DNA of 64,000 nt from assembly GCA_033065855.1 (NCBI GenBank), contig JAVXUO010000523.1:1-64000 (forward strand), read 5' to 3'. Both the position numbers and the translations under genes were made by a program. Position 1 is the stretch's first letter. Each line of letters starts with the position of its first letter. The notes under the pieces are model-generated. The model saw only the letters and a list, made by a program, of their open reading frames with translations. It was not told the DNA's origin and searched no databases. Origin of the DNA: Escallonia rubra. Taxonomy: Eukaryota; Streptophyta; Magnoliopsida; Escalloniales; Escalloniaceae. Positions 1 through 64,000 of the stretch are shown here, piece after piece.

Positions 1-165
1 TAATTGTTGCATTGAATATCTCATTTGACGGGCCTTCTACTTACGCTTGCCATGTGTCAAACTCGGAGAGTACCGATAAGGATGGCAATATAGAGTGCCT
101 CTCTCCATCTTTGATTTAACTCATCCCGCCCCACCTCATCCCCTTTTCAATTATATCCAACCCTA
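1..165. repeat. Dispersed repeat, copy 1 (mate at 27999-28165)
   Basis: This segment recurs in the same orientation at 27999-28165 with about ten differences, including the phrases TTTGACGGGCCTTCT and CTCGGAGAGTACCG. The two copies end at the same place (ATCCAACC) and then diverge into telomere-like DNA here and into unrelated sequence there. The left boundary is cut by the window edge. No coding potential was seen. It could be part of a transposon or a segmental duplication; the family is not recognised. Confidence 0.75.
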
Positions 166-412
166 AACCCTGAATCCTCAACCCTCAACCTCAACCTCTG
201 AACCCTGACCCCTGAACCCCCGAACCCCAAACCCCAAACTACCCAGACCCTGAACCCCCGACCATGACCCCAAACCCCAAAACCCCGACCCTGAACCCGA
301 CCCCGACCCCAAACCCCCTAACCCCGAACCCGAGCCCCCACCTCGTCCTCTGAACCCCCGAACCCTTAAACCCTAAAATCCAAAACGCCAAACCTCGAAA
401 CCCTAAACCCTA
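166..412. repeat. Degenerate interstitial telomere-like repeat
   Basis: About 250 bases are built from variants of CCCTAAA (AACCCTAAACCC at both edges; CCCTGAA, CCCCGAA and CCCCAAA in between). The plant telomere unit is CCCTAAA, so this is an interstitial, decayed telomeric-type tract on the C-rich strand. It has no gene. Confidence 0.75.
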
Positions 413-808
413 TTGGATTAAGAAACCGTGCTGGAACTTTAACTAATTTCTCATTCCACATTTTATCTATGGCACTTGCTTAGCCAAAAAAACTAGAGCA
501 AGGTAATACTTACGACCACTTATTTGCTTTGCATTTATTAAATACAAAAAACTAATAACCAATTCTTCTTTCGCGTTTCCTTGCAATATTGTTCAAAGAT
601 GATATGAACAAAATTGTGGTGGAAGACAACTTCCACAGCTTCCAATGCGTTTTGATAAACTCAAGAGTTTGTTTCTTGATCTTTTTCCTATTTTGGTATT
701 TTCGTATAGCTTGTGCTTCTGTGCAAATTAGGCTCAGTTGTGGCTAGTTGACCTGTATGATGGGTTTGTCATCCTCTCTGGGCTTTGGTTGTAACTTGAT
801 GTATGTTT

Positions 809-811
<3 letters not shown>

Positions 812-861
<50 letters not shown>
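812..861. repeat. (TA)n microsatellite, left flank of the large MULE
   Basis: A pure TA tract of about 50 bases ends exactly where the GGGAGCTGATCC terminal repeat starts. Equivalent TA tracts lie at 13484-13519 and 14978-15029, so both TIR elements sit in what was one TA microsatellite. Target-site duplications cannot be resolved because any TA duplication is hidden in the tract. Confidence 0.95.
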
Positions 862-863
<2 letters not shown>

Positions 864-1147
864 GAGCTGATCCGTTGAGAGCGTTAGCAAAATAGGAGAA
901 GTTGCAAGCGCGATCTGACCGTCCATCCTGAGAGATGGACGGTCCAGATCGCGCCTTTTTCGAAAACTGTCAGTCGTCCGCCATACAGTATCGCGGACGG
1001 GATTTTTTACCTTTTTGCCCCTCCGCGCCTGTCCGCTACACTGTATGGCGGAGGACATTAAAGTCCTGATGGGAGACAGCAAAAAGACGTCCGTGATACT
1101 ATGTAGCGGACGTCCCCTAGGCTGACACCTGTCAGGCCCTGTCCCGT
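862..1147. repeat. Left terminal inverted repeat of the large MULE
   Basis: The sequence from GGGAGCTGATCC to CTGTCAGGCCCTGTCCCG matches the complement of 13281-13483. It contains three copies of the GTCCGCTA/TAGCGGAC palindrome, a CTTTTTGCCCCTCCG block and a 20-bp-stem hairpin (908-954). The left copy is longer than the right because the right has lost about 100 bases, including the hairpin. Confidence 0.88.
908..954. repeat. Hairpin inside the terminal repeat
   Basis: GCGCGATCTGACCGTCCATC pairs with GATGGACGGTCCAGATCGCGC around a 6-base loop, with one bulge. The same hairpin is present in both ends of the small relative (about 13568-13612 and 14890-14934) but is deleted from the right end of this element. 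Its conservation suggests a structural or binding role in the terminus. Confidence 0.75.
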
Positions 1148-1420
1148 CGGTCCTTTTCGACAATGACGGTTATCTTGTCCTTATCTGTCACGTCAACAGT
1201 GTCCGCTATACAGTGTAGCGGACGTTATAGTCATCCGCGATACTGTATTGCGGACGTTCAATATACTTTCAAACGACAGTAACTACGACACTCTTCTCCA
1301 CTCTTTCTACTCACAAAATTTCCCAGCGGCGTTGGCAAGCAGATCGGCGCAATTCCGTCTTAAGAACACCTTTAATACCCTAAATCGATCACGTAAGTTC
1401 ACAAAATCTATACTTTTTTT

Positions 1421-1788
1421 GTTTGTAATCGATAGTTGTGATGAATATTGCGTTTTATATATGTATGTTTTTGTTCATGTGCAAGCGTTTGTAAAATCCG
1501 ATTCCGTATATGTATATATATCTATTATACATATGAGTATATATGCTAACATTGTATGCATTCTTTGCATGTGCTTGCGTTATATGTAATATGCATGTGC
1601 TAGCTTTCGTTTGTAATCGATAGTTGTGATGAATATTGCGTTTTATATATCTATGTTTTTGTTCATGTGCTAGCGTTTGTAAAATCCGATTCCGTATATG
1701 TATATATATTTATACATATGAGTACATATGCTAACATTGTATGTATCATTCATGTGCTTGCGTTATATGTATTATGCATGTGCTAGCG
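1421..1788 (+). repeat. Tandem duplication (188-bp unit, two copies) in the leader region of the PMD gene
   Basis: GTTTGTAATCGATAGTTGTG at 1421 recurs at 1609 and the two units run in parallel to about 1788. A good donor (GTAAGT at about 1392) lies upstream and an acceptor (ATTTCAG, ending at 1861) lies just before the PMD gene start. The duplication therefore probably lies inside a 5'-UTR intron. Confidence 0.7.
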
Positions 1789-1870
1789 TCGTATTTTTGC
1801 GAGCGATTATCAAAATCCAAAACGTAAAATCCAAACTGAGAAGGTTTTTCCATAATTTCAGTTGCAAAAA

Positions 1871-4800
1871 ATGGAATTTAACCCTGGACCAGAAGACCCA
1901 TCCGTGTTATACGACCAAGCCAACCATATCAGTACGCTCATATGGGATGGTGGAGTAAGATACATTATTTATCGACTTTCTTATTCTTACGAACGTTGTA
2001 TATACCGTTTGTTTTGCTTAAATTGTATTTATTAATTCGTAGGAAAGAGAACTTCTCAACACCGTAGAAGTATCTCGCGATGTCACATCGTGGAAACTGA
2101 ACACCGCCCAGAAGAGGATACTGCGTGGAATTGGGTTTGGGATTTTCACGCATGGGCAGATATTTCAACAGCTTGACCGGGCCTTGATAGGTGCCCTTGT
2201 TGAGAGGTGGAGAAGTGAAACGAATACGTTTCACTTCCCGCTCGGAGAGATGACAATTACCCTAGAAGATGTAGGGTTCATCTTAGGGTTGCCGGTGACG
2301 GGGCGGCCGGTAATTGCTCCTCCGTCAGAAGCAACGAATAAGAGAACCGCTAGGGACTTCTTAACTTCGATACCCCAGGATCAATTTAGCAGTGGTGGTA
2401 TCAAGTTGAAGTGGTTGGTAGATACCTACGGGGTTTTGCCGGAAAACTATACGGGCCGTGACCTTGTGCTGTACACACAAGCCTTCCTCTGGTGGGTGAT
2501 GGGGGCAATATTATTCCCAACGACGTCGAAGAACACGGTCAGCGTGAGATATTTACCGTTGTTGGGTAACCTGGCGGAGGTTGGAGATTATGCATGGGGT
2601 GCAGCGGTTCTTTCGTATCTGTACCGAGCATTGCACAAGGCAACGAGGCCCGACTCCAAAGCCATATGTGCATGTCTCTCGCTATTGCAGGTATATAATA
2701 CAAATCCTGTCTTTGTTATTATTTTTTTTGTTTTTGCTTTTGTTGAATCGACGATATAAATATAATTTGCCCATGTTCTCAGGTGTGGTCTTATGAACAC
2801 CTTGCTCCCGGTGCACCAACGCGTAGGGATGGAACCGATAGAGTGTGGCCTCGGTTGCGTGCTTGGGAGTACAGCCGGAAGAATAGCCACTACCGCAGGA
2901 GAGTCGATCCCCATCACAACATCACGTACTATCGAGGGGAGTTCGACCGCCTATCTCCGGGCCAATTGCGTTGGGCACCGTACATACGTTTGGCGCGACG
3001 GGTAGAAGAGTCGTTCGTCTTCACGCTCTCCGGGTTGCAGCGCACACCCCTCATCCACTTCGAGGTCGCAGAGTGGCAGCTGCCAGACCGAGCAATGCGC
3101 CATTTTGAGTTGGAGCAGGGTTTGCCAGCCGGTGCCCCAGATATGAGGGTTAACAGGGACCCACCGGATGTCGGGCGGTTTGGCAAGGCCAATGCGCAAG
3201 AATTGTGCGCGGCCGAACTAGAGCTCTGGACTTCTTGGCAGGACACACTGGCGGCCATCGTCTCGGAGCCGGACCCCGTTATCAGCATCGAACAGTACGA
3301 TGAGTGGTACTACCGCATCACGCGGAGGAGAGTAGCCCCAGTGAACTTTGAACGCGGGGAGAGGTATGCGCCTAGGGGTCAGATCGACGAGCGTATGGCA
3401 TACAATCTCGTAAGTTGCCCAACTAGTCTGACTTGTCTTGAATGTGTTGAATATAAATGTCTGATTAAAGTTACTTATTTGTTATCTCTTTGGATGTAGG
3501 TTAATGCCTCGCTTGCATTCTTCCAGAAGTTGAGTGAGCGGAAGGATCTGATGAGCGCAATGGGCGAGGATCTTCGCCAACAGGCTGCTGCACTGGCTTT
3601 AGGCTGCGGGAATTTTGTGCGACAAGCATCGGGACAGTCTTCGGTCGACAGCCCGGGAATGGGTTATACGGGCGTCAGCCCGTATAACGTTGATCCCTCC
3701 GGGCAAGCTTCAGGGGTGAGCCAGGGAGTTGGTGGTCCCTCTGTACCGGGGATGGGACATGCTCAAGCGTCGTGGGCCGATTACAGCGGCCCGACCTTCA
3801 ATTTGGGCCGATTACATTCAAGTCACGCAAGACTGGCCTTACGGTTTCAACGAGGCACTGCCCATTGTCCCGTGGGCGGGACCACTTGGCGGCCCCGAAG
3901 GGCAATATCAGCCGGCGGAAGAAATGGCCGGCGAGCAATATCAGCCGGCCGGGGCCCCCGAAGGCGATTATCAGCCGGCCGGGGCCCCCGAAGGGGATTA
4001 TCAGCCGGCCGATCCGTTGGTTGGAGGCCAATTTCTTCCGTTGCTCTTGCCCCCTGGCGGAGGGCAAGAGCAACCGGTCGACCCCCGAGGGCAATATCCG
4101 AAAGGGCATCCAGCCAGGCCCCTGAAGCCGCATAAACATGACCTAATCCGAGCCCGTTATTTTAGCGGGCCCCCCCAGACGGAGCGTCGTATGACGTGGA
4201 TCACCCGCAGGGCTTGGATTACAATGCCTCGTGGAGAGAACTGTCCTCGCTGGCGCCGAGAATTTGGTTAGACAACTTTGTCATCTCGCACTACGTGCAA
4301 ATTCTGAGGCAAAGGGGTCGGGAGCAGCCTAACTACGGTCCGCGCGTTTTTATCCTCGATGCTTACTTTCATGGCATGCTAGTACAAGAGTGGGGCGACT
4401 GGGACAAGGCGAGGAAGCAGGCGAGAAAGGGAAACGTCCAGCTCCAGTGGAGACCGTCCGCTAACCTACAAGCATATCTTGCTAGGGATAGTCCAGTGAG
4501 CGCAAGTGTGGCGGACGTGTTTCTAATCCCATGTATAGTGAATGCCCACTGGTTCTTGGTTTGCTATGAACCGGTATCGAAGACCGTATCAGTCCTCGAC
4601 AGTATCTACGATGATACCCCCGTGATGGGTGTGATTGAAATGTACCGAGGCTTAGGCCAGTTGGATGCCATGGTAAGATCATGTTTACTTCTTATTGTAA
4701 CTTGCATATTGTAGAACTGATTAATCTTATTATGTTTGCTATGTTTAATGTTTAATGCTTAATGTTTAATGCTTATTATGTTTCTCGCAGAATCTATTTG

Positions 4801-5094
4801 CTGCCATGGTCAATAAGAAGCGTCGAGAGAGCCCATCGGCCGATACGACGCTTGTTCTCGAGGAGTAGGCCCAAGCAACTTAATTCCTCGGACTGCGGCG
4901 TCTTCGTCTGCATGTACATGGATTACATCTGTCGGTCTGAGAGCCTCAAGAAGACCGTCTGGAGCCAAGAATGCATAGACTGCTTTAGGTATAGGATGGC
5001 TTGGCAAATTATCAATGGCCGGCCTAGAGCTATTAGATTTATTGTAAATCCGTGTAACGAGGGGGATCCCGCAGGGGCTGAGGGCCCCAATTGA
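1871..5094 (+). CDS. Transposon-borne plant mobile domain (PMD) - Ulp1/C48 protease fusion gene, partly frameshifted
   Basis: Five exons can be placed with GT-AG introns: 1871-1954, 2043-2690, 2783-3409, 3500-4672 and 4791-5094. Exons 1-3 encode an uninterrupted PMD (MAIN/aminotransferase-like family), with VERWRSETNTFHFPLGE and LEDVGFILGLPVTGRPV. Exon 4 continues into a low-complexity linker with a YQPAGAPEGD repeat, then a C48 (Ulp1) protease domain with the catalytic His in NAHWFLVCYE and Asp in VSVLDS. Exon 5 carries the Gln and Cys box, RPKQLNSSDCGVFVC. Reading the linker requires a +1 shift near 3785-3804 and a compensating shift at a C7 run near 4171-4176. Exon 5 also needs a shift, or a different acceptor, to reach the Cys box past a TAG at 4866. 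C48 proteases cleave SUMO or ubiquitin-like conjugates. The PMD in host MAIN/MAIL1 proteins acts in silencing and genome stability. PMD is intact; the joined protein is probably not made as read. Confidence 0.85.
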
Positions 5095-5159
5095 CAATGT
5101 TTGCTTATAATAACATTATATTAACTTTTTTAATTGTCCTTATCGTTGAATCTTATCGT

Positions 5160-5265
5160 TGAATGCGATTGATGATTTCATTTGTGTTGACTGAGATGTG
5201 ATCGGTGTTGAATGCGATTGGTGATTTTATTTGTGTTGACTGAGATGTGATCGGTGTTGAATGCG
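5160..5265 (+). repeat. Short tandem repeat after the PMD-Ulp1 gene
   Basis: The phrase GAATGCGATTGATGATTT...GACTGAGATGTGATCGGTGTT occurs twice in a row with a period of about 53 bases, and a third copy begins. It lies in the presumed 3' region of the PMD-Ulp1 gene. No gene is seen here. Confidence 0.7.
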
Positions 5266-5384
5266 ATTGATTTGATTCACTGATATCGTTGTGTTGTTGA
5301 TCTGAGTGTTTGATTTGTTCTGTGTGATTTGCTTTGTCCAGGGGGAAACTAAGTGTAAAAACCAAGTGAGACTGTGTTTCTGCT

Positions 5385-6865
5385 TGACTGTCCGCTATAT
5401 AGTATAGCGGACATAGATAGGGCCAAAAAAAAAAACTAAGTGTTGGGGACAAGACCTGCTGCTTGACTGTCCGCTATATAGTATAGCGGACATAAATAGG
5501 GCCAAAAAAACCGAAGTGTTGGGGACAAGACCTTCTGCTTGACTGTCCGCTATATAGTATAACGGACATAGATAGGGCCAAAAAAAAACTAAGTGTTGGG
5601 GACTCTTCCTTCTGCTTGACTGTCCGCTATATAGTATAGCGGACATAGATAGGGCCAAAAAAAAACTAAGTGTTCTTGACTCTTCCTTCTGCTTGACTAT
5701 CCGCTATATAGTATAGCGGACATAGATAGGGCCGAAAAAAACTGAAGTGTTGGGGACAAGACCTTCTGCTTGACTATCCGCTATATAGTATAGCGGACAT
5801 AGAGAGGGCCAAAAAAAAAAAAACTAAGTGTTGGGGACTCTTCCTTCTGCTTGACTGTCCGCTATATAGTATAGCGGACATAGATAGGGCCAAAAAAAAC
5901 TAAGTGTTGGGGACAAGACCTTCTGCTTGACTGTCCGCTATATAGTATAGCGGACATAGATAGGGCCGAAAAAAACTAAGTGTTGGGGACAAGACCTTCT
6001 GCTTGACTGTCCGCTATATAGTATAGCGGACATAGATAGGGCCCAAAAAAAACTAAGTGTTGGAGACAAGACCTTCTGCTTGACTGTCCGCTATATCGTC
6101 TCGCAGACATAGATAGGGCCGAAAAAAAACTAAGTGTTTGGCAGTCTACATTCTGCTTGACTGTCCGCTATATAGTATAGCAGACATAGATAGGGCCGAA
6201 AAAAAACTAAGTGTTGGGGACTCTTCCTTCTGCTTGAAGGTCCGCTATATCGTATCGCGGACATAGATAGGGCCAAAAAAAACTAAGTGCTGGGGACAAG
6301 ACCTTCTGCTTGACTAAGTGTAGCTATATAGTATAGCGAACATAGATAGGGCCAAAAAAAACTATGTGTCGCTATATAGTATAGCGGACATAGATAGGGC
6401 CATAAACTAAGTGTCACTATATAGTATAGCGGACATAGATAGGGCAAAAAAAAAACTAAGTATTGGGGACCTTCCTTCTGCTTGAGAGTCCGCTATATCA
6501 TCTCGCGGACATAGATAGGGCAAAAAAAAACTAAGTGTTGGGGACTCTTCATTTGCTTGAATGTCCGCTATATAGTACAGCGGACATAGATAGGGTCGAA
6601 AAAAACTAACTGTTGGGGACAAGACCTTCTGTTTGACTGTTTGCTATATAGTATAGCGAACATAGATAGGGCCGAAAAACTAAGTATTGGGGACAAGACC
6701 AAAAAAACTAAGTGTCGCTATAGTATAGCGGACATAGATAGGCCAAAAAAAACTGTATTGGGGACCCTTCCTTCTGCTTGAATGTCTGCTTTACTATATA
6801 GCTGATATGCATAGGACAAAAGAAAAACCAAGGTTTGGAAGGTCCGCTTTATAGTATGGCGGATG
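5385..6865. repeat. Array of about 20 palindrome-bearing tandem repeats
   Basis: Units of about 75-80 bases each carry one imperfect palindrome (GTCCGCTA, spacer TATAGTA or similar, TAGCGGAC), followed by ATAGATAGGGCC, a short A-run and AACTAAGTGTTGGGGACAAG. About 20 copies can be counted; the last few are shortened or degenerate (CGTCTCGCAGAC and similar). The same palindrome occurs in the terminal repeats and near 8490-8750 and 9720-10165. The arms vary less than the spacer, which is what a dyad-symmetric binding site looks like. Apparent ORFs across the array are by-products of the repeat. Confidence 0.92.
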
Positions 6866-6991
6866 TAGTTACAAACATAAATTCCCAACATTTTACATGC
6901 TTCAAAAGACGGGATTCGCTAATTAGAATGATATGTGGATAAGTGTCAGTTGGAATGAAATCCTAACATGCAGTAGGAGGAGATATATATA

Positions 6992-7426
6992 TCACTCTTC
7001 ATTTGACATATACTCATCAGATAAGTACTGATCATTGGTTAAAATATTGTTTCTCTCGTTTGATTTGAGGTGCCTCCCACTAGCCTCGGCCATTTCTTCC
7101 GCAAGTTGAAGCATGTAAAATTGTTTTCTACGCAGCAACATCCGGTTATTCTCCATACGAATTCGGCGCACAGCTTTCTTACACTGCTTAACATTACGCC
7201 TCGACATACTAAGTGAACGACGTTGCGGCACAGGTGCCCTCAGCGTGGTGAGATCTTGGTGTAGTGCTTCTGATTCCTTAACTCGATATGCCCACTCTCT
7301 CCGTAAACCGCAATAATACTCTCTCGGATCCGTGTACTTCACTTCTTTGTAGTCGTCGTTCCTTTCACACAACAACCACACAGTCTCACGTCCCCGCAGA
7401 CTAGAACTCCCAGGAACTCCTGCCAT
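6992..7426 (-). CDS. Small basic protein with acidic tail, paralogue A of a divergent gene pair
   Basis: A single-exon frame of 144 residues. It aligns along most of its length with the protein at 7813-8244: LRREWAYR against LRAEWSYR, PVPQRRSLSM against PIPRQKAINM, and RIRMENNRM against RIREENNRM. The middle (about residues 75-115) is rich in Arg and Lys and could form a helix or coiled coil; the C-terminus is acidic (SDEYMSNEE). No known domain is recognised. A TATA-like CATATATAAATAAG lies about 40 bases upstream (7464-7476). The gene sits between the palindrome array and its partner and is transcribed toward the array. Two intact frames related at protein level argue for real genes. A DNA-binding role at the palindrome is conjecture. 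Confidence 0.72.
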   Translation of the reverse strand: MAGVPGSSSLRGRETVWLLCERNDDYKEVKYTDPREYYCGLRREWAYRVKESEALHQDLTTLRAPVPQRRSLSMSRRNVKQCKKAVRRIRMENNRMLLRRKQFYMLQLAEEMAEASGRHLKSNERNNILTNDQYLSDEYMSNEE

Positions 7427-7812
7427 TTAACTTAGGCGGTTCTAATGCGATGAGCATGGCTAACATATATAAATAAGCCAACACACACATACACAATATA
7501 TTGGTGTGATAGCTACACAATAGTCTGCCCATCTCTGGTGACAAGACAAGTCTCTGGACATTGAAAATGACAATAGTTGGAGACAATAGCATGCTCGTGT
7601 CATAAAGTTGACAAGTCTTTGGTGACAAGACAAGTTTCTTTGGTGACAAGACAAGTCTCTGGTTCTATTGCAGGGGCTTGTCACATCTCATAAAGTTGAA
7701 CCTGTAGCATCTCATAAAGTGGTCCCGTTTCAAGGTATATATAAGTACATGCATTGCACGAAGGGCAAAGGGCATAGAGTGATATACTCCAAGTTTCATA
7801 ACAACTCTGGAA
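7427..7812. promoter_or_regulatory. Shared bidirectional promoter region of the small gene pair
   Basis: A 386-base interval separates two divergent start codons. It holds a TATA-like motif for each side: CATATATAAATAAG (7464-7476, read leftward) and GGTATATATAAGTAC (7734-7748, read rightward, about 70 bases before the ATG at 7813). Between them are repeated GGTGACAAGACAAGT and TCTCATAAAGT phrases that could be binding sites. Confidence 0.6.
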
Positions 7813-8244
7813 ATGTCATATACTCCACGAGATATTTTTGAAGCAATGGGTCGTTACTGGGCTGGAGAAGATGAATTTCAGTATTCTTTGCGTCCAAGTT
7901 TGCGTTACTCATCAAGCTATGTTAATACATTACGTGCAGAATGGTCTTATCGGATGAATGAATATGAGGTCTTAGTAGCTGATTCACGGCGCATGAATAT
8001 ACCCATACCTCGACAAAAGGCAATCAACATGCCTCGAATTACGCACATGGAGCTTGAAAGGGCACTGCATCGAATACGTGAAGAAAATAATAGAATGAGA
8101 GTTCGTCAAAGTAGGCATAACTTACGTCGTATGGCACGTGATGCACATGAAGATGGCAACAACAATGAAGCACAAGTATACTGGAACATGAGCTTCGAAC
8201 TAGGATCTGTTTCCGATGCTCCAGTTTCAGATGAAGATGACTGA
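7813..8244 (+). CDS. Small basic protein with acidic tail, paralogue B of a divergent gene pair
   Basis: A single-exon frame of 143 residues starting MSYTPRDIFEAMGRYW. It is paralogous to the product of 6992-7426 (shared EW(A/S)YR, RIR-x-ENNRM and an acidic end, here PVSDEDD). The Arg-rich region RVRQSRHNLRRMARD follows the ENNRM motif, so a basic helix ending in an acidic tail is the common plan. It is transcribed away from the array, with a TATA-like motif 70 bases upstream. Its stop codon lies only 21 bases before the first arm of a 133-bp inverted repeat, so its transcript may end in a long hairpin. No known family is recognised, so no function is assigned. Confidence 0.72.
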   Translation: MSYTPRDIFEAMGRYWAGEDEFQYSLRPSLRYSSSYVNTLRAEWSYRMNEYEVLVADSRRMNIPIPRQKAINMPRITHMELERALHRIREENNRMRVRQSRHNLRRMARDAHEDGNNNEAQVYWNMSFELGSVSDAPVSDEDD

Positions 8245-8265
8245 AGATCGAGTTCTTCTAAGGCT

Positions 8266-8398
8266 ATAAGGCCTCCGCTTAGGCCGGGGTTCGGGAAGGT
8301 CGGAACTAAGTGTCTGGTTCGTGCCAACCATTTTCTGGTCCAAGTTGCAGACAATGATCTGCAGCACTATGACGTGAGATCCTCAGCTGTGCACCTTT
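8266..8398. repeat. Inverted repeat, arm 1 (mate 8601-8733)
   Basis: This 133-base arm is the reverse complement of 8601-8733 with five mismatches (96% identity). The loop of 202 bases (8399-8600) holds two more copies of the element's palindrome. No target-site duplication flanks the pair. It follows paralogue B directly. Confidence 0.93.
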
Positions 8399-8600
8399 TG
8401 TTTGTGTGTGGGTTTCCGTGGTGCGTGGATGTATTACGATAATACTTCCTCGCTAATCATGTACTGTGTTAGAGACTTTCTTTCTGCGGTGCCGTCCGCT
8501 TTATAGTATGGCGGATCTGGATAGAAACAGAAAAAACTTTCTGCTGTGCCATCTACTATATAGTATAGCGGACATCCCCGCAGAATACATGACCAAGCAG

Positions 8601-8733
8601 AAAGGTGCACAACTGAGGATCTTACGTCATAGTGGTGCAGATCATTGTCTGCAACTTGGACCAGAAAATGGTTGGCACGAACCAGACACTTAGTTCCAAC
8701 CTTCCCGAACCCTGGCCTAAGCGGAGGCCTTAT
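8601..8733. repeat. Inverted repeat, arm 2 (mate 8266-8398)
   Basis: Reverse-complement partner of 8266-8398, equal in length with five mismatches. It is followed immediately by another GTCCGCTATATAGTA half-palindrome. Together the arms could fold RNA into a stem of about 130 bp. Confidence 0.93.
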
Positions 8734-8761
8734 GTCCGCTATATAGTAGAGCTAGACGTTG

Positions 8762-8975
8762 TAGCGTAATGCAGTTTTAATAAATTGGCGCCCGAAGACT
8801 TGTTTTAGCGACATTGTAGCATAATGTTGTTTTAATAAATTGGCGCTCGAAGACTTGTTTTGCCAACATAATCAACAATCTCAATATCGATAAACAATAA
8901 ATAACGTACGATTCACAATCAACGATCTCAATATCAATAAATAACGTACGATTCACAATCAACGATCTCAATATA
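8762..8975. repeat. Short tandem repeats
   Basis: TTTTAATAAATTGGCGC(C/T)CGAAGACTTGTTTT occurs twice (about 8774 and 8829). It is followed by repeats of CAATCAACGATCTCAATATC-A-ATAAATAACGTACG with a period of about 43 bases. No gene is seen in the stretch 8734-9070. Confidence 0.7.
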
Positions 8976-9072
8976 TCGAGGGAATCTCAAACGGCACAAT
9001 TAAGCGAGAAAAAATTTGGAAACATAATGAATAAGAACATAAATTCTTTTATTAATAATAAATTAGGGAACA

Positions 9073-9529
9073 TTGGGGAAAAGAATTTTTTTCACAAGCG
9101 CTCCGATCAAAGATTACAACTTGAAAATCCCACCACCCAAGGTGTTCAAACACTACAAAGTTCCCGAGTTCGAGGCCATGCTGGCGCACGAAGACGTTCC
9201 AACCCTTTGCGAATTGCTTTTTTTGGGGTCAGCCGGGCTTCAGCTTGATTTCAACCTGCCATGCCCCCTTGCGGCTATATAATCTTGCACTGTCATGAAT
9301 TGGTGTAAATTGAATGGTCAAGGCTTCCGGTATGTCTTAACAAACACAATACAAAAAATAGGTTAGTTTTTAACCAAAAGATCAAACTTTTAACACACGA
9401 AAATACAGAGAAAGAGGGATGGCCTACAAGTTCATTCTCAAATCCCGGCATCATGACTTTGAAAAAGTGTTTGCCTGCTAGGTGCAAGTTGCCAATAAAA
9501 TCGTAGGTGGTCTCCGATCCAGAAGCCAT
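9073..9529 (-). pseudogene. Captured B3-domain (REM-type) gene fragment
   Basis: On the minus strand, 9529-9428 encodes MASGSETTYDF, then HFFKVMMPGFENEL, followed by a GTAGGC donor. After an intron, about 9334-9073 encodes a run beginning IPEAL, with KGAWQVEIKLKPG, then KGWNVFVRQHGLELGNFVVF and VVIFDRSACEK. These are characteristic B3 DNA-binding domain strands of the plant REM/VRN1 group. A TGA (read at 9231-9229) interrupts the domain after LKPG, and no second B3 domain or C-terminus follows. The fragment lies in the MULE interior with its intron retained, which fits DNA-level gene capture (Pack-MULE style). Function as a transcription factor is unlikely. Confidence 0.8.
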
Positions 9530-9714
9530 CGAGGTCGGCGTTGAGGGGAGGACGGTAGTGTCGCCGGAGTTGTGGGTCACCGGAGATGTGGGTCGCCGTA
9601 GATGGGGTGGCGGCTTGGGTTTTAGATGTCCGAGACAGAGAGAAGAGTGTCCTCAGCGGACTGATAACAGCTAATTGCCCGATTTGATTAATATATATAA
9701 TAGGATAGAGTTTT

Positions 9715-10165
9715 CCATTACATTGTATATCGGACATAAAAGAAAACCAAAATTTTTTCTGCGATGCCGTCCGCTACATTATATAGCGGACATAGAAGAA
9801 GACCAAAAGTTTTTCTGCGATGCCGTCCGCTACATTATATAGCGGACATAGAAGAAAACCAAAAGTTTTTTCTGCGACGCCGTCCGCTACATTATATAGC
9901 GGACATAGAAGAAAACCAAAATTTTTTCTGCGATGCCGTCCGCTACATTATATAGCGGACATGCCGTCCGCTACATTATATAGCGGACATAGAAGAAGAC
10001 CAAAAGTTCAGAGCGATGACGTCCGCTACATTGTATAGCGGACATAAATGAAGACCAAAAGTTTTTTGCCATTACGTCCGCTTCATTGTATAGGGGACTT
10101 AAAATAACCCCAAAAAATTAGGGCTCTGCATATCCGTCCGCTTCATTGTATAACGGACGGGGCTG
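9715..10165. repeat. Second palindrome array (about 9 copies)
   Basis: Units of about 57 bases each hold GTCCGCTA-CATTATA-TAGCGGAC followed by ATAGAAGAAGACCAAAAG and a T-run. Two copies sit back to back at 9936-9985. Copies toward 10165 are diverged (CTTCATTGTATAACGGAC). This array lies just beyond the 3' end of the transposase gene. Confidence 0.9.
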
Positions 10166-10294
10166 ACAAAGATAAAAAAAAAAAAAAAACTTAAGACTTT
10201 AGATTTGATTTGATGGCCTCTCATAGGTCCATCAGATAAAAAATTCCAGTATTCGGTCGAAAAATTATTACAAATGTCAAACTTATACAAAAAA

Positions 10295-12589
10295 TTAAAG
10301 GTCCACTGCAGCTTGTTCGTCCTCATCTTCGGCGTCATCTTCTTCCCCGTCTTGCAAACCCCCTGAACTTATCCCCAGTGCCTTGTAATGGTTCCGCTTG
10401 TCGTGGTCGGTCATTTTGTTGCACAATGCACACCTTCGCAGCTTTTTAGGTTGAGTTGCCGTTTTAATAAAGCTTTTCTTCCGCGTAAATGTCTTGCGGC
10501 CTTTCGTTTGCGATATAATTGGATCCAACGGCCGGATATCATTGTCGTCTTCCTCCCCCGGCTCGTCATCTTCTGACCCCGTCGTAGGCTCGGTGTCAAC
10601 TAGATTGGTGACGGAAGCTGCTTCCAACTGGTCGACGATGGGCTCTTGCTGCTGAGCTACCTCGATGAGATATGTATATCCGACCATTGTAGCAGCACCC
10701 TTTACGGACAAACGGGCGAACATCGTCACCAGATGATTATACCATAACGTCTCTGATTCTTCAAAGTCAGTAAACGGGTGCTCCGGAAAGGCAATGGTCC
10801 CATGCAACCTGTTTGCACCTTTCGTCCACCGTGGCAAGACGTATTTATCGGAGATTGTCCTGATATTCTTCTGGATGAAAAACCGCAGAATGTGTCTACA
10901 CAGGATGCCATGGAACTCAAACTTCTTGCAAACACATGTCACCGAGTCCGTCAATGTGTCGTGGCTCACCGTATACATTCTGCGCAGCTTCTCAGGAACG
11001 AGGTCATTCACGAGCGAATAAACCTTGTACTCACGCGTAGACTTTTCTGCCACCTTGTTTATACAGTACCGTCCCGATTTCTGCAGCTCTACTTGGTATA
11101 ACAAGAAGATCTCCTTCGTATAGACTTTGGCACCGTTCAGCTCCAGCGGGGTCTCAAGCAACCTTCTCCTCTGTTTGTACGTGGTTGCAAAGTCTGCAGC
11201 CCTTTCTTTCACGAACAACGATGCAACCGCTTTCTGTGCGGATGTGACGAAACTCTTCAAATTGGTAGTTGTACCCACGTAACTATCGAACATGGCATTC
11301 ATAGATTCACTCCTGCCCGTCGTTTTCATGCCCGCAGAAAAATGCCTCATCGTGTAAACGCCAATCCATTGCTCTTTGAGCTCGTACAAGTGCTGGAGCC
11401 ACCCGTTGTCTTGCAATGAGTAATCCTCAACAAGCTTTTCCCACCTCTCCTCAAATTCCTCAATCGTTAACGACTTGCTAACGCACGTGTCAAAATCCTG
11501 TTTAAAGTCTGGAAACTTTGCGTACACGTGATGCAAACGTTCGGGGTATTTGTTGCTTATGTGCCAAGTGCACAAGTTGTGTCGAGTATCTGGGAAGACG
11601 GTGGCAATAGCCTTCTTCATTGCCAAATCTTGATCGGTGATGATTACGTTGGGTGCTTTGAAGTTCATGGCTTCCAGCCACGCCCTAAACAACCATTCAA
11701 AAGAACTCTCGCTCTCGTCCCTTAACAAGGCGAACCCGAACAGGATGGAGTGATAATGATGATTGACCCCCGTGAAAGGGGCAAACGGCATCGAGTACTT
11801 GTTGGTACGGTATGTGGTGTCGAAAGTCACGACATCCCCAAAATGCTTATAAGCAAGCCTCGAACGACCGTCGACCCAAAAAATTGTGCTAACTCGATGC
11901 TCGTCGTCAAGTTTATAATCGAAGGTAAACTGCGGGTCCTCCATCTGTATCCGCTTCAATAGGCTCATTGTGGCTTGAGCATCATTGAGGTCATACGCGG
12001 CTCGTCTATGGGTTCGGACCGCTTTACGAACGTCTGTCGTGTTAAAGTTTAAATTTTGAATTCCCACATCCTGTTCAGCAAGAACATTAATCATGTCGGT
12101 ACGTCCTAGCCGCGCATCGCTCATTGTGTGAATTAGGCTCCTCGCGACCTTACCCATCTTCATGTGTTGATGCATCTGACTCACCTTAGAAGGGGTTACT
12201 AACGGGTGATTGTGTGCCAGTTCCAAGCTGCTAATAAGCCAATGATCTTGCTTGGCTTTATAGCTCACGAACATCTTGACCTGGCAATTCGTTCGCGCAA
12301 AGAAGTCCCGTCTTCTGCGCGAATATCCTATTTCGCCATCACTGTCATCGTTGCATACGCGTGACTCATTTTGCACTGGGTTTCTACCCCTATGGCACTC
12401 GTATAAGCGAGAGCATATCTTTTTCGTTACGTTGCTCGTTCTTGAAGTCTTTATTCTAATGCCAAATCCAACCCTCAATGAATACGCTCGGAAACATTCT
12501 CCAGCTTCCTCCAATGTTTGAAAGGTTCGTCCTAGATACGGATCACTAGCATCTACGGGGGTGTTGGAGCTCGACACGAAATCAGACAT
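10295..12589 (-). CDS. FAR1/FHY3-type Mutator-like transposase, intact
   Basis: An uninterrupted single-exon frame of 764 residues. A FAR1-type DNA-binding domain (about residues 16-125; GRTFQTLEEAGECFRAYSL and ELAHNHPL, with paired Cys/His) is followed by a MULE DDE transposase core. The core has VVTFDTTYRTN (first Asp), then VIITDQDLAMKKAI (second Asp) and TWHISNKYPERL. A SWIM zinc finger follows near residues 550-575 (CVCKKFEFHGILCRHIL). The tail holds a CALCNKMTDHDKRNH mini-finger and an acidic stretch. This order is that of FAR1/FHY3-derived and Jittery-type MULE transposases, so it should catalyse excision and insertion of this element and its small relative. It is transcribed inward from the right end. 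Confidence 0.93.
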   Translation of the reverse strand: MSDFVSSSNTPVDASDPYLGRTFQTLEEAGECFRAYSLRVGFGIRIKTSRTSNVTKKICSRLYECHRGRNPVQNESRVCNDDSDGEIGYSRRRRDFFARTNCQVKMFVSYKAKQDHWLISSLELAHNHPLVTPSKVSQMHQHMKMGKVARSLIHTMSDARLGRTDMINVLAEQDVGIQNLNFNTTDVRKAVRTHRRAAYDLNDAQATMSLLKRIQMEDPQFTFDYKLDDEHRVSTIFWVDGRSRLAYKHFGDVVTFDTTYRTNKYSMPFAPFTGVNHHYHSILFGFALLRDESESSFEWLFRAWLEAMNFKAPNVIITDQDLAMKKAIATVFPDTRHNLCTWHISNKYPERLHHVYAKFPDFKQDFDTCVSKSLTIEEFEERWEKLVEDYSLQDNGWLQHLYELKEQWIGVYTMRHFSAGMKTTGRSESMNAMFDSYVGTTTNLKSFVTSAQKAVASLFVKERAADFATTYKQRRRLLETPLELNGAKVYTKEIFLLYQVELQKSGRYCINKVAEKSTREYKVYSLVNDLVPEKLRRMYTVSHDTLTDSVTCVCKKFEFHGILCRHILRFFIQKNIRTISDKYVLPRWTKGANRLHGTIAFPEHPFTDFEESETLWYNHLVTMFARLSVKGAATMVGYTYLIEVAQQQEPIVDQLEAASVTNLVDTEPTTGSEDDEPGEEDDNDIRPLDPIISQTKGRKTFTRKKSFIKTATQPKKLRRCALCNKMTDHDKRNHYKALGISSGGLQDGEEDDAEDEDEQAAVDL

Positions 12590-13280
12590 TGTGAAACAAG
12601 ACCTATGTAGAAATATAGACTACGCTTAACAATCAAATGACATTTTCAACTGAAAATATTACCTAAAAATTATCTTGACGAATAGACCAATTTAAGATGA
12701 CAAATATACCATATACATAATTTCAAAAGTCTCCAATTTTGCTAATTATAGATTTATTGAACATAACAAATTAAAATTACTAAGATAAATAGACAAATTC
12801 ATCATGTCAAAATACAACAAACGTATCTCAAAAAAACCGAATTTAAATAGGATAGATGTGCCGAAGTTAGCGCCCTCAAAAAAATCAAAATTAACTACAA
12901 TAAACTTCTTTAAAGTTAACAAATTAATTTCTAGAACATCACAAGTTGATGAATAGAGTGGCAAATTTCTAGAATATCATCAAAAATCTATACTTTTTTG
13001 TCCAAAAAAAATATATATACTTCATCAGTCAATCTGCCCAGAAAATATTTGAGATCAGAAATTAACCTTGCTTGATTGAAGATTGAAGCAAGTGTTACTC
13101 GAAGCTTGAGGGCAGCCGAAAAAGGAAGCAAGTGAATCCGAAGGAAAAGAAAATTTTGCCGAAAGAGCTGAGAATTAAGGAACCCTGGGGTATATGGGAA
13201 GTAATGTCCGTGATACTGTATAGAGGAAATTATTCCCGACACTGACATGTGCAGAAATAAAGACCTAACATCCCTTTCAA
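12590..13280. other. AT-rich subterminal region, no gene
   Basis: Between the transposase start and the right terminal repeat lies AT-rich DNA with no supported coding frame. It is the likely promoter and leader of the transposase. One diverged palindrome (TGTCCGTGATACTGTATAGAGGA at about 13205) is present. Confidence 0.6.
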
Positions 13281-13481
13281 CGGGACAGGCCCTGACAGGT
13301 GTCAGCCTAGGGTACGTCCGCTACACAGTATCGCAGACGTCTTTTTGTTGTCTCCCATCAGGACTTTAATGTCCTCCGCCATACAGTGTAGCGGACAGGT
13401 GCGGAGGGGCAAAAAGGTAAAAAAATCCCGTCCACGATATGCAACTTCTCCTATTTTGCTAGCGCTCTCAACGGATCAGCT

Positions 13482-13483
<2 letters not shown>
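13281..13483. repeat. Right terminal inverted repeat of the large MULE
   Basis: Complement of the left terminal repeat, from CGGGACAGGCCCTGACAGG to CAACGGATCAGCTCC. About 100 bases corresponding to the left hairpin and adjoining palindrome are missing: the sequence jumps from AAAAATCCCGTCCACGATA to GCAACTTCTCC. The outermost 43 bases are nearly identical to the left end. Confidence 0.88.

Positions 13484-13519
<36 letters not shown>
13484..13519. repeat. (TA)n tract between the two TIR elements
   Basis: Thirty-six bases of TA lie between the right end of the 12.6-kb element and the left end of the 1.46-kb element. Both elements use this tract as a flank. Confidence 0.95.
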
Positions 13520-13521
<2 letters not shown>

Positions 13522-14975
13522 GAGCTGATCCCTTGACAGCGTAGGCAAAATAGGATATCTTGCCAGCGCGATCTGGCCGTCCATCCCGAAGGGATGGACG
13601 GTCCAGATCACTTTTATTTGCGGCGCTGTCAGTCGTCCGCTACACTGTGTAGCGGACGGATCTTTTACCTTTTTGCCCCTCCGCCCCGTCCGCTACACTG
13701 TATCGCGGACGGACTTTTTTAATTTTTTTTAAGCTCGTCCGCTACATTATGTAGCGGACAAGTTTTTCTGATAGAAATGACAGTTTGTTAGGTCCGCTAC
13801 ATTATGTAGCGGACAAGTTTTCAGTCCATTTTTCTCATTCTTCCATTAATTTTCCTGACATCTCTGTCTCTCTTTATCATCAATTTATGACTCTTTGACT
13901 CTTACTCTGTCTCTCTCCTTCCCATCTCTTTTCTCTGCCTCACCGAATTGAGCTTCAGCGACTCGAGCTGCTTGAACTGGCGCCAGAGACGAGCCGGCGT
14001 CACCGTGTAGCACAGCGCGATTCCGGCGTCATCGACTCGCGTTCCGCTCCTCCATTCGCGGGAGAGTAACGACGACCACGCTGCGAAGCTGAATGGAAAA
14101 AAGAAATTCAGTAGAAGAGTCAAAGAGACGGAGGACCGAATTCCTAGGGGATCGAGTCTGAAAATTCCTGGGGATCAAGTTCCTTGGCCCGATTCTGGCC
14201 GGTAGTAACCGGTGACCGGATCTGGCACCCAAGGCGTGTAGGCGTTCGAAGTTCTGTCATTTTGCTCCTCGTAACTTCTGTCATTTTGCTCCTTTAGAGG
14301 TTTTGAAGTGTTGCTGATCTCCGCGAGTTCCCGACAATGGGACGGTAGCTGGGCCCCACTATGCCTTGTTTCCTAAAGTGTCGCTGGATTTTCCATGGAA
14401 CCCAGAAAATGGAATGCAGAGGTTTTGAGAGGAAGAGTAGAAGCAGAACTGGCGGGAGGGAGGGAAGATGCACCAACTTTTATAGGGACCACATGGTTTG
14501 ATTGTGTCCGGCGAGCTAATTTGAGACGAGGCCGTCGTCATCTCCGCCGGTTGGATCATGGAGAGGTGCAGCGGCATGAGATTATATGTATATGTAAGAG
14601 AAAGGACAGTGAGAGAAACGAGAGAGAGAGAGAGAGATGTCATAAGGACAATGAGAGAAAGGACCGAAAAAGAGAAAGAAAAAGTATTGTCTGTCTACTT
14701 GTCCGCCGTAACAGGCTGCCATTGATGGTGGAAAAACGTGTCCGCTACCTAATGTAGCGGACGAGCTTAAAAAAAATTAAAAAAGTCCCGCTACACAGTG
14801 TAGCGGACGGGGCGGAGGGGCAAAAAGGTAAAAAGATCCGTCCGCTACACAGTGTAGCGGACGACTGACAGCGCCGCAAAAAAAAGTGATCGGGACCGTC
14901 CATCCCTTCGGGATGGACGGCCAGATCGCGCTGGCAAGATATCCTATTTTGCCTACGCTGTCAAGGGATCAGCTC

Positions 14976-14977
<2 letters not shown>
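13520..14977. mobile_element. Non-autonomous MULE relative (1.46 kb) sharing the terminal repeat
   Basis: Both ends read GGGAGCTGATCCCTTGACAG inward and continue as terminal inverted repeats of about 240 bases. These contain the same hairpin and the same GTCCGCTA/TAGCGGAC palindromes as the 12.6-kb element. The interior (about 13820-14735) has no transposase. It holds GC-rich, gene-like sequence and a GA-rich stretch. A minus-strand frame of 73 codons (13902-14123) could be a captured gene piece, but it is not recognised. The element depends on transposase supplied in trans, plausibly from its neighbour. Confidence 0.9.

Positions 14978-15029
<52 letters not shown>
14978..15029. repeat. (TA)n microsatellite, right flank of the TIR elements
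   Basis: A TA tract of about 52 bases follows the right end of the small element. Confidence 0.95.
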
Positions 15030-15031
<2 letters not shown>

Positions 15032-15763
15032 CATCTTTTCAAAAATGAAAAATAAAAATAACACCGGCCTCCTCAAAATAGATCTCAGATTATGGCACGG
15101 GCAACCGGCAAGCCGCACGGATGGGCATTTTTTGGACGACATTCTTTTTCCCCTAAGTTAAAAGTAAATAGCATTCGTCTCTATTTTGAGCATTGTTGTA
15201 ACGAGCACAATTGAGTACTGATGAAATGATTAATTGTAACCAAAATCAATGAGACGAAACGGAAGTATCAATCAATATGCCATATGAATTGCTGTTAGGC
15301 CTAACGTGGTGGACCACACTAGAATCCAGGCACTACTAGTTGCATAAGATGGCCAAGTAACTGCTAGTAATAGACCAAAGAGAGTAATCAAATTGACGCG
15401 TAGCTAAACTTGCAATTGCGATCAATCCGTTACACTTCATTTTCCACGCGTACATGTCAACACCCGCTCTTTTTAGCTCCTTGCTATAGAACAAGAAAAA
15501 AGGTCTAATTAGTTCGGGCAATTGAACAGCAACCGCGCAGTGGACTCAACCACGACATTGTTTCCCGATCTCAGAAACAGATAGATAAACTTTTAATGCC
15601 CTTTGCCATACACTAGATGGCAATAAAAAAGTTAGCAACTGGTAACGCCTAACCTCATTTATACACCAAAGACGAAATACGCAAATCGCCAAAAACTAAA
15701 CGCACAGCAGAAATATACCAGTTTAGTTTATAGATTATGGATATTGCATCGAACTCTCAAGCT
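15030..15763. other. Intergenic region downstream of the RED/SMU2 gene
   Basis: No supported coding frame, RNA gene or transposon end was seen. The part near 15700-15763 is the likely 3' UTR of the minus-strand gene that ends at 15764. Confidence 0.5.
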
Positions 15764-18700
15764 TCATATTCGAAGCTTCTTTCCAGGATGTGAATCCTCA
15801 TCATACATACCCCCGGTATCATCATTTGTCTCACCCTTCTCCATCTTCTTCTTAGCAAGTATCTTGTTAATCTTGTGCAACTCATTTGTAAGCTTCTGGT
15901 CTTTGTTTTGCTTCCGCGTCTTCCGACCATCTTGCATCTTCACACCAAACTGGAATGCAGCTTTTGGCATTGCTTCCTTCTGCTCGTTGTATGTTGCCCA
16001 ATCCTCTTCTGTCTCGAAGTCCCATCGATGAAGGCGGCCCTTTGCCTGTCGTACAAGAAAACCAGTATTACAGCCACTTGAACGGTAACTAGAGGATTTC
16101 TGCAGCAACTAACTCACTAAATACCATTCTTAATTGCAAAAATAGGTCAGAAAGAGTTTGTGCCATTATGTTTTCACTCATATATTCATGAAAAAAGAGA
16201 AAAGTGGAAAAAATACTTACTCGTCCCCCCATATCCATTTTTGACAAATCGTCTTCATCATCGCTGTCCACAACTTCACGATTATACTCTTGGTAACCTG
16301 GATAGCACTCTGAGTAACTATCAGATATGAAATTCGGATCCTTCTCCCGAGCATCTTTCTCTCTCAGTTGTAGAAGCCTCTGATCATCCCGCTTGAATAC
16401 TGACCCTAAACCCCGATCCTTGTCTTCTTGGGTCATGAAGCGCGGGTCCTGTTGAATATTTAAAGCTGCTTCCATATCATAAGGCTGGATGTTTTGCTGG
16501 AGGTATTGATCAGGATAAGCCAACTGCTCAGCATATTGGTAATCCTGCCATTCCCCCTGATAACCACCAGCAAGTGCTTGTGCTTGCAGAGTATCATATC
16601 CATTCTGGAAAAGTCAACAGGAAAACTCAATGTATTATTCATTTCTATTTATCTTTTCAATTTTCTACAGTTTTGTTTTCAGAAGATAACATACTGCTGA
16701 TTGCCAATCATGAGAAGGCTCAGCAGGCCGGGCTGGACCGTAAATGGGTTCACCAAAGTAGGAAGTCCTCTCCTTATTCCGAGGAGATTCTTCCATGTCT
16801 TCTGAAATTGGGCTTTGGCTCATATCTTTACTAGGGATAGCATAGTCAGTGCCCTCTCCTACAAATATATCATCCTCCTCGGCTCTAGCAACAGCAGGGA
16901 CCTGTTTATCTCTTGAATCAAGATGATTATTTCTAGGAGGTGGTGGAGGTGGTGCAAGAATTTCTCTGCCAGTTTGAACCTTTGATAGATCAGGCATGGA
17001 CATCTTCTTTTCTTCATCGTATTCACCAGGATTAAGATATAGCTTTCCTGCATGATCAACTTCAAATTTCTAACTGGAAATAAAACTACACAAAAAATGG
17101 GAGGGATAACAATAGCAGATGGCGGAATACACATCATAGTTAATTGGTCCAAAAACAGAAGTGGTAAGCATAATTTTGTTTGGAGCAGGGGTGATCATAC
17201 AGTTACCGACAAATAAACAAAACCACTAAACACACACATAAAACCAGACACAGACATGCCGCACATTAACAAAATATCATCCAAAACTCACATTCAGAGC
17301 TCCAGATATTGCACGGGATACAGCTGCATTATGAAGAAAAGCTCAAACATATTTTTAAACACTTCATATCACCACACGAAAACAAAATAATCAACTGAAC
17401 CACATCATATTGTTTTTTACTCACAGCATATCCCACTTACCAACCCAGAGGCTTTTCAAAAATTATCATGCATCCAGTAATAAAAATGAAAAGGAAAGAG
17501 AACGAAGAAGGAAAAACAAGAAGGGTGTGAAAATGACAGCAAGCTAAGGGAAAAAAGTACAAAGCCAACACCTTTCCCATCTTTTTCCTTCCTCTTCTTC
17601 TTGAGAACCTTCCCAGATGATCCAAGCCGAAGATACGACATAATTTTAGCAATTCTATCTAGCACTGAACCATCAACACTGACGGTAATCATTACCTGTG
17701 ACAATGAATAAAGTATAAACTACAATAGCAGCAACACTATGGAAATCTGAACTAGTGCCAAAAAATGGAAGAGAAACCTCAGGGTCTGGACAGTCATGTT
17801 TACTTCTTTGCAGAGTGGTTGGGATATCGTTGGAAAATCCACTTTCCTGCATGCATAAAGCAAATTTAGATTAGAAATTAATTTTAGGTGAAGGAATCAA
17901 TTACATCCATGCAAAAGAAGGCTCTTAGAGTTCAGGATATTATGCAATCACGGCAGTAGAACGTCACATTTTCTTTGCAGGTTCGGTATAATTTGGTTAG
18001 TATCAACAGGCATACAAGAAAGTAATTGGCGCAGAGTCGGAAAGCCTCTCCAGGAAAGTTGGGAAAAGGATGCGTATATTGATCGTTAGAAGAAGAGAGA
18101 GAAGCTCCACTTAATAGAGGTCTATAAGCTAGAAGAGGAGTCTGATAGATAGCCTGATGGGGGATATGCCTTACCTAAATCTCCGACCAATTCGGGCAGA
18201 AGTCCCTACTGGAGTTTAGCACAGGTCGGAAAGAAGTGTACTGATTCTAAGAAGCATTTCCATAGGCAGGCCCTTTTTCGGAATAAATTGATGGTTAAAC
18301 AAAATGAATATGCATCATAATTTCATATTATGACTCCATATTGTTGTATCAACCTAGATTTATTCCCCCTCACATCCAGTGAGTGAAAATGTAGTCAACA
18401 CCTACAACCGATCCCCTTCTCTCCAAATCGCCCACCTCGCCGGGGGGGGGGGGGGGGGAATAAGTAAGAATACAATAGAAAGTGAGAAACATCAAACGAC
18501 AATGCCATAGTGCTTTGGCTTCTGATGCATTCATCTGCTTTCCAGTCCAATACGAAAAGCTTCCCTGACATAATTTCCTTCATTCTTTTGCATTATTCTT
18601 TTATTTTGTGTGGATGGAAGGGTGGATTGGTTGTGTGTGTGTTTGTGTTTGGGGGGGGGGGGGCTTCGCAAATGGAGATGATGAGGATATAACCGTACTA

Positions 18701-21700
18701 AAACACCGGGTATGGGCTGTCCTAGCCGTCAAGGCCACACATCAACCTCCATATGTCTCCTATTCAATTAAACCATCTCTAGGACCTCTAGTTTGTGTTG
18801 GCCAGTCAGTTAAAGAGTACAAATTAGAGACGTAAAGCACATTACCATGTTGAAAATAAACGCCATCCTCCCCGGAAGGAACATATCATTTGGCTTAATG
18901 CCAGTATCGGGCTTGACTATCCACTGATAAGCTGACTGCCACGTGAAATATAAAATAAAAGCATGTTAGTAACTCCACGCTACAAATTGTTAAACTTTAT
19001 AGAGTATTCTCAATTTGTGGATGGACCTTAGCAGTTGCAGTGCGGAATGACAATGCTTTTTCTTCCTTGGATGCTCTGTTGGGGGAAGTATGTTAGTGAA
19101 TGAAATTTACAAGTATGAAAGCGAAACGTACATGTTAGTTTAACAAAAAGGTTGGTAATAGCAGTCTCACATCGGCTTGAAAGTAGTTGTAAAATTTATT
19201 ATTGACTGGAAGAGCAACAGGAACAAAGAAAGAAGTATCCCCTCAAGAAGGTGTTCAATTTAGCAATGTGGTTCATTAAGAATTGACAAAAGGCATTAGT
19301 TTGACTAATGCACGTATCTTCAATGAACTTTAAGCCTGCTTGTGTATATTTTCTCTAACCTTATAGGAGGACCTATCGTACTAAAACACTCAGTTCGACT
19401 AATGCACATACAATTCTATGAACCCCGCACCTTGAAAATAATTTTACAGTAGATTGCTAGGAACTGAAACAATGCACAACCAAAAAGGTTCCACCCAAGC
19501 AACTATCTCTTGTGGATAAACTGCTAATTTATAGCTATAAAAATATTTTCTATTTTCTAAGTAATTTGTAGCTATAATTTGCAACGATCTATCTTTATTT
19601 TACAATTACTTACATGGACATGATTCAAATAAAAGCTGTAAACTTGTGTTCGTATGGAAATCCTTATGGTTTTCTATTTTGGTTGCTGAAAACCATCACT
19701 CTGTTTTCTATTTGGAAACCAAACTTGGAAATGTTTGTAAACAGGCAAAACATTTGTGTCTCTCTTTTAAGGAGGTAGAATGTCGATCTCCTTCATCAAC
19801 AGCAATAAAGGTCTGTTCCACTCCAATAACTTAGGGTCTTTCTTCTCACGTTTTCTTCACATCTCCACCATAGCTATAATCTGCAACAATCTATCTTTAC
19901 TTTGCAATTACTTTCATGGAAAACGATTAAAATAATAGGTGTAAACTTGTCTTTGCATGGAAATCCTAGTGGTTTTTTATTTTGGTTGCTGAAAACCATC
20001 ACTCTATTTTCTATCTGGAAACCAAACTTGGAAGTGTTTGTAAACAGGTTATAACATTTGTGCCTCTCTTTTAAGGAGGTAGAATGTTGAACTCCTTCAG
20101 CAAAATAAATTGGAGTCTGTTTCACTCCAATGAATTACAGTTTTTCTTCTCATGTTTTCTTCACATCTCCACCATACCTCATGCTGCTGTCTCCCCATCA
20201 TCACCTGATCCACCATTGCTAGCATCATCTTCTTCATCCCAACCACAAAATATACCAGCAGCCCCACCACCACCACCACCTCTAGCGCAACCAAACCCCA
20301 CAACTTCCATACACACTACCACCATACCGACAAAATGAATACAACACAAAATAAACTGGGCTTAGATCTGATCAAACGAGATATAAGGAGGGACTGTGAA
20401 GCTATACGATGATCTAAGGACGAGATAAACAGCAGATTATAGGAAGGGAAAAAAGCCAGAAGCCGTTGAATCAACCAAACTAGTTTTTGAAATAATCATA
20501 ATCAAAATCAAAAATGAAAAGCCCTGCATACAATAACATTAAGGTGATAGCATAAACGTTTAGTTGAGCAAAAACAGGGGTGGGAAGGTTAGAAGTCACA
20601 ACTATAGAAGGCTTTGGGTGGGAGCGGGAAGTAGTTGTTCTGGGACGGGAGCATCACTAGCATATAATATTCCATCAACGAACATTTGGTCATTGCTCTA
20701 GATTTTGGTGGCTGGATAGACGGTAGTGATCTGAATGCACTGGATAGACAAGCAACAAGATAGTAAATCCAATCATCTATCTGTTGCAGGCTGCTATTTC
20801 TACACGATAGACACTCAAGCCAAAAAAATTATATTGCTACGAACTCTACTCCCCCCAATTCTTTACATCTAAAAGCGGATTAGATCAGGATTCTTTGAGT
20901 TACATATTTGGTTAACTGACATGATGCAAACCCCTACGTGTAAATGCCATAAAGTTATTGATCACATCTGAGTATCTTTTTGTTCTTCAACTACCAATGA
21001 GCATATCATCAGATTTTGTAGGTTTCAATTGCTCAAAATGGTGTGTCGAAAAGAGTATATGCCACGTCAGGGAACTCGTGAATCTGCCTAATCACTTTAT
21101 TCCCCCTGCTATTGCCCAGCCTAAACTATAATTCCGATACCCTTCCCTGTCATGAGTAGCTCATTATACGAAAACTGTATCCAAACGAAACATTTTTTTT
21201 CCCGCTTGAGTTAATATTTTCTTGCCCTTTCTCTGCTTGTTCCTTTCTCCCACTGCCAGCAAACTACCCCTAGCAACCAGCAACTGTCTCATTCGAACGG
21301 AGCATTCTAAACTTGTTCAGCTTTGTTAATAAACAGCCTGTATAGTTAACTTACCAAATATAGAATACTAATTTCTAGGGAATACTAATTTCTAGGGATT
21401 CTTGTCTAGTTCCTAATATAGATCATGTAACCTGTATAAATAGTCTTCTATTCAGATCAATGAGACAGGGAATATGGGTTTATTTGCTCTCTGAATTGTT
21501 TCATGGTATCAGAGCCATCGGCTCGATTTTTCTGGGGTTTTTCTTTTGGGTTCAAGGGTTTTGTTTTTCAATACCGGAACTGATTTGGTGTCGTCACCAA
21601 CTCCGGTGACAGTTTAGTCTCACAGCCACCCCAGGGAGGTGCGTACGGTGGTTTCCGGCCAGTCCTCAAAGTTCGGTGGCTGGGTTCCCTGCGAGTGGGT

Positions 21701-24700
21701 CTCACGCGCCGGTGAAAGATTCTGTCCTTTTCTCACGCGGGACTGATTTTGGTGCCGTCACCAGTTCTGGTGACAGTTGAGTCTCACCACCACCCCAGGG
21801 AGGTGCGCACAGTGGTTTCCGGCCATTCCCCAAAGTCCTCGTGACTGGGTTCCCTGCGAGTGGGTCTCACGCGCCGGTGAAAGATTCTGTCCTTTTCTCA
21901 CGCGCCGGCGAGTGGAGGCGCGTGGCTGTTCCGATCAGCATCAGTTTCTTCCTCCGACGTCGCTCTGACGTTTCCGGCCTGTTTCCGGTGGTACTTTCCT
22001 GTTCCGATATCTTTTGAAGGTCGTCTTTATCTTGTGTCCTTCGGTACACGGTTTGTGCTTTACTCCAGTTTTATCTACTTATCTTTTGGGTTGTTCTTCG
22101 ACACTGTGTATTGAACAATGACCGATAATAAGGTTCAAGTAGGTGAGATGGTTCCCGTATTGTCTAAAATTGCTGAAAATAAGCTAAATGGCACTAATTA
22201 CTTAGATTGGAGCAAAACTGTTAGAATATATATGCGAAGTATCGATAAGGATGATCATTTGAGTAGTGATCCCCCTACTGATGACACCAAGCGATTGTGG
22301 TTAAGGGAAGATGCGCGTCTCATTCTACAAATTCGTAATTCCATTGACAGTGAAATTCTTGGCTTGATTAATCATTGTGAATTTGTGAAAGAACTTATGG
22401 ATTATCTTGAATTCTTATACTCTGGGAAAGGCAATATATCCCGGATCTATGACGTCTGTAGGGCTTTCTATCGTCCTGAGAAGGAGACTAAAACTCTCAC
22501 AGCCTTTTTTATGGATTTCAAGAAAACCTATGAGGAATTGAACATGTTGCTGCCTTTTTAGTAAAGATATCAAAGTACAGCAGGCTCAAAGGGAACAAAT
22601 GGCGGCGATGAGCTTTTTGGGTGCCCTTCCACCTGAGTTTGACACTGCTAAATCTCAGATTCTTTCCGGTACTGATATTACCTCTCTTCAAGAGGTGTTT
22701 AGTCGAGTGCTCCGCACAGAGTCCACTTTTTCTAATCAGCAAAGCAGTGTCCTTGTTGCTAACAGAGGCAGGGGGAGTGAAGCTGGCAGAATGAATAATA
22801 ACAGAGGAGACAGAGGAGGTGGAGACCGAGGGGGTCATAATGGAGGAACAAGTGAGATTATGTGTTATTATTGCAAAGAGCCCGGACACACAAAGCGTTA
22901 CTGTAAGAAATTACAGAATCGCAACCAGAGAGCTCAGACTACCACTGCTACTGTTGCTGCGACTTCCAGTTCATCTCCTGAGAAAACCGTCACAATCTCA
23001 GTTGATGAGTATGCCAAATTGTCTCAGCATCAAGAATCAGTTGCTGCTTTTGCTGAGTCAGATCATATGACAGGTAATCCCAAAATCTTTTCCAGTTTTC
23101 GGTCTCACACAGCTCCATCTCCGGTAACAATAGCTGATGGGTCCCATTATACGATCAAGGGATCCGGGACTGTAAAACCCACTTCTTCTATTACCTTATC
23201 TTCTGTACTCAGTTTACCGAGTCTTGCTTTCAATCTGATGTCTGTAAGCCGCCTCACAAAAGACCTTAATTGTTGCATCTCATTTTTTCCTGATCATTGT
23301 CTTTTTCAGGATCTTATGACGAAGCAGACTATTGGTAAAGGGCATGTATCTGATGGTCTTTATATTCTGGATGCATGGGTGCCTCGTTCAGTTGCATGTT
23401 CTGGAGTTGTGTCTCCATTTGAAGCTCATTGTCGGCTGGGTCATCCTTCTTTGCCAGTGTTGAAGAAGTTGTGTCCTCAATTTCATGATATATTTTTAGT
23501 GGATTGTGAGTCGTGTCATTTTGCAAAACATCATCGAAGCTCGCTGAGTCCTAGAGTTAATAAGCGAGTTGAGTTTGCTTTTGAGTTGGTCCATTCTGAT
23601 GTTTGGGGGCCGTGTCCTATTTTGGCTAAATCTGGGTTCAGATATTTTGTTACATTTGTGGATGATTTCTCTAGAATGACTTGGATCTATTTTATGAAAA
23701 ATCGTTCTGAGGTGTTTGCTCATTTTTCTGCTTTTTGTGCTGAAATCAAGACACAATTTAATGTGCATGTGCATATACTAAGGAGTGATAATGCTAAAGA
23801 ATATATGTCAGGATCTTTTCAGAATTACATGAACCAACATGGCATCCTTCATCAATCATCTTGTACTGATACTCCTGCTCAGAATGGAGTTGCTGAAGGA
23901 AAAATAGACATCTCCTTGAGACTGCTCGGGCATTGTTATTTCAAATGAAGGTTCCTAAGCCATTTTGGGCAGATGCTATCTCCACAGCTTGTTTTCTGAT
24001 CAATCGTATGCCCTCCACAGTTCTCCACGGAGATGTTCCTTACAGTGTCCTTTTTCCTACCAAGCCTCTGTTTCCAGTAGAACCACGGATATTTGGGAGT
24101 ACTTGCTTTGTTCGTGATGTGAGGCCTCATCTTACCAAACTGGATCCTAAAGCCCTTAAATGTGTCTTTTTGGGCTATTCACGTCTTCAGAAGGGATACC
24201 GGTGCTACTCTCCTGACCTCCACAAATATTTGGTGTCAACAGATGTTGTCTTTTCTGAGCACAGTCAATTCTTTTCCTCAAAATTTCATTCTAGCAGTAA
24301 GGGGGAGGATGATGACTGGTTGATGTATGAGATCTTCCCTTCAGTACCGATTGAGCCAGCAATTTCGGAGGATAGAACCCGTGAGGATGGTCTGTCTGTT
24401 CCTGTTTCTGTTCCAGTCGAACCATCTAATGCTACTGATGGTGCTAATTCTGGTGTTGCACAATCAGAGGATGTGAATTGTTTGGGCGAGCAGGCTATTA
24501 TTCCTTCAGCTCCTGTGAAGCCACCTATTGTTCAAGTCTATTCACGGAGGCGAGAACACCATGATACATGCCCTGCACCAATTCCTTCGTCATCTGATCC
24601 GTCATCCAATGATCTTGACTTACCCATTGGTCTTCGTAAAGACTCTGTTTCCATACCAAAGACAGTTAAAGAAGCTCTATCCCATCCGGGTTGGCACAAT

Positions 24701-27614
24701 GCCATGCTTGAAGAGATACAGGCTCTGGATGATAATCATACATGGGATCTTGTCAATTTACCTGAAGGCAAGAAGGCAGTGGGGTGCAAGTGGGTTTATG
24801 CTGTTAAATTTAATGCAGATGGCTCAGTAGCTCGACTTAAAGCCAGATTGGTGGCCAAAGGGTTTGCTCAGACGTATGGAGTTGACTACTCTGACACTTT
24901 CTCTCCTGTGGCCAAACTCACCTCGGTTCGTTTGTTCATCTCTTTAGCGGCTTCCCAGAATTGGTCTTTACATCAGCTAGATATCAAGAATGCCTTTCTG
25001 CATGGTGACCTTGTGGAAGAGGTGTATATGGAGCAACCATCAGGTTTTGTTGCTCAGGGGGAGTATGGCAAGGTATGTCATTTGAAGAAATCTTTGTATG
25101 GCTTGAAGCAAAGTCCTCGTGCTTGGTTTGGAAAATTCAGTGAGGTAGCTCAGGAGTTTGGGTTACAGAAGAGCAAGTGTGACCATTCAGTCTTCTACAG
25201 AAAGTCCAATGTTGGGGTTATCCTACTTGTTGTTTATGTTGATGATATTGTCATTACAGGAGATGATTGTACAGGAATCACTTCTCTCAAGAAATTTCTA
25301 CAGACCAAGTTTCATACCAAAGACTTGGGTCAGTTAAAATACTTCTTGGGAATAGAAGTGACTAGGAGCAAGAAGGGAATCTTTCTATCTCAAAGGAAGT
25401 ATGTTCTAGACCTGCTTGTAGAAACTGGAAAGGCAGGAGCCAAGCCGTGCAACACACCAATGAATCCTAGTGTTCATCTTACAAAGGATGACGGTGACCG
25501 CCTTGATGATCCAGAGAAGTATAGAAGATTGGTTGGGAAGTTAAATTATCTCATAGTGACTCGTCCAGACATTGCCTATGCAGTTAGCACTGTTAGTCAA
25601 TTTATGTCTGAGCCCACTGTTAAACATTGGGCAGCTTTGGAACAGATTCTGTGCTACTTAAAGGGAGCTCCAGGCTTGGGCTTGCTATATAGCAACCATG
25701 GACACTCTTACATTGAGTGCTTTTCAGACGCTGATTGGGCTGGATCAAAACTTGATAGAAAGTCCACTACAGGCTACTGTGTTTTTGTTGGTGGGAATCT
25801 AGTTTCTTGGAAAAGTAAGAAACAAAGTGTTGTCTCGCGGTCTAGTGCAGAATCAGAGTATAGAGCTATGGCTCAATCCACTTGTGAGGTTATGTGGATT
25901 TGTCACCTATTAGAAGAAATCAGTTTGAAGCCTCCCTTACCAGCAAAACTTTGGTGTGATAACCAAGCTGCTCGTCACATAGCCTCAAATCCTGTTTACC
26001 ATGAGAGGACTAAACATATTGAGGTAGATTGTCACTTCATTCGAGAGAAGATTCAGGAGAATTTGATCTCAACCAGTTATGTGAAGACAGGCGAGCAGTT
26101 GGGGGATATTCTCACAAAGTCCTTAAATGGGACTCGGGTTGAGTATCTTTGTAACAAGCTGGGCATGATCAATATCTATGCTCCAGCTTGAGGGGGAGTG
26201 TTAATAAACAGCCTGTATAGTTAACTTACCAAATATAGAATACTAATTTCTAGGGAATACTAATTTCTAGGGATTCTTGTCTAGTTCCTAATATAGATCA
26301 TGTAACCTGTATAAATAGTCTTCTATTCAGATCAATGAGATAGTGAATATGAGTATATTTGTTCTCTGAATTATTTCAAGCTTGAAATCAAAGCAAAAAT
26401 AAAGTTCTTTTTATAGGTAATCAAGAACAGAGTTCCATGAGTACAGGAACATTAACTTGTATTTACTTACCTTGACTTTTCATCAGCATCATCCCCAGCT
26501 TCTGGCTTCTTGTCTATCTCACTTCTCACCTTGTGAAGCAAAGCATAATCCAAGCCTTTGACCAAATGAGTGTGCTCCACATCACCTAAATTACATAAAC
26601 GAACCCCGACATAGCAAAAAAGGCTGAGGATAGATAGAGATAGTAAAGCAAAGCAACTAACAAAGTGGGTACATTCAGATGATGCAGCAGCAGTAAAAAG
26701 GCCCAAGCTTTGCCTATTGTTGATCGAATAAGGGCCCCTTATTCTTTACTCACATGTGATAATATTATACTAGAATTGAACAAGATTTTACTTTCTAACT
26801 CTAGCAGCTGACTACAAGGGCCTTTAAGAAACATGATAAACTATCAAAAATAAATAGAGTAGACACTAAAGCAGACTCTTATACCTCCAAGATACTTGCT
26901 CTTCTCAATGGATATCTTGTGCGCATCAGCAGACCTACCAAAGAAAGGGTAAGAATTAACATATGCAGTATTGCTCCTTACATGGGGTAGTGAAGAGGGT
27001 TGGAGCCTTACAGGAGTTCGACATTTCCAGGAGGAGCTACGGCGTGAAAGGAGCCCAATCCGGCCGGCTCATAGTCAGGATTCTGATCTTCCCTTCGTTC
27101 CTTAGCTCGGTCCCGATATTTAGGTTGCTCCGGTTCTTCCTTTTTTTCCTCTCTGCATATACAACCTCACTCTCGACAACAATAAACATCATCCAAGTAC
27201 CAACACTAATATTCCACAACTCTGTTCCGTATACAAAGTGCTATTTCGACTCTTGAAAAAATAAAAAGTACTCCTCCAACGTCTAGAAAAACAAAATTAG
27301 TCATGACACAGCAGAAAATTATGTATTTCAACCCCTTAGGAAGAATTGAAACGAGCTAGAGATGAAAAGGCATATAAACTCGACTCTCAATGATTACAAT
27401 AACAAGTACCATTTTTCATCTCTACAAATACTTATTAATTTTCTTACAAAAAAAACAAATTAAAGTACTCATTCTTATGTCTCGTAAGGCTAATTCGTCA
27501 CAGTTGAAAAGTAAGAAATTTAAAGTGCTGAAGATATAAACAGGAAGAGATAAAGAACGTGTACTTGTTGCGACGAACAGTCTTCTCTTCGGAATTTCTC
27601 TTGGCCGATGGCAT
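15764..27614 (-). CDS. SMU2: RED/SMU2 splicing factor (IK/RED family)
   Basis: Twelve coding exons with GT-AG borders can be joined: 27565-27614, 27012-27152, 26885-26934, 26471-26585, 19027-19075, 18846-18935, 17778-17846, 17572-17695, 17292-17323, 16695-17069, 16221-16604 and 15764-16045. The sum is 1,761 bases, 586 residues plus stop, the usual size of plant RED proteins. The RED N-terminal region includes PKYRDRAKERREDQNPDY, KSKYLGGDVEHTHLVKGLDY and VSVDGSVLDRIAKIMSYLRL. The RED C-terminal region includes GRLHRWDFETEEDW and MPKAAFQFGVKMQDGRKTRK. RED/SMU2 is a nuclear partner of SMU1 in the spliceosome and affects splice-site choice. Intron 4 is 7.4 kb because of a Copia insertion. All exons are in frame, so the gene appears functional. 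Confidence 0.95.
18440..18664. repeat. Two guanine homopolymers in RED/SMU2 intron 6
   Basis: A run of about 18 G near 18441-18458 and a run of about 12 G near 18652-18663 lie within the intron between exons 6 and 7. They have no coding content. Such runs are unstable and error-prone in sequencing. Confidence 0.6.
19568..20177. repeat. Tandem duplication (about 305-bp unit) in RED/SMU2 intron 4
   Basis: The segment from TAGCTATAATTTGCAAC (about 19570) recurs from TAGCTATAATCTGCAAC (about 19873). Both copies share GGTTGCTGAAAACCATCACT and TTTAAGGAGGTAGAATGT and end near ACATCTCCACCATA. Apparent ORFs here are intronic. Confidence 0.8.
21324..21503 (+). repeat. 5' LTR of the Copia element
   Basis: Starts TGTTAATAAACAGCC and ends TTGTTTCA. 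It contains an internal near-duplication, AATACTAATTTCTAGGG twice. TGTATAAATAG is a likely TATA box. Confidence 0.95.
21504..21515 (+). other. Primer-binding site
   Basis: TGGTATCAGAGC begins directly after the LTR. It is the usual initiator-methionine tRNA primer site of plant Copia elements. Confidence 0.9.
21577..21905 (+). repeat. Tandem duplication in the Copia leader (about 165 bp, two copies)
   Basis: ACTGATTT-GGTG(T/C)CGTCACCA through GAAAGATTCTGTCC recurs immediately with about 90% identity. Both copies lie between the primer-binding site and the gag start. Confidence 0.85.
22118..26191 (+). pseudogene. Copia gag-pol polyprotein, frameshifted
   Basis: Gag starts at 22118 (UBN2-type region, EDARLILQIRNSI). 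A CCHC zinc knuckle (CYYCKEPGHTKRYC) follows. The integrase has the His/Cys region (CRLGHPSLP, CESCHFAKH) and catalytic Asp residues in HSDVWGP and LRSDNAKEY. RT has YVDDIVITGDD, and RNase H has SDADWAGSKLDRKSTTGYC. Three defects are visible: a frame change at a T-run near 22555-22559 ends the gag frame at 22561; the protease region jumps from AAFAE to SDHMTGN and so lacks the active-site Asp motif; and a further frame change near 23898 breaks the integrase Glu region. The element is not expected to move by itself. Confidence 0.93.
26190..26198 (+). other. Polypurine tract
   Basis: GAGGGGGAG directly precedes the 3' LTR, as expected for the plus-strand primer. Confidence 0.85.
26199..26378 (+). 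repeat. 3' LTR of the Copia element
   Basis: Matches the 5' LTR over 180 bases with about six differences, all in the last 45 bases. It is followed by the AGCTT duplication. Confidence 0.95.
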
Positions 27615-27998
27615 TGATACGTTGTGACTTGAGCTTTCCGGGATATTAAGACCTTAATCCTGCTATTCAAATTGGCTGAATTCAGTTCTTCGCGGTTTAA
27701 GGGCATTTTGATGTTCGAGGAGGAGGACGAGGGAGAACAAACTAATTTGTGAAGGTGACTGAGGTTTTCCATGCTTTACTTTTTTATTTTGCTAAACTGC
27801 CTCTATATCATTGGCTGAATTACCAAATTGAGGAACTTTCGGCAGAGGCGTTGTAACAAAAAACTTGCGCTAAATATTTTTTAAAGACAAAAAATTATCA
27901 TTACGAATTTCAATAATAGCGACAAAATACTTTTAGGGATAATTTTTTTTCGCTAAATACTATACAGCACCTCTGTTGTACAGCAGAGGATCTTGATC

Positions 27999-28165
27999 CA
28001 ATTGTTGCATTGAACAACTCATTTGACGGGCCTTCTGATTACGCTTGCCAATATGTCAAACTCGGAGAGTACCGGTAAGGATAGCAATATAGAGCGCCTC
28101 TCTCCATCTTTGATTGAACTCATCCCGCCCCACCTCATCCCATTTCAATTAGATCCAACCTGCCC
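27999..28165. repeat. Dispersed repeat, copy 2 (mate at 1-165)
   Basis: Direct-orientation copy of the window's first 165 bases. It lies about 385 bases upstream of the RED/SMU2 start codon and could overlap its promoter region. It lacks the telomere-like extension of the first copy. Confidence 0.75.
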
Positions 28166-28870
28166 TAAGTAGCACAGACTTCGCGTCCGACACCAATACC
28201 GACCACGACACCGGACACCGCAATTTTTAAAAAATTAGATTTATACTTAAGTCTCAGTGTCTTCCAAAATCATTCAACCAGGGAAACAGAAATATGTCAC
28301 ACAACTACTAGTTTATCCTTAATGCACTGCTAGCTTCATTCATTTCTGAAATCGAGGAACAAAAAAATAAAAAGGGAATAAGAAAGTACAAAAGAACCGA
28401 AGCTTGAAAGCTTGGATGCTTTCGGTAACAAAAGAGAAGGAAAAAAGAAAGGGAATAGACAAAAAAAAAGGGGGATCTGTTCCTGGAATCCGGCAACGGC
28501 GGCGAGATCCTCCAACGACCAGTTTGGCTATCGTTTGCTTCATTCTTTTCTCTTGATTAAGCAGGCAGAAGAAGATTGGGCTTGCTAAAAGTTTTATTTT
28601 TAAAAGAACCCCAGAAATATCAATTATCACGCACACCCCAGTATAAGTTTAAAACTGTATTATGAACCTATAAGTTTTGACACTTCTTCAAAAAGTGTCG
28701 GACACAATGTCTGATAACTAAGAAAAGATTAAGGAAAATTTTGGACATCAGTGAGAGTGTCCGACACATGTCCGGAGGTGCTGTTCAGGTGTCGGGGCGT
28801 CGGTAGGTGTCGAGTACCATACCTCAACTCATATGAGGTGTCGGTGCTTCCTTGAATACTGGCACATTAA
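28166..28870. repeat. GTCGGACAC-rich repeat region, possible TIR element
   Basis: The left part (AGCACAGACTTCGCGTCCGACACC) and the right part (GGTGTCGGTGCTTCC, GTGTCCGACAC) are loosely inverted copies rich in GTCGG and CCGAC. A non-autonomous element of about 690 bases is possible. No clear target duplication was found and no gene is seen. Confidence 0.35.
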
Positions 28871-29149
28871 CCCGATTCTATACGGGTCAATCCGTTTAGT
28901 TTTAAAAAAAATTAATTAGTCATATTTTTTCACAAAGCAATTTTCTAATTCCGGTAGTGGTGGTGGGCGGAGGTGGCTACAACGGTTGGATGGCGGTGGT
29001 GGTGGTTACTGAAGTTTTCAACAGCAACGGCTACTGGGGGTGGCTACTGGAATTTTTCAACTGCAGCAAGCGGCCGACGGCAGCATTAGCCGCCAACAGA
29101 AGGCAGAGGCAGGCGGCTTTCAGTGGTGGCTACTAATTGGCAACTTTTG

Positions 29150-29194
29150 TGTGTGCGTGCGCGAGCGTGTATCTGTATGTGGCCGCGTGCGTGC

Positions 29195-29228
<34 letters not shown>

Positions 29229-29232
29229 CCGA
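29150..29232. repeat. (GT)n and (GA)n microsatellites
   Basis: GTGTGCGTGCGCGAGCG is followed by (GT)n and (GA)n runs. The apparent ORF here is low-complexity translation. Confidence 0.85.
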
Positions 29233-30540
29233 AGAAAAACATGTAAGTATGTTAAGTTTATGAAATTCTATCTGGTCTATGAAAATCCGTATATCCCTAA
29301 TTTTTTAGATCCTCCATGTATCCAATATCCATTTAGAGCTTCCCCAAACAGATACCATGTATGGCAGGGCGGGGCTCTAACTAGACCCACAAATTGTCAT
29401 CCCTACATACAGCGGCGGAACCAGAATTTGACTCCATGGGGTGCAAAAAATTATACTATTTTCGCCATGTTTGTGTATGTTTACCATTTTCATTTCCATT
29501 TTCAGCAACTTTTTTGGATTGATTCTTATACCTTTACTTTTTTTAACACTGTCAATGCAAAATATTTCAATTCTTAATATCAATTACTCTAATTCCAAAC
29601 ACCACAACCAAATCGCATACCAAAACTAACTCACCAATATCCTCTCAAAGTAGTTCAAAACATAATACATAAACTCTTCTAATTACCAACTTCAAAGTGT
29701 CTATAGTACAATGAAAGCTGATAAAGGAATGTCCACATTAGATCATATGCAAACAAACAAAGGTAGTTAAACAATAAGAAGGCACACTACTACTAATAGT
29801 ATAACTACTGCTCTTGCATTTAGGCTGGTCTAACCATTTCATCAAACAGTTGGTGTGCGTTCGAACCCAGACCCCGGCTCATCGCTAACCATATCAAACC
29901 AATCTCATTAAAGATTATTATCATCTACAACAATTTACAAGATCAGTGCTAGCTTCACATGGCTAACCAAACATGTGTTCCTTGTAACCAAAAAATAGAA
30001 AAACAGAGAGAAAAAGAAAAAAACGGTTAACATATTATCATAGCATTTCATTTTGAAGAAGACCATTCTGTTAGCATGAAACTTAGCGGCAGCAAAAGGG
30101 TGAAAGTTAGCAGGAGCAAAAAGGAAGAAATCAGGAAAGGAGGGCAAATAGGTACCGAAATGACAAAAGGCAGGGTTTGCCGGCGGCGGAGTCCTCGTCG
30201 ATGTCGCTGGCAGAGGGATGTTGGCCGGTGGCTGTGGAGTCTTCGTCGGTCACTCGCCGCCGTTGCCGACTCGACGGTCACACGCCGTCGCTGGTCTTTT
30301 CTCGAATCTGGAACAGAAGGAAGAAACTTCGCCGATCTTCTCTCAGCTAGCTTGATTCGAGGAAGAGAGAGAGAGAGGCAGAGAGACCCCCCGTGCTGTG
30401 TCGTCGCACGTGGGTCAGAGAGGGATGCGAGAGAGAGTGGGTCAGTGGGTGAGAGATTCGGCGAGAGACAGATGATAGAGAGAGAGGCAGTGAATAAAAT
30501 TTTCTTTTTTTTCAAAATTATTTAGCACCCCTGAACTTCA
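29233..30540. other. Gene-free stretch with a possible SINE fragment
   Basis: No supported gene. At about 29816-29890 the text GGCTGGTCTAACCATT...GTGCGTTCGAACCCAG resembles pol III A and B boxes, possibly a SINE fragment. GA-rich DNA lies at 30355-30490. Apparent ORFs at 30048-30525 overlap on opposite strands and are unsupported. Confidence 0.35.
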
Positions 30541-30547
30541 AAAAAGG

Positions 30548-31775
30548 AAACTTGATGTCGATGGGTCGGGCTTGGGCCGACCTAGCCCGGGCCTAGCGGG
30601 CTTCCAATGAAAACGGACCGGGGCCGGGCCAGCCGGGCCGGGCCTGAATCTAGGATATTTGGGCCCAATCCAAGCCCTGGCCCTAGGCTCAATATTTAGG
30701 GCCGGGCCCAAAAAAAAAATATTTATTCTTAACTCCTTATTATTCACATGTGTCGATGGCCCACAAGAATACATTAAATTAAGGTTAAGATTGATACATG
30801 TTAATTTTGTGTAATATTAACAAGTCTTTTTTAGCCTACTAGTATTATAATTTATTTTTTTTTAATTTTCCAAAGGGAAATAATAGATCTGCAAATATGG
30901 GTAACCCTAAGGGGAGGGAGGGATCAAACACGGGACCTCGAGGTGACTCCTCGAGGCCCCTTGCCAACTCAACCAATCCGTTTGGGTTTAGTATTATAAT
31001 TTATAAGTAGCATTTTTCGGAAGTTTGGTAAATAGAAAATGACGATTACATCTATCAAATTGCTTAATACAGTAGCTCTTTAAATTTTCGCAAATGTTTG
31101 CATGGTATTTGGCTTTTTATTCCTTTTTTAATACAGTAACATCTTCTTCTCTCTTTTCTTTCCTTTTTTTTTTCAATAAGCATCTGTTGAAGTGATATGC
31201 ACAAACATTTTACCTTATGTCTATGCAAGCAAATAGTAGCGACATTAAATTTCCCTAGACACACACACTTTAATTTATCACAGAAAATTTATGTAAACAG
31301 TTTACAGTAAACTATGTAGTAATATGTGTGTAAACAATAATACTTCTAGCAAAATATTAACTTTGAAAGATTTGGAAAAACTAGTCGTTTATAGTTGTCG
31401 GGGAGGGTAAAAGTGTAAAAATCCTTAAAAGATTTGGAAAATTAATTTGGACCAAAATACCCCCCAAACTAGCCGTTATATTGTTATTGGGGGTAAAAGT
31501 GGAATTTTTGGAATTATTGGGGAATATGGCCGTTGGGGGGAAAAGGGGAGGGAAAACAAATTTTGAAAATAAGTGGGCCAGCCCACTTTAGGGCCAAAAT
31601 AAGGCCTAATTTCGGGCTTTTTTTGAGCTGGGCCTGGCCCGGGCTTTTTTGGATGAAAACTCAGCCTAGTCCAAGCCCAAGGCCCTTTTTTTTTGCCTCT
31701 ACTGTTCACTTTCAGGCCGGGTCAGACCAACCCGCGGGCCGCCCGGCCCTTTTGACATCTTTTAAACACAACACA
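30548..31775 (-). mobile_element. Non-autonomous hAT element, relative of the 34434-38178 element, inverted
   Basis: The right end (about 31380-31775) matches the complement of the left end of the hAT at 34434: the GGCCGGGCGGCCCGCGGG terminus, then a shared region with ACCCCCCAAACTAGCCGTTATA. The left end (30548-30720) matches the complement of that element's right end (GGGCTTGGGCC, GGGCCGGGCC and CCCTGGCCCTAGGC). The middle has no transposase; it holds a SINE (30856-30988). A clean 8-bp target duplication was not found, so the exact ends are uncertain. Confidence 0.7.
30856..30988 (-). mobile_element. tRNA-derived SINE with 16-bp target duplication
   Basis: Read on the minus strand it has an A-box-like TGGTTGAGTTGGCAAGG and a B-box-like GGTCCCGTGTTTGATCC, and ends in an A-rich tail (the T-run on the plus strand at about 30855-30865). 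The exact duplication TAGTATTATAATTTAT flanks it at 30840-30855 and 30989-31004. It is nested inside the inverted hAT derivative, so it inserted after that element. Confidence 0.9.
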
Positions 31776-32148
31776 CACACACAAAAACACAATCTCTCTC
31801 TCTCTCTCTCACACATACACACCCACACATACATTGTCACACACACACACAAAACATAAACACAAGCCACACACACAAACAAAATCTCTCTTTCTCTCAC
31901 ACACACACACACATTCATCTCCCCAATACACATACCATTCTACACAAGTGCACACATTATCGTGACACCCCTTACCCACCCCCACGAACAACACATACAC
32001 AACACACATTGTTTTGCGTGTGTGGGTGGGGAGTGTCACAACTGTGTGTATAAGTGTGTAACGGTGGGTATTTTGTGTATGTATGTGTACATGCGCGCTC
32101 AGGCGTGTGTATTATGAATGTGTGTGTGTGTGTATGTGTGTGTGTGTC

Positions 32149-32179
<31 letters not shown>

Positions 32180-32320
32180 GTGTGTGACAATTTCTTTCTT
32201 TTTTTCTTGTATGTGTGGGTGGGTGTGGGTGATTGTGTGATAGGGGGAGTTGTGTGTGACAGTGCCTATGAGACGGAGAGGGAAAGAAGAAGAGGGAGGG
32301 GGAAGAGAGAAAAAGAGTGA
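31776..32320. repeat. Compound microsatellite, (AC)n (CT)n then (GT)n (GA)n
   Basis: About 545 bases of AC and CT repeats pass into GT and GA repeats, roughly an inverted arrangement. All frames here translate to low-complexity Thr/His/Cys/Val strings and are not genes. Confidence 0.9.
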
Positions 32321-32499
32321 AATTGAGAAAAGAATAGGGTAAAATGACCGATATATCCCAGAGTAAATGACGGAGTGACCTGATTAAAATGAATTTCAGA
32401 GTTTAGTGGTCACTTTGACTCAAACAAAAGTCCAGTGACGAAATCTATATTTACGTAATAGTATTGTGGTCAACTGAGTAATTAACGCTTACATAAAAA

Positions 32500-32796
32500 T
32501 CTCCCTCCAACGGAAAGGTGTAAAATACACACATAAAACCCTCTGGGGGCATCAAAATACTTAGAAAATAATGCCGACGGAATTCTAGCTCCTTAAGCTC
32601 CCAAAGGCTTAACTATAAGGGTTCAACCCAAGCACAACACCATCTAAGCAGAGTGCCCGAGCAACATTTAGAAAAACCTCAGTTTCACTGCAAAAGATAA
32701 GTCTATTTCAGGATAAGCTGGTGTATTACACCTGTCGTGCTCGGACTCGGACAGGTGCCAGTGAAACAAATGGCTACGTGTTGGTACATTAACACC
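32500..32796. repeat. Dispersed repeat with GCCCGAGCA motifs, copy 1
   Basis: CTCTGGGGGCAT-AAAATACTT, TTAGCTCCTT and GTGCCCGAGCA recur in the same order at 34138-34433. The copy is interrupted on its right by the hAT element at 32797. The family is not recognised. Confidence 0.6.
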
Positions 32797-33889
32797 TAGA
32801 CCTAGCAATTTTTTGCCCATACCTACAGACTACCCGATCCATTCCAAAAAACTCGGGTACGTGTACATATATGAGAGACCTGTTGAAATCAGACACGTAC
32901 CCGAATCGTATCGTGATTATCAGGCCGGGTCGGGTAACATGTTACCCGATTTACCCTGATTTCATGTATATATAAAGACACATTTTTGTGCCCTATGGGC
33001 TAACTCCCTAACACTTCATTTTCTTCTAAACATTTCTCTTATCTCTCTACTGCCATCGCTCATTTCTTCTCTGTCGTCGCCGCCCCTTACTCGAGATCAA
33101 TCGCCAACCGTCACACCGTTACACCGTCTTCCCCTCACTCTATCAAGGCCACTAACGATCACCACCTATTGTCAGTCGCTCGGTGCGACCGCCAACCGTC
33201 ACTCTGTCAGCACTCTTTGAAGGCTATCGACCATCGCCATCGCCAACCTCCACTCAGACCCCTCATGCTTCAAGGCCACCACGGATATGCCAAACTATTC
33301 CACAGATCTGCCAAGCTACTTGTCATCTAAACTACTTCAAAATCTGTCGCGAATCTTCCAGTCCATCGTCGATCGACAACATGTGATGTTGTATCTGTGT
33401 GACAATTTAATTGTTGTATTTTGGTTTGTTCGTGGGATTTAATTGTTGTATTTTGGATTGTTGTTGGGGAATGAGATTGTATTTTTGTTAAAATTTAATT
33501 ATCTTATTTTAGATTGTGGGTCGGGAATGGGTTATGGTATTTATTATTTAACATGTTATTTGATATAATTTTTACTTTGTAATATATCATTTTTTTGTGA
33601 AATTAAAAATAAATTCTAACAACTATTGAGAATAAAAAAACATACTACCTGAAAAAAACAAAATAAACAAACTGAAAAAAAATTATGCCTAACTAGAGAT
33701 AATTTTGTTTATTAAAAAAATCAAAAATTTAATCATTTATCCGCGGGTAATACCCAATCCACAAGGCTAGGGTACTCGAATTGAAAAAGACTACCCGAAA
33801 AAAACTAGATAAATTTTACTCGACCTGGTTTATTCGAAGCCGACCGAGTATTACCAGTACCCAGCGGTTTAATCTGTTTGCGAGGTCTA
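32797..33889. mobile_element. Non-autonomous hAT-type element (1.09 kb) with exact 8-bp duplication
   Basis: The ends are TAGACCTAGCAA at the left and TTGCGAGGTCTA at the right, an 11-of-12 inverted match. The 8-base duplication TTAACACC flanks it exactly (32789-32796 and 33890-33897). The subterminal regions are rich in TACCCG and CGGGTA. No transposase frame is present; the interior near 33030-33390 is GC-richer, with an unrecognised frame at 33183-33386 that may be captured sequence. Confidence 0.9.
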
Positions 33890-34137
33890 TTAACACCCCA
33901 AGGATGATCAGATGGAACCCAAGCTCTATCCATATGGTGTAGCAAAGCTCTAACTAGTGAAACAACAAAGCACTTTGTAGGACTTCATCACCCCACCATT
34001 ATTTGGTAATTGAAAATCCTGTCAAGCGAGAATGCAAGACCATTTTACAAGAGCTGATGATAAGAGTTAGGGAAAAACTTAACGCAAGAAACATGTGGAA
34101 AATCTTTAGTTAAAAACCAAACAGTTGCACAAAGAAC

Positions 34138-34433
34138 TTCCTCCAAAAGAAAGGTGTACATACAAATGTAAAACCCCTCTGGGGGCATTAAAATACTTGG
34201 AAAATGATGATGATGGAACTTTAGCTCCTTCAGCTTCCATGTGCTTACGTATAAGGCATCAACCCGAGCAGGACGATGTCCAAGCAAAGTGCCCGAGCAG
34301 ACACTTCGTGGAATTCCATGTCCTAAAGTTCCCAAGAGCTTAAGACTCTGGCACATGTCCGAGCACAACAGACTTGAAAATGTGCCGGCAATCATACATA
34401 TGCATGATTTCTCTCCTTTTACACGAAGACAAC
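34138..34433. repeat. Dispersed repeat with GCCCGAGCA motifs, copy 2 (continues at 38179)
   Basis: Parallel to 32500-32700. The copy is split by the hAT at 34434-38178 and appears to continue at about 38330-38660 with further GTGCCCGAGCA-type motifs. Confidence 0.55.
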
Positions 34434-37400
34434 TAGAGTTGTCAAACGGGCCGAGCGGCCCGCGAGCTGGCCCGACCCGGCCCGGTTCTGGCCCGGGCTG
34501 GCCCGGCCCCGTCTATGAACAGTAGAGGCCCGCATGCATAGGGCCTGGGGCCTGGGCCTGGACCAGGCCTGAAAAATCTGGAAAACGGCCCGGCCCGGCA
34601 CGGCCCGGTTTTGGCCCGGGCTTGGCCCGGTTATTTGGCCCGGTCTGCGGCCTGGGTTTGGCCCGATTTTGGCCCCACCTTTTTTGAATCTTTTGCTTTT
34701 CCCCCCCTTTCTTCCACCCCTTTTCCAAACTTCCACTTTTACCCCCCCAACAGCTATATAACGGCTAGTTTGGGGGGTATTTTAGTCTAACCTATATTTT
34801 TCAACTCCTTTACACTCTTACCCTCCCCAACAACTATAAACAGATAGTTTGTAGGGGTATTTTGGTCTTTTGTGAAGTTTCTAAAATCTATAAATTCACA
34901 CCATTTCTCTCTAATTTTTCACACCAATCTTCTTACTCTCTTCTTACTCTCACAACAAGCTTTGCTACTATTTTCCTCTCCAATTACTACTCTTGCTAAT
35001 TACTACTAGTATTTACTAATTAGTACTCTTGTTTATTAATTACTAGTCTTGCTAAATTCTTTTTAATTACTAACTCTCTAATATTTGTTACTCGTTCATT
35101 CTTTTAATTGTTATTTCTTATTACTACTCTTATACTTGTGTATTTAGTTACTCTTACAAAGTTTAGCGTGAAATATGTCTGGATTATTGAGTAAAATGAA
35201 GCGTGCAACGTCATCACGAAAGAAATCATCATCATCGCAAGCACCACCACCAGCACAAGCGCCAGCGCCACGGCCATCAGAAACACCAATCCAAGCACCA
35301 ACACAACCATTCGTTCGTGGACGAATGAGTACATGCTCTATGATAGATACCCAAGCCAATTGGGAGTTCAATCAAAACATTCCAGATTTTGAATACACGC
35401 CTGATGAAGACCCCCCGCATTATAGTCAAGGACGTAGCTCGGTTGGCGAAGCTACTACTCAGTGGCATAATCTCAACCCTATGCCTGGTCATGATGAAGA
35501 AGGGCCAAGCAATGCCTCCGATAACGTGCCAGAAGTCCAAAGGGGGAAAAAGAAGAAAGCCGAGTGTTGGAATCATTTCGACATAATTACGGTGGACGAC
35601 ATCTGAAAAGCTCAATGTAAGTACTGTCTTAAATTATTTTCGACTGGTAGTGGTAATGGACATCTTAACAGGCATTACCCTCAGTGTGCACCTCGACAAG
35701 GCCACGTCGAACCTACCCAAACGCAATTATCTTTTGACGGTAAGTTATTTGTTTATAATCAGCGAGAGCAAAGAGACGGTCTCGCTGAATTTGTTATTCA
35801 TGATGAACAAGCCTTTTCTTTTGCCGATAATCCTAAGTACTCTAGATATATGAACACATACGTCCAACCTTTGTACAAAAAGGTTACTAGAAACACAACT
35901 AGATCCGATGCACTCCGACAGTACAAGGCTGCTAAAGCACGCCTTATCGATTATTTCGATAAATTTGACGGTAAAGTTAATCTTACTTCTGATATTTGGC
36001 AATCTCCTTATACTTTTGTTAGTTATTCTTGTGTGATCGCTCATTGGATTGATGCAGATTGGGTTATGCACAAGAGAATCATCGCTTTCGAGCACTTCCC
36101 TTATCCGCACGATGGAATGAACATTGCTACTCTTATATTAAAAGCATGCAACACATTTAAAATTAAGGATAAGATTATGAGTGTTAGTTTTGATAATGCT
36201 TCTAATAATAAAGCTGATGTTGCAGCTTTAAAGGAGACGCTTCAACCTGTACTTCATGGTGAGTTATTTCATATTCGTTGGGTTTGTCACATTATTAATT
36301 TAATTGTTCAAGATGGTTTAGCTGCTGCAGGAGATATTCTGCTCAAACTGAGGGGTATGACAGCGTATGTTAATGGCTCGAGTTTGAGAACACAACAATT
36401 TAAAACGTTTTGTGTTCAATATAATATGCCTCGCAGGAGAGCAGTTACAGATGTGGTCCACAGGTGGAACTCTACATACCACATGCTTTTACACATTCTG
36501 GCATACCGAGAAGTCTACACGCATTTTCTACTAACCCAGTTCCCAGCCGGCTTGCCAACTCAAGAGGAATGGCAGATGGCCACATACCTAGCTGAATTTT
36601 TGGAGGTATTCTACACGTCTACCAATTTATTGTCTGGTACGTACTATCCCACCTCTCCTCTCGCTGTAATAGAAATTCTGAAGATGGCTACAATGTTAAC
36701 AAAATGGAGATATATAGGACCCTTTAGGGAAATAGTACAAGTGATGGATCAAAAATTTAATAAATATTGGAGTAAACTGCCTGCTATTTTTACTGTGGCT
36801 ACTTGTTTAGATCCTAGGTTAAAGTTGCATGGCGTGAACGCCTCGATACAAGAGATATCGAAATTAATGCACTACACAGCAGAGGACACAACCTTGCTCA
36901 CAGCAAAAGTGAGCAAGAGGTTTGAGGACTTGTTCAACCTCTATCGTAATTCTGCTGACGTGCGCGGGCGAGCTACATCATCATCCACTACTGAGAGGTA
37001 TTATGCGCCATACCTTCAAGGCTTTGAACATCAAGTAGCAAGACAACTACCAGGTGAAGGTACTTCTAATTCGGGAGGTTCGTATAATTTTTCCTCTTTT
37101 AATGAGATTGGTGTATATGCAAATACTGATCATTATTCTGATTTATCAAGGCAAGAACAGGTTAATTTTAATTTGTTAAATTTTTGGAAACAAAATCAAA
37201 ACATGTATAAAACTTTATCCCAAATTGCACGGGATGTACTGCCAGTGCAAGCCTCCACGGTTGCTTCAGAGTCGGCATTTTCAGCAAGCGGGAGGGTTTT
37301 GGATGACAGGAGGAGTCGTCTTAACCCCGAGTCGCTCGAGCTATGTGTATGTTGGAAGGATTATCTTGATGCGAAATACCGCGAGCAAGATAAACCGATT

Positions 37401-38178
37401 GATGATAGGAAGAGCAGTGACTCGGATATTGAAGTACTTCCGGATGATTAGGTAATTTGTTTTTATTTTCCTCTTTTGATCCTTTTGGTTGACGTTGCAG
37501 ATTTCTTGATCTTTGATTGCTGATATTTTGGATAGACATGCATTATTATTTTGATTGTTAGAGTTTTAAGAATAAATTTTTTCACAAAATATATATTTTT
37601 TCTATATATATAAAATAAATTTTTACAAGCAAGATATATATTTTTTCGTATATATAAAAAAATAGGTAACTTCGCCTGTTTGTTTACAAGCAGCCGGTCC
37701 CAAGCCCGGATAAAAGGAGGAGGGCCTATGAACACATTTATTATTTTTCTATATAAATTGTTATGTGTTAAGATTTTATTAATAAAGCTCACCAAGAAGA
37801 GTATGAAAATGTTTAACATATAATAAAAAATATAATGGCTAACAAATATTATTATTATATACATACATACATATGTATATTACTTATAATGAAATAAAAG
37901 GATAAAGATTAGCTTATTCACAATGTGAATATTGCCTAGAGGCTAGAGATGAAATTTAAAATTGAATAACAAGAAGAAAAAAAAAATTTGGGCCCGGGCC
38001 CGGCCCAAGCCCGGCCCTAGATATTGGGCCTAGGGCCAGGGCCTGGACTGGGCCTAGGTTTCCCTTCGGCAGGCCCGGCCCGGTTGGCAGCCCCACTGGC
38101 CCGGCCCCGGCCCGGCCCCACAGCAGGCCCGATGGGCTTGGGCTGGGCCGGCCCAAGCCCGGCCTTTTGACAACTCTA
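34434..38178 (+). mobile_element. Complete hAT transposon (3.75 kb) with exact 8-bp duplication
   Basis: The inverted ends are TAGAGTTGTCAAACGGGCC and GGCCTTTTGACAACTCTA. The exact duplication AAGACAAC lies at 34426-34433 and 38179-38186. Both subterminal regions (about 34450-34680 and 37985-38165) are dense in GGCCCGG and CCGGGCC, probable transposase-binding repeats. A BED/hAT transposase gene (35175-37451) lies between them, with one internal stop. Good ends plus a single lesion suggest a recently active element. Confidence 0.95.
35175..37451 (+). pseudogene. hAT transposase (zf-BED, hATC) with a single in-frame stop
   Basis: One frame of 759 codons runs from MSGLLSKMKRATSS to a TAG at 37449-37451, broken only by TGA at 35604-35606. 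The stop falls at the start of the BED zinc finger, just before KAQCKYC, with HLNRHYPQC as the second half. The core that follows has LTSDIWQSPYTF (first Asp region), SVSFDNASNNKADV and WVCHIINLIVQDGL. The hAT C-terminal dimerisation region has LPVQASTVASESAFSASGR and VLDDRRSRLNPES. It resembles ZBED/RICESLEEPER-type transposases. The N-terminal 143 residues are Ser, Pro and Ala rich. Because of the stop, this copy should make at most a truncated product or re-initiate downstream. Confidence 0.93.
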
Positions 38179-38700
38179 AAGACAACAGTGATCACTTTTG
38201 TGGCTAACAGTAGTGTCGCTGCCACCATCATGACAAGACACCAGTAATCAACAAATAATACCAACCAAGGGGCTCCCGACATCACGGATAAGGTCTGAGC
38301 CCCTTGTCCACATGTCGGTTTCACTCCGTCCGTTTCACTAGCACATATCTGAGCACGAAGACCGTCCAAGCAAAAAACCCAAGCACAAACCGTTATGGAA
38401 TTCCACGTCTTAGAGCTTCCAAGAGATGAAGTCTCTGGCACTCGTCTGAGCATGATTTCGTCTGAACATAGTGTCCGAGCAATACCTTTTACAAAATTAT
38501 GTATCCTAAAACTCTCGAGAACTTGAGTCTTATGCACATGCCTGAGCATAGTGCCCAAGCACAGCATGCTTGAGCAAAGCCCCCGAGCAGCATGCCCGTG
38601 TAGAGTGCCCGAGTAGAGCTCCAAGACCTTTTTCCGAGCAAAACCCATGGGTAGAACTCTAGGGAGTTTGCCTCTCGTGTGGAGATCCCAGCTGAGTTCT
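38179..38700. repeat. GCCCGAGCA-motif repeat, right part of the interrupted copy
   Basis: After the hAT duplication the DNA carries many GTCCGAGCA, GCCCGAGCA and CCTGAGCA phrases about 20-30 bases apart (38340-38650). Overlapping minus-strand frames here are not supported as genes. Confidence 0.5.
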
Positions 38701-38849
38701 TTTGATGAAAAAAAATAGTTTTTCGATGGACAAAACTCAAAAAAGTACCTAAATCTAAAAAAAAATCACCTCGTACGAACATTCGAGCAAGAAGTTATGG
38801 GTTTTTCAAGTTTTGAAATTCCTTTAAATATTTATGCTCGGGCTTTACC

Positions 38850-38985
38850 CAGATGGCCAAGCAGCCCAAGCATCTTCCTAGATGTTCTACATCTACATGG
38901 TCAGGGGTTCAATTCCCTTCCCAAACATGGGTAGAATTCCTTAACTTTTTAATAGGGAATTCATCAAGACTGTGCTTTCCTAGCC
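38850..38985 (+). mobile_element. Probable tRNA-derived SINE
   Basis: ACCCAGATGGCCAAGCAG resembles an A box and GGTCAGGGGTTCAATTCCC is a good B box, about 60 bases apart. Downstream lies a T-rich segment. No clear target duplication was identified, so the ends are approximate. Confidence 0.5.
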
Positions 38986-41900
38986 ATTAGGCTTAAGTCC
39001 AAAACAAGCATCCACACATCAAGCCAAAGCAGGCTGCTTGCGAAGCAAGCCCGACCAAGATCACACAAATCGAGGCTCGCTGACCGAATAGGAAAAAGCT
39101 ACACCTTCCCAGTCTTCAAGACCAAAAAGGCCTTGATCAAGCAGGCCCTCGTGTGAGCCCGCTTCCGGAACAAACCGTCCAAAGCAGGCTTCCCAAATAG
39201 GATGTCCAAGCCCACTTCCTGAACAACAGGTCCAAGCAGAAAGCCTAAAAATCGCAATTCGTGCTTTTAAGGTCTTAAAAAAATTTAAAATGCTATTACA
39301 CAACAAAAAATAGTTATTTGTGTCCAGAAGCTCTATTTGGTCGGTAAGAAGATCGGGATAAATATAATCTACCCTTGTAAGTGGGTACAATGTCAGTCAA
39401 AAATTCGGTGCATGTTTCAACACACCCAGAATGCACCTTTTCAATCAAACATTTTGGCTAAGAAAATAGGGTGCATTATGATATAACTCAAATCATGCTT
39501 CCAATCATCAGAGGGCACCTGTCATCTATGATAAGTAAATAGTTTAAGACAATAACACGAAATTAGGGTTTTGAAGGAACTCTAACATGATCCTCAAGGA
39601 TCAAGCACAAGGCTCAATCGTCACTCCTAATTCTATTAGGGTTCTAATACACGTGCCTATATAAATGAGACCCCCCCCCCCAGGAATGCAAACAATTATC
39701 CACACACATACACATTGTGTTTTCATGCTTTCTCAGAGTTCTACCCTACAGTTGTACTCTCATTTAAGTATCAGAGAGTTCCTTCGCCAGAACCCCACTC
39801 GGTAGTCACTTTTTTTTGTTTTTGTTTTGCAGGTCATCATTCCAAGTTGTGGTTCCAGATCACAAAAAAACATAGCCTAAAACCTTTATGTGATGCTTAA
39901 GGTTCTCTATGAGATAAGCTTCGATCAAAATGCCAAAGGAAATTAGCATTCTTTCTGGTTACCCTTGCAAACAAATTAACTTTCTACAAGAAATGGATAT
40001 TATTGAACATGAGCAACCTAAAGAAAGCACCAAAAACAAACAAAGAAACTTGTATTGCATACATATGTGATCATCTACTGCTACATTTTTAGAATGACAA
40101 TGGTACCCTTTGCATATTTTCCTTTACGACTCTATGTGCCTTTTGGTGTGGAAATCAAGTACCCAATGTAATTGTGCTATTGGGATCTTAGTATAAAATT
40201 TCTGTTGTTCATATGGCAGAGCACAAGCAAATATATATGTTGTGCTACCAGCTATGATCCCCGGGTCACTTCTAGACGAGAGAAGGTCTCTGAAGGGCAT
40301 CGCACCTAGTTCACATGTCAGGTTCTCTGCGTCTCTCAATGTTCCTGTAAGACTCAGCAAGGGCTTTGACTGGTGGCTTGCCAAGCTTTCTAGACAGATA
40401 GTGTAAAGCTTTGCAGCGGAGGCAGGATGAATATATGATCCGACAGTCCGTGGAGCACTGGCTTTTTGTTGGCCCCCTTAGGTCAGTTGTCGTTTCCAGG
40501 GAGCTACACATGTCTCTTGATGACATTATTATCTTAACCCCCATTTAGAATTCATTTGAAGGATTTTCAAACTCAATTGCAAAACTCACTTTCTCACTTT
40601 AGAATTTCAGATCTAGAGAATTCTAGAGAGAAAAACATATAAGACCGTGACTTCGATCTTAACCGTAGACTTAAGCATTGAGCTGTGACAGTTGCTATGT
40701 ATTTACCCTCGCGCCTTCGCCTTCGTAGCACTACCTCTCTTTCGGTTCTGTCTAAAAAAGCCTAGGTCTCTGCCCTTGTTCCTCCCTTGTTGTGTCCCAC
40801 TACTGAATATTTGACAGTTGATTTGGACTGCATCCTTTATGTCACCTCCATGTAATCTTCAAACCTATTTCATTGGCATCACAGTATAAGAACTATTTTT
40901 ATAAATAAGATGAAAGTAAATTGTCTATCTTCAACATTTTATACACTTGTTTTAATTAGGAGTTGGAGTAGATTGATCTAGGTGCTTAATTAAATTAACA
41001 CCAAAAATCAAAAAAACATTGGGACACAAAAGCTCAGAGGATATTTTCTAAGTCCTCTTAGATCGTTTGAACAAGAAGTCAGAATGCACCATCTCCATTC
41101 ACCACACCATTTGCATTAGAAATTGTGTTTCCACTTGAGATTCAGTTAATAACCTAACACGTCCACACAAAATAACACTATAAAATCATAAGGACACTAG
41201 AAGAGTATTTAAACCCTAAACCATAAAACAAGACCCAAGTAACTAACAAAGACATACATCTCTTAGCAAAGAAGATATCAATGACCCTACCATGCATACT
41301 TATCTAACGCACTACAATATCAAAACTCAATGTCTCTGACAATCACAAGAAGGAAAAGCCCAATATGATCAAATTAAACTCATATGTTTGGAGTCTCTCT
41401 TTATTTATATTAACTTATGCCGATTCTCACCTTCTTGGACCATTGGATATGTTGTTAAATATTCATCTGCTCACCTTTACCTTAGCTTTTGTCACATTAA
41501 CTTGTCGTAATCTGAGGATACTAGATGATTGGGACCACTGGTCGAGACCGTGTGATATTTGCTCCCAATAATGTGAAGTTCATAGACGTGGTACACTCTT
41601 ACCAAGATGCATTTGGCTCTTAAAAAATAAAGTAGGATCACCTTCTTCGGAACTAGATACTGTCAGTTCGATAATTTGCAATTTCACATAGAATGAGGAA
41701 AACCAGTAGTCATTGAAATGTGATAATGATAAAGATAAACACTTTAATAATCTAATAGATGGAAGTCACAACTAATAAATCTGTATGCTAAAAATAGGCC
41801 TCCTTTTTTATTTGGGGTAGGATTGTTTCACTAATGTCTGCTAACAAAATATTCAAAGAGAATTTGTTAAATGAAAATGAGGCAAGATTGCGGGGGAGTT

Positions 41901-42830
41901 TCTCTTGACATGAGCAAGAGTTGAGGAGAATATAAAACAAGGAAAGAAAGAAAAAGGGTTGTAAGCAGACGGTGAAACACTAACTTTAGTCTGTAACCAA
42001 AGTTGCATTCAATCACATTGGAAGATTGGAATACATCACCTTTACTTTATGATATTCCCTGGAATCACTTGTCACCCTCACAGAAAGTCCCATATAGTTC
42101 AACATCTCATCTTTTTAGGTATTCTAAAATTTTGAATTCCTTCGTTCCATTTTTGCTCCTTGTCCCTTTCCTCGTTCAGAAAAAACACTTCGATAATGTT
42201 CTTTATCTAATGGAATGGTACACTAAGGATGCTTGTACAACTGATACCTACTAGTTAAACTGCTAGAAATGTTAGCAATCTCAATTTGACCTAGCCATAA
42301 TTCAAGAAATTCTTGTATGAATCAAATGACCTCACGTGTTGCCTATTAGCTAAGTGACAATGCCAATTGTAATAAGTGTCCTAATTAATATAATTGAATG
42401 AGAGAGGAATTTAAACTAGAGAAAGAGATTGAGATGTGAGAGTGAGAGGAAGAGGAAGAATTACCTGGCAAGAAGACGAGAGTCAGAGGATAATTGGCAA
42501 ATTGAAGACCCAAACGAACAAGAACCCTAATTTAATTATCACGTCAATCAAGGTTTTAAGGCTTCATACAAAAATCAAAGCCATTATTGAAAGAAGATGG
42601 AGCAAGGGGCTTCGCACAAACCCTCTGAGGGTGAACGTTGCCTCCACAATCGCGACGAGGTGGGAGAGATGGTGGCGCAAAGGGTTGTCACAAACTACTA
42701 TGTTCTTTTGGCCGATTGATTTCAGAATTTCTTCCTTTTTGTTTTATGTATATATTCATGCTTTATTATATATATTCTTCCATTTTTCAATAATTAGTAA
42801 AAGTATTTTTTTAATTAAAAATTGGAATAA
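38986..42830. other. Gene-poor intergenic region
   Basis: Short frames occur on both strands but none resembles a known protein or shows exon structure. A C-run of about 11 (near 39669) follows a TATATAAA box (near 39658), with a pyrimidine-rich tract and CAG acceptor near 39810-39833. This could be the leader of a decayed retroelement, but no LTR mate was found. Confidence 0.4.
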
Positions 42831-43062
42831 CACATTTAGCGATGGAAATAACGCCGTCACTAAAATCCGTCACTAAATTTTGTCGCTAAAGCATTTCTGA
42901 CAGAGCATTCCATCGCAAATTTTTAATTTTCGCGCATGTTTTCCCTTAACTATTTTTGGAGTCATAATAGTGACAAAACCTAATTCTGTCTCCCAATTCT
43001 GTCGGATTAGGTGACTTTTAGCGAGGGAATATTCCGTCGCTAATAGGATATTTCTTGTAGTG
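42830..43062 (+). mobile_element. Truncated CACTA element, right terminus
   Basis: The segment ends TTTCTTGTAGTG, the complement of CACTACAAGAAA, the canonical CACTA terminus. The preceding bases carry repeated CCGTCACTAAA, TTAGCGA and GTCGCTAA motifs in both orientations, as in CACTA subterminal repeats. No left terminus was found nearby. Confidence 0.7.
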
Positions 43063-45540
43063 CTTGTCGTCGTTGCCTGCCGCCACTTATGGCTGTCATC
43101 CATCTCATGCAGCCGTCGTCGACTGCCACCATGCAACTCCAGCAACCACCTCTACTCGGCGCCATTGCCAACCAGAATCAAGAAACTAGTATTTTGTTAA
43201 AAATAAGGTGACTAGTTTAAAACGAAGGGGAGATTAGAAACTTAACGAGTTGACCGGTATTGAATCAGGTTAAATGGGGCGGGTTGGATTTTATATGGGT
43301 TGGGTGGGAATGGTTGATTAATAAATAAATATAGGGATTAGACAAATTAAGATTGGGTGACGTAGGTTGGGGTGGGGCGCCTCATACTGCCATCTCGACT
43401 AGGGATGGCAATGGGCCTGATCGGATGCGGGTTTCTTAAGATCTGTACCCGCCCCGCCACCAAAAACCCGTGACTCCGACCCCGACCAGCCCCACTGTTG
43501 GATTAGAAGATGGTTATGCCATCCCTGCTCCGATGGACTATGATACCCAATGCTACCTCGCCCCAATCTGTCCTACCTTGATACTTTCAACATGGCCATG
43601 TAATACAAATTGGTGGTTTGAGGTGATGGATCGCTTCGCCTTGATTCCTTTTTGTCGGGGATGGATTGCGTCACTGCCGATGGATGAAGAAAAGGTGGGT
43701 GTGGCTACTAAATTGAGTATGATAGATTAAGTGGGCTGGTCGGTAAACAGATGAATGGGCGAGACGGTGCCGCCATTTTTCGTGGCATGTCAGTGGCGAT
43801 GGATGACAAGATGGTGGTGAAACAACTTGGTTGAGATTTGGCAAGAATAAGTGAAACCGAAATAAAAGTGCGGCTAAGGTTTTAGCACATATTCATATCT
43901 AATTATATATACATATATGAAAGTCGAAACTGAGAGAAAGTTAGCACATCACCGCTTAGGTGGACGTTCTCTCCTTCTGCGATGTGGATTAATTAAATTT
44001 TTTTATATGATCAACCTTTTTTTTTTTTTTTTTCTTTAATCAATACCTATTTTCTAGGCACCTGATCACTTATGTGAATAAACCAATCAAATTTAGCCAT
44101 TTCAATTTCAAAAGTCTCCCTAAAATATCTCAGTCATCATTTAATGTCCTTTACCATTTAATTTCTCATTTTCTTCTCCACAAATCTCTCTCTTTCTCGG
44201 TTTCACAAAAAGAAATTTCTATTTGTTTTCACTTCCAATTAAACATTTTGTTTACGTTTTACCAATTTTAATTTCAAAATATCACCTCCACTTCATAAAT
44301 TTTAACTTTAAAATCACAAACTATTATCTCTTCATAATATGGTAAGAGTATTGCTCTCCGATGTTATCTCCATATCTGTTTATAATTCAGAATTCTGGAC
44401 AAAGCTTCCAGTGACATTCAAATTCTCACAACTATTAAGAAATGCACCACATCTTTCATACGCACGCGCACATGTTGATATTGTTTATAATTAGAGTTTA
44501 CGTAAAACTATTTTACCACATTGAACGTTAATCCTTATGTACATTGGTTCTTCTAAATTAGCATATCACGTGTAATGATTTCTTTGTTTAATACCTCAGA
44601 GTTTACAAGTTCAATCCATTCCCTTTGTAATTATGCGGACTACGCTATTGAAGTCTAAGAAACTTTTTTGTTTATAATCTTTATAAGATTTGTGAAAATT
44701 ACTTATATTCTAATCTTTTTATCCCTTGTTATTATGATCTTTTTATCTCTCATTATTTTTATTGGTCCCTTTTTCTTCTTTTGGCACTTTAATACTTTAT
44801 ACATTTTTATATGCTTTGATAGGTTACATAATGTTCTAAGAGAACACCCATGTGCTTCAATTGGCTGAAACTTACACCAAAATTTGTTCAAGTGCTTTGT
44901 ATCAATTCAATGAAATGCCAAAATTGGCAAAAAATTTGGATAATGTATCCCTTGTTGAGAAAAGTGCAAACGATAATAATATTTCTTACCATGAAATGGT
45001 CTTTACACCAAAATAAAATGGAAATGGTGTTATTGGGGGGCATATCAATGGCCAAAGCAAGATGATGACATGTCTGATAAATGTTTTGAAAAACCATTTG
45101 TTGTGGAAGATCACTCCAATTTTTATGGATACCAAGATACAAATGGGTTTGAAAAAATCGTGAATTCATTAGATTTAGGTATGCAACACCCATTTTGGAT
45201 TTGCGGTTCCCACCAGTGTTTTATTTTGGTTATATGGCTTATAAATCTGCACGATTTATATGTTGTTTGCAGGAGAAATTTCATTAGATTAATCAATCGA
45301 TTGGCTTATCAGTAGCCATTCTATATATTGATTTGGTTAGTGGCTTGGCCAAAAATAGTTATAGTTTGTTTAGTGGCTTGGCCAAATGTGCTCATTGACA
45401 TAAGAATATGGAGAGCTAAAGCCAATCGATGGCTAATCGATAACACAAGTGCTTGCACTTTGAAGAATGCAAGCCTATCGATGATAATGAATGGTGTATC
45501 GATTGCGAAGGTTGTCTTAATACTGTTGTATGCAAAATAA
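43063..45540. other. Intergenic region, no supported gene
   Basis: Short frames only. At 43395 a TAGGGATGGCAATGGGCC motif resembles an hAT end, with a weak partner ATGCCATCCCT near 43520, but there is no target duplication. AT-rich DNA fills 44000-44840. Confidence 0.4.
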
Positions 45541-45544
45541 AGAT

Positions 45545-45935
45545 GTTGCAGTTTAAGCCAATAGATGGCTTATCGATCGTGAAAGGCTATCGATCGTGAA
45601 ATTCTATCAATAGTAAAAAAATGCTTTCTCTTTGAAAGATATAACTGTTCACAATCGATAGTAAAAAATACAACCCTATCGATCGTGAAAGGCTATCGAT
45701 GGTGAGAAAAATTGACTCTTCACAATCGATAGTGAAAGATACAAGCCTATCGATAGTGAAAGGCTATATATCAATTCTGAAAGTCTATCGATAGTGAAAA
45801 ATATAAGCCTATCGATAGTGAGAGATTATCAATAATGAAAGGCTACCGATTATGAAAGTTTATGGATAATGAAAGGCTATCGATCGTGAGAGGCTATATA
45901 TCGATCGTAAAAGTCTATTGATATAATGAGAAAAT
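45545..45935. repeat. Minisatellite of CTATCGAT(A/C)GTGAAA units
   Basis: About 20 loosely spaced copies of GGCTATCGATAGTGAAAG and variants (CTATCGATCGTGAAA, ATCAATAATGAAAGG, CAATCGATAGTGAAA), with an underlying period of about 18 bases and higher-order units near 36. ATCGAT and TCGATCGA are self-complementary, so the array is dense in short palindromes. Isolated copies occur just upstream (45300-45500) and downstream (46340, 46490). Confidence 0.85.
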
Positions 45936-46001
45936 CCTTTCCCTTCGAAACATGACTATTCGCAATTTACAAGTATTCAATTGCTTGAGCCAGGGGGGCA
46001 A

Positions 46002-46300
46002 TGTTTGCACCAGAAAATATCTTTTTTCACTAATAAATTCACTTTGATTAAATGCCACTAAATAGCATTTACTTTTTATTATTTGTAAAGAAATAATGGA
46101 AGATTCAAGAAGTGAAAGAAACCAACTTCTGAAAATGTGTTCTATTAGGGATAAGTGTTGTTGGTTACTTATTAGTGGGTGGTTATTTCTTAAGTTGATA
46201 GTTTATCTCACTAAGTGGGTAGTTTCTTGTAATGATAGTTATTTTCTACAAAACTTCTAGTATAAATATTGAGTCAAAGAAGAAAAGGAGGACAATCAAC
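46002..46300 (+). mobile_element. Possible LTR fragment of a retrotransposon
   Basis: A polypurine-like CAGGGGGGCAA immediately precedes TGTTTGCACCAG. About 260 bases later CTAGTATAAATATTGAG resembles an LTR promoter. No second LTR or coding region was found, so this is a tentative 3' LTR start. No gene is seen from 46300 to 47212. Confidence 0.25.
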
Positions 46301-47212
46301 AATCATCAACCAGATTTGGAAACTTTATTGTGTAAACATTCACAATCAATCGATAGCTCTCATTTGTCTTTTATGGGTGCGCAATCTTTCTACTTTCTCC
46401 GTTTCGTCTTCATTTTCCTTTTTAGTGAAGTCCTCAGGCCCGAGAGGCAAGAAAGATCTCACGCTGTTCATAGGTTACGTCTTCGGCGTGCGATCGATAG
46501 TGAGCTTACCCAGCAGCGCAAACAGGTATGATTCTGGTTCCAAAAGTTTTACCCCAAAACCCCTCTAATCCTAATTTTCCCTATTATGTCAACCCGTGTG
46601 AGCATGATGGGTCTTCTTCACGTAGCGAACCTCCATTTGGAGACATACCTTAAGTAGAATGGTCTTACAAGCTTGATTTCTGAGCAACAGGCAAGTTCAG
46701 GATCACACGCGCTGCCACAAGCCACTGGAGAGAGCGAGGGTAGGCTTCACGATGGTCATTCTCTTGCCCCTGCACTTAGAGAGTACTTCGAGAGCAGGAG
46801 AGAGGGTGTGATGAGGAGCTCTGCGTGCCGGATCCAAGTCCAACTGACCCTTCACTAAATTCTTCGTCCTAGCTTTTATCTTCCATTTTCATATACTTGT
46901 TAGCACTCCTTGATGCCCTTTTTTAGACACAGTAGTGGGTTGGAGAATACATAGCAAAAGATGAAGAGTACATTTGTCCCAAAGTTTTTAACATAGACAC
47001 CTTGATTTGTAATTTAAGAACATCATGTTTGGTTCCGAGTCTTGGCGTGTGTCAATGGTAAACAAATCTTGTAAATCTCACCATCCTTTTCTTGCTTGGT
47101 TGCAATTTATATGATTCCTTCTGTCTCATGAGACTTGGATCATGTGATCTTGGGCACGAACTTAAGGCAATTCAGTAAGAAGCGCGCACTTGGGAGATGA
47201 AGCCTGAAACTC

Positions 47213-47432
47213 GGCTAAATTTCACCCAGCACCTTGTACTTAGAGGTCATTTGCACCCAGCACCCTAAGGTTTTAAAATTGGCACCCAGCACCAAATGAC
47301 GGTCAAACTGCCTATTGACTAGACGGCTGTTAGTTTTTCAGGGGCAAAATGGGATTATTGCCCCTAAAGCTTACATGTCATCCCAGTCAGTGACACATTG
47401 CCAATTGGCTGTCCACGTCATTTCCCTCCAAC
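47213..47432. repeat. Left terminal inverted repeat of the MuDR-type MULE
   Basis: About 220 bases match the complement of 51127-51379. The motif CACCCAGCACC occurs three times within the first 85 bases, separated by about 34 bases. Confidence 0.93.
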
Positions 47433-47561
47433 ATGCCTTATTCTCTCTCTCCTTCCACATATCCCTCAAAACGGTAAATTAGAAAGCCCTAATTAATCCC
47501 CAATTACAAATATTCTCAATTGTTCGTTCGAGGGGCATATCGATCGGCGATTCGCAGAGAG

Positions 47562-49634
47562 ATGGAGCCGTTCGACATGCGAGATGATCTATTCGCCGAT
47601 GATAAACACACGCCCGATTACGGTAAGCATCCTTCCTAGTTTTTTAGGGTTTCTGCTCTTCCCAAAATTGTTTAAACGCCCGATTATGTTTACACACCCG
47701 ATTAACACATTTATGCTCTTCCTAAAATTGTTAGGGTTTATGTGCATGTTAGGGTTTCAATGTTGACGTTTGGGGATTATAGTTACTGTTTGGGGTGGCA
47801 GTGGACCACTTTCTGATATAATTGACATGCTTTTCCAATTTTAGGACCACTATGTCAATGGACTGAAATTTTGAATTGTTTAAAAGACTTGTAAAGTGTA
47901 TTGATACAATATGTATTGTAGTGCATTGATACAATATGTCTTGTAGTGTATTGATACAATATGTCTAGTACTATATTAATAATATATAGCTTTATTTTTT
48001 ATACTGTAGATCCTGCCATGTCATACTTCACTCTGAAATTGTGGAGTGGTGGACAAATGCAATATGTCTAGCTTATGCAAGTTATGTGGAACAGTTTGAC
48101 AAGGAAATGAAGAAGCTTAGAACAATAGGTGAGGAAGCATGGCAGTGGTTGGCAGATAGACCAGCTTCACATTGGTCCAGGTCAAACTTTAGGACTTTCC
48201 TTAAGTGTGACCTGTTGTGTAATAACTTGTGTGAGAGCTTTAATAGTACTATATTGGATGCAAGGGACAAACCAATAATACAGTGTCTTGAGGTGATTAG
48301 GGAGTACCTGATGAAGAGAATGATGTTGCAAAGAGAATCAATGAGGAAGAAGCTCAGTGATGGCCCTTTTACACCTAGAGTTGCAAAGAAGTTAGATAAT
48401 ATAAAGAAGGCAGCTGGTTGGGCTACTGCAACCTGGTCTGGAAGAGGAATTTACCAAGTAACTATGACAAGAGGGGGTCAGTTTACTGTAGATTTGGATT
48501 CTCACACTTGCATTTGTAGGGCATGGGATTTGACAGGCATCCCATGTGTACATGCTGTGGCAGCAATGTATTACAAGGGTGTCATGCCAGATGAGTATGT
48601 TGCTGACTGTTACAGGAAAAGCACATTCATGAGAGGATATGAGCATATGGTTTTCCCTATGAACAGTAGTGATCTGTGGCCCAGGACAGGATTGCCCTCA
48701 ATATTACCACCTGTATCTGAGCCCCAGCCTGGTAGACCATCCACTGCTAGGAGGAGACAAGCAGATGAACCAAGGGCTAGTGCTGCCCATTCTCTAAAAC
48801 TGAGGAGGGGCCTTACAGGAGTCAGGTGTAGTAGATGCAAAGGTGCTAATCATAATTCTAGGACTTGCACAGCGCCACTGGGAAATAAAGAGGGGGAAAA
48901 TATTCCTCAACCCCAAGATGGCCCTGAACCACAAACTGGCCATGGGGCAGATGAGATTGCTTCAAGTCAAGCAGCCATGGAAGATGCTCCACCATGCACT
49001 CAACCAACACAGCCAAGAATGGCTACAATGACTGTAAGTATTCACTGGATTTTGTGCTTTTTGTATTTTATTTACCACTATATTTTTTAAATATCTATAT
49101 ATATTTTTTTGTGAATAGGAAAATCCTAGTAGTGCACTTGGACCAAGTATGCATAGAACTCCTCTTTTTATTCCCCCTATGTCAGAACTACCTGTTAGAA
49201 GGACTACAAGGACTGTAAGTGACATTGTTTAGTATTCTTTAATTTGGTTAGTAATGTTAGTAATACAGTGTGTAACTTCCTTTTTTGTAGAATAAAAGGA
49301 AGTCAGTATTCTATAATGTGGCTCCAGAAACAGCTGAATGTGAGCAAGCAACCAACCTGGTAATGACACTATAATTTATTTGCCACTCCTTAAAAGTTAT
49401 TAATTAATGCAAGACTTATATTTGTTTTCATGTCCTCAGGATGAAGATGATGTTGAACCTGTCCTAAACACATACTTTCAGGAGACAAGGGCTACACCTA
49501 GAGTTCCACCACCTGTCCCAAGATCAGTGCAAATCAGTGGGGTTAGGATAGAAGAATCAAGGTTGACATGGAATGGTCAGAAGACAGTGTCACTAGCATC
49601 ACTTCTACAAGCTGAAAACAAGAACAAAAAGTAG
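47562..49634 (+). pseudogene. MuDR-type transposase with DDE core deleted
   Basis: Exon 1 (47562-47622) encodes MEPFDMRDDLFADDKHTPDY and ends at GTAAGC. The next recognisable sequence (48005-49033) begins well inside the protein: EQFDKEMKKL, WLADRPASHWSRSNF and CDLLCNNLCESFNS, then a SWIM finger (DSHTCICRAWDLTGIPCVHA) and a zinc knuckle (CSRCKGANHNSRTC). Exons 49119-49214, 49291-49359 and 49440-49634 follow in frame and end LTWNGQKTVSLASLLQ. The N-terminal DNA-binding and DDE regions that should lie between are absent, so this is an internal-deletion derivative. The C-terminal exons remain open, which suggests the deletion is recent or that the remnant is retained. Confidence 0.88.
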
Positions 49635-50208
49635 CAAGAAGCTGGTCTTTACTAGTAGTAGGATATCTTTTGTGGGACTACTGTTTCTTTTGTAAAAAGG
49701 GTTGACAATTTTTTTGCAGTGGTCAATAGATGATGATACATAGGCCCTTTTTTTGTTGCAGTGGTCAATATCTTTTGTAAGAGGCACCTTTGTGTGGCTT
49801 GGGAACTAGATGTTATTTATTTAGGCATTCAATTGTCATGGCCACTTTTTTGTGCAGCTTGATTAACACAAAACATGGAACATATTTTGTGGAGCCATTT
49901 GATTGTGCAGCCACTTATGATATTAATACATATGGAGTTTAACCATATTTTGTCCTGCCATTTGACAGTATTTGCTGGCATTTTATACAGCCATTTGACT
50001 GTATTTGCAGTCATTTTATTCAGCCATTTTATATCTATGTCAGCAGTCATTTTGCCAACTCAGTGGAAATGAGAACACACTTGAGACATTCAAATTGTTT
50101 CAATCAACCTTCATTGCAATAACATAGGAAAATGAGATCACACTTTAGACATTCAAATTGTTTCAAGAAAACCTTCATTGCAATAACATATGAAAACCTT
50201 CATTGCAA

Positions 50209-50816
50209 TTACATTTCTTTCAATGCCAGCACATAATCTGCATCAACATTAACACATTTATGCCCCCATTTTGCACCACAAAACCACATGACAATACCCA
50301 ATCCCAGCAATAAAAACACTAACTTCTTTGTGATTTTCCCACTGTTTTTGGCCTCCAATACTTGTTTTTTTGCCAACCTAATCTTCTTCCTCAAATCTTC
50401 AACTGCTTTGGCATATGTCTCATTCTTCTCATTCAATTCCTCAATTGCAGCTTCTAAAATTCCATTATTCTTCTTCAAATCTTCAATCACTCTATTCTTC
50501 TCAACAATCATGCCACTAATTTCAGAGTTTTGATTTAAGATCCTCTTTCCAAACACCTTCCCTCTTTCACAGACTTCTGGGTCAATCCATTCAAAGTACC
50601 CACAAGACATTTCCTACAAACACACCAACATATTAATTTCAAAATTCACGAATCAATTTTGAAAGATGAAACTCATAAAATTACCTTATATTTTCCACAT
50701 CCAACAAACCTTCTTCCTGGGTTGTCCATCGTTCTAGCATACTTTATGCAAGAAGGTCCACAGTAGCAGCCATGGCATTTTCCCATTTCAGTCATTGAGT
50801 TGCTACTAGAACTCAT
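50209..50816 (-). CDS. GRF zinc-finger, coiled-coil, membrane-anchored protein (MULE accessory gene)
   Basis: Two exons (50685-50816 and 50209-50613) with GT-AG borders encode 178 residues. Residues 1-60 form a GRF-type zinc finger: KCHGCYCGPSC, then NPGRRFVGCGKYK and CGYFEWIDPEVC. A coiled coil follows at about residues 75-135 (EKNRVIEDLKKNNGILEAAI, LRKKIRLAKKQVLEAK), then one hydrophobic segment (LVFLLLGLGIVMWFC) and a short tail. GRF fingers bind single-stranded nucleic acid in some DNA-repair proteins. Small GRF-coiled-coil-membrane proteins form large, poorly characterised families in plants. The gene lies inside a MULE, convergent with the transposase gene, and is intact. Confidence 0.85.
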
Positions 50817-50829
50817 CTCCACACCCTGT

Positions 50830-51126
50830 TCCTCGTAATTGAAAGCCCTAAAACCAATTTACATCAATTCAACACAGCCAAGCCCGAAATCCCTAAAATC
50901 CCCAAATCACAAAAAAAACCCTACTTCTAAATAAACCCTACTTATAAAGTCATACAGTAATCTGCCCTTACCTTCGTGTTTTGCTCGTTAAACTTGAGTT
51001 CTTCTTCCCTCTAATGGCAGCTACGGTCTGAGTCTGTATGTGTGTGGGTGTGCGTGAGTCTCATCTGCGTGAGCTTCTATACACCCAGGTAGCCGTTTGA
51101 ACCATATTATGTGGGAGGAGAGAGCC
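50830..51126. promoter_or_regulatory. Probable promoter and leader of the GRF gene
   Basis: The stretch between the GRF gene start and the right terminal repeat is AT-rich near the gene and GT-rich near 51030-51060. On the minus strand this is the only upstream DNA inside the element, so the terminal repeat probably supplies promoter elements. Confidence 0.35.
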
Positions 51127-51379
51127 GTTGGAGGGAAATGACGTGGAGTGCCAATTGGGGCATGTATAGCTGACTGTGGTGACATGTAAGCACTTGTGGT
51201 TGATAAGACCTTTTTGCCCCTAAAAAACTAACAGTCGTTTGGTCAACATATATTTTGACCGTCATTTGGCGATGGCAGTCAAGATTTTTGAATTTTTTGG
51301 TGCTGGGTGCCAATTTTAAAACCCTAGGGTGCTGGGTGCAAATGACCCCTAAGTACAGGGTGCTGGGTGAAATTAAGCC
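51127..51379. repeat. Right terminal inverted repeat of the MuDR-type MULE
   Basis: Complement of the left repeat, with an extra segment of about 33 bases (around 51265-51295) after the third CACCCAGCACC motif. It ends at the GGCTTAATTTCACCC terminus beside the CTGAAACTC duplication. Confidence 0.93.
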
Positions 51380-51421
51380 CTGAAACTCTGACCAAAATGT
51401 GTCACCAAGCATTCAAAATTC

Positions 51422-51806
51422 GAATTTTTTTCCCAAAATAATACAATTTTAATACTTAATTATTTATCTACTCTATTTTGAAATTTATTTATCCCCATAT
51501 CACACTTTTGAAAATCGCTGTTTAGAACTACGATTTTAAAGAAGAAATCACTTTTTTGAACCACGATTTTAAAGAAGAAAACATGATTTAGAATCACGTT
51601 TTCATTTTTTGCATCATTTCTTAAAATTTAAGAAAACTTAAGAAAAGAAGAAACTGTTAAAAACGGGATTTGGAATCACATTTTCTTTTTTAAAATTGTG
51701 GTTGTAAACCACGATTTTCAAAAGTGTGGTATGCGGGTAAATAAGTTTCAAAATAGAGTAGATAGTTAATTAGGTATTAAAATTGTATTATTTAGGAGAA
51801 AAACTC
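51422..51806. mobile_element. Foldback MITE (385 bp)
   Basis: The two halves are inverted copies over about 100 bases at each end (ATAATACAATTTTAATAC, ATCTACTCTATTTTGAAA and ACACTTTTGAAAATCG recur in complement). TTCAAAATTC flanks it at 51412-51421 and 51807-51816, a duplication of 9 or 10 bases that fits a Mutator-type MITE. It lies 42 bases beyond the MULE's right end. Further ATTTTAAAGAAGAAA repeats sit in the centre. Confidence 0.88.
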
Positions 51807-51849
51807 TTCAAAATTCAATGGACACCTTTTATGTGATTTAAACTTTGTA

Positions 51850-53018
51850 GGAATAATGTAGCTTCTGCCAACCGTGTAGCCTGAACAACATCAACTATCC
51901 TTTGTCATGGAAGTCTAGCATGTCATCAGTAAACCCAGGCTTGTGCCTCAAAGCTTTTGAGGTAATTCTAGTAAACCATGAATATTATTGGATTTAGGGT
52001 TAAATATCCTTAAAAAGTACACGGAAACCTCACTTGAGGACTCAAATGTTCGATTTTACAATTAAGGATTTGGAGTTTCAATTAGGCAATTACTAAGTAC
52101 TTTCGTCCAAATCCCTAACTTTGAAGACAAAACAGTCACGGGCGAAGTCGTCTGGTTACCTCTCCTCCTCCTCCTTCCACCCACCTAACTCCACCGCCGC
52201 CACACACCGTCTCAACTAAACGCAGCACCGTCCCATGCACAGCCCCCTATCTGGCCACCGCGACTCCCACACGACACACAAACACACCCCCACCCGCCTC
52301 CACCCCCTTACCCTATTAGCTTTTCTTCGTTTGACTTTTTTTGAATCCCTATAATAGACTCAAGGTGAGGCTAGATCCACAACTCAATTCGTCCATACCA
52401 TCGGTAAAATCTGTAAGACCATGTTGTTGCACAGGCTTTGAATAGTGTCACTAAAACATTTTTTTGGCAACCAGAAGGCGTGAGAATGTAGTTCACTGTC
52501 ATTGGGAACTAGAGGTTTTGTTGCTAATGTGATGGGGGGTTTCTCACCAGGTAAAAACATAATTGCCCCATATTACAGAAACATGCCTTTCTTTATTGGA
52601 CAACTTATTGCGCATATATTTGATGCTAAAAACTGAGATTTCGATGGTGCAGCAGTAATATGTCAAGTAAAGTGTCAACTATTACTCCGCCGCTTTGAAG
52701 TGTTATGAACTTTAACAAAAATGCATGATAAGATTGTAAAAGTCAGTTTGTATTATATTTTCAAAACCTTTGTTAAACATGATACAGCCATGTATAATGA
52801 GCCAGCACAAATCTAATGTACAACAAAAGAAAATGGAGGGCCTTCTTCCCCCTTGCATCGTACAATGATCTGTCATTTATTATAGGTTACCTTCTTGTAT
52901 AACAGCGTTACTAGTATTCGTAACATTTGCCTTCAATCGTCGAGTACCAAGTTGCTACGCCTAAAATGGCACTCAAGTAAACTAGATATCCCACCTTGCC
53001 TCCACGACGACATGCTCG
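51850..53018. other. Intergenic region, no gene seen
   Basis: No supported frame. C-rich, CCACC-type DNA lies at 52150-52310. The part near 52730-53018 is the probable 3' flank of the ZIP fragment. Confidence 0.4.
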
Positions 53019-53840
53019 TCATCTAACGGCCTTTGGTGCAGAGTTGCAATAGGATGTGTGCAAGCTGACCAACTTTGTGCAAGTCAAGCACACAATAGCA
53101 AAAACCACGCCCATCATGACCCCAGAATTGTTCTTTCTCATATCTAATTTGACTGCTCTCCTTACCATGCTACCAAAACATGGGAGCAATCCCCCACATG
53201 CAAACACCATCAAATGGTCCAGACCACTGTGATCGATTCCTGCAAGAATGGCTCCGATTGCGGATAATGGGCCCACAAACCCAATCAGAGAAGCGGCAGC
53301 AAAGGACCCGAACCAGCTGTCAGTTGCCCCGAATATGCAACTAGTTACAGCAGCTCCTCGAGGGAGTCCATGCAGAGATACAATAAGGACCATGTGCCGG
53401 CCCATCCCATAAGCTTTAGGTGCGGCAACACCCAAAGCCAGCCCCTCAGCGAGAGCGTGGAGATCAACTTCTACACAGGACAAGAATGACTGAAGGGTCA
53501 GCGGGCTCACAGAAAAGCCAATTACGGCAGACAAGGTATTTGCTGAAGTCCTTTTGCGACTTGCAAGCTTCAAGACACTGGAGCTTGATAGATGCAAAAA
53601 TGCGGACTCCAGTGAAAGAAGCAGCACGAGGGAAAAACTCCCATCTTTGAGGACAAAAGTAATTACAATGGCCGCCAAGAGCCAAGGACAAAGGCAACAC
53701 CAGTGGCTACACCAGTCAGAGTCTCTGAATTTGCTACCCATGCCAAGACAATAATCCCTAACACAAGTATAATTCATTGCAAAAGTGCCTGGTAGGATAC
53801 TACCACTAAAAGCATAGAAAGAAAATTGCATTAAGTCCAC
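53019..53840 (-). pseudogene. ZIP-family metal transporter, C-terminal fragment with frameshift
   Basis: The last 170 or so residues (LHALAEGLALGVAAPKAYG, HGLPRGAAVTSCIFGATDSW, SAIGAILAGIDHSGLDH, VFACGGLLPCFG, LHTSYCNSAPKAVR) match the C-terminal membrane half of plant ZIP metal transporters of the Arabidopsis At3g08650 type. Upstream, the homologous reading (VANSETLTGVATGVAFVLGSW, 53746-53684) is in a different frame from the downstream part, so a frameshift lies near 53680. A TGA also occurs just above it. No introns and no N-terminal half were found. It is probably a truncated copy; a retrocopy is possible. Confidence 0.75.
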
Positions 53841-54648
53841 GTTGTAAGCATCAGCATAATGGTACTCTTAACTGAACTGTAATATCTTGAAGGGAAGGAG
53901 CTTTCTTAATTCTTGAGGTTAAACCACGGAGGGCCATCTAACTATCTAATTCCATAAATCCATGTCAGGTGTTTAAGTTTCACTAAATATGGAAATCAAG
54001 GGTAGCCCAGCTACAATAAGAAGAAATGATTAGAAGAATGAAGCTAGGGAGCTATATCCTCACATATGCAAAAATGTATTGAAGTGACCAAAGTTTCAAA
54101 TACTAACCCATTATGCATAATAATATGAAAAGTTTCATGGCTTGTTAACTTTTCTTCTTCCCAACTTCCCAATTGCAAATTGGATTAATTACATCTTGAG
54201 CAACGTAGAATTTTCAGTAACACTTCATAAACCATATCAAAACCTAATTACTCATAGAATAAATTTCATAAATAATGACTTGAAATGTTAACTTCTTGGT
54301 TCTCTCAAAATCCCTAAGAACATTTTATTTTTCCAAAAATAACCAAATACCTACAATAAAGACTTGAAATGATAGATAGCTTTATTCTTTCCACCTTCGT
54401 TATTATCTTTGCTATTATATGGTCAGAGGATGACTTAATACATCAATTATCAGTTTTGATTACTTGTAGTATTTGGGACTCGCTGACTACTTAATTTGGC
54501 TCACCGTGCGTATAAACAGTCAGTTGTTGTCGTGCCATTAAATTGTGGGTACTGTAAGTAATATTACGTTATTGAATTTCATTACGAGTTATCATTTTGG
54601 TTATAGGTTACTTCTAAACAAGTGATCATGTCGGTTGATAGAAGTTGA
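53841..54648. other. AT-rich DNA between the ZIP fragment and the CACTA genes
   Basis: No gene and no CACTACAAGAAA left terminus was found here, although the CACTA transposase starts just beyond. The left end of that element appears to be lost or lies unrecognised. Confidence 0.45.
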
Positions 54649-57600
54649 ATGTCAACGAGAATTGACAGGGGTTTACTAAGTGAGGAGTTTAGACAGGGAA
54701 TAATTGACTTCCTCAATTTTGCCAACAACCATCCTGATTTTGTGGACGATAGGAGGATTAGATGTCCGTGTGCAAGTTGCAATCTGTTGGAGTGGAAAGA
54801 GGCTGTTTATGTTAGATTAAATCTTTACGGGAAAGGCTTTATGAATGGCTATACCTTATGGCTTCAACACGAAGAAGAAACACCGATGCAACAGACCTCT
54901 GCCACTATGCAAAATGAGGGAGTGGATGAAGGCAATCGGTATCAGGACATGGTAATTAATGTTGATCTTGCTGAGTTTGATCATGATGATCATTATTCGA
55001 CTGAGCCTAATGATATGGCTAAAAAATTCTGTGCTCAGATAAGTAGATGAGCCAATATGGTTTTGCACGAAGAAGCATAGTAGGTTGTCAGCGGTAACTA
55101 GGTTACTACACTTGAAGCCTGGGAGTGGAATGAGTGAAAAAAACGTTTAACCTTATGATGACTTTTATGAAGGAATTGTTTCCGCATAACGAAAAACTAT
55201 CCGGGTCGTACTATGATGCAAATAAAATGGTTATGACACTTGGTTTGGGGTATGAGAAGATGGATGCTTGCAACAATGATTGTGCAATATTTTGGAATAA
55301 GTATAAGGATTTAACAAATTGCCCGATTTGTAATCACCCAAGTTACAAACCAAACAAGGGAAAAAAGAAGAATGTACCTTGGAAGATATTACGATACTTT
55401 CTGGTTACACCAAGACTTCAAAGGATATATTAATCAAGGAAGACAGCTGAGCATATGAAGTATGTAGACCCTCGTACCAAACAAAATGGTGTCATGAGTC
55501 ATCCGGCTGATGCAGAGGCATGGAAGCATTTTGATAGCGTGCACCCTACTTTTGCTGAAGATGATCAGAATGTGAGACTTGGGTTGGCAACTGATGGGTT
55601 CAATCCATTTGGGCACTTAAGCACGCCTAACTTTACTTGGCCAGTATTTCTTCTTTCATATAACCTTCCCCCTCACTTATGCATGAAGCAGCCTTACATG
55701 TTTATGTCACTTCTCATTCCAGGGCCAAAAAGCCCCAGAAGGGACATAGATGTGTAGTTGAGGCTGTTGATTGATGAGCTTAAGATGTTATGGAATCAGG
55801 GTGTTCCAATCTTTGATGCATCTCCCAAGCAAAACTTTAAAGTGAGGGCTGCCATGACGTGGACCATAAATGACTTTCCAGCTTTAGGCATTACGGCGGG
55901 TTAGAGCGCGATGGTAAATTGGCTTGTCCTTGTTTCATGGACTTAAACGAGGGGTTCACCTTAAAGAACGGGGGCAAGACTTGATTTTTCGGATGCCATT
56001 AAAAAATGTTACCTGAGGATCATCCTCTTCGAAAGCAAAAGGACAAGTTTGACAAAATACTTGAACGTCGTGTTATGACTGTAGACCATTTACCTGGGGA
56101 TGAGGTTTTGAGATTTGTCAATGCACTTGAGAATATACCACCCTTTGGAAAAGGTTTTGCAGATAAGAAAATTTTGGGATTTGGGAGAACACACAATTGG
56201 AGGAAAAAAAGTATCTTTAGGGAGTTATTCTACTGGCCAACGCTTCTTATTCGACACAATTCGGATGTAATGCACATCGAGAAGAACATATTTGACAATA
56301 TATTTAGCACAATTATGAATGTCAAAAGAAAATCAAAGGATAACATAAAGGCAAAGAAAGATCTACAGAGAATGGGCATAAGGACTGAATTGCGTCCTAT
56401 AGTGACTAATGGGAGGATTGTATTGTCAAAAAAACATCTTACACATTAGATAAGGTCCAGATATAACAAGTCAGCGAGTCAAAGAATTGAAGCTCCAAGA
56501 TGGTTATGCAACAAATATATCTTGTTGCTGCAATGCCTTTGATTGTAAGTTCTATGGGATGAAAAGCAATGATTGTCATGTCTTTATGGAAAGATATCTT
56601 CCTCTTGCAATATATGAGTTTTTGCCTAACCCAGTTTGTGAAGCTTTGACCGAAGTTTCCCATTTATTATGTGATTTGTGTTAAAAACTCATCAAGGTAA
56701 AAGATATGGAGAACCTTAAAAAAAGTTTTGTCAAAATAATTTGCAAGCTCGAGAAGATCTTTTCACCTTCATTTTTTTATTCAATGGAACACTTGCCTGT
56801 TCAATTGGCTTATGAAGTTAAAATCGTTGGACCGGTGTAGTATCTATGGATGTACCCATTCGAGAGACATTTTTCTTGCATTGTTTGCTCTCATATTGTG
56901 TATTACTCTTGCAATTGAGCTTCATTCAGTAAAATGTTAAAAAAATTTGGTGTATGATTGGATTGAAGAAAAATGTTCATAATAAGGCTTGCGTGGAGGG
57001 TTCAATTGCATATGACTACATTGTTGAGGAACTTATCAATTTTTTTCACTTAATTTTGAATCGGACATTGAAACAAGGTTAAATTGACTGAGTCAAAGTG
57101 AGGATGGGGAACACCTTGAAGATTTAGAACGCCAATCATCGATATTCACCCAGTCGGGTCGCCATTTTGGATCTAACTCTACTCGTTAGTCAAGTAATGA
57201 GGAGCATGATGTCGTATCATTGCACGCCCTTCTTAATTGTCCAGAAGTTGAACAATTCATTGAGTAATTTTACCTTCATATGTATTAAGCTTATGAGTGT
57301 TTGAGATTTATAACTTGTGTATTTTGTAGTGAGTTTGATAAGGAAGCAGAATTTGTCAATCCAACAATATCTGATAAAGAACTTGAAGAAAACATAACAA
57401 TGAGTTTATTAGATGGTTCCAATTATGGGTAAGTATTAAAACTATATATTAGATGAATGATAACTTTGTATATTGAACTTAATGTATGAATATTTCTTTT
57501 TAAACTTGGTGTTGTAGGTTCAGCAGAATAACGAACCTGCTGATGCTGGTTTGAAAGACCTTGCTTGGGGCCCTAATAAACTCGTTCTATGCTACAAAGG

Positions 57601-58248
57601 TTTTATAGTAAATGGATTTAGGTTTAACACAAAGGAACATGGCTAAGGTAAACAAAAGCAAAATAGTGGTGTCCTGGTGAAGGGGAACTTCTATAATGAT
57701 ACTGCTTGTGTATTCTGGTGAAGGGGAACTTCTATAATGATACTGCTTGTGTATTCTGGTAGGGGAAATCGACTGGTTATGTTCAAATGTACATGGTTTG
57801 ACATTACATCAAGAACTAATTTTCGTGTTAGTAGGCATGGGATTGTTGATGTAAACATGAAATCAAGGCTGGCATCAAATGACTCATTCGGCTTTGCTTT
57901 TCAAGCTTCACAAGTCTTTTATGCAGATGCCGTTTCAACAAGGAATATGAAATGGCCATCAGTTATTAGGACCAAGAAAGTTGAAGTCCCCGATGTACCA
58001 GATACGTACCAAGAGAATGAAGCTTCTGCTCCGTACATGTTGGAGTAGATGAGAGCATTGACGTTGTGCCTCTTCAAGCACTGGGTCAAGTTAGAGAGGA
58101 AGTAGGAGATGACGAGATTAGTGCAATGTATGATCATTATCATGATTATGAGACAATTAGTGATGATGTTGAAGAAGATGAAGAGCAAGAGGTACATGAA
58201 AATGAAGAAGATGAAGACGAAGAAGATGAGGATGAAGAGTTTGATTAA
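54649..58248 (+). pseudogene. CACTA (En/Spm) TNP2-type transposase, decayed
   Basis: 54649-55050 encodes the transposase-associated domain (RGLLSEEFRQGIIDFLNFA, RIRCPCASCNL). Then, in shifting frames, TNP2 pieces follow: KTFNLMMTFMKELFP, LGYEKMDACNNDCAIFW, DLTNCPICNHPSYKPN, HPADAEAWKHFDSVHPTFA, LGLATDGFNPFG and KQPYMFMSLLIPGPKSP. Next come HNSDVMHIEKNIFDNIF (56006-56449) and a DUF4216-type piece (57737-58048; VMFKCTWFDI, FAFQASQVFYADAV), ending in an acidic tail (about 58160-58248). Several stops and frame changes interrupt it, including near 55030-55134, 55435, 55757, 55903 and 56449. It is not functional. Confidence 0.88.
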
Positions 58249-58449
58249 ACATGTTGTAGTGATTATGATTTTGAAGTATTTTATGGACATATTAGCTAGT
58301 AGTCATGTGATTCAAATTATGGTGTTTAGTTTTATTTGTTAAATGCATGCTTATGAACTTGATATTTCACATGTTTATATGCTTATATTAATTCATTGCA
58401 TTTGAACTTTCTTTGATCAATAAATAATGTTTTAGTCACAATGCAGTGC

Positions 58450-60410
58450 TCCACCAGCTCCTGGGGTCGACACGATCTCGAGCTGCATCGACACATGTTG
58501 TTGGACCCGACCCGGGCATTGAGTAGCCCCTAGACCCAGCTAGCCTTAGCATGACGCAGCCTGGGGCATCACCAGTTGCATTTGCAAGTGCAAGTGGTAT
58601 AACTATAACTTAATTACATTTCTTTCTTTGCCCTTGGTTTGTTTATTAATGTTGCATTAATTTTCCATTACATTTATAGCTCCTCGCCGCGGCCGAGGTC
58701 TGACATGCTGCGTGTTAGGTCGAACAGGTCAACCGAAGGAGCAGTGGAGATTATTGATGGAAAGTACATGCCTACTCAGTAGTATTTGATATTGTTTGCT
58801 TATGCTATATCAGTTCAATAGTAGTTGATCTTATTTGTTTATGATTGTTTACCGAGTTCTATTGTTTTCTAGCTCTCTTACTAATATTTATTTAGGTAAT
58901 CATATAGCATTGAAAATGACAAAGCAAGGACAACAATAAGTGGTATTGTGAAATCATGCATTAGAGGACCGTGGTCTGTGTGGTCTGATTGGAAGGACGG
59001 TATAGTTTTAAAGGAGTCGATTTGGAATAGGTTCCTTGTAAGTTGAGTTCATGTTTTTTTATATATAAGATAAGACTAATTACTTGATTATATGTTCATG
59101 ATAAGTCTCACTTTATAGTGTACATTGCGACATGATTCTTTTTCGTTTTTTGACTTGGCAGAGGGTAAGAGAGCTTTCTTCAAGCACATAAAACAAAATT
59201 ATCACAAGTGGTTTTGTGCAGCGAAGGCACATGCTAGAAAAAAGTTGCGGGCAAGGAGCTGATTTGGAGATGTGGAAAGCTCACCTTCCTCGGTGGCTAA
59301 CCCCTGCTATTTGGGCCTCGATAGTGGATAAATAGAAACACAAGGAGTGGGAACGCAAAATCTCGGCAAGGCAAGAGTGCATGCAACAATAGTGCCTTTC
59401 ATACTGGTGGTTCCGTGCCACATCCTGTCCTCGTGCATATGAGGAGTGTACAAAATCCAATGCTAACTAAAGCACAAGCCAAGCTGGTAGTCTACGCGGA
59501 CACCCATAATTTGAAGAATAGGCAAGGCAAGCCATATGTGAACGAGAAAGCAGAGAAAATCAGGGTAATATCCAAACCATTTCACTTTATATATTAGTTA
59601 ATGCCTAAATCCAAAGGTGTAGCAGTAAATAGGAATAGTCTAATGCCTAAAGCGTAAACTAGAAAAAACAATATATTGCATATGTATGAATAGATTATGA
59701 AATGTTTGGTCATTTCTGCCCCCTTGTCTTTCCAGCATGCAAAGAGGAACTTTAACTATATAATTGTCTCGACACATATATCACATTTGTCTGCAGGATG
59801 CCTTTAAGTCTAAGGTGGAAGGTACTCAGACAATGACCTCTGAGGATGATGTTGAGGAGCAATGGCTCACCGTATCGGATGTCCTGGACAAGAAGGGTCG
59901 TGCAGTTGGTCTTAGAACTCGTGGACCACCACCACGATTGAGGATGAGCAGTGCAGGAGGTTCATCTAGACGTATCACTGCCACACAAAATGTGACTGCG
60001 GATATTCCCGAGCACTGGAAGCCACAACTGCATAGTATGTTTTAAGAATTTATGCAAAAACATAAGGAAGCAGAGGCACGTCAGGCAGAGGGACATCATG
60101 CAGAGGTACATATTCATGTATGTGTGTGTATGTGTGCGTGGAGGGGATTTTGGGAATGTTCAATCACGGTGGTATTGAAAATAATGATCTCGCTTAAAGA
60201 ATGACTTAAGTTAGTCTAAATTCGTTTATGTCTGGGCCTATAGAATCCATGATTCTTCACCATATCATTTATGATATGCACTTTTAGCAATTGTCAGTCA
60301 AATTTATCTTTTATGTGATTGTGCAGCTATCTAGAAATACAGGGGATTATGATGTCAATGATGGTGTGGATACCAACGAGGAGTATGACCTTGATGATGA
60401 CGGAAATTGA
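58450..60410 (+). pseudogene. CACTA second gene, Ptta/En/Spm-type transposase remnant
   Basis: Exon-like pieces in order: CIRGPWSVWSDWKDGIVLKE (about 58950-59035, ending at a GTAAGT), RAFFKHIKQNYHKWFCAAKA (about 59170-59235), then MLTKAQAKLVVYADTHNLKN (59455-59563), EDDVEEQWLTVSDVLDKKGR (59795-59915) and EHWKPQLHSMF (60010-60045). The pattern is that of the plant Ptta/En/Spm (Transposase_24) family that accompanies TNP2 in CACTA elements. Several stops lie between the pieces, so it is decayed. Confidence 0.75.
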
Positions 60411-60714
60411 GTGACCAACTAATCCCCTCTCTTTGATATTTCAAATGTCCCTTTCATGTTCAAGGATGTCGTTACATTATGATAGTTTATGAATAGTGTT
60501 TGACTTGGTATTTGATGTGTTTATAAATTTATGGAGTTTGATGTGTTAATAAATTTTATGGCATTTGATCTGTTAATGGATTTTGTGGAGCTAGATGTGG
60601 TAATGAATTTTGTGTAGCTTGATTTGTTAATGGATTTGTTGTATACAAGTTTGAAAAAAAAAAAATTGGATTTGCAAAGAACAAGCAAAACTATTTTCTT
60701 TTGTTTTTAAATTT

Positions 60715-61094
60715 TAGCGACAATTATAATTTGTCACTATATGCATAAAACAAAAAAAAAATTGCAAACCAATATTGACGGCCAAATACGTCGCAAAAAG
60801 GAATTACTAACGGAATATTTACATTTTATGTGATGGAATTATCCGTCACCAATAATTTTATAAAAAAAAAAAAATATATATGTTTTTTGAAATAAAAAAA
60901 TGCCTTCAGTGATGGAAATCCCGTCACTAAAGGTTTCCATTCCATCGCCGATGGCGTGACGAAATCCTTAAATTCCGTCACCAACTTTTTAGTGATGAGA
61001 CTTTACGCTGCGGATACGTGTGACAGAATTTTCTATCAATAAAACTTTTTGTGACGGAAATTTCCGTCACTAAAACCCTATTTTTCTTGTAGTG
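60715..61094. repeat. CACTA subterminal repeats and right terminus
   Basis: At least eight CCGTCAC or GTGACGG motifs in both orientations lead up to CTTGTAGTG at 61094. The 42830-43062 fragment ends with the same kind of terminus. Confidence 0.85.
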
Positions 61095-62600
61095 CTAAAC
61101 CTTAATCAAAATACAATTGTGATTTGAAGATTTTAAACTTAGTGGTTGATTTTATTATTTAGGATTGAACTTTTTGGAAGCTTATGCAACTTTGTGAATC
61201 TTTTATCGTGAATTGAGGTAAGGGTTGTACATATTTATACTGTGAGGTTGTTTGCATTGAAATGATTTTGATGAGATCAAAGGCCGATACTTTTTACTTT
61301 TATCAAGTCCATCGATATTATATTTCGTAGTGATTTCTTAATGTTGCGGCACAAAAGTAGATGATTCCTCACGTCACACCATTCTTGCCTATCTGTACTC
61401 TTTGGCTATCTTATTTCTTTTTCTATAGCACCTTATCCAAGACTCATTTGGCAGTACACGAGTTCTAGGCTCATGTTGTGTATATACGTGTCTTTCTTGA
61501 AAAGCCCCTACATTAAAACATAGTGATATCCTGCTACAGAAGTCACTTTATTAGAAATGGTTACATTTTTCTACTATTTGATCAAACCAAAGTTTTGTTG
61601 ATTAATCTTTTTTATGCCACCGTTCCCTGTGTTGTGCGTGTACATCATATGTGGCTCAGCCACATGTTATTTTCTTCTTGGACCTTGTCCCCTTTATACC
61701 TTTGTGCTCGATTCTAACATCGATCAAATCTATGTCTTACAAACTCGAGTAATTACCTGAAATGGGAGGAAAAGGGAGGGTTCGGGTTGGGGGGGAGGGC
61801 AGTTTGAGCATAAATCCCGGTAATGATCATATGTATACACGTATAGAATAAAACGCATGTATCCAATAACATATAGCTGAGTCCAAACAAAACATATGAA
61901 AACGAAAGTGGGAAGACGATTGATAATCTTCGCACGACAAATAATCTCACTTCGGGATATCCATCCCATCAAAGATCAAATCAAAGTCAAAGTGAAATAA
62001 ACGCATTCGAATAATTGAACTAATAATCGAATACGATACAATCACGTAATCCATGACTGTAAAGCATGTTAACCTAAGCAAGTGAAGGTTCTAAATTCAA
62101 AGTTTGCATACTGGTAGCAATTACCATATGATGTCATGGCACTACGTTAACCTAAACAAGTGAAGGTTCTAAACATTGTTTCAATTCAAATGGGTCAAGT
62201 GGACATCAAAGTATCTTAAAGGCACTGGAGCAATAAAGCATCAAAACCTTGAATTTGAAAATCGATAGCCTAATGATAATAGAAAATATTCGATTTTAGA
62301 CTTGAATCGAAGATAGAAAAGGTTGGAATAAATTTCCAATCATATATAATCTTAGCACTACAAATAAATGATCGAAAAGTGAATGATCGAGCTAGTGAGT
62401 GATTGAGTGAGTGAGTGTTTTAGCGTTTCAGAAGTTCAGGTGTTAGTGCTGTGAATTTTCAGGTCGTTACAACAACACTTGATGATCTTTCTAGATCAAG
62501 CACAAGCCTTGATTATCCCTTTTAGGGTTGTTTTAATGGTTTCACTCTTAATCCTCCACCAACTCATTTTCTCTCTCCTAAGACACTTCGTTCTCTCCCT
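61095..62600. other. Intergenic region, no gene seen
   Basis: Short frames only. CTAAACAAGTGAAGGTTCTAAA-type phrases are duplicated near 62072 and 62152. Confidence 0.4.

Positions 62601-62603
<3 letters not shown>

Positions 62604-62648
<45 letters not shown>
62604..62648. repeat. (CT)n microsatellite
   Basis: About 45 bases of CT follow CTCTCCCTTCTCTCTCG. Confidence 0.9.
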
Positions 62649-62651
<3 letters not shown>

Positions 62652-62984
62652 AGAATGATGAACACACAATATATGATTTATATGCTTAATATGTGTGTCA
62701 AGTCAAAATGAAGTAATTTTTTTGGGATGGAGGGAGTACAATTCATCGGTCCAACTCTAATTCAAATTTCAAAAAGTAAAGTCTTATCTTTAATTGTAGA
62801 ATTAAATCCAAAGATCACCTGACCTTTTCCAAACAATTCATGTCAAAACTAAAATAACAATAATACTAGTTAGGGTTCAAACAATCACACTAATCTGAGC
62901 ATTAGGTCAAACCATTTATACCTAAAGTATCATAATTTTATAACACCCATTATGCCCAAAATTAAGTCCATCTAATCCTAAATA

Positions 62985-64000
62985 TGTAACACCCCAATTT
63001 TTTTTATTTATCGGTCTCCTTGTGTAAATACTAATGAGAATAGTATTGTGACTTTGGCTTAAATGGTGGGTCTAGAAACTATTTAGATCTTTCTTCTCGT
63101 CAAGGGGTTATATTTAGGATTTGATGACCAAATTTAAAATTGAGTTTTAGCTTGACCCATTTAAAAAGTTAGAAAATTACACACACGTGTGTGCGTGCGC
63201 ACACACATTCCTTTTAGATTTCTGATACTTTATGTATAATATATTAGGTTACCCTAGAAGCACTACAGACTTTTCAGGAGCCTCAAAACAACCTCTTGGA
63301 AGAGATCCATTGAAAATCTAGACACATGTGATAGTTTATTTCGATCTTAAAATTGAGGGTTGTTGTAAGAACCATATAATTATTTTGTGATTGTTGAAAC
63401 ACTAAAAACTTTTGGCTATGTTTATTTTAGGGCTTTTGATATAAATGGATTAAGGATATCAAGGCTTTGTAATTATTTATGCAATTAGAGGAGATCAAGG
63501 CTTTGACTTACTCTATATCAGATTATCAGTTGTTTCTTATCAATTTTTTATGATCTTAGATATTTTGAAAACACTAAGGACTCCTCTTCAACTTTCAAAT
63601 TTAGTTTTATTATAGAGTCATCTTGTACTAGTTGAATATGTGGACTCTAATATTTGATAAAAAGTATTGTTGACTTTACTAGTGTCTTTTTGAAATATAG
63701 AATATTATTATTTGAACTAGTGGAGTCTTTTCGAACTTAATTTTGTATTGTTTTTAATGCCTTGAAACCTTTTGACCCATTCTAAATGTAGTTATCTACG
63801 GGAATTGATTACTTTGACATTGTATTATTTGCGAATATAAACTATTTGATCTTGTTGCTATTCTAGTTTTTGAATTGAAAGTTAGTACATTGGTTTTTGG
63901 TATTCGTCATGCACTTTGGTGTTGTATTTTATCAACTCCAAGTACTGTTACCAATACATCGTGTTTTGTATTCTGTGGGTGAGTTTGTATGATTATCAGT
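62985..64000 (+). mobile_element. Possible start of an LTR retrotransposon or LTR fragment
   Basis: TGTAACACCCCAATTTTTTT resembles the 5' terminus of many plant LTRs. The sequence continues as gene-free DNA to the window edge, so neither the end nor a mate can be seen. A GT/GC purine-pyrimidine alternation (ACACACGTGTGTGCGTGCGC) lies at about 63181. Confidence 0.2.

Follow-up and report, generated by a model that had tools for sequence, protein, structure and literature searches.

A 23-bp dyad, GTCCGC-N11-GCGGAC, recurs across a large MULE of Escallonia rubra and is likely a selected binding site for some protein that the element itself encodes. The reading we prefer, at a probability of roughly 0.4, is that a homodimer docks on the dyads in a family-specific manner and that the binder is the PMD-Ulp1 protein. 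Taken together, this putatively VANC-like protein or the FAR1-domain transposase is probably the reader. Related MULEs lacking the GTCCGC dyad carry a different palindrome whose spacing is fixed at the same length, a pattern that would follow if families mark their own DNA for a paired protein.

Distribution of the dyad

The window, by which we mean the whole 64-kb stretch analysed, contains the following features (no strand is given where none applies).

862..1147, + strand: left TIR of the large MULE, adjoining an (AT)n run (812-861); palindromes at 976, 1031 and 1089
2043..3412, + strand: exons of the PMD (plant mobile domain), a predicted remote homologue of DUF1985
4166..5094, + strand: Ulp1-type peptidase C48 exons, taken as the same gene as the PMD
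5390..6864: array A, 20 palindromes in units of mostly 75-81 bp, between the last Ulp1 exon and s1
6995..7426, - strand: s1, a 144-aa small protein without a Pfam family
7813..8244, + strand: s2, a 143-aa small protein with homology to s1 (35% over 78 aa)
8494..8756: three palindromes within and flanking a 133-nt inverted repeat (8266-8398 / 8601-8733)
9713..10158: array B, 9 palindromes spaced mostly 55-60 bp (one pair 28), directly past the transposase 3' end
10295..12592, - strand: FAR1/MULE/SWIM transposase, 765 aa, open frame
13280..13481, - strand: right TIR of the large MULE, shorter than the left; palindromes at 13316 and 13374
13520..14977: small relative with 196-nt inverted repeats (96%, AT run in part) and 7 palindromes

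Exact pairs of the form GTCCGCTA-N{0,30}-TAGCGGAC occur 18 times in the window vs 0 in 100 shuffles. At up to six mismatches to GTCCGCTAYAYWRTRTAGCGGAC there are 47 copies, all within 976-14862, and the rest of the 64 kb has none at this threshold. Forty of them belong to the large MULE, the number that a preliminary description had estimated, and its regional counts of about 20, three and about nine were equally accurate (20, 3 and 9). The palindrome had also been placed in both terminal repeats and in the small relative, where it is indeed found: the left end has five copies (976-1255), three inside the TIR and two (1201 and 1233) just inside of it, the right end has three (13206-13396), two within the TIR and one (13206) just inside of it, and the relative has seven (13635-14862). 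The inverted ends of the large MULE match, right against left, over 145 nt at 95% and 44 nt at 98%; the small relative has no match to the genes of the large element.

Across the 566-Mb genome, GTCCGC-N{2,24}-GCGGAC occurs at 19,857 places vs 151 for the control, and the spacer is N11 in 50 of 50 among the matches listed. Not one of 260 palindrome centres falls in a coding match; such matches cover 22% of the bases in question. Gene-less copies as short as about 140 bp retain the dyads; one MITE of ~140 bp (L010) consists of little beyond short inverted arms and two dyads.

Conservation of the dyad

Twenty of 26 TIRs were aligned, and the column-wise mean of pairwise identity came to 0.80 at the non-degenerate palindrome positions vs 0.50 between palindromes; the outermost ~95 bp are conserved too (0.82). 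The dyad core is also better kept than either flank in all 11 arrays compared, from eight elements (major letter kept in 0.83-0.98 of the core vs 0.54-0.88 of the flanks). The dyad thus outlasts, on average, both the TIR flanks and the array backbone, so that arms and backbone have not diverged equally, and the earlier claims of a site under selection, in array units that vary in their flanks and keep the dyad, are supported. CpG retention in palindromes and flanks was compared over only 8, 7 and 5 columns.

Position counts were taken from 291 copies, not mutually independent, which the window and 20 further loci supplied. The preliminary description had conserved arms around a loose spacer; the dyad does surpass its flanks, but the spacer is itself constrained, with A10 (283/291) and T14 (290/291) ranking among the most conserved letters anywhere in the dyad. 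Changes at positions 9, 11, 13 and 15 are almost all C/T or A/G swaps, with 5 to 9 exceptions per position, and 285 copies have A or T at the centre.

A second dyad class in related elements

The related MULEs without the GTCCGC dyad share the PMD-Ulp1 gene, and the transposase too where seen, and carry CCAAYCGC-N11-GCGRTTGG, a dyad that is new in this analysis. It occurs at 3,588 places in the genome vs one for the control and is nearly always homotypic (93 mixed half-sites against the 3,588 in all). Three of three clan elements chosen by PMD/DUF1985 profile score, not by dyad, have CCAAT or CCAAC dyads, and two loci with PMD or DUF1985 that fall outside the clan both lack them. In the CCAAY elements L026 and L028 the dyads lie near the ends, and the internal 167-bp arrays contain none, a point against the preferred reading. 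Another element, L019, considered as the carrier of a different motif, turned out to be a degenerate GTCCGC element.

Three motif classes (GTCCGC, CCAAT and CCAAC) are thus found in related families, the step from CCAAT to CCAAC being one symmetric base per half-site. The chassis is fixed at CGC-N11-GCG, that is, outer CGC/GCG with 11 bp between and A:T at inner positions 4, 6 and 8. In a PMD tree of 13 sequences the CCAAY elements form one clade (support 95) and the GTCCGC elements do not form a single resolved clade (supports 29-40). The transposase diverges as well, so PMD is not set apart by this tree; for L029, no transposase match was available for comparison.

Candidate binding proteins

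The reading frame of the putative PMD-Ulp1 gene was followed to about 3700 and then from about 4170. Its protein matches the PMD profile at 8.7e-51 and DUF1985 only at 0.058. The L028 protein matches both (PMD 7e-46; DUF1985 1.1e-7, 32.4 bits for a cut-off of 35.1), and that of L032 matches DUF1985 above cut-off (1.7e-10) together with PMD at 1.6e-6 (28 bits, cut-off 34.9). PMD and DUF1985, a domain of VANC anti-silencing proteins, are homologous at the superfamily level, which makes the window PMD a predicted remote homologue. The C48 part evolves fast (dN/dS 0.46-1.27), which we count against PMD-Ulp1 as the binder. The transposase has MULE (9.9e-33), FAR1 (2.9e-13) and SWIM (3.1e-5) domains and no relative among solved structures (best E 0.96). 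First-look candidates in the genome number 4,676 for the transposase and 5,238 for PMD.

Neither s1 nor s2 belongs to a Pfam or NCBIfam family above cut-off, and s1, the one searched against the PDB, gave a single weak match (E 0.15). All 150 scored genomic matches to s1 cover its full length of 144 residues, and a few contain a stop. Both are unlikely dyad binders, since elements lacking the two (L009, L013/L014, L018) keep their arrays.

Under our preferred reading, a homodimer of an element-encoded protein would dock on the dyad, its base code set by the family. The most likely binder, PMD-Ulp1, would play the part that VANC/KIU proteins have in VANDAL elements: it would coat the terminal repeats and intergenic arrays and keep silencing marks off the DNA of its own element, and relatives with another dyad code would be left untouched. 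Gene-less copies down to about 140 bp would keep their sites because the protein can be borrowed in trans. We suggest, tentatively and with some doubt, that this may amount to a self-recognition code of the clan, in which a fixed dyad chassis with sub-family letters (GTC, CCAAT or CCAAC) is read by a co-diverging dimeric PMD-Ulp1 protein of the VANC superfamily that activates only the copies of its own family. Self-family recognition by a transposon protein has, to our knowledge, been worked out chiefly for VANDALs. DNA binding by PMD is left open in PMC9899485, and the literature consulted demonstrates none. Ikeda et al. (2017; PMC5418596) speculated that MULE-borne PMD proteins serve anti-silencing, an idea that the dyad sites make directly testable. 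Numbering more than 20,000 in a single genome, homotypic and of constant geometry, these natural sites offer material at hand for studying a DNA-recognition code and how it switches.

Alternative explanations

That the transposase reads the dyads is a real possibility, with the odds somewhat against it: a dimer would bind each dyad via the FAR1 zinc-finger domain, subterminal dyads would build the transposition complex, and the arrays would be regulatory or spare. The FAR1 domain is common to the transposases of both motif classes (window and L028), its Arabidopsis counterpart binds CACGCGC, likewise a CGC motif, with the MULE region aiding dimers (PMC13306707), and transposase sites lie in MULE TIRs (PMC3310237). 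The distance to the terminus is class-specific, with 115-121 nt to the first dyad for 22 of 26 TIRs vs 44-51 nt in six of seven CCAAY ends, and the dyads of short gene-less copies such as L010 fit as well. However, the conserved outermost stretch of the TIR is the likelier core transposase site, the MURA site is a single ~32-bp motif (PMC3310237), and end recognition does not need about 20 sites midway in a 12.6-kb element. A host regulatory protein, such as a repressor or a factor that the element has hijacked for enhancer use, is an improbable binder. Dyads do occupy places typical of regulatory DNA, upstream of the two outer genes and also downstream of genes, but the rest of the 64 kb is free of them, and a single host factor fails to explain why related families in one genome differ in base code.

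Ordinary tandem-repeat expansion with copy amplification, leaving the dyad functionless, could account for the shared backbone blocks (CTAAGTGTTGG and TTTCTGC) of array repeats, which look homogenised within an element. It is nevertheless very improbable given the survival of dyads beyond backbone and TIR flanks, the restricted change at positions 9-15 and the second dyad of the same N11 geometry in related elements. There is likewise little chance that the dyad folds into a hairpin or cruciform, at the RNA or DNA level, and is selected for its pairing rather than its sequence. Symmetric changes exist in the 291 copies (T7C/A17G in 10, G1A/C23T in 14), and CCAAY half-sites agree at inner positions 1 and 2 beyond shuffles (55 and 35 of 5000 reach the observed agreement; 369 and 218 at positions 3 and 4). 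Against this, the arm sequence itself is fixed, not pairing alone, position 5 of the GTCCGC dyad has 28 single changes to A and no double, position 8 has no symmetric doubles, and CCAAY half-sites agree at inner position 5 less than expected (6/31 vs 12.4). In the 291 copies, changes in one half-site are for the most part independent of those in the other, evidence against a hairpin; paired changes thus do not support pairing selection in the GTCCGC class and are weak and mixed in the CCAAY class.

Comparison with known systems

Among open-licence PubMed Central papers, searched with the letter strings included, no earlier description of either dyad was found; of 48 papers that contain two of four strings from the two motifs, the 10 listed appear unrelated, so publication elsewhere is not disproved. 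En/Spm is a CACTA element with a 12-bp TnpA motif in its subterminal repeats, and resembles the window element in repeating a subterminal site for an element-encoded regulator. The large MULE differs in having no CACTA ends (left GGGAGCTGATCC, right GGAGCTGATCC).

The precedent proposed earlier, VANDAL elements of Arabidopsis and their VANC proteins, is partly supported, and on firmer ground than it was first given: the PMD is a predicted remote homologue of DUF1985, and related elements use a different motif. Both systems have a MULE transposase, motifs in non-coding tandem arrays and terminal regions, and motifs that differ between related families, and the second gene of the window element is predicted to join a DUF1985-superfamily domain, here PMD, to Ulp1, as in KIU-type elements, where VANC genes are fused to Ulp1 (PMC13317346). 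The sites themselves differ: VANC motifs (YAGTATTAY for VANC21; AGTTGTCC and AGTTGTAC for VANC6) are short, directional and, as printed, non-palindromic (PMC5735166), whereas the dyad of the window is long and has a fixed geometry. The window element also has long TIRs, unlike VANDALs, which are called non-TIR MULEs, and has PMD in place of DUF1985, with a putative role in binding and anti-silencing.

Maize MuDR and other plant TIR MULEs share long TIRs bearing protein sites, in MuDR the MURA site and promoters; MURA, however, binds its ~32-bp motif, and the part of PMC3310237 consulted does not mention dyad arrays. For MuTAnT of Medicago, which targets TA microsatellites, AutoMuTAnT has a single Jittery-like ORF, and neither a PMD-Ulp1 gene nor a repeated dyad is described in the text consulted from PMC4486113. 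The likeness lies in a MULE inserted in (TA)n and in short non-autonomous relatives (PMC4486113): (TA)n flanks the large MULE on both sides (812-861 and 13484-13519), and TA runs likewise adjoin the elements C949, C2579, L033 and L034.

The palindrome and the elements that carry it

The palindrome occurs 47 times in the window, every copy lying within the large MULE or the small relative beside it, and none was found in the remaining window; the repeat noted in the preliminary description is thus a real feature. The relevant features are:

862-13481, large MULE, 12.6 kb, between (AT)n runs
13520-14977, small relative, adjoining the large MULE
+ strand, large MULE, plant mobile domain (PMD) plus Ulp1-peptidase gene (PMD-Ulp1)
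6995-7426, - strand, large MULE, s1, small gene homologous to s2
7813-8244, + strand, large MULE, s2, small gene homologous to s1
10295-12592, - strand, large MULE, FAR1/MULE/SWIM transposase, single open frame, 765 aa

The family looks young and large. Transposase copies (59 scored, from 4,676 first-look candidates) share 94-100% identity over all 765 residues, and 52 of the 59 have no internal stop. The PMD-Ulp1 frame appears to shift at 3700-4170, from the repeat-rich middle part to the peptidase exon, and the window copy may be broken or spliced there. The mutually homologous, divergently oriented s1 and s2 belong to no known family; s1 has at least 150 scored genomic matches, each full length.

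Across the 566-Mb genome, GTCCGCTA-N{0,30}-TAGCGGAC was found at 11,560 places (reversed control 48), GTCCGCTA-N{8,30}-TAGCGGAC at 116 (control 48), and the fully specified GTCCGCTAYAYWRTRTAGCGGAC at 9,641 (control 0). With the inner TA dropped, GTCCGC-N{2,24}-GCGGAC occurred at 19,857 places (control 151), and because the spacer was N11 in 50/50 of the matches listed, the site is GTCCGC-N11-GCGGAC. Twenty loci (18 separate stretches, six from the odd-spacer list) were fetched around palindromes among the matches listed. At least two palindromes were present in 19/20 and one in 1/20, and 19/20 had a DNA or protein match to the large MULE or small relative. The one without either match, L010, has two short inverted arms flanking two palindromes, about 140 bp in all, and its structure is read as a MITE.

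Conservation of the dyad

Window and fetched loci yielded 299 copies at ≤6 mismatches, of which 8 isolated weak ones were left out, giving 291 palindromes, with copies within an array not independent of one another. The arms had been described as better conserved than the spacer; they are conserved, but the spacer is not free, with A10 kept in 283/291 copies and T14 in 290/291. Since, in addition, changes at positions 9, 11, 13 and 15 are nearly all transitions, the centre is A:T in 285/291, and inner positions 4 and 8 never vary in 25 distinct GTCCGC sites (from 50 among the matches listed), the spacer belongs to the site.

Half-sites change mostly independently of each other in these 291 copies: at position 5, G-to-A occurs 28 times in one half-site and never in both, while symmetric doubles are absent from position 8 and number two, two and one at positions 3, 4 and 6. 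Exceptions are position 7, where 10 copies have symmetric C/C (L024 supplying several), and position 1, with 14 A/A. This independence argues for selection through base recognition rather than pairing.

The first palindrome lies 115-121 nt from the terminus in 22 of 26 TIRs from the window and fetched loci. In an alignment of 20 of these (six partial or odd ones left out), which the palindromes partly anchor with some bias in their favour, mean pairwise identity per column was 0.82 over the outermost 95 columns; within palindromes it was 0.80 where the position is non-degenerate and 0.55 where it is degenerate, and between palindromes it was 0.50, the contrast being strong at palindromes 1-3 and weak at the fourth. 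In 11 arrays from 8 elements, the major letter was kept at 0.83-0.98 in the core against 0.56-0.88 in the left and 0.54-0.74 in the right flank, flank values being somewhat lowered by lining up on the palindrome with gaps ignored. Several arrays also share two backbone blocks, CTAAGTGTTGG and TTTCTGC. Coding matches account for 45,780 of 207,018 bases, and none of 260 palindrome centres (≤3 mismatches) fell inside them. In L019, whose transposase (57-82%) and C48 peptidase (39-57% identity over matched pieces) have diverged from those of the window element, degenerate palindromes persist on a ~78-bp array whose unit is similar. Divergence is therefore unequal, the core being kept better than array flanks and palindromes better than the TIR columns between them, which favours the earlier proposal of a site under selection, putatively for protein binding.

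A second dyad class in related elements

The most informative fact comes from outside the window, where the dyad chassis recurs with a second code. Relatives were sampled by PMD and DUF1985 profile hits, independently of dyad content, and three belong by protein match to the clan of the window element: L026/L027 (PMD 52/40%, C48 29-38%, transposase 37-66% over pieces), L028/L030 (PMD 50/41%, C48 30-37%, transposase 49%) and L029/L031 (PMD 51/43%, two short C48 pieces, no transposase match within the fetched stretch). No GTCCGC dyad was found in L026/L027 or L028; L029 has three in a ~0.8-kb stretch adjoining a TA run, a 76% match to the window element's end and most likely a nested small element. 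Each of the three has dyads of CCAAT or CCAAC type whose interior is again 11 bp: CCAATCGC-N11-GCGATTGG three times exactly in L026/L027 and once exactly plus twice with one mismatch in L028/L030, and CCAACCGC-N11-GCGGTTGG four times exactly in L029. Neither type was found in the out-of-clan loci L025 (PMD 38%, no C48 match) and L032 (DUF1985 only).

Genome-wide, CCAAYCGC-N{2,26}-GCGRTTGG occurred at 3,588 places (control 1), with N11 in 48/50 of the matches listed, 29 of them T/T and 19 C/C. Mixed-half N11 sites numbered 53 + 40 = 93, against ~1,700 expected from the T/C ratio of the matches listed if halves were independent. Across 31 distinct sites read on both strands, A or T occupies inner position 4 in 62/62, position 6 in 60/62 and position 8 in 62/62; the GTCCGC class has A, W and T there. 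Two loci were picked by dyads. L034 (CCAAT) is an element adjoining TA runs, in which PMD (49/40%) and transposase remnants are present; L033 (CCAAC) has no match to the window element's proteins, and five dyads lie in the outer 320 nt at either end. L033 359-6542 is a nearly complete 6.2-kb foldback between (TA)n runs, with internal 322-bp tandem repeats. In 6/7 ends, the distance from the TA-run end to the start of the first CCAAY dyad (0-3 mismatches) is 44-51 nt; in the seventh it is 35 nt. In a PMD tree of 13 sequences, all four CCAAY elements group together (support 95), with the three CCAAT elements as a subclade (95); the GTCCGC elements lie outside this clade, and their relationships to each other are poorly supported. 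In L026 (6172-7253) and L028 (5652-6553), 167-bp tandem arrays occupy the intergenic place that array A (5390-6864) has in the window element, and the absence of the dyad from them counts against a simple array story.

Candidate readers

The dyads have fixed geometry and class-specific letters, lie in non-coding parts and are better kept than their surroundings. Their reader would be a homodimer encoded by the element itself. The small proteins s1 and s2, considered earlier among possible binders, are unlikely, as arrays occur without either gene in L009, L013/L014 and L018. Two points favour PMD-Ulp1 as the putative reader: VANC proteins recognise motifs within non-coding arrays, and the elements of the second motif class make up a clade of the PMD tree. 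Not far behind it is the transposase, since FAR1 domains are reported to bind CACGCGC in a protein that dimerises (PMC13306707), the dyads hold their distance from element ends, and short gene-less copies retain them. Against the window copy, PMD gave dN/dS of 0.24-0.75 in 15/17 finite comparisons (L020 gave 1.00 and 1.57, at dS <0.03) and C48 gave 0.46-1.27; the transposase ranged over 0.24-0.57 where at least 200 codons were compared (nine finite comparisons) and up to 1.31 in shorter comparisons. Because many copies have stops, these values mix past selection and decay.

Judged by sequence, PMD-Ulp1 is a remote, architecture-matched relative of VANC: DUF1985 and PMD profiles match the same places at several loci (e.g. 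contigs C949, C2034, C2131, C3125), VANC proteins are described as containing DUF1985 and DUF287 (PMC5735166), and some VANC genes as carrying Ulp1 (PMC13317346), where the window element has the homologous PMD with Ulp1. Within one scan, the L028 exon scored 7e-46 for PMD and 1.1e-7 for DUF1985 (just below its cut-off), and the L032 ORF 1.7e-10 for DUF1985 (above cut-off) and 1.6e-6 for PMD (below); L032 matches the window PMD at 24% over 169 aa (E 4e-10). An anti-silencing role for MULE PMDs appears as speculation in Ikeda et al. (PMC5418596). The host PMD proteins MAIN/MAIL1 are linked to a 'DOWN' promoter motif, their binding being described as unproven; that motif, CATGCAGTTT in MORC1, is, as given there, unlike the window element's dyad (PMC9899485, PMC7156037). 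Four adjacent full-length single-frame PMD matches at G000:C922:1278226-1296817, scoring far above all others, are perhaps host PMD genes.

Elsewhere in the window, degenerate telomere-like CCCTAAA/ACCCCGA-type repeats lie near its start (158-420), and one 17-bp tandem unit shared by 21363-21398 and 26238-26273, 4.9 kb apart, suggests a local duplication.
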